A stretch of DNA of 64,000 bases. Source: Stigmatella erecta (GTDB taxonomy: Bacteria > Myxococcota > Myxococcia > Myxococcales > Myxococcaceae). Under the pieces are notes generated by a model that saw only the letters and a program-made list of their open reading frames with translations, did not search any database and was not told the DNA's origin. Each line of letters opens with the position of its first letter. The stretch's first letter is position 1. The stretch is taken from NCBI RefSeq assembly GCF_900111745.1, contig NZ_FOIJ01000010.1, forward strand, positions 1 through 64,000. The letters are read 5' to 3'. The position numbers and the translations under genes are program-made. Shown here in pieces: positions 1 through 64,000 of the stretch.

Positions 1-437
1 AGCATGGTGCGGGCGGCGGGCGGCCGTTGGCCGGTGGAAGAGTGCTTCGAGTCGGCCAAGGGCGAGGTGGGCTTGGACGACTACGAGGTGCGCAGTTACA
101 TTGGCTGGTACCGCCACGTGACGCTGTGCTTGGTGGCGCACGCGTTCTTGGCCGCGGCGCGGGTGCTCGCCAACACCCAGGAGGCGATTCTGCTCCCAAA
201 AGCGCTGGGCCTGAGGCGCCGCCCGAGCCGGATGTCCCGGTTTCGCCGGCGCCAGGGCCTGGGCTCATTCGCTTCTCGGTCCAAGAACTCAGACGGTTGC
301 TGCTGAGAATCGCCTGGGGAATGAAACCGGTCCTTGACTTCGTCCTACGCTGGAGCCGCTGGAGCCGCCGTCATCAAGCCATCGCCAAGCTTTGTCATTA
401 CCGGCGTAGGAACCCGCGACTCAAAGTGCAACTGTAG
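1..437 (+). pseudogene. IS701-family transposase, 3' remnant with frameshift
   Basis: The reading frame from position 4 carries the C-terminal signature of IS701-type DDE transposases ([18 protein letters not shown], then a [19 protein letters not shown]-like stretch). Around 180-200 the homology moves to another frame, which continues with SVQELRRLL and a basic tail (WSRWSRRHQA...CHYRRR) ending at the TAG at 435-437. One frameshift therefore separates the two parts and the protein is broken. The 5' part lies outside the window. The DNA after the stop (AAAGTGCAACTGTAGTAC) looks like the right end of such an element. It sits directly against a truncated ATPase gene on the other strand. Frameshift position and exact IS end are inferred. 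Confidence 0.75.
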
Positions 438-576
438 TACTAACCTTGGGGTTGAGTCCTTCCATGGCGGAAGTTTTTCCGGAGGAGTTGGGGCCGACAA
501 GGACGGTGAGCGGGGTGAGCGTCATGCTCACGTCCCGCAGTGCCCGGAAGTACTTGAAGTGGACCGATGTAATCAC
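438..576 (-). pseudogene. AAA/ABC-type ATPase N-terminus cut off by the IS
   Basis: Read from a GTG at 574-576, the minus strand encodes the typical start of an OLD/RecF-like AAA ATPase: HFKYFRALRDVSM, then LTVLVGPNSSGKTSAMEGL, which contains a Walker A box (GPNSSGKT). Homology stops about 40 codons in, where the IS701-type element begins, and the frame then runs to a stop inside the element. No Walker B or signature motif is present, so the remnant cannot be a functional ATPase. The rest of the gene presumably lies on the far side of the element, outside the window. The exact junction (about 438-460) is not resolved. Confidence 0.6.
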
Positions 577-614
577 GGGAACATTTTACCAGCCCCGTGC
601 CCAAACGCCCGCTT

Positions 615-1526
615 TCACGCGTGCAGCGTGGGGGGGCGCTCGCTCTCCAGCGGGAAGGTGAGGAAGGGCGAGTCGAGCGGCACCTTCTCCAGCGACTCCA
701 GCCGCTCGAATTCCACCGCGTCGTGGGCGCTGAAGACCGTCACCTCGGAGCCGTGGCCCTTCACCAGCGCGCGCAGCCGCTCCTGGTTGTACAGGCGCTG
801 GCGCCGGTTCTTCTCCATGAACGTCTGGTAGAAGCGCAGGCCCGGCGGGCACCGCCGCTTGTCCACGTCCATCTCCCGGTGGTGGAAGTACGCATCCCCC
901 GCGTGCAGCAGCCACCGGCCCCCCACCTGGAGCGCGATGCCCGAGTGCCCCACCGTGTGGCCCTGCAAGGGCACGAGGAGCAATTCCGGCGGCAGGCCCG
1001 AGAGGTCACGCACGCACTCGAAGCCGAACCAGCGCTCCCCTGCCTCGGGCTTGGGGTAGGTGACCCAGTTCACGTTCATCCACTGGCTGGGCCGGAAGCG
1101 CCGCTGGTCCAGGGGCGTCTTCTGCGCCACCGCGCCCAGGTACTCCGCGTCCAGCAAGTGCACCCGCGCCCAGGGGAAGTCATCCAGCCCGCCCGCGTGG
1201 TCGAAATCCAGGTGCGTCAGCAGGATGTCCGTCACGTCCGTGGGCTTGAAGCCCAGCCGTTCGATCTGCCGGATGGCCGTCATCCCCTCGGAGAGCTGGG
1301 GCCGGCACATCGCCTTGAGGAACAGGGGGCTCAGCCGGGGCCGGGGCATCCGCACGTCATTGAGCCCAAAGCCCGTGTCCACCAGCACCAGGTTCCGGTC
1401 CGTCTCCACCAGCAGGCAATGGCACACCAGCGCCGCCGGGCCCGAGACGTCCATGCGTCCGTCCATCAACCGGCCACCCGGTGGACACATCGTCGTGCAA
1501 TTGAGGTGGTGAACGCGCAGCGCCAT
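615..1526 (-). CDS. MBL-fold metallo-hydrolase
   Basis: A 303-residue metallo-beta-lactamase-fold hydrolase resembling the AHL-lactonase/AttM-like branch. The metal motif is THLDFDHAGG (HxDxDH, an Asp where HxHxDH is usual), followed by QGHTVGHS, LLHAGDA and a late HGSEVTVFSAHD histidine pair, so the usual metal ligands are largely present. ATG 1526 (MALRVHHLNC) is chosen over an upstream ATG at 1610 because the family begins with such a short strand and GGAG lies just upstream. No signal peptide, so probably cytoplasmic. The substrate cannot be told from sequence; lactones or other esters are typical for the branch. Confidence 0.85.
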   Translation of the reverse strand: MALRVHHLNCTTMCPPGGRLMDGRMDVSGPAALVCHCLLVETDRNLVLVDTGFGLNDVRMPRPRLSPLFLKAMCRPQLSEGMTAIRQIERLGFKPTDVTDILLTHLDFDHAGGLDDFPWARVHLLDAEYLGAVAQKTPLDQRRFRPSQWMNVNWVTYPKPEAGERWFGFECVRDLSGLPPELLLVPLQGHTVGHSGIALQVGGRWLLHAGDAYFHHREMDVDKRRCPPGLRFYQTFMEKNRRQRLYNQERLRALVKGHGSEVTVFSAHDAVEFERLESLEKVPLDSPFLTFPLESERPPTLHA

Positions 1527-1652
1527 GACGCGGCTCCAGGGCAGAGAGGGTCCTTCGATGGACCCCGGTCCTGAGCAAAGCTGCGCCGTGGGGAGCCTAC
1601 ATGGAACCACAGAGCGCTAGCGCCTGGCCGTTCGCCCGCCAGGCGAGGAGGC

Positions 1653-2012
1653 TCAGAGGTGCTCGAGCGTGCCGGCCGTCCGCTCGTCGCGCACGTTGCC
1701 GGTGTTCAGCGTGGAGGACGGCTCGAAGAGCAGCACCTCCACCTCGCCCTCCGCCACGGGCCGGTGCTCCACGCCCCGGGGGATGATGAGGAACTCGCCG
1801 GGCCCCAGCGCCACCGTCCGGTCCCGCAGCTCGATGCGCAGGCGGCCCTTCACCACCAGGAACAGCTCGTCCTCGGCCTCGTGGTGGTGCCACACGAACG
1901 AGCCGCTCAGCTTGGCGAGCTTCACCTGCTGGCCGTTCAGCTCCCCCACCACCTTGGGCTTCCAGTGCTCGGAGAAGAGGGAGAACTTGCTCTCCAGGTT
2001 CACCTTCTCCAC
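1653..2012 (-). CDS. Single-domain cupin protein
   Basis: A small cupin of about 119 residues. Cupin motif 1 is seen as WHHHEAEDELFLVVKG (metal-binding His, His, Glu) and motif 2 as PGEFLIIPRGVEHRP. The start is taken as the GTG at 2012 (MEKVNLESKFSLFSEHW), which has a GGAG ribosome-binding site 7 nt upstream and matches the usual N-terminus of the family. An ATG at 2174 would add 54 residues of unconvincing composition. Likely a cytoplasmic metal-binding protein of unknown substrate. It shares the strand with the MBL hydrolase, but a gap of about 125 bp gives no strong operon signal. Confidence 0.8.
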   Translation of the reverse strand: MEKVNLESKFSLFSEHWKPKVVGELNGQQVKLAKLSGSFVWHHHEAEDELFLVVKGRLRIELRDRTVALGPGEFLIIPRGVEHRPVAEGEVEVLLFEPSSTLNTGNVRDERTAGTLEHL

Positions 2013-2283
2013 GGTCGGCTCCAGGGGGCTCTCGGCGGCGGTGTTCGTCTCCGCCCCGCTGTCCGGGGAGGCCCTGCGCCAGTCCCACCGCGGACGCCAA
2101 CAGCTCTCGCCCCGCGCCGCCGTGCCGATGCCCAGCGTGGGAGGTGCTTCGCCATCGCTTCTCATGCCCTGCATCCCCCTGGCCGGAGCCCGCGCCCCAG
2201 GTTGAGCCGAATGATGGCGTCACCCTGGGCACTGCCCAACAGGCAGGCAACCGGTTATGTCCGTTTTTGGGCGAAAGCGGGTT

Positions 2284-3189
2284 TCAGTCGGGATAGAAGA
2301 GCGGCTCGCGCTGGGCCATGAAGCTGGAGATGGCGCTGGCCACCTCGGGCGGCACGTCCTGGAACTGCACCCCCATGCCCGGCATCAGGTCTGGCATGTG
2401 GTCATTCGGCTCGCGCAGCCAGCGCACCACGCCGCTGACCTTGTGGGGCCTGCCCCCGGGCAGGGTGAAGTCCAGGTCCACCGGGGTGCCGCGGGGCACC
2501 GTCTCCACCGTGGCGACGAAGAGCCCCCCGGCGAGCACGTCCGAGGTGAAGCCCGTGAAGAAGTTGGAGTCGCTCTTCAGGTGAATCTGCGCCTGGAGCC
2601 GCACCCGCGCGCGCGCCCGCTTGGCCACGGGCGCAGGGGCAGGCATGGCGCTCAGCGAGGCCGAGGACGAGGTCCGGGGAGGCAGCGGAGGCCGGGCACC
2701 CGGCGGGGGCGGGGGCGGCGGCCGGGCCCGGGCCGCTTCCTGCTGGCGGCGCAGGCGGGCCGCTTCGGTGGCGCTCTTGAGGCGGGCCTCCGCCTCGGCC
2801 AGCTCCCGCGTGAGCGCCTGGGTCTGCTGGATGAAGGCGTGCAGGGCGATCTGCACCTCTTCGTTGGCCTTGGTGCGGACCTCCAGGGCCTCCTTGCGGG
2901 CGTTGAGGGCCCGGTCCCGCGTCACCTCCACGGCCAGCTCCGGGATGGCGGCGGCCTGGAGCCGGGCGCCAATCTCCGGCAGGGACACATCCCCCGTGTC
3001 GGACTGCACCTGGGCCAGCTCGGTGCGGACCTGGCTCAACCGCTGGGCCAGCGTGGTGGCCTCGGTGGAGGCACGGGCCACCTGATCCGCCGTGCGCGTC
3101 TCCAGGGCCGACAGCTCGGCCTCGGCGCGCGTGAGCTCGGCCTCTCGCGTGGTGATGGGACGAAGAAAGGTATTGGAGGGCGGCCTCAT
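2284..3189 (-). CDS. PilZ-domain protein with N-terminal coiled coil
   Basis: A 301-residue protein. Residues about 10-165 form a long, Ala/Glu/Arg-rich coiled coil, followed by a proline-rich linker (PPPPPPPGARPP). A C-terminal PilZ domain follows from about residue 195: RARVRLQAQIHLKSDSNFFTGFTSDV, GGLFVAT and a late GVQFQDV. This layout matches the myxobacterial TIGR02266-type PilZ proteins, proposed cyclic-di-GMP effectors. The canonical RxxxR and D/NxSxxG motifs are degenerate here (TSDVLAGGLF), so cyclic-di-GMP binding is not assured. The ATG at 3189 has AGGAG upstream. It is a single gene between the cupin and rtcB. Confidence 0.85.
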   Translation of the reverse strand: MRPPSNTFLRPITTREAELTRAEAELSALETRTADQVARASTEATTLAQRLSQVRTELAQVQSDTGDVSLPEIGARLQAAAIPELAVEVTRDRALNARKEALEVRTKANEEVQIALHAFIQQTQALTRELAEAEARLKSATEAARLRRQQEAARARPPPPPPPGARPPLPPRTSSSASLSAMPAPAPVAKRARARVRLQAQIHLKSDSNFFTGFTSDVLAGGLFVATVETVPRGTPVDLDFTLPGGRPHKVSGVVRWLREPNDHMPDLMPGMGVQFQDVPPEVASAISSFMAQREPLFYPD

Positions 3190-3282
3190 CGACGGCTCCT
3201 GACGTGGCCCCACTCTAGCCGCCCCCGGCCGGGGCCACGAGCCCCCCGCGGAGCCTGGCTGCCTGCTGGGCGCCGCCCCGGG

Positions 3283-4635
3283 TCAGTCCGCGCCCTTGAT
3301 GCAGGCCACCGGCGTCAGGCGGTGGGCCACCCGCGCCAGCCCCGCCATCTCCACCGTCTCCAGCACGTCATCCAGGTTCTTGTAGCAGGGGCCCGACTCA
3401 TCCAGCGGGGTGTTCCGGGTGTTGAGCAGAATCCCCGCCTCGGCCATGCGCTGGTCGGTCTCGTCCTGGCGCAGCACCCGCCGGGCCTCGCCGCGCGACA
3501 GCCGGCGGCCCGAGCCGTGGTTCACCGAGTAAATGGACTTGGCGGCCCCCTCCTCGGCGAAGAGGATGGCGCTGCCCGTCTCCATGGAGCCCGGGATGAG
3601 GATGGGGTGGCCGGTGTGCTCCCAGGAGGTTTTGCGCAGCGAGGGGTGCCCCTTGGGGAAGGCGCGTGTGGCGCCCTTGCGGGCCACGAACTTCCCGGCC
3701 TCCTTCTGGATGAGGTTGTGGGAAATCTCGTAATAGATGTCCGCGGTGCCGCCGAACACGTCCTCGAGCGCCGCGCACACCGCCTCGCCGATGATGAGCC
3801 GGTTGGCCACGGCGAAGTTGGCCGCCATGTTGTGCAGGTTCCAGTACTCGCGCCCCAGCCGCGTCTCCGCGTCCAGCCAGATGAAGTCCTCGCTGCGCGA
3901 GCTCAGCCCCCGCTCGCGCGCCCCCTCCACGAAGAAGTGCTTGGCGATGTTCCACCCGAAGCCCCGGCTGCCCGTGTGCAGCATCACCCACACCCGGCCC
4001 TCTTCATCCACCTGCATCTCGGTGAAGTGGTTGCCGCCGCCCAGGCTGCCCAGCTGGTCGCGCTTGCCCGCGGCGCGCTCGGGGATGTCCACCCGGTCGT
4101 CCTCCACGGGGATGAAGTCCCGCTCGGTGGTGGAGTTCGTGCGCCCCAGGGCCTTGGCGCCGTGGCGCACCACCTCCGCGAAGGTGCGCGCGTCCACCTT
4201 GCGCTGGCGCTGCGCGCGGCTGGCGCCCACGCCCACCGCGATGCGGTGAATCACCTGGTCGATCCACCGCCGGCGCTGGGCCGGGTCCGCCACGTCCTCG
4301 GCCGTCAGCGTTGTCTTGAGCTGCACCATGCCGCAGCCGATGTCGTAACCGGCCGCGGTGGGCAGCAGGATGCCGTCGGTCTCCACTACGGTGCCGATGG
4401 GCACCCCGTAGCCCACGTGGCAGTCCGGCGTCACCGCCACGCGCGTGACGCCCGGAAACGAGGCGGCGTTGACGACCTGGGAGAAGACGGCTTCCTCCAG
4501 GCCCGGGCTGTCCGGCCCCTCGCCATGGAGGAGCTTGTCGGACAGGAACAGGTCGGCGTCGACCCGCATGGTCTTGGTCTTCGGCAGCACGTAGTGCCCC
4601 TCCGAGACCTTCTCCAAACGTTGAATCCAGCTCAT
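3283..4635 (-). CDS. rtcB: RtcB family RNA ligase
   Basis: A 450-residue RtcB protein, the Mn/GTP-dependent ligase that joins 2',3'-cyclic phosphate or 3'-phosphate RNA ends to 5'-OH ends. Family motifs are intact: DCHVGYGVPIG (C72, H73), AGYDIGCG (about 95-102), LGGGNHF (N202, H203), LHTGSRG (H220), the SHN histidine near 306, and the guanylylated-histidine loop seen as NHGSGRRLSR (about 372-381; HGAGR in most members). The start at ATG 4635 (MSWIQRLEK) fits the usual N-terminus; upstream codons are not protein-like. No archease gene or RtcR activator lies beside it, so it appears monocistronic. Confidence 0.93.
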   Translation of the reverse strand: MSWIQRLEKVSEGHYVLPKTKTMRVDADLFLSDKLLHGEGPDSPGLEEAVFSQVVNAASFPGVTRVAVTPDCHVGYGVPIGTVVETDGILLPTAAGYDIGCGMVQLKTTLTAEDVADPAQRRRWIDQVIHRIAVGVGASRAQRQRKVDARTFAEVVRHGAKALGRTNSTTERDFIPVEDDRVDIPERAAGKRDQLGSLGGGNHFTEMQVDEEGRVWVMLHTGSRGFGWNIAKHFFVEGARERGLSSRSEDFIWLDAETRLGREYWNLHNMAANFAVANRLIIGEAVCAALEDVFGGTADIYYEISHNLIQKEAGKFVARKGATRAFPKGHPSLRKTSWEHTGHPILIPGSMETGSAILFAEEGAAKSIYSVNHGSGRRLSRGEARRVLRQDETDQRMAEAGILLNTRNTPLDESGPCYKNLDDVLETVEMAGLARVAHRLTPVACIKGAD

Positions 4636-4858
4636 CGCATGTCCCTCCCGGACCGCATTCAACCCGCGCCAGCGACGGAAACGTCCAGAAAGAGCTGACA
4701 GGAACGCCTGCTTGCCTGCCCTCCCTGCGGGGCGGGGGGAGGGTTCACCCGGGCGAAGTTCCGCCTGTGTACATCCGTCCCCATGGGAAAGGTGCGGGGA
4801 CTTGCAAGAGCGGATCTGCATTCCCATTCATGTTTCAGGGCAACGAGGGGGTAGGGCG

Positions 4859-5098
4859 ATGGGATTCATGGGCGGTGTGTTGCTGGCGATGGCGTTGCAG
4901 GCGGCTCCTCCGGTTCCGACGGCGGGCCAGGTGTTCAACCCGTCCGTGTGCGCCAAGAAGCGCGTGGACCCGTGTGGTTGCCACCACGTTTACGGTGTCC
5001 GGCACTGCCACCCCAACCGCAAGGGGGACCACTGCGAGGCGCCGGTCAATGCCTCGATGCCGGACGATGCCGAGCCGAAGAAGGCCGTCTCCCTCTGA
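4859..5098 (+). CDS. Small cysteine-rich exported protein
   Basis: A 79-residue ORF starting at ATG 4859 behind a GGGGG-rich ribosome-binding site. The N-terminus (MGFMGGVLLAMALQAAPPVP) looks like a signal peptide. The mature part holds five cysteines and several histidines (SVCAKK, DPCGCHHVYG, RHCHPN, DHCEAP), suggesting disulfides or metal binding. No family recognised. It is divergent from rtcB across about 220 bp and convergent with the TPR gene that follows. Confidence 0.65.
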   Translation: MGFMGGVLLAMALQAAPPVPTAGQVFNPSVCAKKRVDPCGCHHVYGVRHCHPNRKGDHCEAPVNASMPDDAEPKKAVSL

Positions 5099-5105
5099 GC
5101 TGGGT

Positions 5106-5124
5106 GGCCCGGTGACGCCGGGCC
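5106..5124. terminator. Hairpin between convergent genes
   Basis: GGCCCGG (5106-5112) pairs with CCGGGCC (5118-5124) around a 5-nt loop, in the 42-bp gap between two convergent stop codons. The position suits a bidirectional terminator, although no U tract follows. Confidence 0.45.
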
Positions 5125-5140
5125 CCTGCGCGGGGAACCC

Positions 5141-6112
5141 TCAGGGCGCGGCGTGCGAGGCGTCCTCCTCCTGTGAGTCCACGGTGATGTCGAGCGTGAA
5201 CTCGTGGGAGTCAGGCCGGAACGTCTCCAGATCCGCCACCATGTGCATGTCCAGGGGCGTCCGCGCCCGGACGAGCACCCAGCTGTCCTGAGGGGACAGG
5301 CGGAAGGCCAGCGTCGTGGGGGACAGCCGCCGGACTTCCATGGCGGGCCTCGGCGCGCGGGGGCGCGGGGCGGGCCCCGGCGAGGGCAAGGGCACCAGGG
5401 GCTGGATGCCGGGGGGCCGCAGCGCCTCCGGGGGCGTGGGCTCCAGCGCCGGCACCTCCATGGGGGCCAGGACAGGAAGCTCCAGGGGAGAAGACGTCAT
5501 CGTGGGCGTGACGTCCTCGGGCGAGAAGCCAGGCTGGGCGCGGGGCACCGGCGGGAGGGACTCGGGCACGGCGCGCAGCACCGGCGGCGCGGGCGGGGGC
5601 GTGAGCGAGGGCATGGGCAGCGCCCGCTGGAGGGGCGGCAGCGCGGGGAGCTTCTCCTTCGCGGCGGGAGCCGGGGCCTGTGTGCGGGCGTTCCGTTGCG
5701 AGGGCGTCGAGAAGCCGACGGTGGCCTCCAGCGAGGGCAGCACGGGCGGCCCATCGGCCTCGCAGAAGTCCAGGGAGGCGCGCTCGAGATCCGACATGAC
5801 GCCTTGGGGCGCCAGGGCGGCGATGTCCGCCAGGAGCAGCGGATCCTTCGGATCCAGCTCGAGCGCGGCCTTCAGCGCGCCCCGGGCCCGGGACTCACAA
5901 CCCAGCTCCAGCAGCAGCTCCGCCGCGGCCCGGTACGAGGCAATGGCTTGCAGCCGGTCTCCCGCGCGCCGGCAGGCCTCCGCGTGCCGCACGCGCATGT
6001 TGGGATCCTTCGGCGCGAGCCGGAGCACCTGCCCGTAAGTCTGCGCGCACTGCGCAAACCTCCCCCGGACGAATTGCTCATGCGCCACTTCCTTCAGCTC
6101 TCTCAGCCCCAT
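5141..6112 (-). CDS. TPR-repeat protein with proline-rich linker
   Basis: A 323-residue protein starting at ATG 6112 (MGLRELKEVAHEQF). Residues 1 to about 110 contain two to three TPR-like helical hairpins, e.g. GRFAQCAQTYGQVLRLAPKDP and SRARGALKAALELDPKDP. A long Pro/Ala-rich low-complexity stretch follows (about 150-260), then a C-terminal segment of about 60 residues (VRRLSPTTLAFRLSP...LDITVDSQ) that looks like a compact beta domain. No signal peptide. The TPRs suggest a cytoplasmic scaffold; partner unknown. Confidence 0.75.
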   Translation of the reverse strand: MGLRELKEVAHEQFVRGRFAQCAQTYGQVLRLAPKDPNMRVRHAEACRRAGDRLQAIASYRAAAELLLELGCESRARGALKAALELDPKDPLLLADIAALAPQGVMSDLERASLDFCEADGPPVLPSLEATVGFSTPSQRNARTQAPAPAAKEKLPALPPLQRALPMPSLTPPPAPPVLRAVPESLPPVPRAQPGFSPEDVTPTMTSSPLELPVLAPMEVPALEPTPPEALRPPGIQPLVPLPSPGPAPRPRAPRPAMEVRRLSPTTLAFRLSPQDSWVLVRARTPLDMHMVADLETFRPDSHEFTLDITVDSQEEDASHAAP

Positions 6113-6419
6113 GGACGCCCCTGCGCCGCCGCCCGAGTGGCACGCGCACGCAGAGCCCAAGCATTCACCGTGCCGCGCGCGGCGAGGGTGGGCGCGTGGA
6201 CAGTGCCACTTCCCCCCGGGGCGAGGGCGGCGCGTGGCAACGTCCAGCAGGCCCCGGTGCAGCCTCCCCGCCGTCGGATTCGCGCGCCGCGCCCGGGCCC
6301 GCTCAGTCTGTAAAAGAGGCCGGAGCCCTGTAACTAGGAAAGGCCGTGAGAGCGGTATGTCCTGTAACGCTTCAGGGCGGGAGCAGGCGCATGCCCCGGC
6401 TTGCCTGCCTGCGGCCTGG
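6113..6419. other. Intergenic stretch with no recognised gene
   Basis: About 300 bp between the start of the TPR gene and the alcohol dehydrogenase terminator. Both strands show only short frames without family features. It should hold the promoter of the TPR gene (minus strand), but I cannot identify a convincing -35/-10 pair. Confidence 0.4.
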
Positions 6420-6453
6420 GAGCGGCTTCCGGGGGGACTTCCCGGAAGCGCTC
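6420..6453 (-). terminator. Strong hairpin after the alcohol dehydrogenase gene
   Basis: GAGCGGCTTCCGGG (6420-6433) pairs with CCCGGAAGCGCTC (6441-6453) with one bulged G and a 7-nt loop. It begins 10 bp beyond the stop codon of the minus-strand alcohol dehydrogenase. No clear U tract follows, so it may terminate weakly or protect the 3' end. Confidence 0.6.
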
Positions 6454-6463
6454 CGCGGGCACA

Positions 6464-7510
6464 TCACTTCTTCAGGCTGTTGATGTCGATGACGAAGCGG
6501 TAGCGCACATCGCCCTTGAGCATGCGCTCATAGGCCTCGTTGATCTTCTGGATCGGAATGACCTCGATGTCGGAGGTCACGTTGTGCTTGGCACAGAAGT
6601 CGAGCATCTCCTGCGTCTCGCGGATGCCGCCGATCATCGAGCCCCCGAGCTTCAGCCGCCGGCCGATGAGCGAGAAGGCGCCCAGCTTGGAGGGGGTCTC
6701 CGGCGCGCCGACGAGGATCATCGTGCCGTTGGTCTTCAGCAGGTTGAGGTAGGCGTTGTAGTCGTGCTCGGCCGAGACCGTGTCGAGGATGAAGTCGAAC
6801 TTCTTGGCGAGCGTCTTGAAGGTGTCCTTGTTGGAGGTGGCGGCGAAGTGGGTGGCGCCCAGGGCCTTCGCGTCCTTCTCCTTGGACGGCGAGGTGCTGA
6901 GCACGGTGACTTCCGCGCCCAGGGCCTTGCCCAGCTTCACGCCCATGTGGCCCAGGCCGCCCAGGCCCACCACCGCCAGCGTGTCCCCGGCCTTGAGGCC
7001 GTAGCTCTTCAGCGGCGAGTAGGTGGTGATGCCCGCGCACAGCAGCGGGGCCGCCTTGTCCAGCGGCAGCGACTCGGGGATGCGCAGCACGTAGTTCTCG
7101 TCCACGGTGATGCGCGTGGAGTAGCCGCCGTAGGTCGGCTGGCCCGTGCGCTCGCGGCTGTTGTACGTGCCGTTCATGCCACGGTCGCAGTACTGCTCCT
7201 CGCCCTTGCGGCACCACTCACACTCGCGGCAGGAGTCCACGAAGCAGCCCACGCCGACCGCGTCCCCCACCTTGTAGCGGGTGACCGAGCCGCCCACCTG
7301 GGCCACGCGGCCGGCGATCTCGTGGCCGGGCACCATGGGGAAGATGGCGCCGCCCCACTCGTCACGGGCCTGGTGGATGTCCGAGTGGCAGACGCCGCAG
7401 TAGTGGATGTCGATCAACACATCGTGGGGGCCCGGCTCGCGGCGCTCCACGGAGAAAGGGGCGAGCGGCGCTTTGGCGCTCGGGGCGGCATAGGCAGGGG
7501 TAGTCGGCAT
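6464..7510 (-). CDS. Zinc-dependent NAD(P) alcohol dehydrogenase (YahK/CAD type)
   Basis: A 348-residue medium-chain dehydrogenase/reductase that interconverts alcohols and aldehydes. Catalytic zinc ligands are in CGVCHSD and PGHEIAGRV; the structural zinc lobe has four cysteines ([16 protein letters not shown]). The nucleotide-binding fold shows [11 protein letters not shown]. The pattern fits the YahK/cinnamyl-alcohol-dehydrogenase-like group, commonly NADPH-linked aldehyde reductases. The start is ATG 7510 ([10 protein letters not shown]). It is divergently transcribed from the lipoprotein phosphodiesterase and followed by a strong hairpin. The natural substrate cannot be deduced. Confidence 0.92.
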
Positions 7511-7707
7511 GAAAAATTCCAAAGGGCAAAACAAGGTAGGTGCAACGCGGCCAAACGACGGGCGGAGGGTAACGGGTGGGATAGGGTCCTGCTTCGAAAA
7601 AAGGACCCCATGCGTGGGCTGATGCCTTCCACAACCCAGGCTGTCGCCGTGCGCGGGGCGAGCGGCCGCGCGGGGAATGCCGCGACGCGGTGTGATGCCG
7701 TGTTGCC

Positions 7708-8952
7708 GTGAGGTTCACCGGGGTGTCATGTGCCAGTGGTACGGTCGCGGCCCCTGTGACGCACGCGTTACAGACAAGGAGACTGCCCCTGCACCCGTAC
7801 TCCCCTTTTTCGTTCCGCCGCTTCCTTCGCCTGTCCCTGGCCCTGCCGTTCGTGGCGGGCTGCGCCCTGACGCTCGCTGGTTGTGATGATGATGAGCAGG
7901 ATCCTCCGCCCCCGCCCCCGGTCGAGCAGAAGGCCCTCGTCGTGGGGCACCGGGGCGCCAGCGCGCTGCGGCCCGAGCACACCCTGGCGGCCTACCGCAA
8001 GGCCGTCGAGGACGGCGCGGACATCATCGAGCCAGACCTCGTGTCCACGAAGGATGGCGTGCTGGTGGCGCGGCATGAGAACGAGATTTCCGGCACCACG
8101 AACGTGTCGCAGGTGGCCAAGTTCGCCGGCCGTAAGGTGACGAAGACCATCGACGGGGTGTCGCTCACCGGCTGGTTCACCGAGGACTTCACGCTGGCAG
8201 AGCTCAAGGAGCTGCGCGCCCGCGAGCGCATCCCCGCCACGCGGCCCGGCAACACCCAGTACGACGACCAGTTCGAGATTCCCACGCTCACCGAGGTCAT
8301 CGCGCTGGCCAAGCAGCTGTCGGCCGAAATCGGCCGCACGGTTCCCATCTACCCGGAGACGAAGCACCCCACGTACTTCCAGCAGATCGGGCTGGCGCTG
8401 GAGGCGCCGCTGGTCGCCGCGCTCAAGGCGGACAGCTACACCGCCAGCCAGGCCACCGTGTACATCCAGTCCTTCGAGACGGCGAACCTGAAGGCCCTCC
8501 GCCAGCAGCTGGGCACCTCGCAGCCCAACTGGAAGCTGGTGCAGCTGATGGAGGAGGAGACCCGCAGGCCGTACGACTTCGTCGTGGCCGGTGACACGCG
8601 CACCTACGCGGACCTGATGACCGAGGCAGGCATGAAGGAGATCGCCACCTACGCCAACGGCGTCGGGCCCTACAAGCGCAGCATCATCAACGTGGATGCC
8701 CAGGGCAACTTCCTGCCGCCCACCAGCCTGGTGCGCAACGCGCACGCGGTGAACCTGACGGTGCACCCGTACACCTTCCGTCCGGAGAACGCCTTCATGC
8801 CCGCCCCGCTCAAGGTGAACGGGCCCGACAGCGCGCGCAGCGAGGAGGGGCTGATCGCCGAACTCCACGCGTACCTCGATGCGGGCATCGACGGGTTCTT
8901 CACCGATGATCCAGCCGTGGGCCGCCGCGCGGTGGACTCCTACCAGCCCTGA
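7708..8952 (+). CDS. Glycerophosphodiester phosphodiesterase lipoprotein
   Basis: Hydrolyses glycerophosphodiesters to glycerol-3-phosphate and an alcohol. The GDPD signature is clear: [33 protein letters not shown] (metal and catalytic Glu, Asp, His), YPETKHP and a C-terminal [11 protein letters not shown] lipobox (LTLAGC) follows a hydrophobic signal, so it is probably membrane anchored outside the cytoplasm. The start is uncertain: GTG 7708 opens the frame but has no ribosome-binding site, while AAGGAG at 7776-7781 precedes an in-frame CTG at 7789 ([12 protein letters not shown]...), giving a normal-length signal peptide with a basic n-region. I favour 7789. Confidence 0.88.
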
Positions 8953-8984
8953 GGCGCCAATCCGCCAGGGGGCCCGGCGCCCCG

Positions 8985-9017
8985 CCCGGAGGCGTTTCGA
9001 GCCTCCGGGCCTTTCGT
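8985..9017 (+). terminator. Terminator hairpin after the GDPD gene
   Basis: A perfect 9-bp stem, CCCGGAGGC (8985-8993) with GCCTCCGGG (9001-9009), loop GTTTCGA, followed by the pyrimidine-rich CCTTTCGT. It lies about 30 bp after the stop codon. Confidence 0.7.
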
Positions 9018-9085
9018 GGGGTGGGTAACGGAGGGGACTTCCTGCCGGTTGAAGGCGCATGAAATGGCTCGCTAGCGTGCCGGGC

Positions 9086-10498
9086 ATGCGCCACTGGCTT
9101 CTGTCCCTGTCCGTGCTGTTGTGGATGTCCTCGGCTTGCCGGAGCTCTCCGGAGCCGGCCCAGGACGGTGGGACCGGAGGGCCGCCCCCGGAGACCCCGG
9201 ACGCGGGCCCTTCGCCCGAGGACGGGGGCTCGCTGCCTCCCGAGGATGGGGGCGTTCCGCCGGTCCCCCCGCCGGAGGCCAGCGTGAACGTGCCCGTCAC
9301 CGTGCCCGAGGGCTTGAACACCTATCCGTTCAACACGCCGCGCACCCTCACCGTGCCGCCGGGCTTCTCCATCTCCGTCTTCGCCCGGGTGCCCGATGCG
9401 CGCTTCATCGCGCTGGCCCCCAACGGCGACGTGCTCGTCTCCCAGCCCGACTCGCAGGGCGTGGTGAAGCTGTTGCGCCCCCGGGCCGGGCAGACGCCGG
9501 AGGTGTTCGACTGGGCCACCGGGCTGCGGCGGCCCCATGACATCGTCTTCCACACCCGTGAGGGCACCACGTGGGTGTACGTGTCCGAGACGAACCGGGT
9601 GACGCGCTCGGTCTGGACGCCCGGGGAAACCTCCCGCGCGCAGGCCTCGGTGCTCGTGGCGGGGCTGCCGGACAGCAGCTCGGACGAGCTGCAGGGCAAG
9701 TACGGCCACGAGCTGAAGAACATCGCCGTGGACTCGGCGGGGCGGCTCTACGTCTCCATCGCCTCCACGTGCAACGTGTGCATCTCCGACACGCAGAGCA
9801 CGCCCCAGCGCGCCACCGTCTACCGCTACGCGCCGGATGGCACGGGGGGCCAGCTGTTCGCCAGCGGCCTGCGCAACGCGGAGGGGCTGGCCTTCGAGCC
9901 CGGCACGGACACGCTCTGGGTGACGGTGAACGCGCGCGACAACATCCCCTATCCGCACGATGACGGCACCGGCAAGTACGGCCAGGTCCTCACCGAGTAC
10001 GTGGACAACCACCCGCCGGAGTCCCTCACCCGCGCGCGCGAGGGGGGCCGCTATGGCTGGCCCTTCTGCAACCCCAACCCGGACACCGCCAGCGGCATGA
10101 AGCAGATGCCCTATGACCGGGACTACAACCAGAACCGCACCGGGAGCGTGGACTGCGCGCAGATGGACCGCGTGGACCAGGGCATCCAGGCGCACTCGGC
10201 GCCGCTGGGGCTCGCCTTCCTCTCGGGCACCGCCTTCCCCGCGCCCTACACGCCGGGCCTCGCGGTGGCCTACCACGGCTCGTGGAACCACACCGGGGGC
10301 GTGGGCTACCAGGTGGCGCACTTCGGCTGGGATGCCGCCACGCGTCAGCCCACCGGGGAGCGGGCGCTCGTGAAGGGCTGGCTGGGGGCCGACAAGAAGG
10401 TGTGGGGCCGGCCCGTGGACGTGGCCGTGCTGCCCGATGGCGGCCTGTTGATCAGCGACGACAAGGCCGGGGCGCTCTACCTGCTGCGCAAGGACTGA
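9086..10498 (+). CDS. PQQ-dependent sorbosone/sugar dehydrogenase-like lipoprotein
   Basis: A 470-residue exported protein. Residues 1-18 are a signal peptide with lipobox SSAC, followed by a Gly/Pro/Asp-rich linker to about residue 70. The rest is a six-bladed soluble-quinoprotein-type propeller of the L-sorbosone dehydrogenase group: GLRRPHDIVFH (the usual catalytic-type His), KNIAVDSAGRLYVSI, LRNAEGLAFEP, YHGSWN and DVAVLPDGGLLISDD. Likely a periplasmic or outer-membrane aldose/aldehyde dehydrogenase using PQQ. ATG 9086 is preferred to 9059 because it gives a proper signal peptide. Confidence 0.85.
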   Translation: MRHWLLSLSVLLWMSSACRSSPEPAQDGGTGGPPPETPDAGPSPEDGGSLPPEDGGVPPVPPPEASVNVPVTVPEGLNTYPFNTPRTLTVPPGFSISVFARVPDARFIALAPNGDVLVSQPDSQGVVKLLRPRAGQTPEVFDWATGLRRPHDIVFHTREGTTWVYVSETNRVTRSVWTPGETSRAQASVLVAGLPDSSSDELQGKYGHELKNIAVDSAGRLYVSIASTCNVCISDTQSTPQRATVYRYAPDGTGGQLFASGLRNAEGLAFEPGTDTLWVTVNARDNIPYPHDDGTGKYGQVLTEYVDNHPPESLTRAREGGRYGWPFCNPNPDTASGMKQMPYDRDYNQNRTGSVDCAQMDRVDQGIQAHSAPLGLAFLSGTAFPAPYTPGLAVAYHGSWNHTGGVGYQVAHFGWDAATRQPTGERALVKGWLGADKKVWGRPVDVAVLPDGGLLISDDKAGALYLLRKD

Positions 10499-10593
10499 GC
10501 CGCCTCCCTGCCTGCCGGGGGCGTTCAAATTGTCTCGAAAGTCCGGGCGGTATCCTTGAGTATCCCCCGCCCGACCTTTCACCAGGACGCCTC

Positions 10594-13500
10594 GTGAAAC
10601 GATTTGCCGTGCCGCTGTGCCGCGTGCTCCTCGCCACCGGAGCGCTGTCCTCCGCCTGGGCCCAGACGCCCCCGCCCGAGGCCGCTCCGCCCGCGCCTCC
10701 GCCCGCCTGGAACGTCAACGCTCCGGGCTTCCCCGCCACCGAGGTGCCCCTGGATGTCACCGAGGGCACGTGGATGAGCGTGGACGTGAGCCCCAAGGGG
10801 GACGAGCTCGTCTTTGATTTGCTGGGGGACCTCTACACGCTGCCCCTCACCGGCGGCGAGGCGAAGCCGCTCACCACGGGCGCCGCCTGGGACATGCAGC
10901 CGCGCTACAGCCCGGACGGCGCCTCCATCGCCTTCACGAGCGACCGGGGCGGCGGCGACAACCTCTGGGTGATGAAGCGCGATGGCTCGGACTCGCGCCC
11001 GGTGACGCAGGAGTCCTTCCGCCTGCTCAACAGCCCCACCTGGTCCCCCGACGGCCAGTACCTCGTGGGGCGCAAGCACTTCTCCTCGCGCCGCTCGCTG
11101 GGCGCGGGCGAGATGTGGCTCTACCACCGCTCCGGCGGCGAGGGCATCCAGCTCACCGAGCGGCCCAATGACCAGAAGGACGCGGGCGAGCCCGCCTTCT
11201 CGCCGGATGGCCGCTACCTCTACTTCAGCCAGGACACCACCCCGGGCCGGGTGTTCGAGTACAACAAGGACCCCAACAGCCAGATCTACGTCATCCAGCG
11301 GCTCAACCTGGACACGAAGGAGCTGGAGCCCTTCATCACCGGCCCCGGCGGCTCGGTGCGGCCCACGCCCTCGCCGGATGGCAAGTCGCTCGCCTTCGTG
11401 CGGCGGGTGCGCAACAAGAGCGTGCTGTACACCGCCGACCTCGTCTCGGGGGCCGAGCGCCCGCTGTTCGACGGGCTCGACCGAGACATGCAGGAGACGT
11501 GGGCCATCCACGGCGTGTACCCGGCGCTGGCCTGGACGCCCGACAGCAAGTCGCTGGTCTTCTGGGCCCAGGGCAAGCTCCACCGCCTCGAGGTGGCCAG
11601 CAAGCGCGTGACGCCCATTCCCTTCCACGTGAAGGGCACGCGCACGCTGTTCGCGCGCGTCCACTCGCCGCAGGCGCAGGCCGTGGCCCCCGAGCGCTTC
11701 CCGGTGAAGATGCTGCGCTGGGTGCAGGTGTCCCCCCAGGGCAACCGGGTGGTGTACCAGGCGCTCGGTCACCTTTATATGCGGGAGCTTCCCAACGGCC
11801 CGCCGCGCCGGGTGACGAAGCAGACGGAGCACTTCGAGCTGCACCCGTCCTTCTCCCGGGACGGCAAGTCCATTGTCTACACCACGTGGGACGACGACGC
11901 GCTGGGCACCGTGCGCGTGGTGTCCGCCAGCGGCGGCGAGGGCAAGGTGGTGAGCGCGCAGCCGGGGTACTACCTGGAGCCGGCGTTCTCGCCGGATGGC
12001 CGCGCCATCGTCTACCGGTCCACCAGCGGCGGGTACCTGCTGCCGGGGCTCTACGGCCGGGAGACGGGGCTCTACGTGGTGGGCAAGGATGGCGGCACGC
12101 CGCGCCGGCTCTCGAAGGACGGGGAGCAGCCGCACTTCGGCGCGGGCTCGGACCGGGTCTACTTCCTGGCGGTGGAGAACGGGGACAAGGAGGACAAGCG
12201 GGAGCTGCGCAGCATCGGCCTGGATGGCACCGCGCCGCGCACGCACCTGACCAGCGCGGAGGTGGTCTCCTACCGCGTCTCCCCGGACGAGCGCTGGGTG
12301 GCGTTCCAGGAGGTCTTCAACGCCTACGTCGCCCCGCTGAGCCGGGGCGGCAAGACGGTGGTGGCCAGCAAGGACAGCAAGGCGCTGCCGGTGACGCGGG
12401 TGTCCCGCGACGCGGGCAACTCCTTGCACTGGTCGGGGGACTCGAAGCGGCTGCACTGGTCGCTCGGGGCCGAGCTGTACTCGCGCGAGCTGAAGGAGGC
12501 CTTCACCTTCGTGCAGGGGGCGCCGGAGAAGCTGCCCGAGCCGCCGCAGAAGGGCGTGGACATCGGCTTCCTGGAGAAGGCGGACGTGCCCACCGGCACG
12601 GTGGCGCTCGTGGGCGGACGCATCGTCTCCATGCGCGGGGACGAGGTCATCGAGGACGGCGTGGTGGTGGTGAGCGGCAACCGCATCACCGCGGTGGGCA
12701 AGGCCGGCCAGGTGCAGGTGCCCGCCGGCGCGAAGGTGGTGGACGTGAAGGGCAAGACGGTGATGCCGGGCCTGGTGGACGTGCACTGGCACGGGCCCAT
12801 GGGCTCGGAGGGCATCCTCCCCGAGCAGAGCTGGGTGCAGCTCGCCTCGCTGGCCTTCGGCGTGACGACGCTGCATGACCCGTCCAACAACTCGGCGGAG
12901 ATCTTCGCCGCCAGCGAGCTGGGCCGCTCCGGGCGCACGCGCTCCCCGCGCATCTTCTCCACGGGCACCATCTTGTATGGCGCGCAGGGCCCCGGGTACC
13001 GCGCCCCCATCGACACGCTGGACGACGCGCGCTCGCACCTGCGGCGCATGAAGGCGCTGGGGGCCTTCAGCGTGAAGAGCTACAACCAGCCGCGCCGGGA
13101 TCAGCGGCAGAAGGTGCTCCAGGCGGCGCGCGAGCTGGGCATGCTGGTGGTGCCCGAGGGCGGCTCGCTCTTCCACCACAACATGACCATGGTGGTGGAT
13201 GGGCACACGGGCGTGGAGCACTCGCTGCCCGTGGGCCGCATCTACGCGGACGTGCGCCAGCTCTGGGGCCCCAGCCAGGTGGGCTACACCCCGACGCTGG
13301 GCGTGGCGTACGGCGGGCTCATGGGCGAGGAGTACTGGTACCAGAAGACGAACGTCTGGGAGAACCCGCGGCTGATGGCCTTCGTGCCCCGGCGCGTGGT
13401 GGACGCGGCGAGCCGCCGCCGCCAGCGCGTGCCGGACGAGGAGTTCAACCACCTGCGCGTGGCCGCCGTGGCCAAGGAGCTGAACGACGCGGGCGTGAGC

Positions 13501-13881
13501 GTGCAGCTGGGCGCGCACGGCCAGCGCGAGGGGCTCGCGGCCCACTGGGAGCTGTCGATGTTCGGCCAGGGTGGCATGAGCCCCCTGCAGGCCCTGCGCG
13601 CCGGGACGCTGGCGGGCGCGGCCTACCTGGGCCTGGACAAGGAGCTGGGCTCGCTGGAGGTGGGCAAGCTCGCCGACCTGATCGTCCTGGACCGCAACCC
13701 GCTGGAGAGCCTGAGCCACACCGACTCGGTCCGCTACACGATGGTGAACGGGCGGCTGTTCGACGCGGCGACGATGAATGAGGTGGGAAACCATCCCCGC
13801 ACGCGCGCCAAGCTCTTCTTCGAGCAGGAGGGGGGCGAGGCCTGGGCACCGGGCGTGACGCACACCCTGGAAGAGGACTGA
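10594..13881 (+). CDS. Exported TolB-type propeller fused to an amidohydrolase
   Basis: A 1095-residue protein starting at GTG 10594 (MKRFAVPLCR) with CAGGA upstream and a signal peptide ending at AWAQ. Residues about 50-650 hold WD40-like/TolB repeats (YSPDGASIAFTSDRGG, FSPDGRAIVYRS, WSPDGQYLV). Residues about 660-1095 form an amidohydrolase of the imidazolonepropionase/prolidase-like group: GKTVMPGLVDVHWHGPMG (HxH metal site), GHTGVEHS and LGSLEVGKLADLIVLDRNP. This fusion is common in exported bacterial proteins that probably act on peptides or peptide-like amides. The gene stands alone between two lipoprotein genes; substrate unknown. Confidence 0.88.
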   Translation: MKRFAVPLCRVLLATGALSSAWAQTPPPEAAPPAPPPAWNVNAPGFPATEVPLDVTEGTWMSVDVSPKGDELVFDLLGDLYTLPLTGGEAKPLTTGAAWDMQPRYSPDGASIAFTSDRGGGDNLWVMKRDGSDSRPVTQESFRLLNSPTWSPDGQYLVGRKHFSSRRSLGAGEMWLYHRSGGEGIQLTERPNDQKDAGEPAFSPDGRYLYFSQDTTPGRVFEYNKDPNSQIYVIQRLNLDTKELEPFITGPGGSVRPTPSPDGKSLAFVRRVRNKSVLYTADLVSGAERPLFDGLDRDMQETWAIHGVYPALAWTPDSKSLVFWAQGKLHRLEVASKRVTPIPFHVKGTRTLFARVHSPQAQAVAPERFPVKMLRWVQVSPQGNRVVYQALGHLYMRELPNGPPRRVTKQTEHFELHPSFSRDGKSIVYTTWDDDALGTVRVVSASGGEGKVVSAQPGYYLEPAFSPDGRAIVYRSTSGGYLLPGLYGRETGLYVVGKDGGTPRRLSKDGEQPHFGAGSDRVYFLAVENGDKEDKRELRSIGLDGTAPRTHLTSAEVVSYRVSPDERWVAFQEVFNAYVAPLSRGGKTVVASKDSKALPVTRVSRDAGNSLHWSGDSKRLHWSLGAELYSRELKEAFTFVQGAPEKLPEPPQKGVDIGFLEKADVPTGTVALVGGRIVSMRGDEVIEDGVVVVSGNRITAVGKAGQVQVPAGAKVVDVKGKTVMPGLVDVHWHGPMGSEGILPEQSWVQLASLAFGVTTLHDPSNNSAEIFAASELGRSGRTRSPRIFSTGTILYGAQGPGYRAPIDTLDDARSHLRRMKALGAFSVKSYNQPRRDQRQKVLQAARELGMLVVPEGGSLFHHNMTMVVDGHTGVEHSLPVGRIYADVRQLWGPSQVGYTPTLGVAYGGLMGEEYWYQKTNVWENPRLMAFVPRRVVDAASRRRQRVPDEEFNHLRVAAVAKELNDAGVSVQLGAHGQREGLAAHWELSMFGQGGMSPLQALRAGTLAGAAYLGLDKELGSLEVGKLADLIVLDRNPLESLSHTDSVRYTMVNGRLFDAATMNEVGNHPRTRAKLFFEQEGGEAWAPGVTHTLEED

Positions 13882-14007
13882 GGCGGGGTTCCCGGATGAA
13901 CAGGCCCCTCACGCCCGGGGGTAACAGTAAAAACAGCTCTGCTCGAATAATTTGATTTTCGCGGTGTACTTCGGGCTGAGCCCCTGGCACCGACGGGGGG
14001 GGATGAC

Positions 14008-15435
14008 ATGGCGATGCGGGTATGGGGACGCAAGGGTCTGTGCGTGCTGGGGGCTGTGTGGGGTCTGGGGGCCTGTGGCGAGGCCCCCCCCGCGGAGGAG
14101 GGCGCGCCGCGGGCCCGCGTGGAGCAGGGCTCGCTGCTTCCCGGGCCGCTGGCGCGCTGGGCCCGTCAGAGCCATGGCACCGAGAACGAGGCCTCGCATG
14201 CGGTGGCCATCGACCGGGCCGGCAACATCGTCATGGTGGGCCACTACACGGGCGCCGCCGCGGACGTGGGGGGCAGTGCCTTCCCCCCGCCGCTGGGGCT
14301 CCAGGGCACGCGCGCGTTCCTGGCCCGGTACGCGCCGGATGGTACCCACCTGGGCTCGCGCAGCTTCGGCCACACCGCGCCGCCGCCGGACCTGCTCCGG
14401 CTGAGCACCCGGTTCCTGGATGTCGCGGTGGATGCCGCGGGCGGCATCACCGTGCTGGGCGAGGGCACCCTGGGCACGGACGTGGGCGGCGGGGGCATGC
14501 CCGCGGGCGCCTTCCTGGCCCACTATGGCCCGGGCGGGGACTACGAGTGGGCCCGGCCGCTCAAGGGGGAGCTGTCCCCCGGCAGCAGTGTGGCCGTCGA
14601 CGCGGAGGGCCACATCCTGCTCGCGGGCTCGTTCTCGGGCAGCGTGGACCTGGGCTCGGGCAGCCCCAGGCTGGTGCCCAAGGCGTCGGCCTTCCTCGTC
14701 AAGTACGCCCCGGATGGCCGGTGGCTGTGGGACCGCGTCTTCGCGAACGCGCAGGCCAGCCACTTCGGGGATGTGACGCCGGACAACCACGGCCACGTCT
14801 ACGTGTCGGGCTTCTTCACCGGGACGGGCCAGTTCGGCGGCCAGGTCTTCACCGTGCCCGAGGGGCAGCGCGGGCCCGTGATTGCCCGGTACACGGCCGC
14901 CGGGGAGCACGTCTGGTCCGAGCCGCTGCGCGAGCTGGTGGGCCGCGCGGAGTTCCGGGGCATCGCGGTCCAGGGCACCCGGCTGCTCGTCACCGGGGGG
15001 TTCTCCGGGCGCTTCGCGTTTGGCCGGGACACGTTCGATTCCCCGGGGGAGCAGGGGCTGCTGCTCGCCTACCACCGCGACGGGGGCGAGCTGTGGGCCA
15101 AGCCCATGGGCTCCGCGGCGCTGGATGTGCAGATCGACCCCCGGGACGATGCGATGGTGATGGGGTTCGCCGAGCCGGGGAATGATCTGGGCATGGGCCC
15201 GCTGCCGCCCGCCTCCTCGCGGTACCTGTTCCTGACGAAGGTGGACCGGGCTCAGGGCAACCAGCGCTGGGTGACGACCTTCGCCGCGGACGGCATCGTC
15301 CAGGTGAACAAGCTGGCGGCGAGCCTGGATGGGGAGAGCATCGTCTCGGGCATCCTCGCGGGGCCCACGGACTTCGGCACGGGCCTGCTCACCCCCGAGC
15401 AGACCGCCGCGTTCGTGTTCCGGCTCCGGCAGTAA
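14008..15435 (+). CDS. Beta-propeller repeat (SBBP-like) lipoprotein
   Basis: A 475-residue surface protein. The signal peptide ends in lipobox GLGAC (Cys23). The body consists of repeats of about 50 residues, each with an A(V/I)DxxGNIxxxGxxxG core and FLARYAPDG or FLVKYAPDG tails (e.g. AIDRAGNIVMVGHYTG, AVDAEGHILLAGSFSG), typical of SBBP/delta-60 propellers in myxobacteria. No catalytic motif. ATG 14008 is preceded by a G-rich stretch; ATG 14014 is an alternative. Probably a structural or binding protein on the outer membrane. Confidence 0.8.
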   Translation: MAMRVWGRKGLCVLGAVWGLGACGEAPPAEEGAPRARVEQGSLLPGPLARWARQSHGTENEASHAVAIDRAGNIVMVGHYTGAAADVGGSAFPPPLGLQGTRAFLARYAPDGTHLGSRSFGHTAPPPDLLRLSTRFLDVAVDAAGGITVLGEGTLGTDVGGGGMPAGAFLAHYGPGGDYEWARPLKGELSPGSSVAVDAEGHILLAGSFSGSVDLGSGSPRLVPKASAFLVKYAPDGRWLWDRVFANAQASHFGDVTPDNHGHVYVSGFFTGTGQFGGQVFTVPEGQRGPVIARYTAAGEHVWSEPLRELVGRAEFRGIAVQGTRLLVTGGFSGRFAFGRDTFDSPGEQGLLLAYHRDGGELWAKPMGSAALDVQIDPRDDAMVMGFAEPGNDLGMGPLPPASSRYLFLTKVDRAQGNQRWVTTFAADGIVQVNKLAASLDGESIVSGILAGPTDFGTGLLTPEQTAAFVFRLRQ

Positions 15436-15508
15436 GGGAGGGGCGGGAATCGCTTGCGGGGGGCGGGCCGAGGGCTGAGAGTGCGGCGACTTCCTTCGGA
15501 GGACTCCC

Positions 15509-16924
15509 GTGCCCGTGTCCACCTTCCTGGTTCCCTCCCACCTGATGCTTCAGCTCCTCACGGCGGCGCCGGCCCCGGCGCCCCAGGCGGCACCCTCGCT
15601 GCCCGTGGCGGAGCGGCTCGTGGGCGCGGCGCTCACCGAGGGCCATGCCTGGACGCGCCTCGCGGAGCTGACGGATGGGGTGGGGGCCCGGCTGTCGGGC
15701 TCGGAGGGGGCGGCGGCCGCGGTGCAGTGGGCGCAGCGCGCCTTCAAGGCGGATGGGGTGAAGGCGTGGCTGGAGCCCGTCAAGGTGCCGCGCTGGGTGC
15801 GCGGGGAGGAGCGGGCGGAGCTGCTCGGCTCGGAGCGCTTCCGGGGCCGGCCGCTGAGCGTGATGGCGCTGGGGGGCAGTGGCGCGACGCCCCCCGAAGG
15901 CGTCACCGGCGAGGTGGTGGAGGTGCGCTCGCTGGAGGAGCTGGGCGCGCTGGGCGAGCGCGTGAAGGGGCGCATTGTCCTCTTCAGCCACACCATGCAG
16001 AAGCCCGAGGACTATGGGCGCTTCGCGGCGCTGCGCTCCCGGGGCCCGGCGGCGGCGGCGAAGGCGGGCGCGGTGGCGGCGCTGGTGCGCTCCCTGGCCA
16101 CGGCGTCCCTGGCCACGTTGCACACGGGTGCCACGCGCTTCGAGGAGGGAGATCCGCGCATCCCCGCTGCCTCCGTCACGGTGGAGGACGCGGAGCTGCT
16201 CAGCCGGCTCGTGGCGGCGGGCGGGCCGGTGCGGGTGAAGCTGGTGCTCGGGTGCCAAGAGCTGCCGGACGCGGACTCCTTCAATGTGGTGGCCGAGGTG
16301 AAGGGCCGCGAGAAGCCGCAGGAGGTGGTGCTGCTGGGGGCGCACCTGGACTCGTGGGATGTGGGGACGGGGGCGCACGATGATGGGGCGGGCGTGGTGA
16401 TGGTGATGGAGGCCGCGCGGCTGCTGGCGAAGCAGCGGCCCGCGCCCCGGCGCACGGTGCGGGTGGTGCTCTTCATGAACGAGGAGAACGGCCTGCGGGG
16501 CGCGCGGGCCTACGCCGAGGCGCACGCGGCGGAGCTGCCGCGCCACGTAGCGGCGCTGGAGCTGGATTCAGGGGGCGGGCGGCCGGTGGGGGTGGTGCTC
16601 CGGGCAGGGGCGGGGGCGGCGGAGAAGGTGCGGCCCTGGTTGAGCCCGCTGCGGACGGTGGGGGCGGGTGCACTCGTGGAGGGTGAGGCGGGGGGCGCGG
16701 ACCTGAGTCCCCTGCTGCCCGCGCGGGTGCCCTTCTTCGGGCTGAGGCAGGACGCCTCGCGCTACTTCGACGTGCACCACACGCACGCGGACACCCTGGA
16801 CAAGGTGGACCCGGTGGCGCTGGCGCAGAGCACGGCTGCGGTGACGTGGCTGGCCTACGCGATGGCGGAGATGCCCGAGCTGCTGCCCCGCCCGGAGGCG
16901 CCCAACCCGTCCGCCGGGCACTGA
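15509..16924 (+). CDS. M28-family metallopeptidase (carboxypeptidase Q-like)
   Basis: A 471-residue zinc peptidase starting at GTG 15509 with GGAGG upstream and a hydrophobic N-terminus that may serve as a secretion signal. A PA-like insert lies at about 120-240. The M28 core shows LLGAHLDSWDVGTGAHDDGAG (first zinc His and bridging Asp), FMNEENGLRGARAYAE (catalytic and zinc Glu), ALELDSGGG (zinc Asp) and a C-terminal HHTHADTLDKVD (zinc His). All ligands are present, so it should be an active exo- or aminopeptidase. It ends about 150 bp before the AbiEi-like gene. Confidence 0.9.
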   Translation: MPVSTFLVPSHLMLQLLTAAPAPAPQAAPSLPVAERLVGAALTEGHAWTRLAELTDGVGARLSGSEGAAAAVQWAQRAFKADGVKAWLEPVKVPRWVRGEERAELLGSERFRGRPLSVMALGGSGATPPEGVTGEVVEVRSLEELGALGERVKGRIVLFSHTMQKPEDYGRFAALRSRGPAAAAKAGAVAALVRSLATASLATLHTGATRFEEGDPRIPAASVTVEDAELLSRLVAAGGPVRVKLVLGCQELPDADSFNVVAEVKGREKPQEVVLLGAHLDSWDVGTGAHDDGAGVVMVMEAARLLAKQRPAPRRTVRVVLFMNEENGLRGARAYAEAHAAELPRHVAALELDSGGGRPVGVVLRAGAGAAEKVRPWLSPLRTVGAGALVEGEAGGADLSPLLPARVPFFGLRQDASRYFDVHHTHADTLDKVDPVALAQSTAAVTWLAYAMAEMPELLPRPEAPNPSAGH

Positions 16925-16944
16925 GCGGGTAGGCGCTGCTCATC

Positions 16945-17027
16945 ATTCAACTGTGTTGATAATCGTGACAGAACACTTCGTTCTGTGGCGGATTATCGCC
17001 CCAGAGCGGTATATCGACACAATTGTG
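16945..17027 (+). promoter_or_regulatory. Cluster of palindromes before the AbiEi-like gene (probable operator)
   Basis: Three symmetric elements lie here. TCAAC-TGT-GTTGA is at about 16947-16959. A nested 40-bp inverted repeat spans 16958-16997: GATAATC pairs with GATTATC outside, ACAGAAC with GTTCTGT inside, around ACTTC. A perfect CACAATTGTG lies at 17018-17027. The region then leads to AAGGAG at 17064-17069. AbiEi antitoxins are known to bind paired inverted repeats in their own promoter, so an autoregulatory operator is a reasonable inference. I see no certain -35/-10. Confidence 0.6.
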
Positions 17028-17078
17028 AGCACCATCGAGCCCACCCTCCGAGAGAGATTCTGGAAGGAGCCTCCTCCC

Positions 17079-18164
17079 ATGCCTCGGGGCGTGGAGGTGG
17101 TCCTCCAAGACTCATGGCTTGTCCCTCAGCGGGGGCCCGGGGGGCAGGCGGTCTACGATCTGGCCCGGGTTCTCTTCCCCTCCGGGAGTGTTCCCATCCT
17201 CATGGCGTACCGGCCCCAGTTGTTGCCTGCGCTCGTGCCGCAATTGCGCAGACGGCTGCTGGAATTGGACGAGGAGTTGAGACGGCGTGGATCCGCTGGA
17301 TGCGATCTGCCCATTCCTCGCGTGCCGATGATCGTCACGGACGTAGCCAGTGCGGGCGTCATCAATGCCTGTGAGCGGGAGGATGTGGCCCTGGTGGACC
17401 TGCGAGGCACTTTGTTGCTGCGCTCCGAGGGGAGCTTCATCCGGGTGCACGGAGATATGCCCGTGCAGCGGCGATCCCGTGCACCGGTCTTCCATGGGAA
17501 AGGGGGACGCCTGGTCAGAATCCTCCTGGCGGCGCCCGAGCAGATCCTGACTGCCCGGGAGCTCTCGGCGCGGGCACAAACAAGCTATGCGTACACCCAT
17601 GGCGTTCTCACGCAACTCGAACAGGATGGGTATCTCACCCGTGCCTCCCGGAACACAGGCTTCCGGCTCCGGGATGCGGCAGGGCTCTTACGGGCCTGGC
17701 TGGAGAGCGGAGAGAAGACGTCCGTGACCGCCGAGGGCTTCCACGCGGCCTCCACGATGCCCGATGCCCTTCGGAGCGGTTACAAAACGCTGGAGGTACA
17801 AGGGATTCGCTGCATCTTCACCCTGGCCAGTGGTCTGTTGCCCGAGGAGCGGTTCGTTTCGGGGCTGCCCCATGGGCTCTACCTGACGGGGTCGCTCGAA
17901 CCAGTCCTCCAAGCCTTTGGGCTCCGGCGGATGACCCCTCATAATTTCTGGGTCCTGCGGCCCGAGGTTGCCGCGGAGACGGAGGCCGGCGGGGTGTATC
18001 ACGCACCGCGGACCTTGCCTCAGGGGCCCGGTGTTTTCCTGCCGCAACTGGCCGTGGATTTTCACCACAGCGGGGGCCGTGGAAAAGAGCAGGCCGAGGC
18101 CCTGGTGGAGCGCTTCGTCAAGGACTTGCCGCTCTGGACCGGGGCAATGAATGACAGAGTTTGA
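17079..18164 (+). CDS. AbiEi_2-like winged-helix antitoxin/regulator
   Basis: A 361-residue protein. ATG 17079 is chosen over GTG 16953 because AAGGAG sits 9 nt upstream and the longer frame runs through the palindromic operator. Residues 1-130 resemble the endonuclease-like fold of AbiEi_2 regulators, including the VPMIVTDVASAGVINA / VALVDLRGTLLL pattern. Residues about 140-200 are a winged helix (LVRILLAAPEQILTARELS...GVLTQLEQDGYLTRA). The C-terminal 160 residues are unassigned. It overlaps the next gene by 14 nt, indicating translational coupling. In type IV toxin-antitoxin systems such a protein neutralises and represses its nucleotidyltransferase partner. Family call from pattern only. 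Confidence 0.68.
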   Translation: MPRGVEVVLQDSWLVPQRGPGGQAVYDLARVLFPSGSVPILMAYRPQLLPALVPQLRRRLLELDEELRRRGSAGCDLPIPRVPMIVTDVASAGVINACEREDVALVDLRGTLLLRSEGSFIRVHGDMPVQRRSRAPVFHGKGGRLVRILLAAPEQILTARELSARAQTSYAYTHGVLTQLEQDGYLTRASRNTGFRLRDAAGLLRAWLESGEKTSVTAEGFHAASTMPDALRSGYKTLEVQGIRCIFTLASGLLPEERFVSGLPHGLYLTGSLEPVLQAFGLRRMTPHNFWVLRPEVAAETEAGGVYHAPRTLPQGPGVFLPQLAVDFHHSGGRGKEQAEALVERFVKDLPLWTGAMNDRV

Positions 18165-18924
18165 GCAATTCGAAGCGGTGCTGGGGGAACTGGCTGAGCT
18201 CTTGTTGGATCTGGGAGATCTGGCTTCGCAAGTGGTGCTGATCGGTGGGCAGGTGCTTGCGCTGGAGTCCCGTCTTCAGGGAGGCACGGGGACGATCACC
18301 CTCAAAACCAGAACGGGCATCGAGGTGGACCGGGGGTTCTCCTTCGAGCCTGACCTGCTGTTCGAACTGGAAGGAGATGAGTTCGCGGCGGAGCGATTGC
18401 CAGAAGTGCTCCGGGGGCGGGGGTACCAGCAAGTCCGGGAGTTCCGCTGGTCGAAGCCTCTGGCGGGCGGCGCTCAGATGGCGCTCGATTTGTTCTCCAT
18501 GCCCGGTGTCGAGCGTGAAGCGCTCCCGGTTCCGATGACCGTTCTGCCCGATGCCCGGTTGGCGCTGAAGTTCAAGCACCGCATCGAGTTCATGGTGGGA
18601 GCTGTTCCCTTGAGGCTCTCGGTTCCGGATGCCGCCGGGTTTCTCGCGATGAAGGTCCGGGCCAAGCTGGAGCAGCGTCCTCGGGAGACCAAGGACTGCT
18701 TCGATCTCTTCGCCTACACCATGCTCATGGGCACGAAGACCGTCTTGTCCTCGCTGGCACAGGCCGGTCAGGAGGGCCGTCTCATCCAGGCGAAGCTGGT
18801 GGATCTCTTTCGAGAGCCCTCCGCCCCCGGCGTGCGGGATGTGCTCGACTACGCCAGCAGCCTGGAGCCCGCCGAGCAGGAATTGCTCGCGCAGGCTGTC
18901 GTGGACCTCTTCTCGGAGTTCTGA
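18151..18924 (+). CDS. AbiEii-like nucleotidyltransferase (putative toxin)
   Basis: A 257-residue nucleotidyltransferase-fold protein. Features: VVLIGGQVLALE (GG motif, 32-33), an acidic strand FEPDLLFELEGDE (D68), a second acidic strand ALDLFSM (D113), and the helical lysine/aspartate segment FLAMKVRAKLEQRPRETKDCFDLF (K168, D182, D185), typical of AbiEii/DUF1814-type enzymes. The usual DxD is spaced as D-L-L here, so activity needs checking. The start ATG lies inside the upstream regulator gene. It is convergent with, and 3 bp from, the next gene. Cognate toxins modify tRNA or other RNA with nucleotides; the target here is unknown. Confidence 0.68.
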   Translation: MTEFEQFEAVLGELAELLLDLGDLASQVVLIGGQVLALESRLQGGTGTITLKTRTGIEVDRGFSFEPDLLFELEGDEFAAERLPEVLRGRGYQQVREFRWSKPLAGGAQMALDLFSMPGVEREALPVPMTVLPDARLALKFKHRIEFMVGAVPLRLSVPDAAGFLAMKVRAKLEQRPRETKDCFDLFAYTMLMGTKTVLSSLAQAGQEGRLIQAKLVDLFREPSAPGVRDVLDYASSLEPAEQELLAQAVVDLFSEF

Positions 18925-18927
18925 CGG

Positions 18928-20106
18928 TTACTTCTTGGCTGGAGCGCTGCCCTCGACCTGGAAGAGCACCCACCGCTCGGCGGCGCGGTGGTCCACGAGG
19001 TAGACGCGCCCCGGCTCGAAGGGCACCTCGTAGGGCACGGCGAACTTCACGCTGGCGGGGTCCACGGTGGCGTAGTCCTCCAGCTTGCCCTGGCCGAGCG
19101 AGGCGAGCCGCGTGGGCTGGGTGGCGAACTTCAGCCGGTCCCCGCCCGGCCGCGGCTGGAGGAAGAACGTGTCGCCCTTCATCGCCGGGTCGGCCTTGAA
19201 CGGCTGGTTCTCCGAGATCTGCGCCTCGCGCACCTGTGCATTCTGGAAGGGCGGCGGCGTGTTCGACAGGACGTAGCGCACGCGCAGCTTGCTCGGCTTC
19301 GACAGGCGGATCTCTCCCAGATCCTGCGTCGTGCCCGCTGCCAGGTGGAGCGTCTGGCTCTGCGGCTCGTGCCCCGCCGCCTTGAACCACAGCTCGTAGC
19401 GCGCCGGGCGCGGCGTGAGGCCTCCCAGCTGGAAGCTGCCGTCCGGCTGGAGCTTCACCTCCACCTTCGCCCCCGGCCGTGCGGGCTCTCCCTTGACGGA
19501 GGAGGCGGTGACGTCCCCGGGGACGATGAAGGCGTAGGCCTGGACGGGCGTCTTCGGCTCCGAGGCCAGGACCCGGCCCTTCACCGCGCCAGTCTTCTCG
19601 GGGGGCAGCGGGTTCAGGGCGATGTCGCCCAGGTGGATGACGTCCTTCTGGGGAAACTCCAGCGGGGAGAAGCCCACGGGCTCGTACCCATGCAGGCGAA
19701 GCGGCACGAGCTGCTTCGGGTCCTCCATCAGCGCGACGAACCAGCCGTCCTCCACGAGCGTCCCCGGCACGAGCAGCTGCTCCAGCTTGCCCGGGCCTTT
19801 GGTGATGACGGCGCGGCCGGCCACGACCTGGCCCTTGCCCCGCTTCTCCTTCTCGGCCTTCGCGGCGTTGGCCGCGTTGAGCAGGCGCTGGGCGGTGGCG
19901 ACCTTGCCCGACTTGCGCAGCTGGGTGAGGACGTCCTCGAACGGAACCGGCGGGGTGTTCTTCCCGGGCGTCTTCGGCAGGGGCAGCCGGCTCTCCCGGG
20001 GGGCCGCCAGCAGCCGGGGCGGGGCCAGGTTCTGAGGAGAGGACAGCACGTCCGGGGCCAGGGACAACGCCAGGAACAGGGCAACGCGGGGACGGAAGAG
20101 GCTCAT
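18928..20106 (-). CDS. Exported carboxypeptidase-regulatory-like (beta-sandwich) protein
   Basis: A 392-residue protein starting at ATG 20106 (MSLFRPRVALFLALSLAPDVLS) with a signal peptide. The middle contains a helical, Lys/Ala-rich region (about 55-95). A carboxypeptidase-regulatory/CNA-B-like sandwich follows: TGAVKGRVLASEPKTPVQAYAF, KVEVKLQPDGSFQLGGLTPRPARYELWFKAAGHEPQ. These domains are usually binding or cell-surface modules rather than enzymes. It faces the lipoprotein gene at 20194 across a short divergent promoter region. Specific function unknown. Confidence 0.72.
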   Translation of the reverse strand: MSLFRPRVALFLALSLAPDVLSSPQNLAPPRLLAAPRESRLPLPKTPGKNTPPVPFEDVLTQLRKSGKVATAQRLLNAANAAKAEKEKRGKGQVVAGRAVITKGPGKLEQLLVPGTLVEDGWFVALMEDPKQLVPLRLHGYEPVGFSPLEFPQKDVIHLGDIALNPLPPEKTGAVKGRVLASEPKTPVQAYAFIVPGDVTASSVKGEPARPGAKVEVKLQPDGSFQLGGLTPRPARYELWFKAAGHEPQSQTLHLAAGTTQDLGEIRLSKPSKLRVRYVLSNTPPPFQNAQVREAQISENQPFKADPAMKGDTFFLQPRPGGDRLKFATQPTRLASLGQGKLEDYATVDPASVKFAVPYEVPFEPGRVYLVDHRAAERWVLFQVEGSAPAKK

Positions 20107-20193
20107 CGCCCTCGCAGCGTATCCGAGCGGCGTGCCGAGGGAAGCACGCTCCGGTAGCCTTCCCATCCCCCGGGAACCTGTCAGGCTGGGCCG

Positions 20194-20652
20194 GTGAGAC
20201 CCCCGACGCCATGGCTGTTGCCGCTGCTGCTCGCCCTGGGCTGCTCCCGCCCCGTCACCTCCGAGGCCCTGGGGCTCCAGTACGAGCCCCCCTCCGGGGT
20301 GAGCTTCGCCTCGGAGGAGGCCGGCCCCCCGGCCGTGGCCCACTTCGAGGGCGGCCTGGAGCTGCGCTCGGTTCCGGGCCCGGAGCTCCCGCTGGAGACG
20401 CCCCCCGAGGAGGTGTTCCGCCTCGCCGGGGTGCCCCTGCCCGGCAAAGCCTTGCAGCAGGCCCGGGGAACGCTCCCCGCCGGCGCGGTGGCGCGCTACG
20501 AGTTCCTGAAGGGAAATGTGCGTACGCTGGCCTACGTCCTGCCGCGCCCGGACCGCTTCGTGCTCGTCACCTTCAGCGCGCCCGAATCGGACTACAGGCC
20601 CCGCTCCTCGCGGGTGGAGCGCTCCCTGTCGACGCTGAAGCTCCTGCGCTGA
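20194..20652 (+). CDS. Small lipoprotein of unknown function
   Basis: A 152-residue ORF from GTG 20194 (MRPPTPWLLPLLLALGCSRP) with a clear lipobox LALGC. The mature part contains YEPPSGVSFASEE and ends in SSRVERSLSTLKLLR, a layout seen in small lipoproteins that monitor or buffer envelope processes. No family recognised. It is divergent from the sandwich-domain gene and upstream of the DUF4091 gene. Confidence 0.65.
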   Translation: MRPPTPWLLPLLLALGCSRPVTSEALGLQYEPPSGVSFASEEAGPPAVAHFEGGLELRSVPGPELPLETPPEEVFRLAGVPLPGKALQQARGTLPAGAVARYEFLKGNVRTLAYVLPRPDRFVLVTFSAPESDYRPRSSRVERSLSTLKLLR

Positions 20653-20763
20653 CGCCCGGACGGCACGCAGGGGCCCGCGTGCAGCCCTCGGGCAGCCGGG
20701 CGCTTGCCTGCTGGGAGGGAGCGGGCGGGAAGCTACCGGGCAAAGCCATTCGTTCAGCCCGTC

Positions 20764-22725
20764 ATGCACCTCAAGCGTCTGGTGATCTTCCTGCCCTTGC
20801 TGCTGGCGTTGCCTGCCGCCGCGGCCCCTCCGTCCGTCTGGGGCGAGAGCGCGATGGTGAAGGTCCGGCCGAACCTGGCGCCGCGCGTCCAGCCCGAGCT
20901 GCACCTCACGGCGGCCCGCAACGAGTTCGTCTCCTTCCAGGTGGCGCTGCACGGCGGCAACACGGGGCTCAACGGGGTGCGCGCGAGGATGAATTCGCTC
21001 GTGGGGCCCATGAGCATTCCGGCGGCGGACGTGACGCTGTACCGCGTGGCGTACCTGACGACGGTGCGGCCCTCGGTGCCGGGCACGCCCGTGGGCCGGT
21101 GGCCCGATGGGCTGGTGCCGGACGTGGATGAGATTGCCGGCGAGGGCCGCCGCGCCTTTCCCTTCGATGTGCCCGCGGGCGAGACGCGCGCCATCTGGGT
21201 GGACGTGCACGTGCCGGTGGATGCGCCGCCCGGCCAGTACCGGGGCACGGTGGAGGTGACCTCCTCGCAAGGGGCCCCCGCGCGCGTGGGCGTGCGGCTG
21301 ACGGTGGTGGAGGCGACGCTGCCCAGCACCCCGTCGCTGGCCACGGCCTTCCTCGTGTGGCCGCCGCACGTGTGCAACGCGCACACGGGCAGCCCCGACT
21401 GTCCGGTGGCGAAGCAGGAGGAGCTGCTGGCGCGCTACCACCGCATGGCGCTGGAGCACCGGGTGTCGCTCTCCAGCGGCTTTCCGCGCGCGCCCCAGCC
21501 CTTTAGCGCCTTCGAGGCGGTGTGGGGCCCGTTCCTGGACGGAACGGTGCAGACGCGGCTGCCCGGCGCGCGGCTGACGAGCTTCCAGTACGTGGGCGAG
21601 CACACGGCGGAGGGGCTCGCGGACTTCACGGCCGGGGCGCAGGCGCGCGGCTGGCTGCCGCGGGCGTATGACTTCGTGGGCGACGAGCCCCCGTATGGCA
21701 TTTCCTTCGATGCGCTGCGCCAGAACGCGGAGCTGGCCCGGCAGGTGGCGCCCACGCTGCGCACGCTGGTGACGACGAACTCGCGGGAGCTGGCCACCCA
21801 CGGGCTGGAGACGCTCATCGACGTGGCGGCGCCCGTGGTGAACCACCTGGATGGCACGGCGCCGCCGTTCCTGGGCAGCCAGAAGGCCACCTACGAGGAC
21901 TTCCTCGCGCTGCCAGGCCGGGAGCTGTGGATGTACCAGAGCTGCATGAGCCACGGCTGCGCGTACGGGACGAACGCGCCCGAGAACCAGCCGGGGGCCG
22001 GGTGGCCCTCCTACATGGTGGACCGCTCGGCGGCGAAGGCGCGCGCGATGGAGTGGGTGTCCTTCCTGGAGGGCGCCACGGGCGAGCTGTACTACCAGAC
22101 GGTGGGCATGCTGGCGACGGCGTGGACGGATCAGTTCCGCTTCAACGGCAACGGCGACGGGACGCTGTTCTACCCCGGCACGCCCGCGGCCATCGGCGGG
22201 GCCACGGATGTGCCGGTGGCCTCCATCCGGCTGAAGCTCATCCGCATGGGCGTGCAGGACTACGAGTGGCTCAAGGCCGTGAGCGACGCGGGAGACCCGG
22301 CCTTCGCGCACAAGGTGGCCCGCCAGCTCATCCCCGCCGCCTCCAAGGTGCCGGACGAGGGCGAGGCGTTCGAGCGCGCCCGGAAGAAGCTCATCACGCG
22401 CTACCTGCAGCTCACGGGCGCCCCCGCGCTTCCCGAGGAGCCCCCGGCCCCTGGCACATCGCCCAGCCCGGAGACGCCCGCGCCTCCCTCGCAGACCCCT
22501 GCCCCCGCGCCGGGGACGGAGCCTGTCCCAGAGGAAGCGTCCTTGCCGCCGCCGCCCGCCTCCACCGGGCCCCATGCCCCGCTGGAGTCCCTGGCGGAGC
22601 CGCAGGCCGGGTGCAGCACCGGGGGAAGCACGGGAGCCGCCGGGGGCGCGCTGCTGCTGATGGCGTGGCTGTTCATGGAACGGCGCCGGGTGCCCGCGCG
22701 GGTCCGGGCGCCTCGCCGGCGGTGA
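20764..22725 (+). CDS. DUF4091-domain protein with MYXO-CTERM-like tail
   Basis: A 653-residue exported protein starting at ATG 20764 (MHLKRLVIFLPLLLALPAAAA, signal peptide). Residues about 25-180 form an N-terminal sandwich (NEFVSFQVALHGGN); the following TIM-barrel-like part contains FVGDEPPYG and WVSFLEGATGELYYQ, the pattern of DUF4091 glycoside-hydrolase-like proteins. A Pro-rich linker (about 560-610) leads to a tail with GCSTGGS, a short hydrophobic helix and basic MERRRVPARV..RRR, resembling the MYXO-CTERM cell-surface sorting signal. Likely a cell-surface polysaccharide-active or binding protein. Confidence 0.78.
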   Translation: MHLKRLVIFLPLLLALPAAAAPPSVWGESAMVKVRPNLAPRVQPELHLTAARNEFVSFQVALHGGNTGLNGVRARMNSLVGPMSIPAADVTLYRVAYLTTVRPSVPGTPVGRWPDGLVPDVDEIAGEGRRAFPFDVPAGETRAIWVDVHVPVDAPPGQYRGTVEVTSSQGAPARVGVRLTVVEATLPSTPSLATAFLVWPPHVCNAHTGSPDCPVAKQEELLARYHRMALEHRVSLSSGFPRAPQPFSAFEAVWGPFLDGTVQTRLPGARLTSFQYVGEHTAEGLADFTAGAQARGWLPRAYDFVGDEPPYGISFDALRQNAELARQVAPTLRTLVTTNSRELATHGLETLIDVAAPVVNHLDGTAPPFLGSQKATYEDFLALPGRELWMYQSCMSHGCAYGTNAPENQPGAGWPSYMVDRSAAKARAMEWVSFLEGATGELYYQTVGMLATAWTDQFRFNGNGDGTLFYPGTPAAIGGATDVPVASIRLKLIRMGVQDYEWLKAVSDAGDPAFAHKVARQLIPAASKVPDEGEAFERARKKLITRYLQLTGAPALPEEPPAPGTSPSPETPAPPSQTPAPAPGTEPVPEEASLPPPPASTGPHAPLESLAEPQAGCSTGGSTGAAGGALLLMAWLFMERRRVPARVRAPRRR

Positions 22726-22761
22726 GCGCACCCACGGCCCGGCCGTGATAGAGGCCGGGCC

Positions 22762-23289
22762 ATGAGCCAGAGCGAGAGCCAGGGCCCGGTGCGCATCCGG
22801 GAGGCCCGGCCCGAGGATGATGCCGCGATCGGCGAGCTGCTCGTCGATGCGTATGTGACGCAGTACGCGAAGAAGCTGCCCGAGGTGGTCTACACCGACG
22901 AGCGCAAGCGTGCCCTGCGGGATGTGGCCTCCAAGCGCGAGGCGGCCACGGTGCTGGTGGCCGAGGTGAACGGGGAGGTGGCGGGCACGGTGGCCCTCTT
23001 CCGGCCGGGGGCGCCGGGCTCCGAGGCCTGGGTGCCCCACGCGGCGGATCTCCGGCACCTCGCCACGGCGGTCCGCTACCACGGCCAGGGACTGGGAAAG
23101 CCTTTGCTGGATGCGGCCGAGGCGCTCGCGCGCACGTGGGGTGTGGCGGCCGTGGCCCTGCACGTGCGCCGGGGCGCCGCCGGCGTGGCCCGCATGTACC
23201 AGCAGCGCGGCTACGTCCGGACCCCGGAGGGGGACCTGGACACGCCCTCGGTGTACCTGGAGGCCTACCTCCTGCGGCTCGGGGCGTAA
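22762..23289 (+). CDS. GNAT-family N-acetyltransferase
   Basis: A 175-residue acetyltransferase with the GNAT core: VRIREARPEDDAAIGELL at the start, VLVAEVNGEVAGTVALF, DLRHLATAVRYHGQGLGKPLLDAAE (acetyl-CoA pyrophosphate loop, Q-G-L-G-K) and ARMYQQRGYVR. It transfers an acetyl group from acetyl-CoA to an unknown amine. Cytoplasmic. It starts at ATG 22762, 36 bp after the DUF4091 stop, and is convergent with the DUF3592 gene. Confidence 0.9.
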   Translation: MSQSESQGPVRIREARPEDDAAIGELLVDAYVTQYAKKLPEVVYTDERKRALRDVASKREAATVLVAEVNGEVAGTVALFRPGAPGSEAWVPHAADLRHLATAVRYHGQGLGKPLLDAAEALARTWGVAAVALHVRRGAAGVARMYQQRGYVRTPEGDLDTPSVYLEAYLLRLGA

Positions 23290-23304
23290 TCCCTCGCGGG
23301 AGGC

Positions 23305-23706
23305 TCAGCGGCGCAGGGAGCCGGCCATCAGGGCCAGGCCGCCCACGAGCAGGAAGGCGCCTCCCAGCACGCCAAACAGCAGCGGCATCAGCCACAGGTT
23401 GAGGAAGTTGTTGATGCGCACCTGCTGCGGATTCGCCGGGTTGTAGAGGAGCGGCACCTGCGCGCCCTCCCGGTAGCGGGGCGGGTTGGAGCCCACGGGG
23501 GAGACCACCTCGTGCTGCGTGCCCTCGGGCGTGTGAAAGCGCAGCACCGGGTAGTAGGTGGGCTTGCGGTTGTGAAGGCGCGAGTGGTTGCCCACCACCT
23601 GGGCGGGCGCCTCGTGGGCCTGGGCGAGGAACCGCCGGGTGCGTGCCAGGGTGACCAGACAAATCACCACCATGCCCACACCTGCCGCCAAGAAAATGAA
23701 CCCCAT
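23305..23706 (-). CDS. DUF3592 membrane protein
   Basis: A 133-residue protein from ATG 23706. Two transmembrane segments (about 2-20 and 105-128) flank a small beta domain with the DUF3592 pattern: TYYPVLRFHTPEGTQHEVVS and YREGAQVPLLYNPANPQQVRIN. Known only as a membrane-associated family of unknown role. It stands alone. Confidence 0.8.
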   Translation of the reverse strand: MGFIFLAAGVGMVVICLVTLARTRRFLAQAHEAPAQVVGNHSRLHNRKPTYYPVLRFHTPEGTQHEVVSPVGSNPPRYREGAQVPLLYNPANPQQVRINNFLNLWLMPLLFGVLGGAFLLVGGLALMAGSLRR

Positions 23707-23819
23707 GGTGCCCGCCCTGCAATGACTTCGTGGAGTGGGCAGGAGAGCCCAGGTGCAAGCCTCACGCAAATGAACAGCACTCGCTTGACTGGCGGTGCCC
23801 AGACGCTGACGCTGGCCCC

Positions 23820-24377
23820 ATGTCGGAGAGGCTCGTCTTTGATTACGCGGTCGAAGGGTTCTTCCTGCGGGGGCTCGCCGGACAAATCACACCGCGGTTG
23901 AAGAACAAGCTCCGGCAGGCGGGGATCGATCTGGACCAGAAGCTGCTGCCCGCCTATCCCTTCGAGACGTGGCTCAAATGTCTGGAGCTGACGGCCTCCG
24001 AGCTGTTCCCCGCCCTGCCCGAGAAGGATTCCTGGTGGATGCTGGGTGAGCTGATGGTGCGAGGCTATCAGCAGACGCCCATGGGCGCCGCCATGCTCAC
24101 GCTGCTGGCGGCGCTGGGGCCGCACCAGCGGCTGGGGCGCCTGCAGAAGAGCATTCGCTCGGGCAATAACTACACCGTCACCCGCACCAAGGCCGTGTCC
24201 CCCACCGTGGCGGAGGTGTGGGTGAATGACACGAGCCACGTGCGCTACTTCGTGCAAGGGCTCATCTTCGCGGGGATGCTCCTGGGCCGGGTGACGGGGC
24301 TGACCGTGGACATCCTCGAGAGCGACGCGGAGGGCACGACGTATCGGATTGCCTGGAAGGAGCCCCACCGGGGCTGA
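23820..24377 (+). CDS. DUF2378 (TIGR02265) myxobacterial paralogue
   Basis: A 185-residue cytoplasmic protein from ATG 23820 (MSERLVFDYAVEGFFLRGL). It matches the Myxococcales-specific DUF2378 family in length and motifs (FETWLKCLELTASELFP, MLGELMVRGYQQTPMG, a C-terminal YRIAWKEP). Members occur in many copies per genome without known function. Its presence supports the myxobacterial assignment. Confidence 0.8.
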   Translation: MSERLVFDYAVEGFFLRGLAGQITPRLKNKLRQAGIDLDQKLLPAYPFETWLKCLELTASELFPALPEKDSWWMLGELMVRGYQQTPMGAAMLTLLAALGPHQRLGRLQKSIRSGNNYTVTRTKAVSPTVAEVWVNDTSHVRYFVQGLIFAGMLLGRVTGLTVDILESDAEGTTYRIAWKEPHRG

Positions 24378-24429
24378 GCCCCCGCTGCCTCCTGAACACC
24401 TGGAGGTTGCTGGGTTGGTTGGCAGACAG

Positions 24430-24441
24430 CCCCCGCGGGGG
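24430..24441. promoter_or_regulatory. Perfect GC palindrome upstream of the uracil cluster
   Basis: CCCCCGCGGGGG lies about 90 bp before the first gene of the URC cluster. Perfect symmetry and position suit an operator, but a C/G-only palindrome may also arise by chance at this GC content. Confidence 0.3.
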
Positions 24442-24531
24442 AGGAACGCCGGGGGGAGTTGCGGTTTCTCCAGCCGCCCCTGCTAGGATCGGGTCTTTCC
24501 CTGTTTCCCAATGCGCCTCCGGGAGGTCCCC

Positions 24532-26016
<1,485 letters not shown>

Positions 26017-26095
26017 AGGATGAGCTGAAGCCTTCCCGCGGTTCTCTTGCCGTTCCCTCGCGCCCTGAAGGCGCACCTGAAGGAGGGCGTCGTCG

Positions 26096-27349
26096 ATGCC
26101 CGATAAGAAGCCGGTCAATCACATCCGCCTCACTTCCCACCCGGACAGCGACTCGCAGGCCGTCCGGCTGCACTGGGGGGATGCGGAGCCCCTGCGGCGA
26201 GGGCCCGTGGTGGCCACCCTCACCGAGCATGCGCACCGCAACGTCATCGGCACCCACGCGGGCTCCTACGCCATCTACCGCGCGCTGGCCGTCGCCGCGG
26301 GCAGCCTGCCGCAGGACCACCGCGCGGACCTGACGAACACCGCGCCGGCGGAACAGATTGGCCCCTTCCCTTCGTGGACGGACCCCGAGCGCATCGTCTC
26401 CATGGACCCCTGGGGCGCGGTGGCCCCGCAGGTGTTCCGCGCCTACATGGAGCAGGGCGTGGACATCCGGCCCACCATCGCCATCACGCGCGCGCACATG
26501 AACATGCCGGAGCTGCGCGATGCCATCACCGCGGGGCGGCTGGTGCCGGATGGCCACCACCTGACGGCCAACGGCGACGTGAAGGTGACGAAGGCGGCGG
26601 TGGAGCCCGTGTGGCACCTGCCCGGCATCGCCAAGCGCTTCGGGCTCACGGAGAGCGCGCTGCGCCGCGGCCTCTTCGAGCACACCGGCGGCATGTTCCC
26701 GGAACTCATCACCCGGCCGGACCTGCACGTGTTCCTGCCGCCCATCGGCGGGCTCACCATCTACTTCTTCGGGAAGATGGAGACGATCTCCGACCCCAAC
26801 GTGCCCCTGGCGGTGCGCGTGCACGACGAGTGCAACGGCTCGGACGTGTTCGGCAGCGACATCTGCACGTGCCGGCCCTACCTGGCACACGGGATTGAAG
26901 AGTGCGTGCGCACCGCGCAGGCGGGCGGCGCGGGCGTCATCGTCTACTCGCGCAAGGAGGGCCGCGCGCTGGGCGAGGTGACGAAGTTCCTCGTGTACAA
27001 CGCGCGCAAGCGCCAGGAGGGCGGGGACTCGGCGGCCACGTACTTCCACCGCACCGAGTGCGTGGCGGGCGTGCAGGACATGCGCTTCCAGGAGCTGATG
27101 CCGGATGCGCTGCACTGGATGGGCATCACCCGCATCCACCGCTTCGTGTCCATGAGCGACATGAAGTACAACGCCATCACCCGCTCGGGCATCGAGATCC
27201 TCGAGCGCGTCCCGATTCCGGATGGGCTCGTCCCCGCGGACGCCCAGGTGGAGATGGAGGCCAAGAAGGCCGCCGGCTACTACACACCGGGCAAGGTGGC
27301 GAGCACCCAGGAGCTGCAGCAGGTGAAGGGACGGGACCTGGATGCCTGA
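26096..27349 (+). CDS. URC1-type GTP cyclohydrolase II homologue (uracil catabolism)
   Basis: A 417-residue protein with GGAGG before ATG 26096. The C-terminal half is RibA-like: zinc cysteines in VHDECNGSD and GSDICTCRP, and SRKEGRALGEVTKFLVYNARKR (the EGR loop). It lacks a DHBP synthase domain and carries a long N-terminal part, as URC1 proteins do (YFHRTECVAGVQDMRFQELMPD, YNAITRSGIEILERVPIPD). URC1 was defined in yeast as an enzyme of the URC pathway, probably opening the pyrimidine ring at nucleotide level. Its stop overlaps URC4 by 8 nt and a upp gene follows, supporting uracil catabolism rather than riboflavin synthesis. Confidence 0.85.
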   Translation: MPDKKPVNHIRLTSHPDSDSQAVRLHWGDAEPLRRGPVVATLTEHAHRNVIGTHAGSYAIYRALAVAAGSLPQDHRADLTNTAPAEQIGPFPSWTDPERIVSMDPWGAVAPQVFRAYMEQGVDIRPTIAITRAHMNMPELRDAITAGRLVPDGHHLTANGDVKVTKAAVEPVWHLPGIAKRFGLTESALRRGLFEHTGGMFPELITRPDLHVFLPPIGGLTIYFFGKMETISDPNVPLAVRVHDECNGSDVFGSDICTCRPYLAHGIEECVRTAQAGGAGVIVYSRKEGRALGEVTKFLVYNARKRQEGGDSAATYFHRTECVAGVQDMRFQELMPDALHWMGITRIHRFVSMSDMKYNAITRSGIEILERVPIPDGLVPADAQVEMEAKKAAGYYTPGKVASTQELQQVKGRDLDA

Positions 27350-28532
27350 AGTCTCTCCCTCCGTCGCGTACTTGAGGAGCCCGCGCGCCGTGCGCGAGCG
27401 CTGCCACCGGCTGCTGGAGCTGGGCCGCGCGGACCGGCTGCCCCACTTCCGCGTGCGGATGGAGCAGCTGCCCGCGGTGGCCGCCTACGTGCTGAAGGTG
27501 ACGCGCGAGGCGTACCCCACGCTGGACATCCCCGTGCACAGCCGCTGGGGCCACTTCGACGTGGGCGGCGTGGCGCGCAACGCGGAGCTGGATGCGCGCC
27601 TGGCCTCGCTGCCCCGTGAGGAGCGGGCGCGGGCGAAGCTGGACCTGGTCATCACCAGCGTCCTCTTGGATGCCGGCAGCGGGCCGCGCTGGAAGTACCA
27701 CGAGGCCGGGGGCGGGCAGTACGCGCGCTCGGAGGGGCTGGCGGTGGCCAGCTTCCGGATGTTCCTCGCGGGCGCGTTCTCGTCGGATCCGCGCCAGCCG
27801 CTGCGCGCGGACGCCGCGGGGCTCACCGGCCTCACGCGCGAGGCGCTGGCGCGCGGGTTTCAAGTCACCGAGGCCAACCCCCTGGAGGGGCTGGACGGGC
27901 GGCTGTCGCTGCTGCACGGCCTGGGGCGCGTGCTGCCCCGGCCCGGGGCGCTGTATGACGCGCTCGCGCCGCGCGGTGGCACGGTGCGGGCCTCGGAGGT
28001 GCTCGGGCTGGTGCTGGACCGGCTGGGCCCCATCTGGCCGGGCCGCATCACCCTGGACGGGGTGAACCTGGGTGATGTGTGGCCGCACTCCAGCCTGGGG
28101 CCGCCGGAGAGCGCGGATGGGCTGGTGCCTTTCCACAAGTTGTCCCAGTGGCTCACGTACTCGCTGCTGGAGCCGCTGGCCGAGGGCGGCCTCGAGGTGA
28201 CGCACCTGGATGAGCTGACCGGGCTGCCCGAGTACCGCAACGGCGGGCTGCTGGTGGACCTGGGGCTGCTGGTGCCCCGGGACGGGCGGCTGCTGGAGGC
28301 GGCCTTCCTGCCGGGCTCCGAGCCCATCGTCGAGTGGCGGGCGCTCACCGTGGCGCTGCTGGACGAGGTGGGGGCACGGGTGCGCGAGACGCTGGGGCGC
28401 ACGCCCGCGCAGCTGCCGCTGGCCAAGGTGCTCCAGGGCGGCACGTGGAGCGCGGGCCGGCGCATCGCCGCGGAGAAGCGCGCGGGAGGCCCTCCGCCCA
28501 TTCGCATCGAAAGCGACGGAACGGTCTTCTAA
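27342..28532 (+). CDS. URC4/DUF1688 protein (uracil catabolism)
   Basis: A 396-residue DUF1688 protein. Typical features: the start [69 protein letters not shown], and [20 protein letters not shown]4 is essential for the URC pathway in yeast, and its bacterial relatives often sit beside URC1 and uracil phosphoribosyltransferase, exactly as here. ATG 27342 lies inside the URC1 3' end (8-nt overlap), implying coupled translation. The biochemical step is not fully settled in the literature I know. Confidence 0.88.
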
Positions 28533-28590
28533 GTCATGCCCGGGGCGCTATGAAGGCGCCTGGGCCTCGTTAGCCGAAGGGAGAGGGCAC

Positions 28591-29232
28591 GTGAGTCAGG
28601 ACTTCCCGAACTGTACCGTGGTGGATCACCCGCTGGTGAAGCACAAGCTCACGCTGATGCGGCGCGTGGAGACGAGCACGGCGAGCTTCCGCGCCCTGCT
28701 GCAGGAGATCTCCCAGCTCCTGGCGTACGAGGCCATGCGGGACCTGAAGCTGCGCGAGGAGACCATCCAGACGCCGCTGGCGACGATGCAGGCGCCGGTG
28801 CTGGAGGGCAAGAAGCTGGTGCTGGTGGCCATCCTCCGGGCGGGCCAGGGCATCCTGGACGGCATGCTGCAGCTCGTCCCGTCCGCGCGCATCGGCCACA
28901 TCGGCATGTACCGGGACCCCGAGACGCTGATGGCGGTGGAGTATTACTACAAGGTGCCGGGGCAGCTGACGGACCGCGACGTCATCGTCTGTGATCCGAT
29001 GCTGGCCACGGGCAACTCGGCCATCGCCGCGCTCAGCCGCATCAAGGCGAGCAAGCCAGGGAGCTTGCGCTTCGTGTGCCTGCTGGCGTGCCCGGAGGGG
29101 CTGGCGAACCTGCGCGAGCACCACCCGGACGTGCACGTGTACACGGCGGCCATCGACGAGCGGCTCAACGAGCACGGCTACATCCTGCCGGGCCTGGGCG
29201 ACGCGGGCGACCGGCTCTTCGGCACGAAGTAG
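28591..29232 (+). CDS. upp: Uracil phosphoribosyltransferase
   Basis: A 213-residue UPRTase that makes UMP from uracil and PRPP. Seen: [38 protein letters not shown], the PRPP-binding loop [14 protein letters not shown], and the uracil-binding C-terminus [25 protein letters not shown]. The length is normal. GTG 28591 follows a GGGAGAGG ribosome-binding site, 58 bp after URC4. In the URC pathway UPRTase supplies the nucleotide substrate, so this copy may serve catabolism as well as salvage. Confidence 0.95.
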
Positions 29233-29289
29233 CGGCCAATCAACGCCGTCCTGTCCAGAAGTCGGACCGGACTTTGAAAACAGACTCCC

Positions 29290-29331
29290 GATGCTTTCCC
29301 TCCCGGCTGTTCACCAGCCGAGGAAAGCATC
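29290..29331 (+). promoter_or_regulatory. Long hairpin covering the ribosome-binding site of the lipase-like gene
   Basis: GATGCTTTCC (29290-29299) pairs perfectly with GGAAAGCATC (29322-29331), and inside it CGGCTG (29304-29309) pairs with CAGCCG (29315-29320). The 3' arm contains the AGGAAAG ribosome-binding site and ends directly at ATG 29332. It could terminate upp transcription, sequester the ribosome-binding site, or both. Confidence 0.65.
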
Positions 29332-30624
29332 ATGTTTCAGCCCAATATCAGTAAGCGGCAAGAGGATGTCTTCGCTCACGCGGTATTCGCGAATCTGTCC
29401 GAGGGGCTGCGCCAGGACACCGGCGCTGGCCAGGACATCGAGGCGCGGACCCAGGAGGCGCTCCACAAGGCGCTCGCGAGGGCCCAGCCTTTCATTGGCG
29501 GGTGGAACGTGGTGTGGGGCCCGAGCGTCCACCTGGGCCCCGGGAGCGCGTTCCCGGTGCACACGATGTACGTCGCGCAGTCCACGATGGACCCCTCGCA
29601 GTATGTCGTCTCGATGTCGGGGGCGAGCCCCGCCTCGGTGTTCGAGTGGATGGCGGAGGAGCTGCTCGTCGCGTTGCAGGTGCCCTGGGGGACGGGGACC
29701 GAGGCGGCGGACGCCAAGATTTCCCTGGGCATCGCCAGCGGCCTCTCGGTGCTTCAGGAGATGACGCCCTCGGGCGCGCGCCCGGGCGCAGGCACGGCCC
29801 TGGCGGGCTTCCTGAAAACCCTCACGGGCACGAAGGTGAAGGTGGACGTCACCGGGTTTGGCCTGGGCGGCGCGCTGGCCTCGACGGTGGCCGTGTGGCT
29901 GGCGGACACGAAGGGCGTGCCCGGGCATTGGGATCCCCAGGGCCATGCCCAGCTCACCTGTCTGTCTTTCGCGGGCCCGAGCGCGGGCAATGGTGCCTTC
30001 GCCGCGTATGCGGACCGCAAGCCGGGCCTCACGATGGTGCGCTTCGCCAATGATCTGGATTGGGTGACCCAGGCGTGGGGCGCGGCCTCGCTGGCGAAGG
30101 CCGCCACGCTCTACAGCCCCATCATTCCGGGAACGGAGCCCATCCGGGCGCTCGTGGAGCGGGCGGAGCACACCACGCGGAGCGGGGACTACACCCAGGT
30201 GCAGGCGCTGGCGCCGCCGCTGATGGGGCGGGTGAAATACAACGATGGCTTCATCACGGTGCCTCCGAGCCCGGGGGGACACCTCGTGGATTTCATCAAG
30301 CAGGTGGGCTACCAGCACACGGGACCGTATTTTCAATGGTTCCACTTCAACCCGGCGTGGATGGAGACACGCCCCTCGGCCTTCGACGAGGACTCCCGCG
30401 CGCTCTTCGCGGAGCTGGCCCCCGGGGTGCGCCGGGCGCTGAAGGCCGCGGGCGTGCAGCCGCCGGCGGAGCTGCCCGGGAAGAACGAAGGGGAGGGCCC
30501 GCGCACGCTCCAGGCCGGCCGCGAGCAGTACCCGGTTCCCCGGAGTGCCGAGGGTCCGGAGGCCGAGCGGCTCGTGAAGGCTTTGGCCACGGCGCTCCAG
30601 CGGCACGGGGCCCCGCAACACTGA
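29332..30624 (+). CDS. Lipase_3-fold protein with substituted nucleophile elbow
   Basis: A 430-residue protein with class-3 lipase alpha/beta-hydrolase features: VDVTGFGLGGALAST at the nucleophile elbow, CLSFAGPSAGN after it, and a late YQHTGPYFQW histidine. In active members the elbow reads GHSLGG; here both His and catalytic Ser are replaced (GFGLGG), so classical lipase activity is not expected. No signal peptide. It could be a binding or inhibitory pseudo-enzyme. Translation may be controlled by the hairpin at 29290-29331. It stands alone downstream of the uracil cluster. Confidence 0.75.
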   Translation: MFQPNISKRQEDVFAHAVFANLSEGLRQDTGAGQDIEARTQEALHKALARAQPFIGGWNVVWGPSVHLGPGSAFPVHTMYVAQSTMDPSQYVVSMSGASPASVFEWMAEELLVALQVPWGTGTEAADAKISLGIASGLSVLQEMTPSGARPGAGTALAGFLKTLTGTKVKVDVTGFGLGGALASTVAVWLADTKGVPGHWDPQGHAQLTCLSFAGPSAGNGAFAAYADRKPGLTMVRFANDLDWVTQAWGAASLAKAATLYSPIIPGTEPIRALVERAEHTTRSGDYTQVQALAPPLMGRVKYNDGFITVPPSPGGHLVDFIKQVGYQHTGPYFQWFHFNPAWMETRPSAFDEDSRALFAELAPGVRRALKAAGVQPPAELPGKNEGEGPRTLQAGREQYPVPRSAEGPEAERLVKALATALQRHGAPQH

Positions 30625-30686
30625 GAAGGGGGCTGCCGGGAGGGCTTCCGTGGTAAAAATGGGGCCTTTCCCTTTCCAAGGGTCCT

Positions 30687-31529
30687 ATGCCTCAAACAGG
30701 TCTGTCCGGCAGCCGTTCGCTCAGGTCCGCGCTGACGTTGGCCGTGCTGGTGGGGGTGTCTCCCGCCAGTCATGCCGCGGCCAATCCCGAGGTTCAGCGC
30801 TACCTCATCTCGATTCGCCGCCTGTACGAGAACCTGGAATACGAGCGCGCGCTGAACCAGATCCAACTGGCCCAGCAACAGAAGGCCCGCAGCACGGAAG
30901 ACGAAGTCACCCTCTCCCTCTACGAGGGCATCCTCCTGACGGAGATGGGCCGGGTGGAGCCGGGGACCGCCGCGTTCAAGGCCGCGCTGCTGCTGAAGCC
31001 CGAGGCCCAGCTGCCCGTGCCGGTCGCTCCGAAGATCGGCAAGCTCTTCGAGTCCGTGCGTCAGCAGGTGAAGCGCGAGATGGCCCCCCTCCTCGCGCAG
31101 CAGCAGGCGGAGCCGCCGGCGCGTTCGCCTTCCCTGGCCCCGCCGGTGCCGGCGCCCGCCGCGCCCGGGTCAGGTGCCGAGGGCGTGAGCCAGCGGGCCC
31201 CGGGAAGAGACCTGAGGAAGTATGCGCTGGTGCCGGCCGCCGTGGGGGGAGGCCTGCTGGTGGCGGGAGGCGTCTCCTGGGCCATCTCGCGCGGGGAGCG
31301 GGGACGGCTGCGGGACGATGACCCCGCGCTCGCGACGCGAGAGGATGTGGACCGGAGCGTCTCGCGGGGCCGCACGTGGCAGACGGTGGGCTTCAGCCTG
31401 CTGGGCGTGGGGGCCGCGGGGGTGGCCACGGCGGCCGGGATGTACTTCCTGGGAGGGCCAGCTCAATCCATGTCGCTCGGGGTGAGCACGGATGGGACCT
31501 CCGCGATGGTTCATGGGCGGTGGCCATGA
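30687..31529 (+). CDS. Exported TPR-like protein with two membrane helices
   Basis: A 280-residue protein with an N-terminal signal (LRSALTLAVLVGVSPASHA). Residues about 30-130 look like a TPR/helical-hairpin domain (RRLYENLEYERALNQIQLA...EDEVTLSLYEGILLTEMG). A Pro-rich stretch follows, then two hydrophobic segments (LVPAAVGGGLLVAGGVSWA and SLLGVGAAGVATAAGMYFLGG). The layout is common in myxobacterial envelope proteins of unknown function. Its stop overlaps the RCC1 gene start (ATGA), so the two are coupled. Confidence 0.68.
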   Translation: MPQTGLSGSRSLRSALTLAVLVGVSPASHAAANPEVQRYLISIRRLYENLEYERALNQIQLAQQQKARSTEDEVTLSLYEGILLTEMGRVEPGTAAFKAALLLKPEAQLPVPVAPKIGKLFESVRQQVKREMAPLLAQQQAEPPARSPSLAPPVPAPAAPGSGAEGVSQRAPGRDLRKYALVPAAVGGGLLVAGGVSWAISRGERGRLRDDDPALATREDVDRSVSRGRTWQTVGFSLLGVGAAGVATAAGMYFLGGPAQSMSLGVSTDGTSAMVHGRWP

Positions 31530-33061
31530 GGCCCCGGAGGCAGCCCGGACGCTGGGCGCTGCTGGCCACGGTGGTGCTGGGCGGTGGGGTGGGGTGCACG
31601 GACTTCGACGGGGAACGGGCGGCCTTCTGCCAGCGCAACCCGGACCGGTGTGGCGTGGCTCCCACGGGGCCGGAGCCCTCCCCGGACACGACGCCTCCCG
31701 CCATCATCGATCACTCCCAGTCGGCCAGCAGCGTGATGGCGCAGGACGTGGTCCGGTTTCAGGTGGTGGCGCGGGACGAAGAGACCCCGGTGCTGGGGTT
31801 CTCGTGGACGGCCAGCGCCGGTGCCCTTGGGGAGCCGTCGAGCGCGGAGACCACCAGCGAGGTGATGTGGACGGCGCCCGCGTGTATGCCCGCGGGCACT
31901 GCGGTCACGGTCACGGCTACGGTCCGCGGTGCTGGGGAGTTGACCGCCCCCCATGCCTTCACCGTGTCCGCGAACCCTTGTCCCGCGCCAGCCCTCGCTG
32001 CTGGGTATGCCCACGCATTGGCCCTTCGCGACGATGGCACCGTCTGGGGTTGGGGCGAGAATGGGAGTGGGCAGCTCGGAGATGGAACCAGCACCCATCG
32101 CCTGGCCCCGGTGCAGGTGACCGGGCTGCACAGTGTGATCGCGATCTCCGCAGGCTATTACCATTCACTGGCGATCCGGAGTGATGGCACGGTGTGGGCC
32201 TGGGGGCATAACGGTTTTGGGCAGCTCGGCGATGGATCGAATGCCCATCGTGCCGTTCCCGTGCAAGTGCCTGGATTGAGCAAGGTCGTCGCTGTCACCG
32301 CAGGGGGAGTCCATTCGCTGGCGCTTCGCAGCGACGGTTTCGTCTGGGGGTGGGGTTACAACCGCGAGGGGCAAGTCGGCGATGGAACACTCATCGACCG
32401 CAACGCTCCGGTGCCACTGTCTGAAATCAGTGGTGTGACTGCTGTGGCCACAGGCCTCTACCATTCGCTGGCGCTTCGGAATGACGGCACGGTGTGGGCA
32501 TGGGGCCGGAACGGTTATGGCCAACTCGGAGATGGCTCCCAGATGGAGCGGCGCTCTCCGGTGCCGCTGTCCGGACTTGGTCCTGCGGTGGCGATTGTAT
32601 CCGGCGGCAACCACTCGCTTGCGCTTCAGAGCCATGGAGAGCTGTGGAGCTGGGGGCAAAACGAGTCGGGTGCTCTCGGGGATGGGACGGATGTGAACCG
32701 GCCCGTTCCTGGACCTGTGCTGCGGTTGGGCAACCTCGTCGCGATGGATGCGTGCGAGGGCCATTCCCTGGCACTTCGAAGCGATGGCACCGTCTGGGCC
32801 TGGGGGGCCAATTACGGCGGGCAGCTCGGGGATGGGACATACATGAACAAGAAGTTCCCCGTGCCGGTCTCGGGACTCGAAAGCGTGCTCGCGATCTCCG
32901 TAGGGGAGTATTACTCCCTGGCGGCTCGAAGCGATGGCACCGTCTGGGCGTGGGGAGTCAATAAAAGCGGGCAGCTGGGAGATGGGACGGTCACGGACCA
33001 CATTCTTCCGGGACAAGTCTCTGGACTGCGCCTGGTGACGTCCGTGCCGACGGGGCCCTGA
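31526..33061 (+). CDS. RCC1-repeat lipoprotein
   Basis: A 511-residue exported protein from ATG 31526, overlapping the upstream stop by 4 nt. The signal peptide ends in lipobox GVGC. Residues about 50-155 form a sandwich-like domain. Then come seven RCC1 repeats of about 50 residues (HSLAIRSDGTVWAWGHNGFGQLGDG pattern), enough for one seven-bladed propeller. The repeats are similar at DNA level too. Myxobacteria have many such secreted RCC1 proteins; they probably bind ligands at the cell surface. Stop codons of this gene and the next lie one base apart on opposite strands. Confidence 0.85.
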   Translation: MRPRRQPGRWALLATVVLGGGVGCTDFDGERAAFCQRNPDRCGVAPTGPEPSPDTTPPAIIDHSQSASSVMAQDVVRFQVVARDEETPVLGFSWTASAGALGEPSSAETTSEVMWTAPACMPAGTAVTVTATVRGAGELTAPHAFTVSANPCPAPALAAGYAHALALRDDGTVWGWGENGSGQLGDGTSTHRLAPVQVTGLHSVIAISAGYYHSLAIRSDGTVWAWGHNGFGQLGDGSNAHRAVPVQVPGLSKVVAVTAGGVHSLALRSDGFVWGWGYNREGQVGDGTLIDRNAPVPLSEISGVTAVATGLYHSLALRNDGTVWAWGRNGYGQLGDGSQMERRSPVPLSGLGPAVAIVSGGNHSLALQSHGELWSWGQNESGALGDGTDVNRPVPGPVLRLGNLVAMDACEGHSLALRSDGTVWAWGANYGGQLGDGTYMNKKFPVPVSGLESVLAISVGEYYSLAARSDGTVWAWGVNKSGQLGDGTVTDHILPGQVSGLRLVTSVPTGP

Positions 33062-33062
33062 C

Positions 33063-34025
33063 TTACCGCGAGGGACGCGTCTTGGGGGCCTTCTTGCGCG
33101 TTCCAGCCTTGCCCGCCTTGCGCACCGGAGGCTTGGGCGGAGGGTCAGGCTCGAAAAGGGCCTGAACGGAAGACACCGTGACGGCCTTGCGCAGCCAGTG
33201 CTTGAGCTGTGCCGGGTCCGTGCACGCCAGGATGTGCTGCCGGGTCTCCGCGTCCACGGCGAAGCCCCTGGCATCCAGGACTTCGAACAGGGCAGCCCGC
33301 TCCCCCTCTTGAAGCCCCTCCTCGCGCCCTTCCTCTCGCCCCTGGGAGAGGTACTTGCGTGCGAACTCGCTCTGGTACTCGTAGTGGCCACTCTGCATGA
33401 GCGCCTCCAAGGCGTGACGGGCCGCCTCGTTGAGGGAGGACAGGGTCAGGTCAACGTAGAGGCGGACGCGCTCGGCATCAAGCCCCACCACGGCGGCCAA
33501 GACGGTCTGGGCGATGGCTGGACCCACCTCGGCATGCCCATGGGCCATGGCCGACAGCACCGCCAGTTCCGGATCCTGGCGGGCTGCCTGCTCGTCGGTG
33601 AGCACGGGGATGGCGTCGGGCCCTGCGACCAAGGGGCGAAGAACGAAACCTGGGTGGCCCAGGTCGATGGGCTGTGCGCACCAACGGGCCACCGAGGCCT
33701 CCGGCGCTATGACCAGGAGTGCGGTGGGACAACCTACCCGTGAGCGAAGGCTGGTGAGGTAGAGGGGCCAGGTCTTGCGCTTGTCCTCATCGCGGGCCAG
33801 CTGCACCTCCACGACGATGGCGAAGACGGGCTTGCCTTCCAGCAGGAGAACCACGAGATCCGCGCGGTACTCCGTGGGAACGACCTCGGTCAGTTCCGCG
33901 GATTCGACGCGTGCCTCGGACCAGGGCGGCAAGCCGAGGCCCAGCGCATCGCGCAGCAACTCCGGCGCCAGCGTGGGGCGATGACGGAACAGCAGCAAGA
34001 GCCCTTCATGCTGCATCGAGGCCAT
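33063..34025 (-). CDS. PD-(D/E)XK nuclease-like (Rpn/transposase-derived) protein
   Basis: A 320-residue protein. The N-terminal half has the PD-(D/E)XK core: YRADLVVLLLEGKPVFAIVVEVQLARDEDKRK (Asp, then Glu-x-Gln), common to Rpn-like and related nucleases widespread in myxobacteria and cyanobacteria. The C-terminal half is helical with REEGREEGLQEG repeats and ends in a basic tail (PPVRKAGKAGTRKKAPKTR). ATG 34025 is used; ATG 34016 is possible. It lies 9 bp downstream of the next minus-strand ORF and may be co-transcribed with it. Confidence 0.7.
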   Translation of the reverse strand: MASMQHEGLLLLFRHRPTLAPELLRDALGLGLPPWSEARVESAELTEVVPTEYRADLVVLLLEGKPVFAIVVEVQLARDEDKRKTWPLYLTSLRSRVGCPTALLVIAPEASVARWCAQPIDLGHPGFVLRPLVAGPDAIPVLTDEQAARQDPELAVLSAMAHGHAEVGPAIAQTVLAAVVGLDAERVRLYVDLTLSSLNEAARHALEALMQSGHYEYQSEFARKYLSQGREEGREEGLQEGERAALFEVLDARGFAVDAETRQHILACTDPAQLKHWLRKAVTVSSVQALFEPDPPPKPPVRKAGKAGTRKKAPKTRPSR

Positions 34026-34034
34026 GGCGGAAGC

Positions 34035-34694
34035 CTATGGCGGACGTCCGACAGCCCGTGCGTACTCGGTGAGGACCCATGCCTGCCAAGGAATGGGCTC
34101 TGCCCGGGCATCCTCGCTTCCGGCGTACGCCGCACACCGCTGGGCCAGGGCGTGGTCATCGAGAAGGCCATGCCCGTTGGGCTGGGCGCCCAAATGCCGA
34201 GCGAAGGCGCGCTCAAGGCCATTGCACAAGGATGAGTGCAGGCTTCCACCGTGCTCCACCCCGAGGACTTCCGAACCCAAGGGCATGCCGCTCCCGGAGG
34301 GAGGAAGGCGCCGCGTCAGGTTTTGGTGGAGTCCGATGGCCGTCTGTCCTGGGAGGGGAGCCGTCTGATTCAAGAAGTCATCGGCATCCGCGGTGGAGAG
34401 CGCCAATCCGAGAATGAAGGCATCGCCACCAGAGGGGATGAAGGTGGCACAGAACTCCTGGGCCGCTTCCCGCGTCAGGAAGACATTCGGCCAGAGAAAA
34501 TCCTCGTCGAACCGGCGGCTCACCCACTGGATGAGGGCGTCCAGACGGTCCGGGGGAATCCCGAAGCGTGCGGTTGCCGGAAGCCACTCGGCCTCGGTGC
34601 CTCCTGCCCAATCGAGGGCCCATGTGTCCGGGATGAGGGGGGCCAGGCAGCCAGAAGCGGTCCGGAACGTGGGTGGAACGAGGCTCGCGTCCAT
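34035..34694 (-). CDS. Hypothetical protein
   Basis: A 219-residue ORF with codon use like its neighbours. No family recognised. The start is taken as ATG 34694 (MDASLVPPTFRTASG); ATG 34769 would add 25 residues that look non-coding. Sequence is mixed alpha/beta with Trp-rich patches (DTWALDWAGGTEAEW, IQWVSRRFDEDFLWPNVF) and no signal peptide. It probably shares a transcript with the PD-(D/E)XK gene 9 bp downstream. Confidence 0.55.
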   Translation of the reverse strand: MDASLVPPTFRTASGCLAPLIPDTWALDWAGGTEAEWLPATARFGIPPDRLDALIQWVSRRFDEDFLWPNVFLTREAAQEFCATFIPSGGDAFILGLALSTADADDFLNQTAPLPGQTAIGLHQNLTRRLPPSGSGMPLGSEVLGVEHGGSLHSSLCNGLERAFARHLGAQPNGHGLLDDHALAQRCAAYAGSEDARAEPIPWQAWVLTEYARAVGRPP

Positions 34695-34815
34695 GGAAGG
34701 CGCACGCGGTGCGGGGCAGGCAATGAGGTAGCCGCCTGACAGGAAATGGGAGCCGTTCGAAGGTTTCAATGGGTGCCCTCACATGTCAGTCTGCCGGGAT
34801 CTGGGAGGGTTTCGT

Positions 34816-36258
34816 ATGAATTTGATGAAGCGAGTGATGCTGTTTGCGATGTGCATGCTGCCTTGGGCCGCCATTGCGTCTGTTCATGGCGCTCGCGTGG
34901 AAGCCGCGAGCGTGGCCATCACCAACGGGCCGGTCTGGTATGACACGACCGGTGGAACCATCCAGGCCCACGGTGGGGCCGTCATCCAGGTGGGCTCCAC
35001 CTACTACTGGATTGGCGAGGACAAGCTTCACAACTCGGCGACCTTCCGGAACGTCGTCTGTTACTCGTCGCCCGATCTGAAGAATTGGAAGTGGGTCGGC
35101 TATCCGCTGAAGCCCTCGTCCCATGCCGAGCTGGCCAGCAGCAAGATCGAACGGCCCAAGGTCATCTACAACGCGGCCACCGGCAAGTACGTCATGTGGA
35201 TGCACTACGAGAACGCCGCTGACTACTCGCTGGCCCGCGTCGCCGTGGCCTCCAGCAGCTCGGTGTGCGGCAGCTACACGTACCACGGCAGCTTCCGGCC
35301 GCTGGGCTATGAGTCCCGGGACATGACCGTCTTCAAGGACGATGACGGCAGTGCCTATCTCCTGTCCGCCTCGAACTCCGGTACCGGCACCAACGGTTCC
35401 CTCGCGTCCTTCAAGCTGACGGCGGATTACCTCAATGTGTCCACGTTCCTTGGCTGGGTGGCCGAGAACGGGCACCGTGAGGCGCCTGCGATCGCCAAGC
35501 AGGGCGGGCGGTACTTTCTGATCACCTCGGGCGCTTCCGGCTGGTATCCGAATCAGGCCAAGTACATGACGGCCACGTCCATGAGCGGGCCGTGGTCGGC
35601 CCCGCAGAACCTCGGCAACACCTCGACGTTCTACTCGCAGTCCAACTTCATCCTGCCCGTGCAGGGCTCCTCGGGCACGGCGTACGTCTACATGGGCAAC
35701 CGCTGGAACCCGGGCCTGCTCGGGGACTCCCGCTACATCTGGCTGCCCCTCACCTTGAATGGCTCCAGCGGGACCGCCTCCCTGGAGTGGCACAGCACCT
35801 GGAACCTCGATGCCGCCACCGGTGCCGTGTCGTATCCGGCGCTCGTCAACCATGCCCTGGGCAAGCCCGCGACCGCCAGCTCCGCGGCGTCCGGCTTCGC
35901 CGCGGGCCGCGCGAACGACGGCAACTATCAGGCCGAGTGGAAGGCCACCGGCGTTACCTGGCCGTCCTGGTGGCAGGTGGATCTCGGCTCGGCCAAGAAC
36001 ATCCGCGAGGTGGATATCTCGTGGTTCCTCCACAACGGTTCGGAGGCCTATTACCAGTACCGCATCGAGTACAGCACCGACGGCTCAAGCTGGGTGTCCA
36101 TCGACCGGACCGGAAACAAGACGTATGGCTTCACGACCGATGCCGTGAACTTCACCGCCCGGTATGTCCGCATCGTGCTCGTCAAGGCCGTGCTCTGGAA
36201 CAACCCCAACAACTGGTACACGCCCATCCTCTACGAGGTTCAGCTGCTCGGGGGCTGA
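34816..36258 (+). CDS. GH43 (exo-beta-1,3-galactanase-like) with F5/8C carbohydrate-binding domain
   Basis: A 480-residue secreted enzyme starting at ATG 34816 behind GGGAGG. The signal peptide ends near VHGARVEA. Residues about 35-330 are a five-bladed GH43 propeller of the galactan 1,3-beta-galactosidase subgroup (TIQAHGGAVIQVGSTYYWIGED, ERPKVIYNAATGKYVMWMHYEN, SRDMTVFKDDDGSAYLL). Residues about 345-480 are a discoidin/F5-8C domain (ALGKPATASSAASGFAAGRANDGN, WWQVDLGSAKNIREVDI). Likely trims beta-1,3-galactan side chains of plant arabinogalactan. No neighbouring polysaccharide genes. Confidence 0.85.
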   Translation: MNLMKRVMLFAMCMLPWAAIASVHGARVEAASVAITNGPVWYDTTGGTIQAHGGAVIQVGSTYYWIGEDKLHNSATFRNVVCYSSPDLKNWKWVGYPLKPSSHAELASSKIERPKVIYNAATGKYVMWMHYENAADYSLARVAVASSSSVCGSYTYHGSFRPLGYESRDMTVFKDDDGSAYLLSASNSGTGTNGSLASFKLTADYLNVSTFLGWVAENGHREAPAIAKQGGRYFLITSGASGWYPNQAKYMTATSMSGPWSAPQNLGNTSTFYSQSNFILPVQGSSGTAYVYMGNRWNPGLLGDSRYIWLPLTLNGSSGTASLEWHSTWNLDAATGAVSYPALVNHALGKPATASSAASGFAAGRANDGNYQAEWKATGVTWPSWWQVDLGSAKNIREVDISWFLHNGSEAYYQYRIEYSTDGSSWVSIDRTGNKTYGFTTDAVNFTARYVRIVLVKAVLWNNPNNWYTPILYEVQLLGG

Positions 36259-36313
36259 GGGCCCGGGGCGGGGGCCATCCCTCTGGACGGGGAGGACTGC
36301 TACGCTGCGCGGC

Positions 36314-37621
36314 GTGTTCCTGTCCGTTCTCCTGGTGGTCCCCCTGCTGTCCGCGGCGCCGCCTCCGCCTCCCGCGCGGGTCGAGCTCGTCTTCGGCGGG
36401 GATGTGATTTCCCACGGGGATGTGCGGCGCACGGCGGCGGAGCACTTCCGCAAGGCAGGGCCCCCCGTGAAGGGCTCGCCCACGCCTTCGCTCAACCATG
36501 AGGGGTGGGATCAGCTCTTCGGGCCCATCGCCGACGTGCTGCGCACCGCGGACGTGGCGGTGGTGAACCTGGAGACGCCCATCACCGCCAACCCGAAGGC
36601 GGTGACGCGGGAGCTTCTCTTCAATGCGCCGCCGGCCCTAGCCCAGTCGCTCGCGGCGGCCGGGGTGAGGCTCGTCTCCACGGGCAACAACCACGCCCGG
36701 GATCAGCACCTGACGGGCCTGGTGGAGACGCTCCAGCACCTGGAGGCCGCGGGCGTCCGGCACGTGGGCACGGGGGCCTCGCGGGTGGAAGCCTGGGCCC
36801 CCGTGGTGATGGAGGCGCAGGGCGTGCGGCTTGGGTTTCTGTCCTTCTCCCGCCTGCTCAATGGCTTCAACAACCCCGTGGAGGCCACGCAGCCCCATGT
36901 GGCGCTCGTGCCTTACCCCAGGACCGGGCGTCCCTCGGGAGTCGAGCAGCTCCTGGAGCGGGTGCGCACGGCGGCCACGCGGTGCGATGTGCTCGTCGTG
37001 CTGGTGCACTGGGGCGCGGAGTACACGGTGAAGCCCCTTCCCGAGGATGAAGCGCTGGCGCATGCGCTCATCGAGGCGGGCGCCGGGGCGGTGATTGGCC
37101 ACCACCCGCACGTGTTGCAGCCGCTGGAGGCGTACACCACGAAGGGCGGCCGGCGGGGGCTCATCGCCTACTCCCTGGGCAACCTGGTGGCGAACCAGGG
37201 CCGGTTCTATGCCCATACCCCTCGCGGCTCCGGCAAGGCGGGGGACACCCGGGACTCCATGCTGCTGCGCGTCTCCTGGCGCCGGCATGCGCCGGGGGGG
37301 CCCGTGCAGCTCGACGAGGTGGCCGCGCTGCCGGTGTGGATCGAAAACAACGCGCGTACTCGCAAGCGCAAGCAACGCCGGTTCATTCAGCCCGTGCTCA
37401 TCGACCGTGAGGTGGCGGTGCTGGAAGAGCGGCTCGCGGCGCTGGCCGTGCAACCGCTCCCGGCGAAGGAGGCGAGGGGACTGGAGCAGCGGCTGGCGCT
37501 CATGAAGTACCGGCGCGAGCGCATCCTGAAGATGCTGCCTGAGGGGTTCGCGGTGGCCTCGCCACAGCTTCGCCTCCGGAGGGGGCTGGCGGCGGGACCC
37601 GTGGCGGTGCAGGCCCCTTAA
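36314..37621 (+). CDS. CapA-family (PGA_cap) metallophosphatase-like protein
   Basis: A 435-residue exported protein from GTG 36314 (MFLSVLLVVPLLSAAPPP, signal peptide). The CapA/PGA_cap domain shows VFGGDVISHGD, VAVVNLETPIT, STGNNHARDQH, VLVHWGAEYT and IGHHPHVLQPLE, i.e. the metal-site residues of the calcineurin-like CapA fold. Homologues take part in poly-gamma-glutamate anchoring or surface polymer hydrolysis; no capB or capC is nearby. Its TAA stop shares bases with the stop of the CLC gene on the other strand. Confidence 0.85.
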   Translation: MFLSVLLVVPLLSAAPPPPPARVELVFGGDVISHGDVRRTAAEHFRKAGPPVKGSPTPSLNHEGWDQLFGPIADVLRTADVAVVNLETPITANPKAVTRELLFNAPPALAQSLAAAGVRLVSTGNNHARDQHLTGLVETLQHLEAAGVRHVGTGASRVEAWAPVVMEAQGVRLGFLSFSRLLNGFNNPVEATQPHVALVPYPRTGRPSGVEQLLERVRTAATRCDVLVVLVHWGAEYTVKPLPEDEALAHALIEAGAGAVIGHHPHVLQPLEAYTTKGGRRGLIAYSLGNLVANQGRFYAHTPRGSGKAGDTRDSMLLRVSWRRHAPGGPVQLDEVAALPVWIENNARTRKRKQRRFIQPVLIDREVAVLEERLAALAVQPLPAKEARGLEQRLALMKYRRERILKMLPEGFAVASPQLRLRRGLAAGPVAVQAP

Positions 37622-37625
37622 GGGG
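37614..37625. terminator. Palindrome CCCCTTAAGGGG shared by two converging stop codons
   Basis: A perfect 12-bp palindrome whose central TTAA supplies the TAA stops of both converging genes. It may pair in both transcripts, but it has no loop, so terminator function is doubtful. Confidence 0.3.
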
Positions 37626-38904
37626 GCTCCCGCGGCGTGGGCGCCTCCGGGGCTGGCAGCTCCCGTAAGGCCGTGGGCCGCGCGAGCAGGGGGCCTCCGT
37701 ACTTGAGCCGGGCGATGCGCTGCGCGGGGTAGATGCCCCGGTGCCCCGTGAGCAGGTACGCCCCCGTGGCCACGATGGCCACGTGGGGCAGCACGCTGGC
37801 GCCCACCAGCTCCACCGCCATGATGCTCAGCGCCAGGGGCGTGTTGGCCGCGGCGGCGAAGAGGGCCGCCATGCCCACCGCCGCCCCCAAGTCCAGGGGC
37901 AGCCCCAGCAGCCGCGCCAGCACGTTGCCGAGCGCCGCGCCGATGAAGAACAGCGGCGTCACCTCGCCGCCCAGGAAGCCCGCCCCCAGCGTCACCGCCG
38001 TGAAGACGAGCTTCCACGCGAACGCGGACACCGGAAGCGAGGGGTCCACGAAGGCGCGCACCAGCGTGGGCACCCCCAGCCCCAGGTACATGTCCGTTCC
38101 CGCCAGCTGCCACAGCCCCACCACCGCGAGCCCTCCGGCCGCCATGCGCCAGGGCAGGGCGGGGATGCGCCCCTCCAGCGCCTGCTTCAGCCGGTGGGTT
38201 CCCTCCACGAAGAGGACGGCCACCGCCGCCACCGCCACCGCGAACACCAGCCACTTGGCCAACACCCCGCCTGTCAGCGGCAGGACGCCCGGCGCCGGGT
38301 ACGCCGTGTGCACGATGCCCAGCCCCCGCGTCGTGAGGTCTCCCACCACCGAGGCGATGAGGGCCGGCAGCAGGGCCTCGTAGCCCAGGCGGCCCACCAC
38401 GAGCACCTCCAGGCCGAACACCGCGCCCGCGATGGGGGTGCCGAACACCGAGCCAAAGCCTCCCGCGATGCCCGCGGCGAGCAGCTCGCGCCGGGTGTCC
38501 GGGGACACGCGGAAGCGGTGCGCGATGGCGTCCGCCAGGCTGCCGCCCATCTGCACCGCGGTGCCCTCCCGCCCCGCGCTGCCGCCAAACAGGTGCGTGA
38601 GGACCGTGCCCAGCAGCACCAGCGGCGCCATGCGCAGCGGCACCTGCCGGTCCCCCTCGTGCACGGTGTCCAGGATGAGATTGTTTCCTCCCCGGATGGA
38701 CGCGCCCCACCGCGCGTAGAGCGCCCCCACCGCGAGCCCCGCGCCCGGCAGCGCGTAGACGAGCCAGGCGTGGTGCTCGCGCGTGGCGGTGGCCTCCTCC
38801 AGGAGGAAGAGGAAGCCGGCGGAGGCCACCCCGCACACCGCCCCCACGAGCGTTCCGAGCACCACCCATTGCGCCAGGGCGCGGAGGCTCTGCCGCGGGT
38901 TCAC
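37618..38904 (-). CDS. CLC-family antiporter, CLC-F (fluoride)-like
   Basis: A 428-residue membrane protein with 10 or more hydrophobic segments. The canonical chloride motif GSGIP is replaced by GGNNLI (72-77), and the next motif reads GGSAGREGTAVQMG with the gating Glu (E113) retained; GEVTPLFFIGAALGN is the third conserved block. As I recall, GNN and GREGTAVQ are marks of the CLC-F branch, which exports fluoride by proton exchange, so this is more likely a fluoride than a chloride carrier. Translation begins at GTG 38904. I find no convincing crcB-type riboswitch upstream. Confidence 0.75.
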   Translation of the reverse strand: MNPRQSLRALAQWVVLGTLVGAVCGVASAGFLFLLEEATATREHHAWLVYALPGAGLAVGALYARWGASIRGGNNLILDTVHEGDRQVPLRMAPLVLLGTVLTHLFGGSAGREGTAVQMGGSLADAIAHRFRVSPDTRRELLAAGIAGGFGSVFGTPIAGAVFGLEVLVVGRLGYEALLPALIASVVGDLTTRGLGIVHTAYPAPGVLPLTGGVLAKWLVFAVAVAAVAVLFVEGTHRLKQALEGRIPALPWRMAAGGLAVVGLWQLAGTDMYLGLGVPTLVRAFVDPSLPVSAFAWKLVFTAVTLGAGFLGGEVTPLFFIGAALGNVLARLLGLPLDLGAAVGMAALFAAAANTPLALSIMAVELVGASVLPHVAIVATGAYLLTGHRGIYPAQRIARLKYGGPLLARPTALRELPAPEAPTPREPP

Positions 38905-39096
38905 GGCTGGACACGCAGGGAGGGAGAGGCGGCCAAGCGCATGGACGAGGACTTTACATCTGGCACGGCGGGGCCCGGGGGCTCTGTTTCATGGCGGCCA
39001 ATTTCCGGGCATCGCCCCTCCAGGGCTGCTCCCGCGCGGTGCCCCCCGGTGACACCTCCATTAGGGCTTCCTCCCTAGCCAAGGAGAGCATGCCCC

Positions 39097-40584
39097 ATGG
39101 TGATGCCTCGCTTTCCCCTGTTGCTGTTGCTCTGCGCCACGTCCTGTCTGTCGAGCCAAGCCGAGGAGCTTGGGCAAGAGGAGTTCCCGGAGCAGGAGGC
39201 GGTGGTGCCTCCCACCGGCGGGAAACCCTGCGTTAGCACCCCCGCGCTGCTGGCGGACCTGCTCCCGGGTGCCAAGGGTTCGTTGCCTCGTGAGCTGGTG
39301 GCCGGCAACGGCGGCCTCTTCTTCACCGCGGATGACGGGGTGCATGGGCGCGAGCTGTGGAAGAGCGAGGGCTTCGGCAGCGCCAGCGGCCCCGCCGCCA
39401 TGCTGGTGAAGGACCTGCGGCCCGGCACCGCCACCTCCAATCCCCGCCGCCTCACCGTCGTGGGCCACCAGCTCTTCTTCACCGCGGACGATGGGGTGCA
39501 TGGGCGCGAGCTGTGGGTCAGCGATGGTTCCTCCGGGGGCACCCGGATGGTGAAGGACATCTGGCCGGGCGCCTATGGTGGCTCGCCCGACCAGATGCTG
39601 GCCTTTGGCCCGGTGCTCTACTTCGCCGCGAACGATGGGCAGCACGGCATCGAGCTGTGGCGCAGCGACGGCACGGAGGCGGGCACCGTCCTGGTGAGCG
39701 ACATCTATCCCGGGGACGACATCTACTCGCCCGGGGTGCCGGGCAGCTCCAGCCCCCGCCGGCTCACCCGGGTGGGCAACTCGCTCTTCTTCGTGGCCAA
39801 CATCGAGGCCGAGGTGTTCATCTGGCGCAGCCTGGGCGTGTCCGCCACCACCGCCATCTTCTCCGGCCCCGAGGACAACTTCCTGTCCGCCTTCACCGCG
39901 GTGGACTCGCGGCTGTTCTTCCTGCACGACAATGACGAGGGCGAGGCCAGCCTCTGGTGGTCCGATGGCGCCTACGCCGAGCCGCTGCGCTTCTTCCCGG
40001 GCCTGTACCCGCATGACCTCACGGTGCTCGGGGGCAAGCTCTACTTCAGCGCCGGGGGCGGCGAGCCCCAGTTCTGGGGAGAGCCCGAGGGCGAGGAGCT
40101 GTGGGTGAGCGATGGCACCTCCCCGGGCACCGTCCGGGTGAAGGACATCTGGCCGGGCGTGGACAGCTCGGCGCCCAGCTTCATCCAGGCGATGAACGGG
40201 AGGCTCTTCTTCGCCGCGAGCGACGCGCAGCACGGGCGGGAGCTGTGGGTGAGCGATGGCCTGGCCAAGGGCACCACCCTGCTGAAGGACTTGGCGCCGG
40301 GCGCCGGGAGCTCCACGCCCGAGAACCTGACGGCCACCGCCGGGCTGCTCTTCTTCTCGGCGGACACCGCGGGGCGCGGCCGGGAGCCCTGGGTGAGCAA
40401 TGGCCTGGAGGTGGGCACCGTCCCCCTGGGGGACATCGCCCCGGGCGGCGAGGCGTCCCACCCCGAGGGCTTCGTGCGCCTGGGCTGGGAGGTCTTCTTC
40501 ACCGCCACCGAGCCCGCCCACGGCACGGAGCTCTGGGGGGTGAAGCTCCGCGCCGGCGCCTCGTGCGACGCGCCAGAGGAGTGA
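39097..40584 (+). CDS. ELWxxDGT-repeat lipoprotein
   Basis: A 495-residue exported protein from ATG 39097, with AAGGAG at 39081-39086. Signal peptide with lipobox ATSC. The body is a chain of about eight 45-50-residue repeats with the hallmark G(R/I)ELWxSDG followed by GTxxVKDIxPG (e.g. HGRELWVSDGSSGGTRMVKDI, HGIELWRSDGTEAGTVLVSDI), forming a propeller. Such proteins are common in myxobacteria and presumably act on the cell surface. Divergent from the CLC gene; convergent, 8 bp away, with the retron RT gene. Confidence 0.85.
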   Translation: MVMPRFPLLLLLCATSCLSSQAEELGQEEFPEQEAVVPPTGGKPCVSTPALLADLLPGAKGSLPRELVAGNGGLFFTADDGVHGRELWKSEGFGSASGPAAMLVKDLRPGTATSNPRRLTVVGHQLFFTADDGVHGRELWVSDGSSGGTRMVKDIWPGAYGGSPDQMLAFGPVLYFAANDGQHGIELWRSDGTEAGTVLVSDIYPGDDIYSPGVPGSSSPRRLTRVGNSLFFVANIEAEVFIWRSLGVSATTAIFSGPEDNFLSAFTAVDSRLFFLHDNDEGEASLWWSDGAYAEPLRFFPGLYPHDLTVLGGKLYFSAGGGEPQFWGEPEGEELWVSDGTSPGTVRVKDIWPGVDSSAPSFIQAMNGRLFFAASDAQHGRELWVSDGLAKGTTLLKDLAPGAGSSTPENLTATAGLLFFSADTAGRGREPWVSNGLEVGTVPLGDIAPGGEASHPEGFVRLGWEVFFTATEPAHGTELWGVKLRAGASCDAPEE

Positions 40585-40592
40585 GGGGGTCT

Positions 40593-42020
40593 TCAGCGGG
40601 CCTGACGCTGCTCGAGGGCCTCCAGCCGCCGGAGGAAGGCGCGGCCCTTCTCCGCGTCCGTCATGTGGACGAAGGCCGCGAGCCCCTTGAGCTGCTCCAG
40701 CGTCTCGCCCTCGGGGCCGGGCTTGCCCTGCTCCCGGTTGTGAATGGCCGCGCGCAGCTTGCGCACCACGTCCCGGGGCACCCGGGCGCCGGGCGCGCCC
40801 CCGGGGGCCTCGTTCACCACCAGGCCGGTGACGCGCTGCCGGCTGCCCTTGCGCTGCACGCGCGTCTTGTCCGGGTGCAGGGTGAAGCCCTCGGCCTCCA
40901 GCACACCCTTCACCCGCGCGAGCAGCAGCGCCACCGGCGCGTCCGCCTGTCCGGGCGCCTTCGCCCGCCGCCAGGAGAACGTCAGGTCATCCGCGTAGCG
41001 CGTGTAGGTGAAGCCCAGCCGCTTCGAGAGCGCCGAGACCCGCTTGTCCAGCCGCAGGCACAGCGCGTTCGTCAGCGCCGGCGAGGTGGGCGCGCCCTGG
41101 GGCAGCGCCCGGGGGCCCTGGGCCACGTAGAGCGTCTGTCCCCGGAAGCGCACCACCTCGCGCGGGGCCTCGGTGGCGAGCAAGGCCAGCAGCGTGGCCA
41201 GGTGCTCCGGCAGGCCGCCCTTGCGCAGCAGCCCCTTCACCCGGGGCCACGTCACGGAGGGGAAGAAGTCCTTCATGTCCACCTTCACCACCACGTCCGC
41301 GCCCCGGTGCGCCAGCGCGTTGGTGAGGATGGAGCGCCCCGCGACGAAGCCGTGCGCCGCCCCGTGCACCGGCAGCCGCTCCACCACGTTCGCCAGCACC
41401 CAGCGCTGCACCGCCTTCAGCTCGCGCTTGGGCGAGGTGAGCGTGCGCTTGCCCCCGTCCCGCTTGGGAATCTGCCACGTCTGGTAGTGCGTGCCCGTGT
41501 CCACCTCGCGGTGGAAGGAGAACCAGCGCAGCCGCGACACGGAGATGCCCAGCGCCTGGGCCAGCGCCTCGGCGGAGTCCAGCCCCTCCGGCAGGCCGTT
41601 GGCCCGCGCCCGCTCCTCGCGGTTCGCGATGTCGAACTTGTCGGGCGCCTCCGACTCGTCCCAGTGCACCCCCACGCCCAGGTGGTGGATGTGCGTGGCC
41701 TTCCAGGCCTCCCACGCCAGGCGCTTCTGCGCGCGGCGCTCGGTGGCCTCCGCCTTCTTCTTCTCCTTCCAGGCCGCCTTCTGCTTGTCGGTGAGCGACT
41801 CGAAGTCCACCTCGTCCGCCGCCACCCCCTTGGCCACGAGCTGCTGGCGCACCCAGCCGTCCGTGCCGCCCGCCTCCTCGATGGCCTTCCACCGCACGCG
41901 CAGCGCCTCGTGGTGGGCGCGGCGGGCCTCCTGCTGGGCTGGGTCCGGACGCGTGGGCACGGGCGCCTCGCCGGGGACCGGCGGGGCGGCGGGGACGTGC
42001 GGCTCCAGCTTGGCGGTCAT
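40593..42020 (-). CDS. Retron reverse transcriptase (Mx162/Sa163 type)
   Basis: A 475-residue retron RT with a long N-terminal extension (about 165 residues) as in the myxobacterial Mx162/Sa163 enzymes. Catalytic YADD is at 342-345; LPQGAPTSPALTN at 306-318. Both retron-specific signatures are present: NAxxH as NALAH (234-238) and VTG (397-399). It primes from the 2'-OH of a guanosine in the msr RNA and copies msd into the DNA part of msDNA. The start at ATG 42020 lies about 58 bp after the a2 repeat of the RNA gene on the same strand, the standard msr-msd-ret order. Retrons are known phage-defence elements; effectors of this type are not known to me. Confidence 0.93.
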   Translation of the reverse strand: MTAKLEPHVPAAPPVPGEAPVPTRPDPAQQEARRAHHEALRVRWKAIEEAGGTDGWVRQQLVAKGVAADEVDFESLTDKQKAAWKEKKKAEATERRAQKRLAWEAWKATHIHHLGVGVHWDESEAPDKFDIANREERARANGLPEGLDSAEALAQALGISVSRLRWFSFHREVDTGTHYQTWQIPKRDGGKRTLTSPKRELKAVQRWVLANVVERLPVHGAAHGFVAGRSILTNALAHRGADVVVKVDMKDFFPSVTWPRVKGLLRKGGLPEHLATLLALLATEAPREVVRFRGQTLYVAQGPRALPQGAPTSPALTNALCLRLDKRVSALSKRLGFTYTRYADDLTFSWRRAKAPGQADAPVALLLARVKGVLEAEGFTLHPDKTRVQRKGSRQRVTGLVVNEAPGGAPGARVPRDVVRKLRAAIHNREQGKPGPEGETLEQLKGLAAFVHMTDAEKGRAFLRRLEALEQRQAR

Positions 42021-42077
42021 GACGGCTCCTGGCGTCGGGGGCGCAACGGGCGCCTTGGGGGGCAGGGCGGCGGAAGC

Positions 42078-42353
42078 GCGAGCGGTCGAGGGAGGCCCAA
42101 AGGCACCACCTTCTCACCTGGGGCACGGTAGCCTCACCGGCTCTCCCCTCCGGTACTGCCCTCCCGGGCCGGGGGAACGGCGGTTGCGTCGTTGGCTCAG
42201 CTCCCCGGCCCGGGAGGGCAGTACCGGAGGGAAGAGAGCCAAGAACAGGCTACCTTGCGGAGAGTGTCCTGCATTTCAACCAGAGCGGCGCAACGCCGCT
42301 CCCGCGCTCGAGGCGCTGAGGCTGATGGCTTGGGACCTCTCTCGGCTGCTCGC
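42078..42353 (-). ncRNA. Retron msr-msd RNA (precursor of msDNA)
   Basis: Minus-strand RNA gene. a1 (42327-42353) and a2 (42078-42104) are imperfect inverted repeats of 27 nt: a1 reads GCGAGCAGCCGAGAGAGG and the complement of a2 reads GCGAGCGGTCGAGGGAGG. Just after a1 the RNA has ATCAGCCTCAGC, where the branch guanosine probably lies, then an msr hairpin with arms AGCGGCG and CGCCGCT. The msd part is a long stem-loop at 42139-42240 with arms of about 36 bp and one 2-nt bulge, extended at its base by GGTAGCCT and AGGCTACC. Total sizes agree with about 77 nt msr and 160 nt msd, as in Mx162/Sa163. Branch point and exact ends are inferred. Confidence 0.88.
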
Positions 42354-42425
42354 GTCTGACGTGTTCCGCCGCACCTGCCTTTCCGCCGCGCTCCGGCAGC
42401 GTCCGTGTACTTCCGTTTCCGTGTT

Positions 42426-44267
42426 CTACATCATTGAAGCGGCCGCATCGATATATCCCTCGGCGGCCAGGGCCTCCAGGCGCGAGAAATACGCGGTGCG
42501 GGCCTCCGCGTCCGTGTCGAACCAGAGTTTTTGCTGGCGCGAGGCGCCCTGGCGGGGACCCCACTCCACCGCCACCACTTTCCCATCCAGTGAGACGCGG
42601 TACACCTGCTCCTGGCCAGAGGGCTCGCGCCGCACGTAGGCGCGCGTCTCCGCGGTGATGCGCTGGCGGCCCTCGGGCGTCTGACGCAGCGCTTCCTGCT
42701 CGGCGCGCTGCCGCGTCTGGGCCAGCCGCAGCGCCAGCATGTGCTCGCACGGGCCCTCGCGCAGCCCCGAGCGCCGGAAGTGGGGGCAGCCGCAGCTGGC
42801 CTCCTTCACGCGCCCCTCCAGGTCCAGGGTGAAGGAGGGGAAGAAGCTGCGGACGGCTTCCCGGTCCACCACCTCGCCCTGGATGCGGGTGCCCTCGCCC
42901 ACCACCTCGTGGACCTTCGTCACCTTCACCTCGCCCGCGCCCGGCCCGCCGTCGCCGAGCAGCCGGTGCGCCCGGGCCTCGCGCTCGTTGCCGTAGCGCA
43001 GGGTGGCCTCGTCCACCGGCGTGGGCATCAGCTCGCGCGGCCGGTACGTCTCCTGGGCGATGTCATAGAGGATGCGCCCCCGGAGGCATTCGAGCTGCAG
43101 CGCCGCGCGCACCGCGTCCTTCGGGGCCCCGGCCTGCGCCGCGAGCGTCTCGAAGGACAGGGGGCCCTCGGTGCGCAGCCGCTGGCGCAGCCGTTCCGGC
43201 AGCCCGTCCGGCACCGCGCGCGGCATCAGCGCGTCGAAGGCGGCGGCGCTGGACCAGCCGCTCTCCGTCCACCCGGTGAGGGCCAGCGTCAGCGTGGCCT
43301 GCCCGAGGTCCACCGCCCAGAACACGGGCAGCCCCGGGCCCAGGAGCCGCACCCGGATGTTCTGAGCGTGGGGCAGCAGCCGGGCCAGGGCCGCCAGGCG
43401 CTGCCGGCCGAAGGTGCGCACCACCGCGGGCACCGTGCCCGTGTACACCGAGGCGTGGCACTCCAGCACCAGCTCCCACGGCTCGATGATGAGCCGGGGC
43501 GCGGCGCCGGGGATGAGCTCGAAGCGCAGCGCGCGCGGGGCCGTCTTGGCCTTCCGGGTGCGCAGGGCGAACAGCAGGTTGTACAGGTCGATGGGCGCCA
43601 GCGTGCAGGTGCTCGCCGGGAGCGTGGCCGCCGACTGCACCTGGAGAAAGCCGCGCAGCCACGCGTGGGGGACCTCCACGTTCCGGGGCGCCCGGGCCTC
43701 CTGGGCCGGCAGCGCCACGTGCGCCTCCAGGGAGAGCGGCACGTAGGTGCGCAGCCGGTCCACCTTGGCCATCAGGTCCTTGGGCACGTCCAGGAAGGTG
43801 GAGCCGTGCGCGGCCTCGCGGCCCTCGAACAGGGCGCTGTCGAAGGCCAGGCGCGCGTAGGCGCTCTCGTCGCGGGAAAACACCTCGAGGGAGACCTGGT
43901 CCGGATCCACCGTGAGGACAGGGTCTAGCACCGTGTCCTTCTGCTCCTCGGTCTGGAGCGAGGCGTCCAGGAAGGCCTTCTGCGCCTCCCAGATCTGGGC
44001 GGTGGCGCGCTTGCCCTGCTTCATCAGGTAGGCCAGGTAGGCGGTGCGGTCCCGGCCCCGGTAGCGCAAGTCGCTGGCGAGGATGCCCAGGGTGGCGGCC
44101 AGCGCATCCCGGAAGAGGGCGGGCTCGCGGACCTTGCCGCGCACGCCCACGGTGCCGCGCGAGCCCTCCAGGGCCAGCAGCACGCGCGAGGCCTCCGGGC
44201 GGGTGTCCACGTCACTCGTGGTGGCGTAGCGCAGCTCGACGGGGTGGCGGGGGGTGGCGGGCGTCAT
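42426..44267 (-). CDS. SWIM zinc-finger protein with C-terminal WGR-like domain
   Basis: A 613-residue protein. A SWIM finger (CxCxnCxH) lies near residues 490-511: SCGCPHF...GPCEHML. The C-terminal 65 residues look like a WGR domain (VYRVSLDGKVVAVEWGP...LWFDTDAEARTAYFSRLEAL), often found with DNA- or ADP-ribose-related proteins. The N-terminal 450 residues are unassigned but well coded. The ATG (44265-44267) overlaps the stop of the giant HEAT gene (ATGA) and has AAGGAG upstream, so the two are co-translated. The retron RNA begins only about 70 nt after its stop, on the same strand. Function unknown. Confidence 0.8.
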   Translation of the reverse strand: MTPATPRHPVELRYATTSDVDTRPEASRVLLALEGSRGTVGVRGKVREPALFRDALAATLGILASDLRYRGRDRTAYLAYLMKQGKRATAQIWEAQKAFLDASLQTEEQKDTVLDPVLTVDPDQVSLEVFSRDESAYARLAFDSALFEGREAAHGSTFLDVPKDLMAKVDRLRTYVPLSLEAHVALPAQEARAPRNVEVPHAWLRGFLQVQSAATLPASTCTLAPIDLYNLLFALRTRKAKTAPRALRFELIPGAAPRLIIEPWELVLECHASVYTGTVPAVVRTFGRQRLAALARLLPHAQNIRVRLLGPGLPVFWAVDLGQATLTLALTGWTESGWSSAAAFDALMPRAVPDGLPERLRQRLRTEGPLSFETLAAQAGAPKDAVRAALQLECLRGRILYDIAQETYRPRELMPTPVDEATLRYGNEREARAHRLLGDGGPGAGEVKVTKVHEVVGEGTRIQGEVVDREAVRSFFPSFTLDLEGRVKEASCGCPHFRRSGLREGPCEHMLALRLAQTRQRAEQEALRQTPEGRQRITAETRAYVRREPSGQEQVYRVSLDGKVVAVEWGPRQGASRQQKLWFDTDAEARTAYFSRLEALAAEGYIDAAASMM

Positions 44268-47200
44268 GAGGGGGCTCCTTCCTTGCGGGTACGGGCCAGG
44301 GCCCGGCGGGCCCGTTGGTGGGCGCGCCAGGCCGCCTTGCGGAGGGCCTCCGGCTGCGCCTTGTCGAAGGCGAGGCCCTTGAGCAGCTCCGTGGCGGCTT
44401 CATCGCCCATGCGGCCCAGGGCGGCCAGGGCATCTTGCTTCACCTGCGCGGTGCCGCTTCCGGTCGCCAGCGGGCGCAGCGGCTCCCACTGGTGGGCCGC
44501 GAGCAGCGCGGGCAGCGCGGCCCGCCGTCCTTCGGAGGTTGAAAGGGGCTCGGGCGCGCGCAGCCCCGCGGCCAGGGGGCCCACGGCCACCGGATCGAAC
44601 GGCTTCACCGCCAGCGCCCAGTCCGTGCGCTCCGGGGCGAGCCGGGCCAGCGAGGCGGCGGCGGCGGAGCGCACCCGCGCGTCGGCATCCGTCAGCGCGG
44701 TGCGCAGGGCCTCGGCGGCCGAGGCGCGCTCCTTCGCGGGAGCTCCCTCCGCCGTGCCCAGCACGCCCAGGGCGCGCGCGGCCTCCTGGCGGACCTCGGC
44801 CGGGGCGGCGGCCTCGCCCCCCTTCAGGACGGCGTGGGCCCCGGTGGCCAGCGTCGCGGTGCCCAGCCGGGCGCCCGCCCAGAGCAGCCGCTGCCAGGCG
44901 CTGGCGAGCGGGGGCCGTTTCCCGCTGGGGGCCGCGGCCCACTCGGTGGCGGTGCGCCGCTCGGCCGCGGCCAGCGCCTCGTGCAGGGTGGCCAGGGTGG
45001 CCGGGGGCAGGGGGGCGCGGGGCTCGCCGGTCCACGTGCCGATGACCTGGGCGGCCTCCTCGCGGGCCTGGGGCTCCGCGTGGGCGAGCAGCGTGGCCAG
45101 CGCCGGCACGGGCAGGCCGCCGCGCCGGGCGATGCCCCGGCGGATGCGCTGCCGCAGCGCCTCGTTCCTCAGCGTGGCCAGGTGGGGCACGAGCTGGGCG
45201 GGCTCGGCCTCGTCCGCCAGGTACGTGGCGGCGGGCTGGGAGATGTCCGGAAAGCGGCTCGTCACCGCGAGGAACTCCACCCGCACCCGGTCCTTCGGGA
45301 AGAGGACATCGAGCGCCTTGCGGGCCTCGAGCCGCAGCGGGGGCTCGGGGGCCTCCAGCACCTGGGCCAGGGTGGACTCGGCCTCGGGCGCCCCCAGCGT
45401 GCCCAGCTCGGTGGCGGCGGTGAGGCGCACCGGCAGCCCCGTGGTGTCATCGGTGAGCAGGGCCTCCAGCTTCGCCCGCGAGCGCTCGCCGCCGATGAAG
45501 CGCAGGCCGCGCACGCCCGCCTGTTGCTGCTCGAGGCTGCCCGCCTCCAGCGCGGCGGCCTCCACCTTCTCCTCGATGCGCTTGCGGTCCTCGCCCTCGG
45601 GCAGCTTCGCGGCGAGCCGGCCCAGGCCCTCCACGGCGGCCACCACCATGGTGGGCTCGGCGGGGGCCTCCGGGGTGCCGCCGCCGGCCACCGTCTCCAG
45701 CTCGGCCAGGGCGCGCGCATCCCCCAGGCTGCCGAGCGCCAGCAGGGCGCGCTCGCGCTCCCCCGGCTCGCCGGCCCGCGCGTACAGCAGCAGGGGGCGC
45801 AGCGCGCTGGGCAGCCCCTTGGCGGCGACGGCCTCGGCCGCGGGCAGCATCAGCTCGCGGGCCCCGGCGCGCAGCACCTCCTCGATGGGCTCCACCTTCG
45901 CGCCCTGGTGCACGACGCGCGCGGAGTAGTGCGCCACCGCCTCGCGGCGCACCGCCACGTCCCGGTCCGGAAAGAGGCTCAGGAGCAGCGCGTCCTGGCC
46001 CACGCCGGCCCCGGGCACCAGCTCCCGGGGAACCGCCTGGCGCACGGCCACATCCGCCGAGCGGGCCGCGGCGCGCAGGAAGCGCACCGCCAGCGCCATG
46101 TCCCGCAGGTTCATATCGCGCGTGCCCTGGGCATTGGGCTTCACGTTCCGGTCCGCCACCTCCAGGGCGGCGGTGAGGCAGGCCAGCCGCACGCTGGGGG
46201 CCTCGTCGTCCAGCACCTGCTGGGCCAGCACCTCCACCGCCTCCGGAAGGAGGGTGCGCCCCAGGGCCTTCACGAGCGCGGTCCGCTCGTCCGGGCCCGG
46301 CGCGGCGCGAAGCCGGCCGGCGAGGGCGGCCACGGCGGCCGGGGTGGCGAGCCGCGTGAGCGCCGTCAGGGCCCGCGCCGCGGCGCCCGCGTTCTCCGAG
46401 CGCAGGAAGGTGCTCAGCACCTCCACGGCCCGGTCATCCTTGCGCCAGGCGAGCAGCTCGGCGGCGCGCATGCGCAGGTCCTCGTGCTCGCTGGCCATGG
46501 CGCGGCCCAGCGCCTCGGTGACGCGGGCATCGTTGGCCCCGGCCAGCCGCTCGATGACCCCCACGCGCAGATCCGCGTGCTCGCTGGAGAGCGCGGCCAG
46601 CAGGGGCTCCAGGCTGCCCGGGGGGCTCAGCCGCTCCAGCAGCTCGAAGGCGTACCGGCGCACCTCGGGCAGCGGCGAGTTGAGCGCGGCGGTGATGCGC
46701 GGCCGGGCCGTCTCCCCGCGCGTGGCCAGGGCATCCAGCGCGGCCCGGGCCACGTCCTGGGCGAGCGAGGCCAGGGCGAGCGCCAGCGGCTCCTCGGAGC
46801 CCGCGGGGTACAGCTCCTGGAGCCCCGCGAGCGCCGCCTTGCGCACGAGCTGGTGCGGGTCCTCCAGGGCGCGCAGCAGCGCGGCCACGGCGGCGGGCTG
46901 GCCCGCGACGCCCTCCTGGGTGAGCTTCACCACGCGGTCCACGGCATCCCGCCGCACGCGGTGGCCCTCGTCGCCCTCGGAGGACACCTGGCGCAGCAGG
47001 CCCACGTAGGCCCCGAAGGCGAGCCGGCGCAGGTGCTGCCGCTCCGCGGAGGCGAGCGCGGCGGGCTCCTTGCCGGCCACCGTGCCGTTGGAGAAGAGGC
47101 GGCGCAGCCAGTGCTTCGCGGGCTTGTCCGTGGCGGGCCCGGGGCGGGGCGCCGTCTCCGGCTTCCAGGGCGCATCCAGCGAGTGCAGCTGGGCCACCTT

Positions 47201-50200
47201 CTGGGCCTCGCGGAAGTACTCCACGGGCTTGTGGCGGAGGTTGAGCACCTGCGCGGCCGCGTAGCGCTGCTCGGAGACGTCGCTGGCGAGCGCCTCGGCG
47301 AGCTTCACCATGCGCCGGGCGCGCTCCTCCTCGGCGGGCCACTCCTTCATGTCCCCGGCCTTCTCTGGCCGGGGCGGCATCAGCGCCTCCACGAGGTGGG
47401 CGAGGAACGCCTCGGGCTCGGCGCGCAGCTCCAGCGCGCGCGCGGCGGCATAGCGCACCTCGGCCCGCGTGCTGGACAGGGCGCTGGTGAGCAGGTCCGG
47501 TGGCTCGCCCCGGCGCGAGGCGCGCAAGTCCCGGGCGAGGATGATGGCGAACACCCGCTCCTGCACGTCCCGGTGGGCATCCTCCAGGCCGTGGAGCATG
47601 CCGCCCTCGCCCGAGGCCCCCAGCGCGGCGAAGGAGAGCAGCGCCCCCAGCCGCACGGGCAGGTGCTCGTGGCGCAGCGTGCCGGTGAGCACGGGCAGGG
47701 CACGCACGTCCCCGAGGCGCGCGAGGCCGTCGGCGGCCCAGGAGCGCACCGCCACCATCGCGTGGCCCAGCGCGTCCAGCAGCGCGCCCTCGTCTCCCCG
47801 GCGGCTGGCGGTGGCGAGGCCCCGGGCGCCCTGCTCCTTCACGTCGTTCTGCTCGTGCTGGAGCAGGGACGTATAGAAGGAGAGGAGCCGGCGCGAGCCC
47901 AGCGTGGCCAGGGCGCTCGCGGCGCGGGCGCGCAGCGGGAAGAGGAACTGGGGCGGGTAGCGTTGCTCCAGATCCTTGCTGGTGATGAGCGAGCGCATGG
48001 GCTCGATGATGTCCTCGGCGCGCCGCTCGGCGAGCAGCTCCGCGGCGCGGACCTGCAAGGGCAGCGACGCCGAGAGGAGCCCCGCGAGCAGCGGCCCGTT
48101 CTCGTCCTTCACGAGCGTGTTCAGCGTCTCCAGGGCCTGGAGGTGGACGGCGGGCGCCTCGTCCTGGATGAGCTTGAGCAGCGGGGAGCGCAGGGGCGCG
48201 GCGGGGGCCTCTCCGGCCTCCTTCGCCGCGAGGGCACGCAGCGGGATGTGGGCGGTGTCGAGCGCGGCGAGGTGAGGCTCGGGCTGGGGCTTGCCCACGC
48301 GCTTCACCCACGCCTCGTAGGCGGCGGTGGCCACGCCCTCGTCCCGGTCCTTCACCGCCTGCTTCAGCCGGTCGAGCGCCCAGGCCTGCTCGCTCTGGTG
48401 CGAGAGCACCTCCACGGCGCGCCGGCGCAGGTCCGGGAAGCGCCCGGCCAGGGCCCGGTCCAGGGCCTTCTGCGGGGCCTTCTCGTTCCAGGCCCAGAGG
48501 GTGCGGAACGCCTCGTCCCGCACCTTGCTGGACTCATCCTCCAGCGCGTTGCCCAGCAGCGTCTCGGCCTCTTCGGCGCGCGTGGCGGTGCCCAGCTCCA
48601 CCAGCCGGGCGAGGCCGCGCACGCGCACGTCCTCGAAGGAGGAGCGCAGCGCGGCCTGCGTGCTGGCCAGGGGCGTCTCCACGTCCAGGGCCACCACGGC
48701 CTCGAAGGCGGTGGCGCGCACGTCCGCGTCCTCGTCGTCGAGCATCCACACGAGCCGCTCGCGGACCCGGGGGTCCTTCAGCACCTGGAGCGCGAAGGCG
48801 GCGAACCGGCGGATGGAGGCCTGGGGCTCGCGGGAGAGCTGGAGCAGGGCCCCCAGCGCGCGCGTGTCCCCGAGGTAGGCGAGCGCCTGCGCCCCGAGTG
48901 CCGCGGTGTCCGGGGTGCGGCAGGCCATGGCGGCCAGCAGCGGCTCCAGGTCCGCCTCGGTGAGGGCCTCGCCCGCCTTGCCCACGCCGGGAAGCCGCGC
49001 CCGGGCCGCCTGGGCCTCGGCGTTGGAGACGGGCTTGGGGTCCGGAGGCTGGGGCGAGGGCGTCTGGGGCAGGCGGGCCAGCCGGCGGCCCAGGTCGAGC
49101 CCCGAGCGGACGAAGTCCGGATCCAGCTTCTCCAGCGCGTGGGCCAGGGCGCGGCGCTCCATCACCCTCAGGAGGAAGGCGTTGTGGCGCACGTCCGCGT
49201 CCATGTCGTCCAGGGCGCGGGCCACCAGGGGCTGGAGCGCGGCGGAGCCGAGCTGCCCGGTCCACGCGGCGCGCAGCAGCACCTCCGTCCGGAGCGCCGG
49301 AGGGCCCCGCTCGAAGGCCATCCGCAGGGGCTCGGGGCTGCCCGCGGGGGAGGCCCCGGTGAGGGCCTCCAGCGCGGCGAGCCCCACGGAGGCGTCCGCG
49401 TCCGCCAGCTTCCCGGCGATGAGGCCGGGCACCAGGGGGGAGGTGCCCGCCAGGGCGGAGAGCCGCCACAGGCCCGCCACGCGCGTGTCCGCGTGGCGCG
49501 AGCCGAGCGCCGCGCGCGGGGCGGCCAGGGGGGACTCCTCCAGGGTGGCGAGGGCCGCCAGCGCGGCGGCGCGCACGGAGGGGGCCTCGTCATCGAGCCG
49601 CTCGCGCAGCTTGGGGCGGGCGCCGGTCCGGCCCTTCGCGGCCAGCTCGGAGGCGGCCAGGGCGCGCACCGAGGCGTCCCGGTCCGAGGCGAGCACCTGG
49701 AGCGCGAAGCTCAGCGCCTCGGGCTCCTCCAGCGCGGCGGCCTCGCGGACGGCGGCCTCGCGGCGGGGGCGGCCCTCGTTCAGGGCCTCGGCGAGCACCT
49801 CGAAGCCGTGGAGGTACTCCTGCTGCTCGTCCGAGGGCGTGCCATCGGGGGCGAGGGTGACGCGGGCCACGTGGCGCGAGTCCCCGCCGGTGAAGACGTG
49901 GCCGAGGGCCGTTTTCGCCTGGCGGGGGTTGGCGGGGGGCGCGAAGGCGAGCGCCTGCAGCGGCTTGCTCCCGAAGTCGAGCGTGCGGGGTTTGCGGCGC
50001 TCGTCCAGGCGCCACACCTTCACCTGCCCGTCGGCCCCGGCGGTCCAGAAGCGGTCCTTGGCCTCCTGGCCGGGCTCGGCTGGGGGCGTGGGCGGGAAGA
50101 GCAGGGCGAGCACGGGCCCAGCGTGGCCGGAGTCCTTGTCGCCGCGCACCTCGAACTCCACGGCGCCGGCGAGGTACCAGATGCGGATGCGGCCATCGTC

Positions 50201-50785
50201 CCCGGCGGACACGAGCCGCCCATCGCGCGGGGTGAAGGCCAGGGCGCGCACGGGGCCCTCGTGGCCGGGCATGTCGCGCTGGGCGCGGGAGGCGAGGGTG
50301 AAGGCGCGGACGACGGCGTCATCGCCCGCGCAGGCGACGGTGGCGTTGCCCGGGGCCACGGCGACGGCGCGCAGGGGCTGGGGGGAGGCTTGCCACGATT
50401 GGAGCGCCTCGCCGGAGCTCAGGGCCCAGGCGCGCAGGGCGCCATCCATGCCCACGGTGTAGAGCCGCTGGCCATTGAGGCCAAAGGCGAGCGCCGTGCA
50501 GCCGCCGGGGTGGGCCGAGGGCAGCTCCCGCTCCAGCGTGCCGTCGCCCAGGGCGCCCACGCGCACGGTGCCGTCCGCGCCGGCGGCGGCCCAGCGTTCC
50601 CCGGCCAGCGCCAGGGCGAGCACCGCGGAGGGCAGCTCCACGCTCCACAGCACCTTGTTGGCGGTGGTGTCGTACGCGGTGAGCTTGCTGGCGGAGGCCG
50701 CGCGAGCGCCCCCGGCGAGGAGCACCCGGCCGTTGGCCGCCAGTGCCCGTACCTTCTCGAAATTGCCGATGGCGAGCTGGGCCAT
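44264..50785 (-). CDS. Giant WD40-HEAT repeat protein
   Basis: A 2173-residue protein from ATG 50785 (MAQLAIGNFEKVRALAANG). Residues 1 to about 330 are WD40 repeats (DGTVRVGAL, DGALRAWAL, DGRIRIWYL, DGQVKVWRL). From about 340 to the end there are several dozen HEAT/PBS-lyase-type repeats of about 30-40 residues (e.g. DEAPSVRAAALAALATL, DADVRATAFEAVVALD, DADARVRSAAAASLARL). No enzymatic motif or signal peptide; it is a scaffold-like cytoplasmic protein. It overlaps the SWIM-WGR gene by 4 nt and reads toward the retron. ATG 50821 is an alternative start. Confidence 0.85.
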   Translation of the reverse strand: MAQLAIGNFEKVRALAANGRVLLAGGARAASASKLTAYDTTANKVLWSVELPSAVLALALAGERWAAAGADGTVRVGALGDGTLERELPSAHPGGCTALAFGLNGQRLYTVGMDGALRAWALSSGEALQSWQASPQPLRAVAVAPGNATVACAGDDAVVRAFTLASRAQRDMPGHEGPVRALAFTPRDGRLVSAGDDGRIRIWYLAGAVEFEVRGDKDSGHAGPVLALLFPPTPPAEPGQEAKDRFWTAGADGQVKVWRLDERRKPRTLDFGSKPLQALAFAPPANPRQAKTALGHVFTGGDSRHVARVTLAPDGTPSDEQQEYLHGFEVLAEALNEGRPRREAAVREAAALEEPEALSFALQVLASDRDASVRALAASELAAKGRTGARPKLRERLDDEAPSVRAAALAALATLEESPLAAPRAALGSRHADTRVAGLWRLSALAGTSPLVPGLIAGKLADADASVGLAALEALTGASPAGSPEPLRMAFERGPPALRTEVLLRAAWTGQLGSAALQPLVARALDDMDADVRHNAFLLRVMERRALAHALEKLDPDFVRSGLDLGRRLARLPQTPSPQPPDPKPVSNAEAQAARARLPGVGKAGEALTEADLEPLLAAMACRTPDTAALGAQALAYLGDTRALGALLQLSREPQASIRRFAAFALQVLKDPRVRERLVWMLDDEDADVRATAFEAVVALDVETPLASTQAALRSSFEDVRVRGLARLVELGTATRAEEAETLLGNALEDESSKVRDEAFRTLWAWNEKAPQKALDRALAGRFPDLRRRAVEVLSHQSEQAWALDRLKQAVKDRDEGVATAAYEAWVKRVGKPQPEPHLAALDTAHIPLRALAAKEAGEAPAAPLRSPLLKLIQDEAPAVHLQALETLNTLVKDENGPLLAGLLSASLPLQVRAAELLAERRAEDIIEPMRSLITSKDLEQRYPPQFLFPLRARAASALATLGSRRLLSFYTSLLQHEQNDVKEQGARGLATASRRGDEGALLDALGHAMVAVRSWAADGLARLGDVRALPVLTGTLRHEHLPVRLGALLSFAALGASGEGGMLHGLEDAHRDVQERVFAIILARDLRASRRGEPPDLLTSALSSTRAEVRYAAARALELRAEPEAFLAHLVEALMPPRPEKAGDMKEWPAEEERARRMVKLAEALASDVSEQRYAAAQVLNLRHKPVEYFREAQKVAQLHSLDAPWKPETAPRPGPATDKPAKHWLRRLFSNGTVAGKEPAALASAERQHLRRLAFGAYVGLLRQVSSEGDEGHRVRRDAVDRVVKLTQEGVAGQPAAVAALLRALEDPHQLVRKAALAGLQELYPAGSEEPLALALASLAQDVARAALDALATRGETARPRITAALNSPLPEVRRYAFELLERLSPPGSLEPLLAALSSEHADLRVGVIERLAGANDARVTEALGRAMASEHEDLRMRAAELLAWRKDDRAVEVLSTFLRSENAGAAARALTALTRLATPAAVAALAGRLRAAPGPDERTALVKALGRTLLPEAVEVLAQQVLDDEAPSVRLACLTAALEVADRNVKPNAQGTRDMNLRDMALAVRFLRAAARSADVAVRQAVPRELVPGAGVGQDALLLSLFPDRDVAVRREAVAHYSARVVHQGAKVEPIEEVLRAGARELMLPAAEAVAAKGLPSALRPLLLYARAGEPGERERALLALGSLGDARALAELETVAGGGTPEAPAEPTMVVAAVEGLGRLAAKLPEGEDRKRIEEKVEAAALEAGSLEQQQAGVRGLRFIGGERSRAKLEALLTDDTTGLPVRLTAATELGTLGAPEAESTLAQVLEAPEPPLRLEARKALDVLFPKDRVRVEFLAVTSRFPDISQPAATYLADEAEPAQLVPHLATLRNEALRQRIRRGIARRGGLPVPALATLLAHAEPQAREEAAQVIGTWTGEPRAPLPPATLATLHEALAAAERRTATEWAAAPSGKRPPLASAWQRLLWAGARLGTATLATGAHAVLKGGEAAAPAEVRQEAARALGVLGTAEGAPAKERASAAEALRTALTDADARVRSAAAASLARLAPERTDWALAVKPFDPVAVGPLAAGLRAPEPLSTSEGRRAALPALLAAHQWEPLRPLATGSGTAQVKQDALAALGRMGDEAATELLKGLAFDKAQPEALRKAAWRAHQRARRALARTRKEGAPS

Positions 50786-51191
50786 GTCGCTCTGAGACCT
50801 TCCGGATCCGGCATGGGGCACTCAGGACGCAGCACCCCGGGTGGCCCATGGCGCACGGTGGCGAGCCATGGAGCTGTGGGTCTAGCACATTCTTCCCGGG
50901 CAACGGGGGGCCAAGAAGCGGCGCCGCTGGGAGCGGCTCCCTCCAACGTGATGGCCGTTGATGGGCGGACCTTGAGCGCGTGTCTTCGTGCGGCCATATC
51001 TGGCCGGAATCCTTGGGTTTAGGAGAAGCGCCAGAGTGGCATGCATCCGTGCGGAGCACCGTGGTGCCCTTCTCCTCGTCGGTGCAGAGCGTCGAAGAGC
51101 AGGCCGAGCAGACCCCCGCGGATCCACGCACTGCCCCGCGGTTCAGTGAATTCGCTCACAGCTCCCGTGGGGCCACTCCGGCCTGTGGCAC
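50786..51191. other. Intergenic stretch between divergent genes
   Basis: About 400 bp between the WD40-HEAT gene (minus) and the RsbW/STAS chimera (plus). It must contain the promoter of the HEAT-SWIM pair. Short frames on both strands show no family features; I see no convincing sigma-70 boxes or repeats. Confidence 0.4.
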
Positions 51192-51269
51192 ATGGGGCCG
51201 TCTAAAGGATTTCTGATATTCACACGAGGCATCGCCGCTGCCGGGACGTTCGTTCTGGCGCTCCCGCGC

Positions 51270-51632
51270 ATGGGGCTGAAAGATGCGCCCATCAAACGAA
51301 CACTCACCCACCGCTTGGAGGGCTTGACCTTTGCCCAAAGCGCAGCGGAGCGCCTCTGCGAGAGCGTAGGCGCGGGCGGTGACGCGTTCCATGTTGGGCT
51401 GGCCGTGCGCGAGGCGGCCGTCAACGCCCTCCAGCACGGCAACCGGTTCGATATCGATTCCTCGGGAATTGGCGAGCTGGTCAGTTCCTATACCCGCGTC
51501 ACATCGCGGGGCGGGAAGCTCAAGCTGATCAACCTGCCTCCCAGGGTTCAAGACGTCCTCACCATCACCCAGCTCATCACGGTGTTCGAGGTGTACGACA
51601 CCGAGGCTGATGCGCTGGCGAGCTTCTCCTGA
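51270..51632 (+). pseudogene. Chimeric RsbW-like/STAS ORF (deletion fusion)
   Basis: A 120-residue frame (ATG 51270; ATG 51192 is possible). Residues up to about 60 match the N-box helix of an RsbW-type anti-sigma kinase ([20 protein letters not shown]). Directly after, [18 protein letters not shown]...[10 protein letters not shown]...[11 protein letters not shown] matches the C-terminal two thirds of a SpoIIAA-type STAS anti-anti-sigma factor, including the DSSG phosphorylation-site serine. The ATP-lid motifs (DxGxGF, GxGL) of the kinase and the first strands of STAS are missing. The simplest reading is an in-frame deletion joining two neighbouring regulatory genes, leaving a non-functional or altered product. 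Confidence 0.65.
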
Positions 51633-51708
51633 CGGCTTGAGAAAGGGTGCTTCCACGCTACCGTCTGGCTCACCTCCGCGAGCCAGGCGGTATTCGTCTG
51701 GGGGTGCG

Positions 51709-53193
51709 TCAGTAATAGAAGTCCATGGCGTTGATGTCGTAATCGATCGAACCCATGTCGAAGAAGAAGCTCTCGTTGGCTGTCCCAACGAAGTTGATGG
51801 ACTCGAACGCCGCCGTATTGGCCGCAATCTTCAAGTCATGGTTGACGTGAATGTCTGCGATGCGGACAAAGTCCGCCAGGTTCGGGACGAGCGTTTGATT
51901 GCCGAACATGCCTGTTGTGTTGACGAGGACGATCGGCGTTTGTCCATTGGGCGTGATGGTATACATCCACGATTGTCCAGGAGGTGGATTGGCCGCCATC
52001 CACTCCGCGATCGTTTTGATTGCGAAATCGTAAGTCAGCTTCTGCCACTGCTCGAACGAGATTTGCCGGTTGAGATACTGGGTCACAAGTGGCGAATTGA
52101 AGCGAGTGATCGCACTGAAACACGCGACCGCACCGTTCGCGAGCGTTTTCGAGTAAGCCTTGTCTCTCGTACGCCCGAGCAGCGCCATCATGAATGAGTA
52201 AGTCGAACCTAGAATTTGCTGGTTCGTGCTGTCGATTCCGGTGAATCCCCTCTTCCAGTGATCGGAGTACGGCTTGTTGAATGGGGTCGACAACGAATAT
52301 CGGAGCTGCACCTCGACCAATTGCGGTACGCTGAGCGTGTGTGCAATCTCGATGCGCATATCCTCGAAGGTCATCGAGCCACTATTCAGCCGCCCGCGCC
52401 AGTACGAGATTTCGCCTGCGTCCGGTGATCTCCAGAACATCTTTTGGTAAGCGGCGTTGATCGCCGTATCCTGGTTCAGCGGATGGTTCGGATAGCTGGA
52501 CCGGATCGCGTTCATGATGTCCTGGTAGATCAGTCCTCCGCCCTGCAACCCGTTTCTCCAACCCTCTCGCTCGTGAGAAAAGGGTTCCCGGCCAAAGCCG
52601 TCGAAGTACGCGGCTGTGATGGCGATGTCTTGATTCTCTAGGTGATTGGGAAAGCTGGACCGGATCGCATTGATGATGTCGGTGTAAATCAAGGTTCCAC
52701 CCTGGAGGCCATTCATCCAACCGGCCACTTCCCCTTCAAACGGCGACCGCCCAAATCCCTGCTTGTATGCAGCGTAAATCGCGAATTCTTGAGCGCTGGG
52801 GTGATTCGGGAATGAGCCTTTGATGGCGTTGATGATGTCGTTGTAAATCAAGCCGCCGCCTTGAAGACCATTGCGCCAATTGACTCTTTCCCACGGCTCG
52901 GGAGCACGTCCAAAGCCGCGAGCGTAAGCGTTGGAGATCGCCACGTCTTGATTGTGCTGGTGATTCGGGAACGAAGCCTTGATCGCAGCGATGATCGTGT
53001 CGTAATTCGCAGACCCGTCCGCGATGCGGCCACCCCAGTAATTGAGCTCGCCTTGATCTGGAGTTCTGCCAAAACCATTCTCGTAAGCACTCAGGACAGT
53101 GCTCGCTGGGTCTGCGCTGGCGGCCAACGGAGCCATGAACGTCATGGCTGCTGCAAATAAATGAAAAAGACGCGAGTGAATCCGGGCGGTCAT
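51709..53193 (-). CDS. Secreted repeat protein, DUF4214-like, lower GC
   Basis: A 494-residue exported protein from ATG 53193 with a signal peptide ending ASADPAS. Residues about 30-275 hold five tandem repeats of about 48 residues with consensus AAYxxGFGRxPxxxExxxWxNGLQGGxLIYxDIINAIxxSFPNH, resembling the DUF4214 unit of S-layer-associated proteins. The C-terminal 220 residues are unassigned. Codon use (AT-ending codons, clearly lower GC than neighbours) suggests acquisition from another lineage. It stands alone, between the chimeric STAS ORF and a dispersed repeat. Confidence 0.75.
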   Translation of the reverse strand: MTARIHSRLFHLFAAAMTFMAPLAASADPASTVLSAYENGFGRTPDQGELNYWGGRIADGSANYDTIIAAIKASFPNHQHNQDVAISNAYARGFGRAPEPWERVNWRNGLQGGGLIYNDIINAIKGSFPNHPSAQEFAIYAAYKQGFGRSPFEGEVAGWMNGLQGGTLIYTDIINAIRSSFPNHLENQDIAITAAYFDGFGREPFSHEREGWRNGLQGGGLIYQDIMNAIRSSYPNHPLNQDTAINAAYQKMFWRSPDAGEISYWRGRLNSGSMTFEDMRIEIAHTLSVPQLVEVQLRYSLSTPFNKPYSDHWKRGFTGIDSTNQQILGSTYSFMMALLGRTRDKAYSKTLANGAVACFSAITRFNSPLVTQYLNRQISFEQWQKLTYDFAIKTIAEWMAANPPPGQSWMYTITPNGQTPIVLVNTTGMFGNQTLVPNLADFVRIADIHVNHDLKIAANTAAFESINFVGTANESFFFDMGSIDYDINAMDFYY

Positions 53194-53408
53194 GCTGGCC
53201 TTTCGTTGCTTCTCGAATGGAGATGAAGTTTGAAGTTGAAGGATAGGACGGAGAAGAGTCTGGGAGTAAAATTACAGCATGGGTGTAGAGGGGTGGCTCG
53301 CGGGCTGTTCGCTGGGCCAGAGGCCTGGGCCTGCCCACGGCAGGTGCGAGGCTGGCCCCAGCGCAGGGGCCACCCCAGAACTCTGGGTTTTGAGTCAGCA
53401 GCAGCAGG
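53194..53408. other. Non-coding region before dispersed repeat A
   Basis: About 215 bp upstream of the repeat protein gene (minus strand). It should hold that gene's promoter. No RNA gene or coding remnant recognised. Confidence 0.35.
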
Positions 53409-53503
53409 GGCCCGTCGCCTGCCGCCTCTTCCTGGGAGGGCGGCCTGAGTAGGCGTGTTGCCTCCAGGACTCCGGGGTGGGCACACCGACGTGGCACTCG
53501 GCC
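53409..53503. repeat. Dispersed repeat A, copy 1
   Basis: About 95 bp sharing roughly 85% identity with 61211-61306 in the same orientation. Blocks such as GCCCGTCGCCTGCCGCCTC, GGGAGGGCGGC and GTGGCACTCG are conserved. On the minus strand both copies encode a similar peptide (PRRCAHP..LE.TRLL.PPS..EAAGDGP), suggesting a decayed coding segment or a mobile repeat. It lies about 170 bp upstream of the SitA-like gene. Confidence 0.75.
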
Positions 53504-53676
53504 CTCCAGCACTCGTCAGCAGCCCTCCTTTGCCTCTTTGTTCTCGCCCGTTCCCTTCAACACTGCCCCTCTCCTTCTTATGCGCGACTGGCGTGTGGTC
53601 ATCGCAGGAGGCGCATCACCTGGCGTCCCTGTAATCTCGGCTCGTGCTCCAGAGGGCGGGGGCCAGGAGGCGCCAC

Positions 53677-55017
53677 ATGCGACGATGGACGATTCTGCCG
53701 CTGGTCGCGTTCATCGTGGGGTGTGGTGGCGGCACGGCGAAGTTCGTCCGCTTGGAGACAGGGCAGGGCGAGCCCATCGTCCACGTCCTGCGCCGCGATG
53801 GGAAGCCGGTGGAGGTGAGCGACAAGGAGTTCAAGCAGGCCGTGGCGGAACACATTCCCTCCGTTCCTCCAGTGGATCGACCCCTGGAGCACGCTCGGCA
53901 GTGGTTCGGAGTCTCTGCGCGAAGTGGCTGGTTCCGGTACGAGGGCAGGAGCCAGCGTCTCATGGCCTCGGAGCCGGGGAGCCATGAGAATCTTCGCCTG
54001 TTGCCAGCCGATGAGGAACTGAAGCGCCGTTACCTGCTGTGGTGCGAGCGGACGTGGGGACCTGGGGATTGCCTGCGCCTGCTGGTGGACAGGCCCTTTC
54101 TCGATGGGGATGGCAAGTACGCACTGGCCATGGCGATCGCCCATGGCAAGGTGCTGGGAGCCATGAAGGAAGAACTCGGCCAACTGGTGAGCCCCCAGGC
54201 GGTGGTGGCCACAGTCGTCGGTGGCCTGACCCTGTATGCCGTCTTGCTGGCGTTGCCTGAGCCGGTCACCAAGGGGGTGGCGGCGCTGCTGACGCTGGGG
54301 GCCATGGCGTACCTGGGCTGGGACACGGTGTGGCGGCTGATCGATGGGTGGCTGGTGTTGATGAAGGAGGTGGATCGGGCCACCACCTTCGACGGCATCT
54401 ACGTCTCCGGAGAGAAGTTCGGGGGGGTGATGGGGGCGAAGGCGGCACGAGCCTTTGTCATGCTGGCGACGGTGGCCATGGGGAACACGGTGGCGGGGAT
54501 GGCGGCGGCGCTGCCCCAGTTGCCGGGGGCTGGGCAGGCCGCAGTGGTGGCCGAGACACAACTGAGCATCCGTTTCGCGGCCCCTGCGCTGGCTCAGGTG
54601 GAATCAGTCGCCCTCAGTGCCGAGGGAGTCACCATCGCGCTTGCCCCCCCTGCAGTCGCCATGACAGCGCGGGACACAGGCGGTGCTGGTGGGACATCCA
54701 AGGCTGGGTTCAGGGCCTTCAAATCCATGGGGGGATTCAAGAGCGCGCTGGGTTCTGCTGGCGAGGGCAAGAACTGGCACCACATTGTCGAGCAGACACG
54801 GAGTAACGTCGAACGGTTCGGTCCTGAGGCCCTGCACAACACCGAAAACGTGATTGCGGTTGAGGCTGACGTCCACATGAAGATCAGTGCGTATTACTCC
54901 TCGAAGCAGAAGTTCACGGGTGGCATGGTCGTGCGTGAATGGCTGCGCACGAAATCATACGCGGAGCAAAGGGAGTTTGGACTGCAGACCCTGCGGCAAT
55001 TCGGAGTCATTCCATGA
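53677..55017 (+). CDS. sitA: SitA-family polymorphic toxin lipoprotein
   Basis: A 446-residue lipoprotein from ATG 53677 with AGGAGG upstream. Signal peptide and lipobox VAFIVGC. The long N-terminal and middle part (LETGQGEPIVHVLRRDGKPVEVSD, LLPADEELKRRYLLWCERT, two hydrophobic helices near 185-225) matches the myxobacterial SitA5-like carrier, which is passed between kin cells by TraA/B outer-membrane exchange. The C-terminal 90 residues form a histidine-rich nuclease-like toxin domain (NWHHIVEQTRSNVERFG..ALHNTENVI, VHMKIS.YYSSK). Its TGA overlaps the ATG of a DUF2019 gene, the expected immunity partner. Confidence 0.8.
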   Translation: MRRWTILPLVAFIVGCGGGTAKFVRLETGQGEPIVHVLRRDGKPVEVSDKEFKQAVAEHIPSVPPVDRPLEHARQWFGVSARSGWFRYEGRSQRLMASEPGSHENLRLLPADEELKRRYLLWCERTWGPGDCLRLLVDRPFLDGDGKYALAMAIAHGKVLGAMKEELGQLVSPQAVVATVVGGLTLYAVLLALPEPVTKGVAALLTLGAMAYLGWDTVWRLIDGWLVLMKEVDRATTFDGIYVSGEKFGGVMGAKAARAFVMLATVAMGNTVAGMAAALPQLPGAGQAAVVAETQLSIRFAAPALAQVESVALSAEGVTIALAPPAVAMTARDTGGAGGTSKAGFRAFKSMGGFKSALGSAGEGKNWHHIVEQTRSNVERFGPEALHNTENVIAVEADVHMKISAYYSSKQKFTGGMVVREWLRTKSYAEQREFGLQTLRQFGVIP

Positions 55018-55385
55018 AGGCAGCGCAGGTGCAGGGGCTCACCGTGGACCAACTCGTGGAGAAGTACCGGGAGCTATCTGCAAGGCACGGGCGTGCAATC
55101 GAGGCGGGCAATCACAAGGCTGCCAATCGAGACTTCGGCGTGATTGTGGCAATCAACAAGGAACTCCGGTCACGCGGAATCGAAGCACACCGGGAGTTAT
55201 TCAAGCTGCTGAATGATCCTGAGCCAGGCACTCGCTGCTGGGCTGCTACGGATGTGCTTGAGTTTGCGCCACGAGAGGGTGAGCAGGTTCTTGCCGAACT
55301 TGCAAAGGTGCCGAGGAGCCTGGTGGGGCTCACTGCGGAGATGACACTGCGCCAATGGAAGGCTGGGGAGTACAAGCCTGGGTGA
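55014..55385 (+). CDS. DUF2019 protein, probable SitI immunity protein
   Basis: A 123-residue cytoplasmic protein starting at ATG 55014 inside the SitA-like stop (ATGA overlap). It fits DUF2019: TVDQLVEKYRELSARHGRAIEAGNHKAANRDF, a helical HEAT-like part with LLNDPEPGTRCWAATDVLEFAPREGEQVL and the end MTLRQWKAGEY. DUF2019 proteins are frequent immunity partners of polymorphic toxins. Tight coupling to the toxin gene supports this role; binding has not been shown here. Confidence 0.8.
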   Translation: MKAAQVQGLTVDQLVEKYRELSARHGRAIEAGNHKAANRDFGVIVAINKELRSRGIEAHRELFKLLNDPEPGTRCWAATDVLEFAPREGEQVLAELAKVPRSLVGLTAEMTLRQWKAGEYKPG

Positions 55386-55516
55386 TGCCCTACGACGGTG
55401 CCGGTGGGGACGGACCTGTCCCTGGCGCCGTGCTAGTTTACGGTTCCGGCCCGCGCGGCCGGGACGTGCGCTTGGGGCCCAATGCGCTATTCAAGGACCT
55501 CGCCGAGGAGGACTCG

Positions 55517-57166
55517 TTGATCCAGCAGACACTCATCATCGACGGCTTCAACCTGACGGCCGGACAGGTCCTGGCCTGCGCGCGCGACCGCGATTGCGCC
55601 ATCCAGGTCGGCTTGGCCCAGTCCTCGCGCGATGCGCTCAAGGAGAGCCGCGACTACATCGAGTCGACCTGGATGCACGACGGCGCGCCGATGATGTACA
55701 GCTTCAATACCGGCGTCGGCCTGCTGAAGGACACGCGCGTCCAAGTGGCGCACATCGAGCTGTTCCAGGCGCAGCTGATCCGGGCCCATGCCGCCGGCAT
55801 GGGCGAGCCGTTTTCGGAAGAAGTCTCGCGCGCCACCATGCTGCTGCGCGCCAATGCGTTCGCCAGCAATTACTCCGCGCCGCGCGTGGAGGTGATTGAA
55901 CGCCTGCTCGCCTTCATCAACGCCGGCATCCATCCGCTCATGCCGCAGAAAGGCTCCGTGGGCGCCTCGGGCGACCTGGCGCCGCTGGCCTATCTCTCCG
56001 GCGCGCTCGCTGGCTTCGAGGAAGCCGAGGTCCTGTACAAAGGCCGGCGCATGTCCGCACCGGAAGCGATCCGGCAGGCGGGCATCGGTCCGGTGCGGTT
56101 CGAGCTGAAGGCCAAGGACGGCTCGGCCCTGATCAACGGCTGCACGGTCTCGCTGGCGGCCGCCTTGCTGGCGGCCGACGACGCACGCAAGCTGCTGCTC
56201 GACGCCTGCATCTCGCTGGGCCTGACGCTGGAGGCCATGCGCGCCGAGATGCTGGCGTTCGATGAGCGCATCCACAAGGCGCGTCCACACAAGGGCCAGC
56301 TCAAGACCGCCGCCATCGTGCGCAGGCTGATGGCGGGCTCCACCCGCGCCACGCACGCCGCGCGCGCCGTCCCGTTTCCCGGCGAGCTGCGCCGCCCGGA
56401 CACCGAGTACACGCCGCGCATCCAGGATGTCTACTCGCTGCGCTGCGCGCCGCAGGTCTACGGTCCGGTGTTCGACGCGCTCGACTACATCGACGGCATC
56501 CTGCACACCGAGATCAATTCGGCCACCGACAACCCGCTCATTTTCGGCAAGGACGGCGGCGGCTTCGAGATCATCTCGGGCGGCAATTTCCATGGCCAGT
56601 ACCTGGCGCAGGCGATGGACTTGCTGGCGATCGCGGTGGCCGATCTCGGCTCGATCTGCGAGCGCCGCCAGGCACGGCTGATCGACCCCACGCTGTCGTG
56701 GGGCCTGCCGCGCAACCTGATGACCGGGATCGCCGGCGTGAACACCGGCTATACGGTGGTCAGTTCCTCGATGAGCGCGCTGGTCATGGAGAACCGCACG
56801 CTGTGCACGCCGGCCAGCGTCGACAGCATTCCGGCCAAGGGCAACAGCGAGGATCACATCTCCAATTCGACCTGGTGCGCCCGCAAGGCCGCCACCGTGG
56901 TCGCCAACACCCGCTATATCGTCGGCGTCGAAATGCTGCTGGCGGCGCAGGCGCTGACGATGACCGGGCACCTGCTGCCGGGCTTGACGCTGGGCGCAGG
57001 CACGCAGGCGGCGTATGACGAGATCCGCCGGCGCATTCCGGCCAGCCTGGACGGCGACCGCTGGTACCACCACGACATCGCCGCCGCGCACGAGTTCGTG
57101 GCCAGCGGCGCGGTGCGCGCGGCCGTGGAAGAGACAGTCGGCAAGCTCGGCGACACCGCCGCCTAA
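55517..57166 (+). CDS. MIO-dependent aromatic amino acid ammonia-lyase or aminomutase
   Basis: A 549-residue enzyme. The MIO-forming triad Ala-Ser-Gly is at 150-152 (GSVGASGDLAPLAYLSG), the catalytic-type Tyr in MMYSFNTGVG (Tyr61). The substrate-site pair is Ala-His (RAHAAG, H91) where histidine lyases have Ser-His, and the conserved QEDH/NQD block reads NSEDHIS. It is therefore related to histidine ammonia-lyase but probably acts on a different amino acid, as a lyase or 2,3-aminomutase. TTG 55517 is chosen because GAGGAGG lies 5 nt upstream; frame upstream is poor. Codon use is unlike neighbours. The gene ends 1 bp before duplicated segment B. Confidence 0.82.
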   Translation: MIQQTLIIDGFNLTAGQVLACARDRDCAIQVGLAQSSRDALKESRDYIESTWMHDGAPMMYSFNTGVGLLKDTRVQVAHIELFQAQLIRAHAAGMGEPFSEEVSRATMLLRANAFASNYSAPRVEVIERLLAFINAGIHPLMPQKGSVGASGDLAPLAYLSGALAGFEEAEVLYKGRRMSAPEAIRQAGIGPVRFELKAKDGSALINGCTVSLAAALLAADDARKLLLDACISLGLTLEAMRAEMLAFDERIHKARPHKGQLKTAAIVRRLMAGSTRATHAARAVPFPGELRRPDTEYTPRIQDVYSLRCAPQVYGPVFDALDYIDGILHTEINSATDNPLIFGKDGGGFEIISGGNFHGQYLAQAMDLLAIAVADLGSICERRQARLIDPTLSWGLPRNLMTGIAGVNTGYTVVSSSMSALVMENRTLCTPASVDSIPAKGNSEDHISNSTWCARKAATVVANTRYIVGVEMLLAAQALTMTGHLLPGLTLGAGTQAAYDEIRRRIPASLDGDRWYHHDIAAAHEFVASGAVRAAVEETVGKLGDTAA

Positions 57167-57167
57167 A

Positions 57168-57465
57168 CCCCGTTACGCCGGTTTGACGGCGGCGAGCAGC
57201 AGGTAGCCCAGCTTGTCCGTGAAGATAGCGGCGATCTTCGGCCAGAGATCCAGCGTCATCGCGTGGAACTGCGCCCCGTAGGCCTCGCCGATCTGGTCCT
57301 GCTGCTGGACGATGAGCGTGTCGGTGCCCACCATCGACTTGCGGGTGTTGGGGGTGATGTCGAGCGACTCCTGGACGGTGAACCCCACGGACTCGACCAG
57401 CGGCGCGTAGTCCTGGAAGCGCAGCAGCGAGGCGATCATGAGCCCGCTGTACACCAGCATCCGCT
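57168..57465. repeat. Segmental duplication B, copy 1 (3' part of methyltransferase gene)
   Basis: 298 bp nearly identical (about 97%) to 63096-63383, in the same orientation. It starts one base after the MIO gene stop and covers the last third of the methyltransferase gene. The other copy has a 10-bp deletion. Confidence 0.9.
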
Positions 57466-58006
57466 CGTTTTCGGCCAAGGGGTGCGGCTCGGTCACATCG
57501 GTCAGCACCAGGGCGCCACCGGGCCGCAGCACCCGGAAGGCATGGCGGAGCACCTGCGTTCGATCCGGCATGTGGAGCAACGACTCGAACGCCCACACGG
57601 CATCGAAGGAGGCATCCGCGAAGGCAAGCTCCATCGCGTCGGCGCACTGGAACTGCACCTGGCCGGAGAGGCCGTGCTTGTGCGCCCGCGCGTTCGCCTG
57701 CTCGACCTGCTGGGCGCTGACGCTGATCCCCGTGACCGAGCAGCCCGTCGCCTGCGCCAGCCGGATGGCCGGCCACCCGGTTCCGCACCCGATGTCGAGC
57801 AACCGCTGCCCCGGGCCCACCCGCGCCCGCTGGATCATCATCTCCGTGAGCCGCTCCTGGGCTTCGGTGCCGGAGCTCGGATCGCCGGGGCTGGACCAGT
57901 AGCCCACGTGGATGCTGTCGCCCAGCAGGGTCGCGAGAAACGGCCCCATCTGGTCGTAGAAGCGGCCCACATCGGCGGGAGTCATCGGGGGTCTCGGGCT
58001 CGTCAT
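57173..58006 (-). CDS. SAM-dependent small-molecule methyltransferase
   Basis: A 277-residue class I methyltransferase from ATG 58006 with AAGGAG upstream. SAM motif I is RLLDIGCGTGWPA; later motifs are GISVSAQQVEQANARA, DAMELAFADASFDAVWAFESLLHMPD and VLRPGGALVLTDVTEP. The N-terminal helix (FYDQMGPFLATLLGDSIHVGYWSSP) places it with the RebM/sarcosine-dimethylglycine methyltransferase-like enzymes that act on natural products or small amines. It is convergent with the MIO gene (6 bp between stops). The last third is duplicated at 63096-63383. Substrate unknown. Confidence 0.85.
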   Translation of the reverse strand: MTSPRPPMTPADVGRFYDQMGPFLATLLGDSIHVGYWSSPGDPSSGTEAQERLTEMMIQRARVGPGQRLLDIGCGTGWPAIRLAQATGCSVTGISVSAQQVEQANARAHKHGLSGQVQFQCADAMELAFADASFDAVWAFESLLHMPDRTQVLRHAFRVLRPGGALVLTDVTEPHPLAENERMLVYSGLMIASLLRFQDYAPLVESVGFTVQESLDITPNTRKSMVGTDTLIVQQQDQIGEAYGAQFHAMTLDLWPKIAAIFTDKLGYLLLAAVKPA

Positions 58007-58113
58007 CGTCGCTCCTTGGAGGTGAAAGGGCCTAACACCTCCCCGGCTCGCGGGGCCACCAGGATTCCTGGTTTTTTACCCAGCGCCCCCAGGCCCTCCG
58101 CGGCCCGCGGACA

Positions 58114-60186
58114 TCACGCTTCCACGGGAAGGCACAGCGTGAACCGCGCCCCGGCGCCGAGCTCACTCTCCACGTCGAGCGTCCCGCCGTGGCGCTCGGC
58201 AATCTGACGGCTGATGTGCAAGCCGAGGCCGAGCCCGGTGATGCTCCGGCTGGCCACGGCGCGCTCGAAGCGCTGGAAGATGCGCTGAAGATCTCGCGGC
58301 GCAATCCCAGGGCCTTGGTCGCTGACCGAAAGCTCCACCCGGTCTCCGCGGAAGCCCACGCCGATGCGCACGGGCTTCCCCTCGCCGTACTTCAGGGCGT
58401 TGGCGAGGAGGTTGTCGAGCACCTGCCCCAGCCGGACCCGGTCCCCGTGGACCCGTGCATCGCCGGAGACCTCCACGGTGAGGGCGACGCCTGCGGACTG
58501 GAAGACCTCGCTCGTCTGATGCACCGTCTCGGTCACCAGCTCCCGGACCGACAGGGGCGCCATGTCCATGGTCAGCATCCCGGTGGCAATCCGTGACACG
58601 TCGAGCATGTCGTCGATGAGCCGCTCCACGCGCCGCAGCTGGCGAGCGGCCACCCCGAGGCGGGTGTTCAGCGCCTCGGCGGGGAGCCCGGCCGGGACCG
58701 GCTTCTGCAACGAGCGGCAGGCCAGCTCGAGCTGGAGCTTCAGCGAGGTGAGCGGCGTCTTGAGCTCGTGGGAGCAGATGCTGAGGAACTCGTCGCGAGC
58801 GGAGATCGCCTCGGTGGCGCGCGCATAGAGCCGCGAGTTCTCCACCGCCTGCGCGGCCTTCCCGGCGAGCTGCTTCGCGTAGGCGAAGTCCCGCTCCGTG
58901 TAGCTGCGCCGGGATGCGGCGAGGAGCAGGGACAGGACCCCGAGCACCCTGCCGCGCGCCACGAGCGGCACGCAGATCATCGAGTGCACCTCCGCCTCGA
59001 GGGTGGCCTGTGCATGCTCGCCGCCGAGGGCCCTCTGCCCGGTCTTCTCGCCCTCGAGGACCGGGAGGAGCAGGGGCCTCGCCTCGAAGAGGGCCCGGGC
59101 AGGAGGGTTCTCCGGACGGTCCCTGCGGATGGCGAAGCGGGCGGCCTGCGCCTTGACGGGCTCGTGCCGCGGGTCCGCGATGACGGCCTCCGCGCGGCGG
59201 ACCGAGCCGTCGTCCTCGAGCAGGTCGATGAGGCACTCGTCTCCGAGCGTGGGCACCGCGAGCCGAGCCAGCGCGGAGAGCGTCTCGCGAGGGTCCAGCG
59301 ACGAGGCCAGGACGTCTCCTGCGTTGGAGATGAACCGGCGCATCTCCTCCTCTCGCCGCTGCTCACGGATGTCGCGCACGATGGCGACGTACCCGAAGAC
59401 CTCTCCGCCGGCCGAGCGCACCACCGAGGACAGGGTGCTCGTGAGGATGCGCTCACCGCTGCGGTGGCGGTAGCTCACCTCGCGAGCCTCCGCTCCGGGC
59501 GCGTGCTCCGGCTCCGTCCCCTCGGCCTCGAGAAGGGACACGGGCCGGCCGATGAGTTCATCCGGCGCATAGCCGAAGAGCGCGTTCGCCGCCGGGTTCA
59601 CGAGCACGATGATGCGCTCGGGAGAAGTCATGATCACCGGCTCGGGGAGGTGCTGGTAGACGGCCTCGAACTCCGCGCTCTTGCGGAGGATGAGCTCTTG
59701 CGCCTCTCGCCGCTCGGTGACGTCCTCGTGGATGAGGACCAGTTGCCGGACCTCGCCGGCCGCGTCCTTCACGGGATAGAGGTTCCCCTCGACCCACCGC
59801 GCACGCCCTGCGAGCCGAGGCTCGGCTGCGTCATAGCGGATGGCCGGGATGCGGCTGTTCTCGCCGCGCAGGGCCCGTTGGAAGTACGGGAGGATGCCGT
59901 GCTTCTCGAGTTGGGGGTCCGTCAGGACGTTGTAGCCGCGGAGGATGAAGTTCTCGACCACGTCCGGCGGGATGCGCCAGAGCGCGCGCCATGCCGCGTT
60001 GACCTGCAGCGTCCGGCCCGAGACGTCGAGCAGCTGGATGCTCAGCGGCGCGTTCTCGAAGAGGGTGCGCAGGCGCTCCTGCGTCTCGGCGAGCAGCTCC
60101 CCCTGGCTTTGGACCTTCGCTTCGAGCAACGCGTTGAGCTGCTCGAGCTGAAGGACCGTCCGGCCGTGGCCGGCGTCGTCATGCAT
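58114..60186 (-). CDS. Hybrid PAS-PAS-GAF sensor histidine kinase
   Basis: A 690-residue cytoplasmic sensor kinase. A short coiled coil (about 10-45) precedes PAS1 (about 40-155, TLFENAPLSIQLLD...LVLIHEDVTER) and PAS2 (about 165-275, VYQHLPEPVIMTSPERI...VAIVRDIREQ), then a GAF domain (about 290-455, MICVPLVARGRVLGVLSL), HisKA (SHELKTPLTSL, phosphorylated His near 473) and HATPase_c (DNLLANALKYGEG, DQGPGIAP, GLGLGLHISRQIAERHGG). No receiver domain and no adjacent response regulator, so it is an orphan, as often in myxobacteria. ATG 60186 is chosen; GTG 60228 is possible. Confidence 0.9.
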   Translation of the reverse strand: MHDDAGHGRTVLQLEQLNALLEAKVQSQGELLAETQERLRTLFENAPLSIQLLDVSGRTLQVNAAWRALWRIPPDVVENFILRGYNVLTDPQLEKHGILPYFQRALRGENSRIPAIRYDAAEPRLAGRARWVEGNLYPVKDAAGEVRQLVLIHEDVTERREAQELILRKSAEFEAVYQHLPEPVIMTSPERIIVLVNPAANALFGYAPDELIGRPVSLLEAEGTEPEHAPGAEAREVSYRHRSGERILTSTLSSVVRSAGGEVFGYVAIVRDIREQRREEEMRRFISNAGDVLASSLDPRETLSALARLAVPTLGDECLIDLLEDDGSVRRAEAVIADPRHEPVKAQAARFAIRRDRPENPPARALFEARPLLLPVLEGEKTGQRALGGEHAQATLEAEVHSMICVPLVARGRVLGVLSLLLAASRRSYTERDFAYAKQLAGKAAQAVENSRLYARATEAISARDEFLSICSHELKTPLTSLKLQLELACRSLQKPVPAGLPAEALNTRLGVAARQLRRVERLIDDMLDVSRIATGMLTMDMAPLSVRELVTETVHQTSEVFQSAGVALTVEVSGDARVHGDRVRLGQVLDNLLANALKYGEGKPVRIGVGFRGDRVELSVSDQGPGIAPRDLQRIFQRFERAVASRSITGLGLGLHISRQIAERHGGTLDVESELGAGARFTLCLPVEA

Positions 60187-60386
60187 GAAGGCAGTCTCGT
60201 CTGTTGTGACTCCCGACGCATAGCGCACAAGCGGGCCTCGGCCTGGGGCGAACAGCCGGGAGGCCGATGACGGAAATCGAGGGATTTATGTCGTTTCGGA
60301 CACGCTCCCCGTCTGGGAGAGTCCGATCATGCCTCGCAGGCACACCGGAGCGCGGACGGCCGGATCCACGGCCGAAGGAGTTTCCC

Positions 60387-61010
60387 ATGATTGCAGATAT
60401 CAAATTGCCCGATAGCAGCATCGTCCGTCAGGCCGAGGAACTGGCACGCTCGGTCTCCAGCGACGTCCTCTTCAACCACGTCATGCGCTGTTATTGGTTC
60501 AGCGAGCTTCTCGCGCAGCTGGAAGGCGTCAAGGTCGACAGCGAGCTCTTGTTTCTCTCCTCCGTGTTGCACGACCTGGGCCTCACCGGGCACGCGAAGG
60601 GACCCCATCGCTTCGAGATCGAGGGAGCACGCGCGGCGCGGACCTTCCTGGTCGAGAGGGGCGTCTCGCGCGAGCGGGCGCAAAGCGTCTGGGACAACAT
60701 CGCGCTGCACACGTGGGACATCAATCTCTATCGCGACGACTGCAGCCGCCTCATGGAGCTGGGCGTGGTCTACGACGTGGTGGGCCTGCAGGAGGCGAGG
60801 CTGGATCCGGCCGACGTTGCCGAGGTCGTCCGGCGCTATCCGAGGTTGAACTTCAAGCGCGCCTTCAATGACGTGCTGACGAAGGAACTCGACAGCAAGC
60901 AGCCGTACCCCCACTTCTTCCACATCTGCACCCACATCGAGCAGAACCGGGCGCCGATCTCGATACCGGATGTCCGGACCCTGCTGAACGGTGCGCCGTT
61001 CACGGAGTAA
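60387..61010 (+). CDS. HD-domain hydrolase, cyanamide hydratase (DDI2)-like
   Basis: A 207-residue protein from ATG 60387 with GAAGGAG upstream. The HD metal motif is intact: H31 in VLFNHVMRCYWFSEL, H62-D63 in SVLHDLGLTGHA, and a further IALHTWDI. The arrangement (ELLFLSSVLHDLGLT, RFEIEGARAARTFL, VWDNIALHT) resembles the cyanamide hydratase/DDI2 branch of HD proteins, though the substrate may differ. Divergent from the histidine kinase. Confidence 0.75.
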   Translation: MIADIKLPDSSIVRQAEELARSVSSDVLFNHVMRCYWFSELLAQLEGVKVDSELLFLSSVLHDLGLTGHAKGPHRFEIEGARAARTFLVERGVSRERAQSVWDNIALHTWDINLYRDDCSRLMELGVVYDVVGLQEARLDPADVAEVVRRYPRLNFKRAFNDVLTKELDSKQPYPHFFHICTHIEQNRAPISIPDVRTLLNGAPFTE

Positions 61011-61210
61011 GCGGCAGGAGCCGCGCGTCACAATGCTGACGGCGGAACCCGGGCGAACATCGCTTCCGGCCAGGTCGTAACCTACATTCATTCATGTCAA
61101 TGTCGTGCGACCATCCCGGGCCGGTCCTAGGCGTGCGCAACTGAGTGACGCAGGTCATGCGCGATCCCGCCGGGGTGGTTTCGAAGGTGAACTTCATCGA
61201 CGACGGCGGT
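61011..61210. other. Non-coding region before repeat A copy 2
   Basis: About 200 bp following the HD gene. I see no gene, RNA or strong terminator. Confidence 0.35.
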
Positions 61211-61306
61211 GGCCCGTCGCCTGCCGCCTCAGCATGGGAGGGCGGCTTGAGCAGGCGTGTTCCCTCCAGGGCTTCGGGGTGGGCGCACCGGCGTGGCACT
61301 CGCCCT
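61211..61306. repeat. Dispersed repeat A, copy 2
   Basis: Direct repeat of 53409-53503 (about 85% identity over 95 bp). The flanks differ between copies. The two copies bracket the SitA-MIO-methyltransferase-kinase-HD block. Confidence 0.75.
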
Positions 61307-61417
61307 TTGCCTCGCAGCCTGGGCGGCTCGCCGAAGTCCTGGCAAGCCTGCGCTCACCCAGCCAGGTGCTTCGTGTTGCAACTGTCTCGCCCCCAAACGA
61401 GGAAGGAGCTCCTGGGC

Positions 61418-61458
61418 TGACGTGTCACATCCATTTTTAATACGTCAGTGACGCGTCA
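61418..61458. promoter_or_regulatory. Paired TGACGYGTCA boxes, 31 bp apart
   Basis: TGACGTGTCA at 61418-61427 and the perfect palindrome TGACGCGTCA at 61449-61458. A spacing of 31 bp (about three helical turns) puts both on one DNA face. They flank an AT-rich stretch (CCATTTTTAATAC) and lie about 175 bp upstream of the small secreted protein gene. Probable binding sites of a dimeric regulator. Confidence 0.5.
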
Positions 61459-61539
61459 ATTTTTGTGCTCATCGCTTTCGTTTGAGCTCCATGCGTGGCG
61501 GGCTTTCCTCTCAGCCCGCCCTGCAGCTTGAGTGGGTAT

Positions 61540-61576
61540 GCTGTTTGCAGTGGCTGTTTGCAGCAGCTGGTTGCAG
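61540..61576. repeat. Three tandem 13-bp repeats
   Basis: GCTGTTTGCAG (61540), GCTGTTTGCAG (61553) and GCTGGTTGCAG (61566), with 2-bp spacers, giving a 13-bp period. Located about 60 bp upstream of the next gene; could be iterated regulator sites. Confidence 0.55.
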
Positions 61577-61632
61577 GAGTTGACCGGCCGCGTTACCGCT
61601 GACCTCGCATCTCCAAGCCAGGAGTTCCCATC

Positions 61633-62040
61633 ATGAAGAACGCATTTGCCAGCATCGTCGTCGCCGCCCTCGCCCTTTCCAGCACGGCGTTCGCGGCTGG
61701 TAACTACAAGGTGGACGTGAAGACGCCCACGGACGCGAAGAAGGGGGCGCCGGCTTACGTGATGATTCACATCGAGGGGACGAATGGGTTCGGCATGAAC
61801 ATCGACTACCCAGTACAGCTCACGATCACGCCCCCGGCCGGCGTGACGGTCGAGAAGACCACGCAGACCAGGGCGGATGCCCAAAAGTTTACCAAGGCCG
61901 GCCTGGACTTCATGGTCAAGATCACTTCGGCGGACGCGGGTCAGAAGGACTTCACTGGCACGCTCAAGTTCGCGGTCACCGATAACAAGAACATGGCCCC
62001 CGCCGCCGAGAAGATCAGCTTCACCGTCACCGTGAAGTAG
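61633..62040 (+). CDS. Small secreted beta-sandwich protein
   Basis: A 135-residue protein with AGGAG before ATG 61633 and a clear signal peptide (MKNAFASIVVAALALSSTAFA). The mature part (NYKVDVKTPTDAKKG...TPPAGVTVEKTT...GTLKFAVTDNKN...FTVTVK) has alternating strands like an Ig/CARDB-type fold and no cysteines. Rich in Lys and Thr. Probably exported to the periplasm or medium. No family recognised. Confidence 0.75.
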   Translation: MKNAFASIVVAALALSSTAFAAGNYKVDVKTPTDAKKGAPAYVMIHIEGTNGFGMNIDYPVQLTITPPAGVTVEKTTQTRADAQKFTKAGLDFMVKITSADAGQKDFTGTLKFAVTDNKNMAPAAEKISFTVTVK

Positions 62041-62267
62041 GAAGGCATAAGCATAAGAAGGAGGGGAGGCCTGAGCCTGCCCCGGTTTGGTGGCTCTCCC
62101 GCACTTCGTGTGGTCGAAGCTGACTGCCCTTCTTCAGCTCCTCTTCCCTCACTGCCAAAGGGGGTGAGCTCATTCCTTGCTCCCCACAGAGGGAGCGGAG
62201 GAGGCGAGAGAGGCGCCCCAGGCAGCTGCGAGGCAGGAAACGAGGAAGGCTCGGCGCGCGAGCCCCC
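62041..62267. other. Non-coding region
   Basis: About 225 bp between the small secreted protein and the broken immunity-like gene. No gene, RNA or long inverted repeat seen. Confidence 0.35.
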
Positions 62268-62838
<571 letters not shown>

Positions 62839-62852
62839 GCGGAGGTTCTCCA

Positions 62853-62945
62853 CGGTTGACGGGCGCGACCAAGAGAAGCCTGCTGACGGATGGACGAGGT
62901 ACGCCGCTGGGCGTGGTGGTGGCCGGAGCCAACGTCAACTTCGAC
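62853..62945 (+). mobile_element. IS5-family transposase fragment
   Basis: A stretch of about 30 codons, TGATKRSLLTDGRGTPLGVVVAGANVN, matches the conserved segment of IS5/IS427-type transposases (HLLVDGRGxPLxxxxTGANxxD). Nothing before or after it continues the transposase, so only a scrap remains. Confidence 0.6.
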
Positions 62946-63095
62946 TGGCCGTGGTGCGCCGGTGGTGCGGAACTGGGTGCGGCCAGTGGCTCCATGGCTG
63001 CTCACTGGGAGGAACCGAAGAAGGGGCGTCAGCTTCGGTTGGATGGGGCCGGGTCGCTGCGTCGCACCTTCGCGGTGGACGTCTTCGCGTGCTGC

Positions 63096-63383
63096 CCCCG
63101 TTACGCCGGTTTGACGGCGGCGAGCAGCAGGTAGCCCAGCTTGTCCGTGAAGATGGCGGCGATCTTCGGCCAGAGATCCAGCGTCATCGCGTGGAACTGC
63201 GCCCCGTAGGCCTCGCCGATCTGAGCCTGCTGCTGGACGATGAGCGTGTCGGTGCCCACCATCGACTTGCGGGTGTTGGGGGTGATGCCGAGCGACTCCT
63301 GGACGATGAACCCCACGGACTTGACCAGCGGCGCGTCCGCAGCAGCGAGGCGATCATGAGCCCGCTGTACACCAGCATCCGCT
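63096..63383 (-). pseudogene. Segmental duplication B, copy 2: truncated methyltransferase
   Basis: 288 bp nearly identical to 57168-57465. It encodes the C-terminal third of the methyltransferase (VQESLGITPNTRKSMVG, QFHAMTLDLWPKIAAIF, KLGYLLLAAVKPA). A 10-bp deletion near 63335 shifts the frame relative to RMLVYSGLMIASLL. No SAM motif or start; non-functional. Confidence 0.9.
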
Positions 63384-63660
63384 GTTCGAGCGCGCTGTAG
63401 GCGGGCGAGACCGACAGGAAGCCGATGTCGGCCGGTGCCAGTCCGAGTGCGCCGAACTGGGCGGTGAGCTTCTTCGGTACCTCGATGTGCAACGGCGATC
63501 CCTTCGGGCGCATGCCGCCCGGGATGTCCGCGATGCCCTCGGGGACGCCGGTATCCCAAATTCAGCGATCCATCGTCCGCCAGCGAGCCGGCGTCGGAGA
63601 ATTCAGGGCCCGCTACGCGGTGGATACACAGCACTGGCGCATCCTCGCGATCCAAAGGTA
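63384..63660 (-). pseudogene. Scrambled remnant, possibly of an MBL-fold hydrolase
   Basis: One minus frame reads SPLHIEVPKKLTAQFGALGLAPADIGFLSVS, joined directly to the methyltransferase fragment; another upstream reads VLCIHRVAGPEFSDAGSLADDGS. The first resembles the strand-helix-strand before the HxHxDH motif in AHL-lactonase-like proteins, but no metal motif follows. At least one frameshift. Tentative. Confidence 0.35.
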
Positions 63661-63682
63661 GGTTCGAGATGCCGGAAATGCC

Positions 63683-63700
63683 GGTAAATCTCAATTTACC
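63683..63700. promoter_or_regulatory. Inverted repeat before the GH26-like gene
   Basis: GGTAAAT (63683-63689) and ATTTACC (63694-63700) around CTCA, ending 10 bp before ATG 63711. Could be an operator or an mRNA hairpin near the ribosome-binding site. Confidence 0.4.
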
Positions 63701-63710
63701 CGAGGTGAAG

Positions 63711-64000
63711 ATGACTGGTTTCAAAGGTGCGGTGGCAGGGGTGGTCTCCTGCATGGCGATGCTGTCCTCGCTGGAGGCATCGGCGCTGCCGCTGACGGGC
63801 GTGTACCGGGGCGAGGTCTACTCGCAGCCCAACCTCATCAACGCCTACTCCGAGTGGCTCGGCCACAACGTCACGATGGGCCAGGGCCACCAGGCCAAGG
63901 ACAGCTGGGCCAACATCGAGAACCCCACCTGGCAGCTCCAGTCCTGGGGCAACTGGGTCCGCGCCCAGCCCGGCCGCCGGCTCAACTACTCCGTCTCCAT
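63711..64000 (+). CDS. Secreted GH26-like glycoside hydrolase, 3' end outside window
   Basis: Open from ATG 63711 (GAGG upstream) to the window end, 96 codons seen. The N-terminus (MTGFKGAVAGVVSCMAMLSSLEASA) is a signal peptide. The mature start (LTGVYRGEVYSQPNLINAYSEWLGHNV, then SWANIENPTWQLQSWGNWV) resembles the beginning of GH26-like mannanase/endoglycosidase domains, where GVY and the first strand precede a helix. No catalytic residues are in the visible part, so the family is a moderate inference. Confidence 0.55.
   Translation, partial: MTGFKGAVAGVVSCMAMLSSLEASALPLTGVYRGEVYSQPNLINAYSEWLGHNVTMGQGHQAKDSWANIENPTWQLQSWGNWVRAQPGRRLNYSVS

Follow-up and report, generated by a model that had tools for sequence, protein, structure and literature searches.

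The first 64,000 nucleotides of a Stigmatella erecta contig (NZ_FOIJ01000010.1), referred to here as the window, contain an open frame at 51270–51632 (plus strand, nearest ATG to stop, 120 residues) that joins the start of an RsbW-like serine kinase to the end of a STAS antagonist. The question raised by this locus is whether such a frame encodes a new regulator or is what remains of older genes. Of the two readings, a gene remnant is the better one. Specifically, the chimera is most likely a recent, ordinary pseudogene, left by a deletion within a partner-switch kinase–STAS pair.

Residues 1–61 of the frame correspond to an RsbW-type kinase cut after the N-box helix, and the remainder corresponds to the latter part of a STAS antagonist, its second half. 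Residues 15–62 align with positions 4–52 of the 127 in the Pfam HATPase_c_2 profile (PF13581) at 21.5 bits, below the cut-off of 27.4, and residues 62–115 align with positions 53–106 of the 106 in the STAS profile (PF01740) at 36.8 bits, above the cut-off of 22.6. With RsbW/SpoIIAB-type kinases the chimera shares the domain from its start to a helix at residues 46–58, which we take to be the N-box of these enzymes, but it is devoid of everything past profile position 52; the absent positions 53–127 harbor the later ATP-binding elements and are complete in G038 and G036, two genomes of the same genus. With RsbV/SpoIIAA-type antagonists it shares the DSSG turn, at which its STAS part begins, and the whole second half of the domain, but profile positions 1–52 are absent, leaving the domain incomplete and without its full core sheet. 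Two NCBIfam STAS antagonist models also match the second half of the frame, each scoring under its cut-off. The Pfam cut-off alone would therefore label the chimera a STAS protein despite the loss of half of the domain. A preliminary description, made from the DNA letters and their translations, had read the frame as an in-frame chimera of the two families in which the N-box runs straight into DSSG with no kinase G-boxes; the profile searches confirm both points, as the two Pfam matches divide at residue 62 and the kinase match ends at position 52.

Upstream, the same reading frame stays open as far as an ATG at 51192, and the GTG that is the likely start of the kinase in G036 and G038 aligns with a CTG in the window. 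Thus, the ATG at 51270 is merely the nearest usable start of the chimera. The kinase-derived part (51235–51452, plus strand), as delimited by the G036 and G038 matches and by Pfam, comprises a short stretch before the likely kinase start and the codons up to GNRFD. The STAS-derived part (51454–51645, plus strand), delimited in the same way, extends from DSSG through the stop codon and 13 bases beyond. The serine of the DSSG turn, retained in the chimera, presumably corresponds to Ser56 of RsbV. Phosphorylation of RsbV Ser56 by RsbW is described in a published account (PMC7340262).

Both parents of the chimera are found intact in relatives. In G038, a complete kinase gene is followed by a complete STAS gene, with their stop and start codons overlapping as ATGA. 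In G036, the complete kinase and the complete STAS domain lie in one frame, of 322 residues from the first start, and in G077, another genome of the family, they also share one open frame, of 344. The view that the two families are normally encoded by separate, adjacent genes is therefore borne out by G038 but not by G036 and G077. Protein-level matches in G038 and G036 cover query residues 2–63 and 60–120 (54–120 in G036) with 70–80% identity and are spaced ~410–435 bases apart. At the DNA level, the window is 85% identical to G038 over 174 bases (51279–51452) and 87% over 192 bases (51454–51645); for G036, the identities are 81% over 218 bases (51235–51452) and 82% over 192 bases (51454–51645). 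These matches to intact relatives rule out a chance origin of the two halves.

The window is co-linear with both relatives except for one gap, such that it represents the G038 locus minus 446 bases and the G036 locus minus 441 bases; the chimera is truncated by these amounts when set against the intact homologues of its close relatives. The comparison supports the earlier proposal that adjacent partner-switch genes were fused by a deletion. By alignment and arithmetic, the join is a single base, the A at 51453 (plus strand), located between the two matches. The sequence at 51445–51461 is GGTTCGAT-A-TCGATTCC, with the break at 51452|51454, a few bases beyond the junction that had been placed near 51445–51450. 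The extra A may belong to the STAS part if ATC stood in the ancestral STAS gene at the position of GTC in the relatives. The motif TCGAT is found at each end of the missing sequence, and both copies are retained in the window. Thus, the event was not a simple loss between these repeats, and collapse of the repeat by the assembler appears unlikely.

A mechanism can be proposed on this basis. In the ancestor, complete genes for an RsbW-type kinase and a STAS antagonist would have stood in direct succession, kinase first, or would already have shared one frame; given the single frames of G036 and G077, it may have been either a two-gene operon or one fused gene. A deletion of ~440 bases would then have taken everything from just past the N-box helix of the kinase to the middle of the STAS domain, and the two coding halves would have been rejoined in frame by chance, an outcome expected in about 1 of 3 cases. 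That there was one single deletion, that it was recent, and that the product is nonfunctional are steps that we infer. With the ATP site and the STAS fold both incomplete, the product of the chimera, if made, would be expected to lack kinase activity and normal antagonist function.

The complete single frames have the same order as the chimera, kinase first and STAS second (loci L045 in G036 and L049 in G077), but with both domains complete, whereas the chimera retains, in 120 residues, about half of each. In the spoIIA and rsb operons, the gene order is the reverse. These complete kinase-first frames are a useful by-product of the comparison. Each may be a self-contained kinase–substrate protein.

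Relatives were searched at E 0.001 in two overlapping sets, with matches in 12 of 96 family genomes (the present one included) and in 19 of 195 phylum genomes. Among the matches read in these sets, none outside the present genome has the joined form, and the wide family of like chimeras that would contradict an origin by deletion was not encountered. Kinase and STAS are adjacent in seven of the 11 other family genomes (G038, G036, G059, G031, G077, G055, and G027); in the stretches examined, G005 and G002 have the STAS gene without this kinase, and G014 and G015 have the kinase alone. The phylum search contributed seven more genomes (G083, G134, G148, G126, G127, G129, and G187) in which the STAS domain has its own first half, with the match in G083 being weak and that in G126 flagged for one TGA inside. 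Fourteen further contig loci, a set that may omit records very near the genome of the window, comprise 13 near-complete STAS matches and a partial one (L043); this kinase was not detected in their stretches, some of which are short, at E 1e-3. Within the genus, three of seven genomes have the sequence, as the chimera in the present genome and as intact genes in G036 and G038. The other four (G037, G039, G040, and G041) gave no match to the chimera at E 0.001, such that G037, the nearest relative at this place, matches neither part.

Around the chimera, ~12.8 kb of the window (50890–63720) form a variable stretch that G036 and G038 lack at this place. This follows from the spacing of the flanks: window positions 50889 and 63777 (63721 for G036) are only ~220 bases apart in G038 and ~1,200 in G036. 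The conserved start region of a HEAT-repeat gene runs to window position 50889. G037 matches the window at 95.7% over 43303–50941 and again at 54905–55388, with 587 bases between these matches in G037 versus 3,963 in the window.

The intact pair of G036 and G038 is found elsewhere in the genome. A gene that matches a 985-codon frame lies on one side of it, and variable sequence (7 kb in G036 and 15 kb in G038) precedes it; downstream, it is followed by a shared block. The regions before the intact pair, L126 (G038:C1:9290500-9308500) and L127 (G036), contain repeated blocks with multiple matches to each other and constitute a variable region. On contig C18 of the present genome, the outer neighbours of this usual place are ~100 bases apart and the pair is absent; contig C17 of G037 follows C18 there, its neighbours also close together without the pair. 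At the old place, the match to G038 restarts 9 bases past the STAS stop, and the match of the window ends 13 bases past it. As the neighbours adjoin without the pair, it is missing from its usual place in both the present genome and G037, and a piece of it survives in the window. Movement by a named mobile element was considered and is not established.

The present assembly (47 contigs, 99.99% complete) was searched for an intact copy of the kinase or the STAS gene, and none was found, the chimera itself being the only match below E 0.01. Counting the chimera, seven places in the genome match the Pfam STAS profile at E 0.01; HATPase_c_2 matches number 89 and mostly fall within long open frames. 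At G000:C25:35844-38605, two of these STAS places are grouped with the two best-scoring HATPase_c_2 places. The genome therefore carries one or more further clusters of STAS and kinase domains, and the one on C25, by the search at E 0.01, is no copy of this pair.

The variable stretch around the chimera contains several broken pieces. Directly upstream is a gene remnant (50949–51116, plus strand) composed of two matches to G036 with ~380 bases missing between them: 50949–51052 is 87% identical to G036:C1:448651-448753, upstream of a small predicted gene, and 51047–51116 is 89% identical to G036:C1:449132-449201, in the late part of the same gene. Further on, 63096–63383 repeats 57168–57465 at 95%, the second copy being a truncated fragment of the methyltransferase gene located at 57173–58006. 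Other genes occupy the stretch as well. The chimera is adjoined by a DUF4214 protein gene (51709–53193, minus strand; 65 bits in Pfam), which contains a DNA repeat (67%) and has no match at the G037 place. A SitA5 family polymorphic toxin gene (53644–55017; NF050093, 326 bits over a cut-off of 160) is overlapped by a DUF2019 gene (54939–55385), possibly its immunity gene. In the stretch compared, G037 has the DUF2019 gene (96%) and no SitA5 toxin gene. The presence of the SitA5 family, together with the large genome, would fit a myxobacterium. The open frame of an aromatic amino acid lyase (55355–57166; 522 bits in Pfam, under the cut-off of every NCBIfam model listed) starts inside the end of the DUF2019 gene.

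The predicted fold of the chimera is poor. AlphaFold2 gave a mean pLDDT of 61, with the first 60 residues in blocks of 44–50 and the second half at 66–82, as compared with 92.9 for an intact STAS control (L030); the input of the chimera included eight STAS relatives and that of the control included the other seven, so that, with STAS rows only in the alignment of the chimera, the kinase half is not compared on equal terms. In the intact control, the STAS half that the chimera is missing contains three of the four strands. A scan of 50800–51800 yielded no promoter-like sites, but shuffled sequences gave just 0.1 on average, so that this absence carries no weight.

On the branch leading to the window, nine of 24 assignable base changes are non-synonymous and 15 synonymous (non-synonymous 5 of 13 in the kinase part and 4 of 11 in the STAS part), below the ~74% of a simple neutral expectation (P 0.0002, or P 0.005 if the neutral share is 65%). 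The branch does not differ from those of the relatives (non-synonymous/synonymous 6/9 in G038 and 12/14 in G036; Fisher P 0.79), and all three fall short of the neutral share. The low share of amino-acid changes indicates either that the deletion is recent or that the product is still constrained.

It is on this point that a pseudogene has to be weighed against a working small protein, in which the first strand and helices of the kinase, its dimer face, would carry a half-STAS domain with a phosphorylatable serine and act as a decoy for other kinases. The frame without stops and the low share of amino-acid changes count against a pseudogene and for such a protein, and the retained DSSG also favors the latter. 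PMC7340262 assigns the dimer face of RsbW to the alpha1 helix and beta1 strand, and the other STAS and HATPase_c_2 places in the genome, e.g., the C25 cluster, would offer possible targets. However, the joined form is present in no other genome read, both folds are incomplete and poorly predicted, the parent kinase was not found in the assembly, and the chimera adjoins other broken genes, making a working protein unlikely. The more specific proposal, that a one-step deletion made a new 120-residue regulator in which the dimer-forming start of the kinase and the half-STAS constitute a self-pairing decoy against partner-switch kinases, is highly improbable; positive support for a functional new regulator is limited to the intact frame and the branch counts.

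An assembly or sequencing error, by which ~440 bases were skipped in a strain that has both genes intact, would be in keeping with a draft of 47 contigs. Yet the join has no repeat that an assembler would collapse, the place is inside a contig of 325,690 bases, and the adjacent gene remnant shows an internal loss of its own, so that an error of this kind is very unlikely. That the window retains an ancient inherited chimera, older than the genus, is barely conceivable. No point in its support was found, the parts match complete genes within the genus, and their divergence from G038 (85% and 87%) resembles that of the shared neighbouring sequence (81–87%). An ancient chimera family was likewise rejected, as the joined form occurs in none of the other genomes read. 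The origin as a pseudogene, in contrast, is supported by the intact adjacent genes in G038, G036, and five more family genomes and the co-linearity with one gap; by the failure to find an intact copy in the assembly or the pair at its usual place; by the second truncated gene directly upstream and the truncated methyltransferase repeat further on; and by the poor predicted fold relative to the intact control.

A literature search for chimeric genes formed by deletion found nothing, although we do not suggest that fusions of this kind are new to the literature. Together with the window, G036 and G038 provide a clear before-and-after pair. As a remnant, the chimera matters little beyond annotation; if it were functional, it would be a regulator born by a single deletion.
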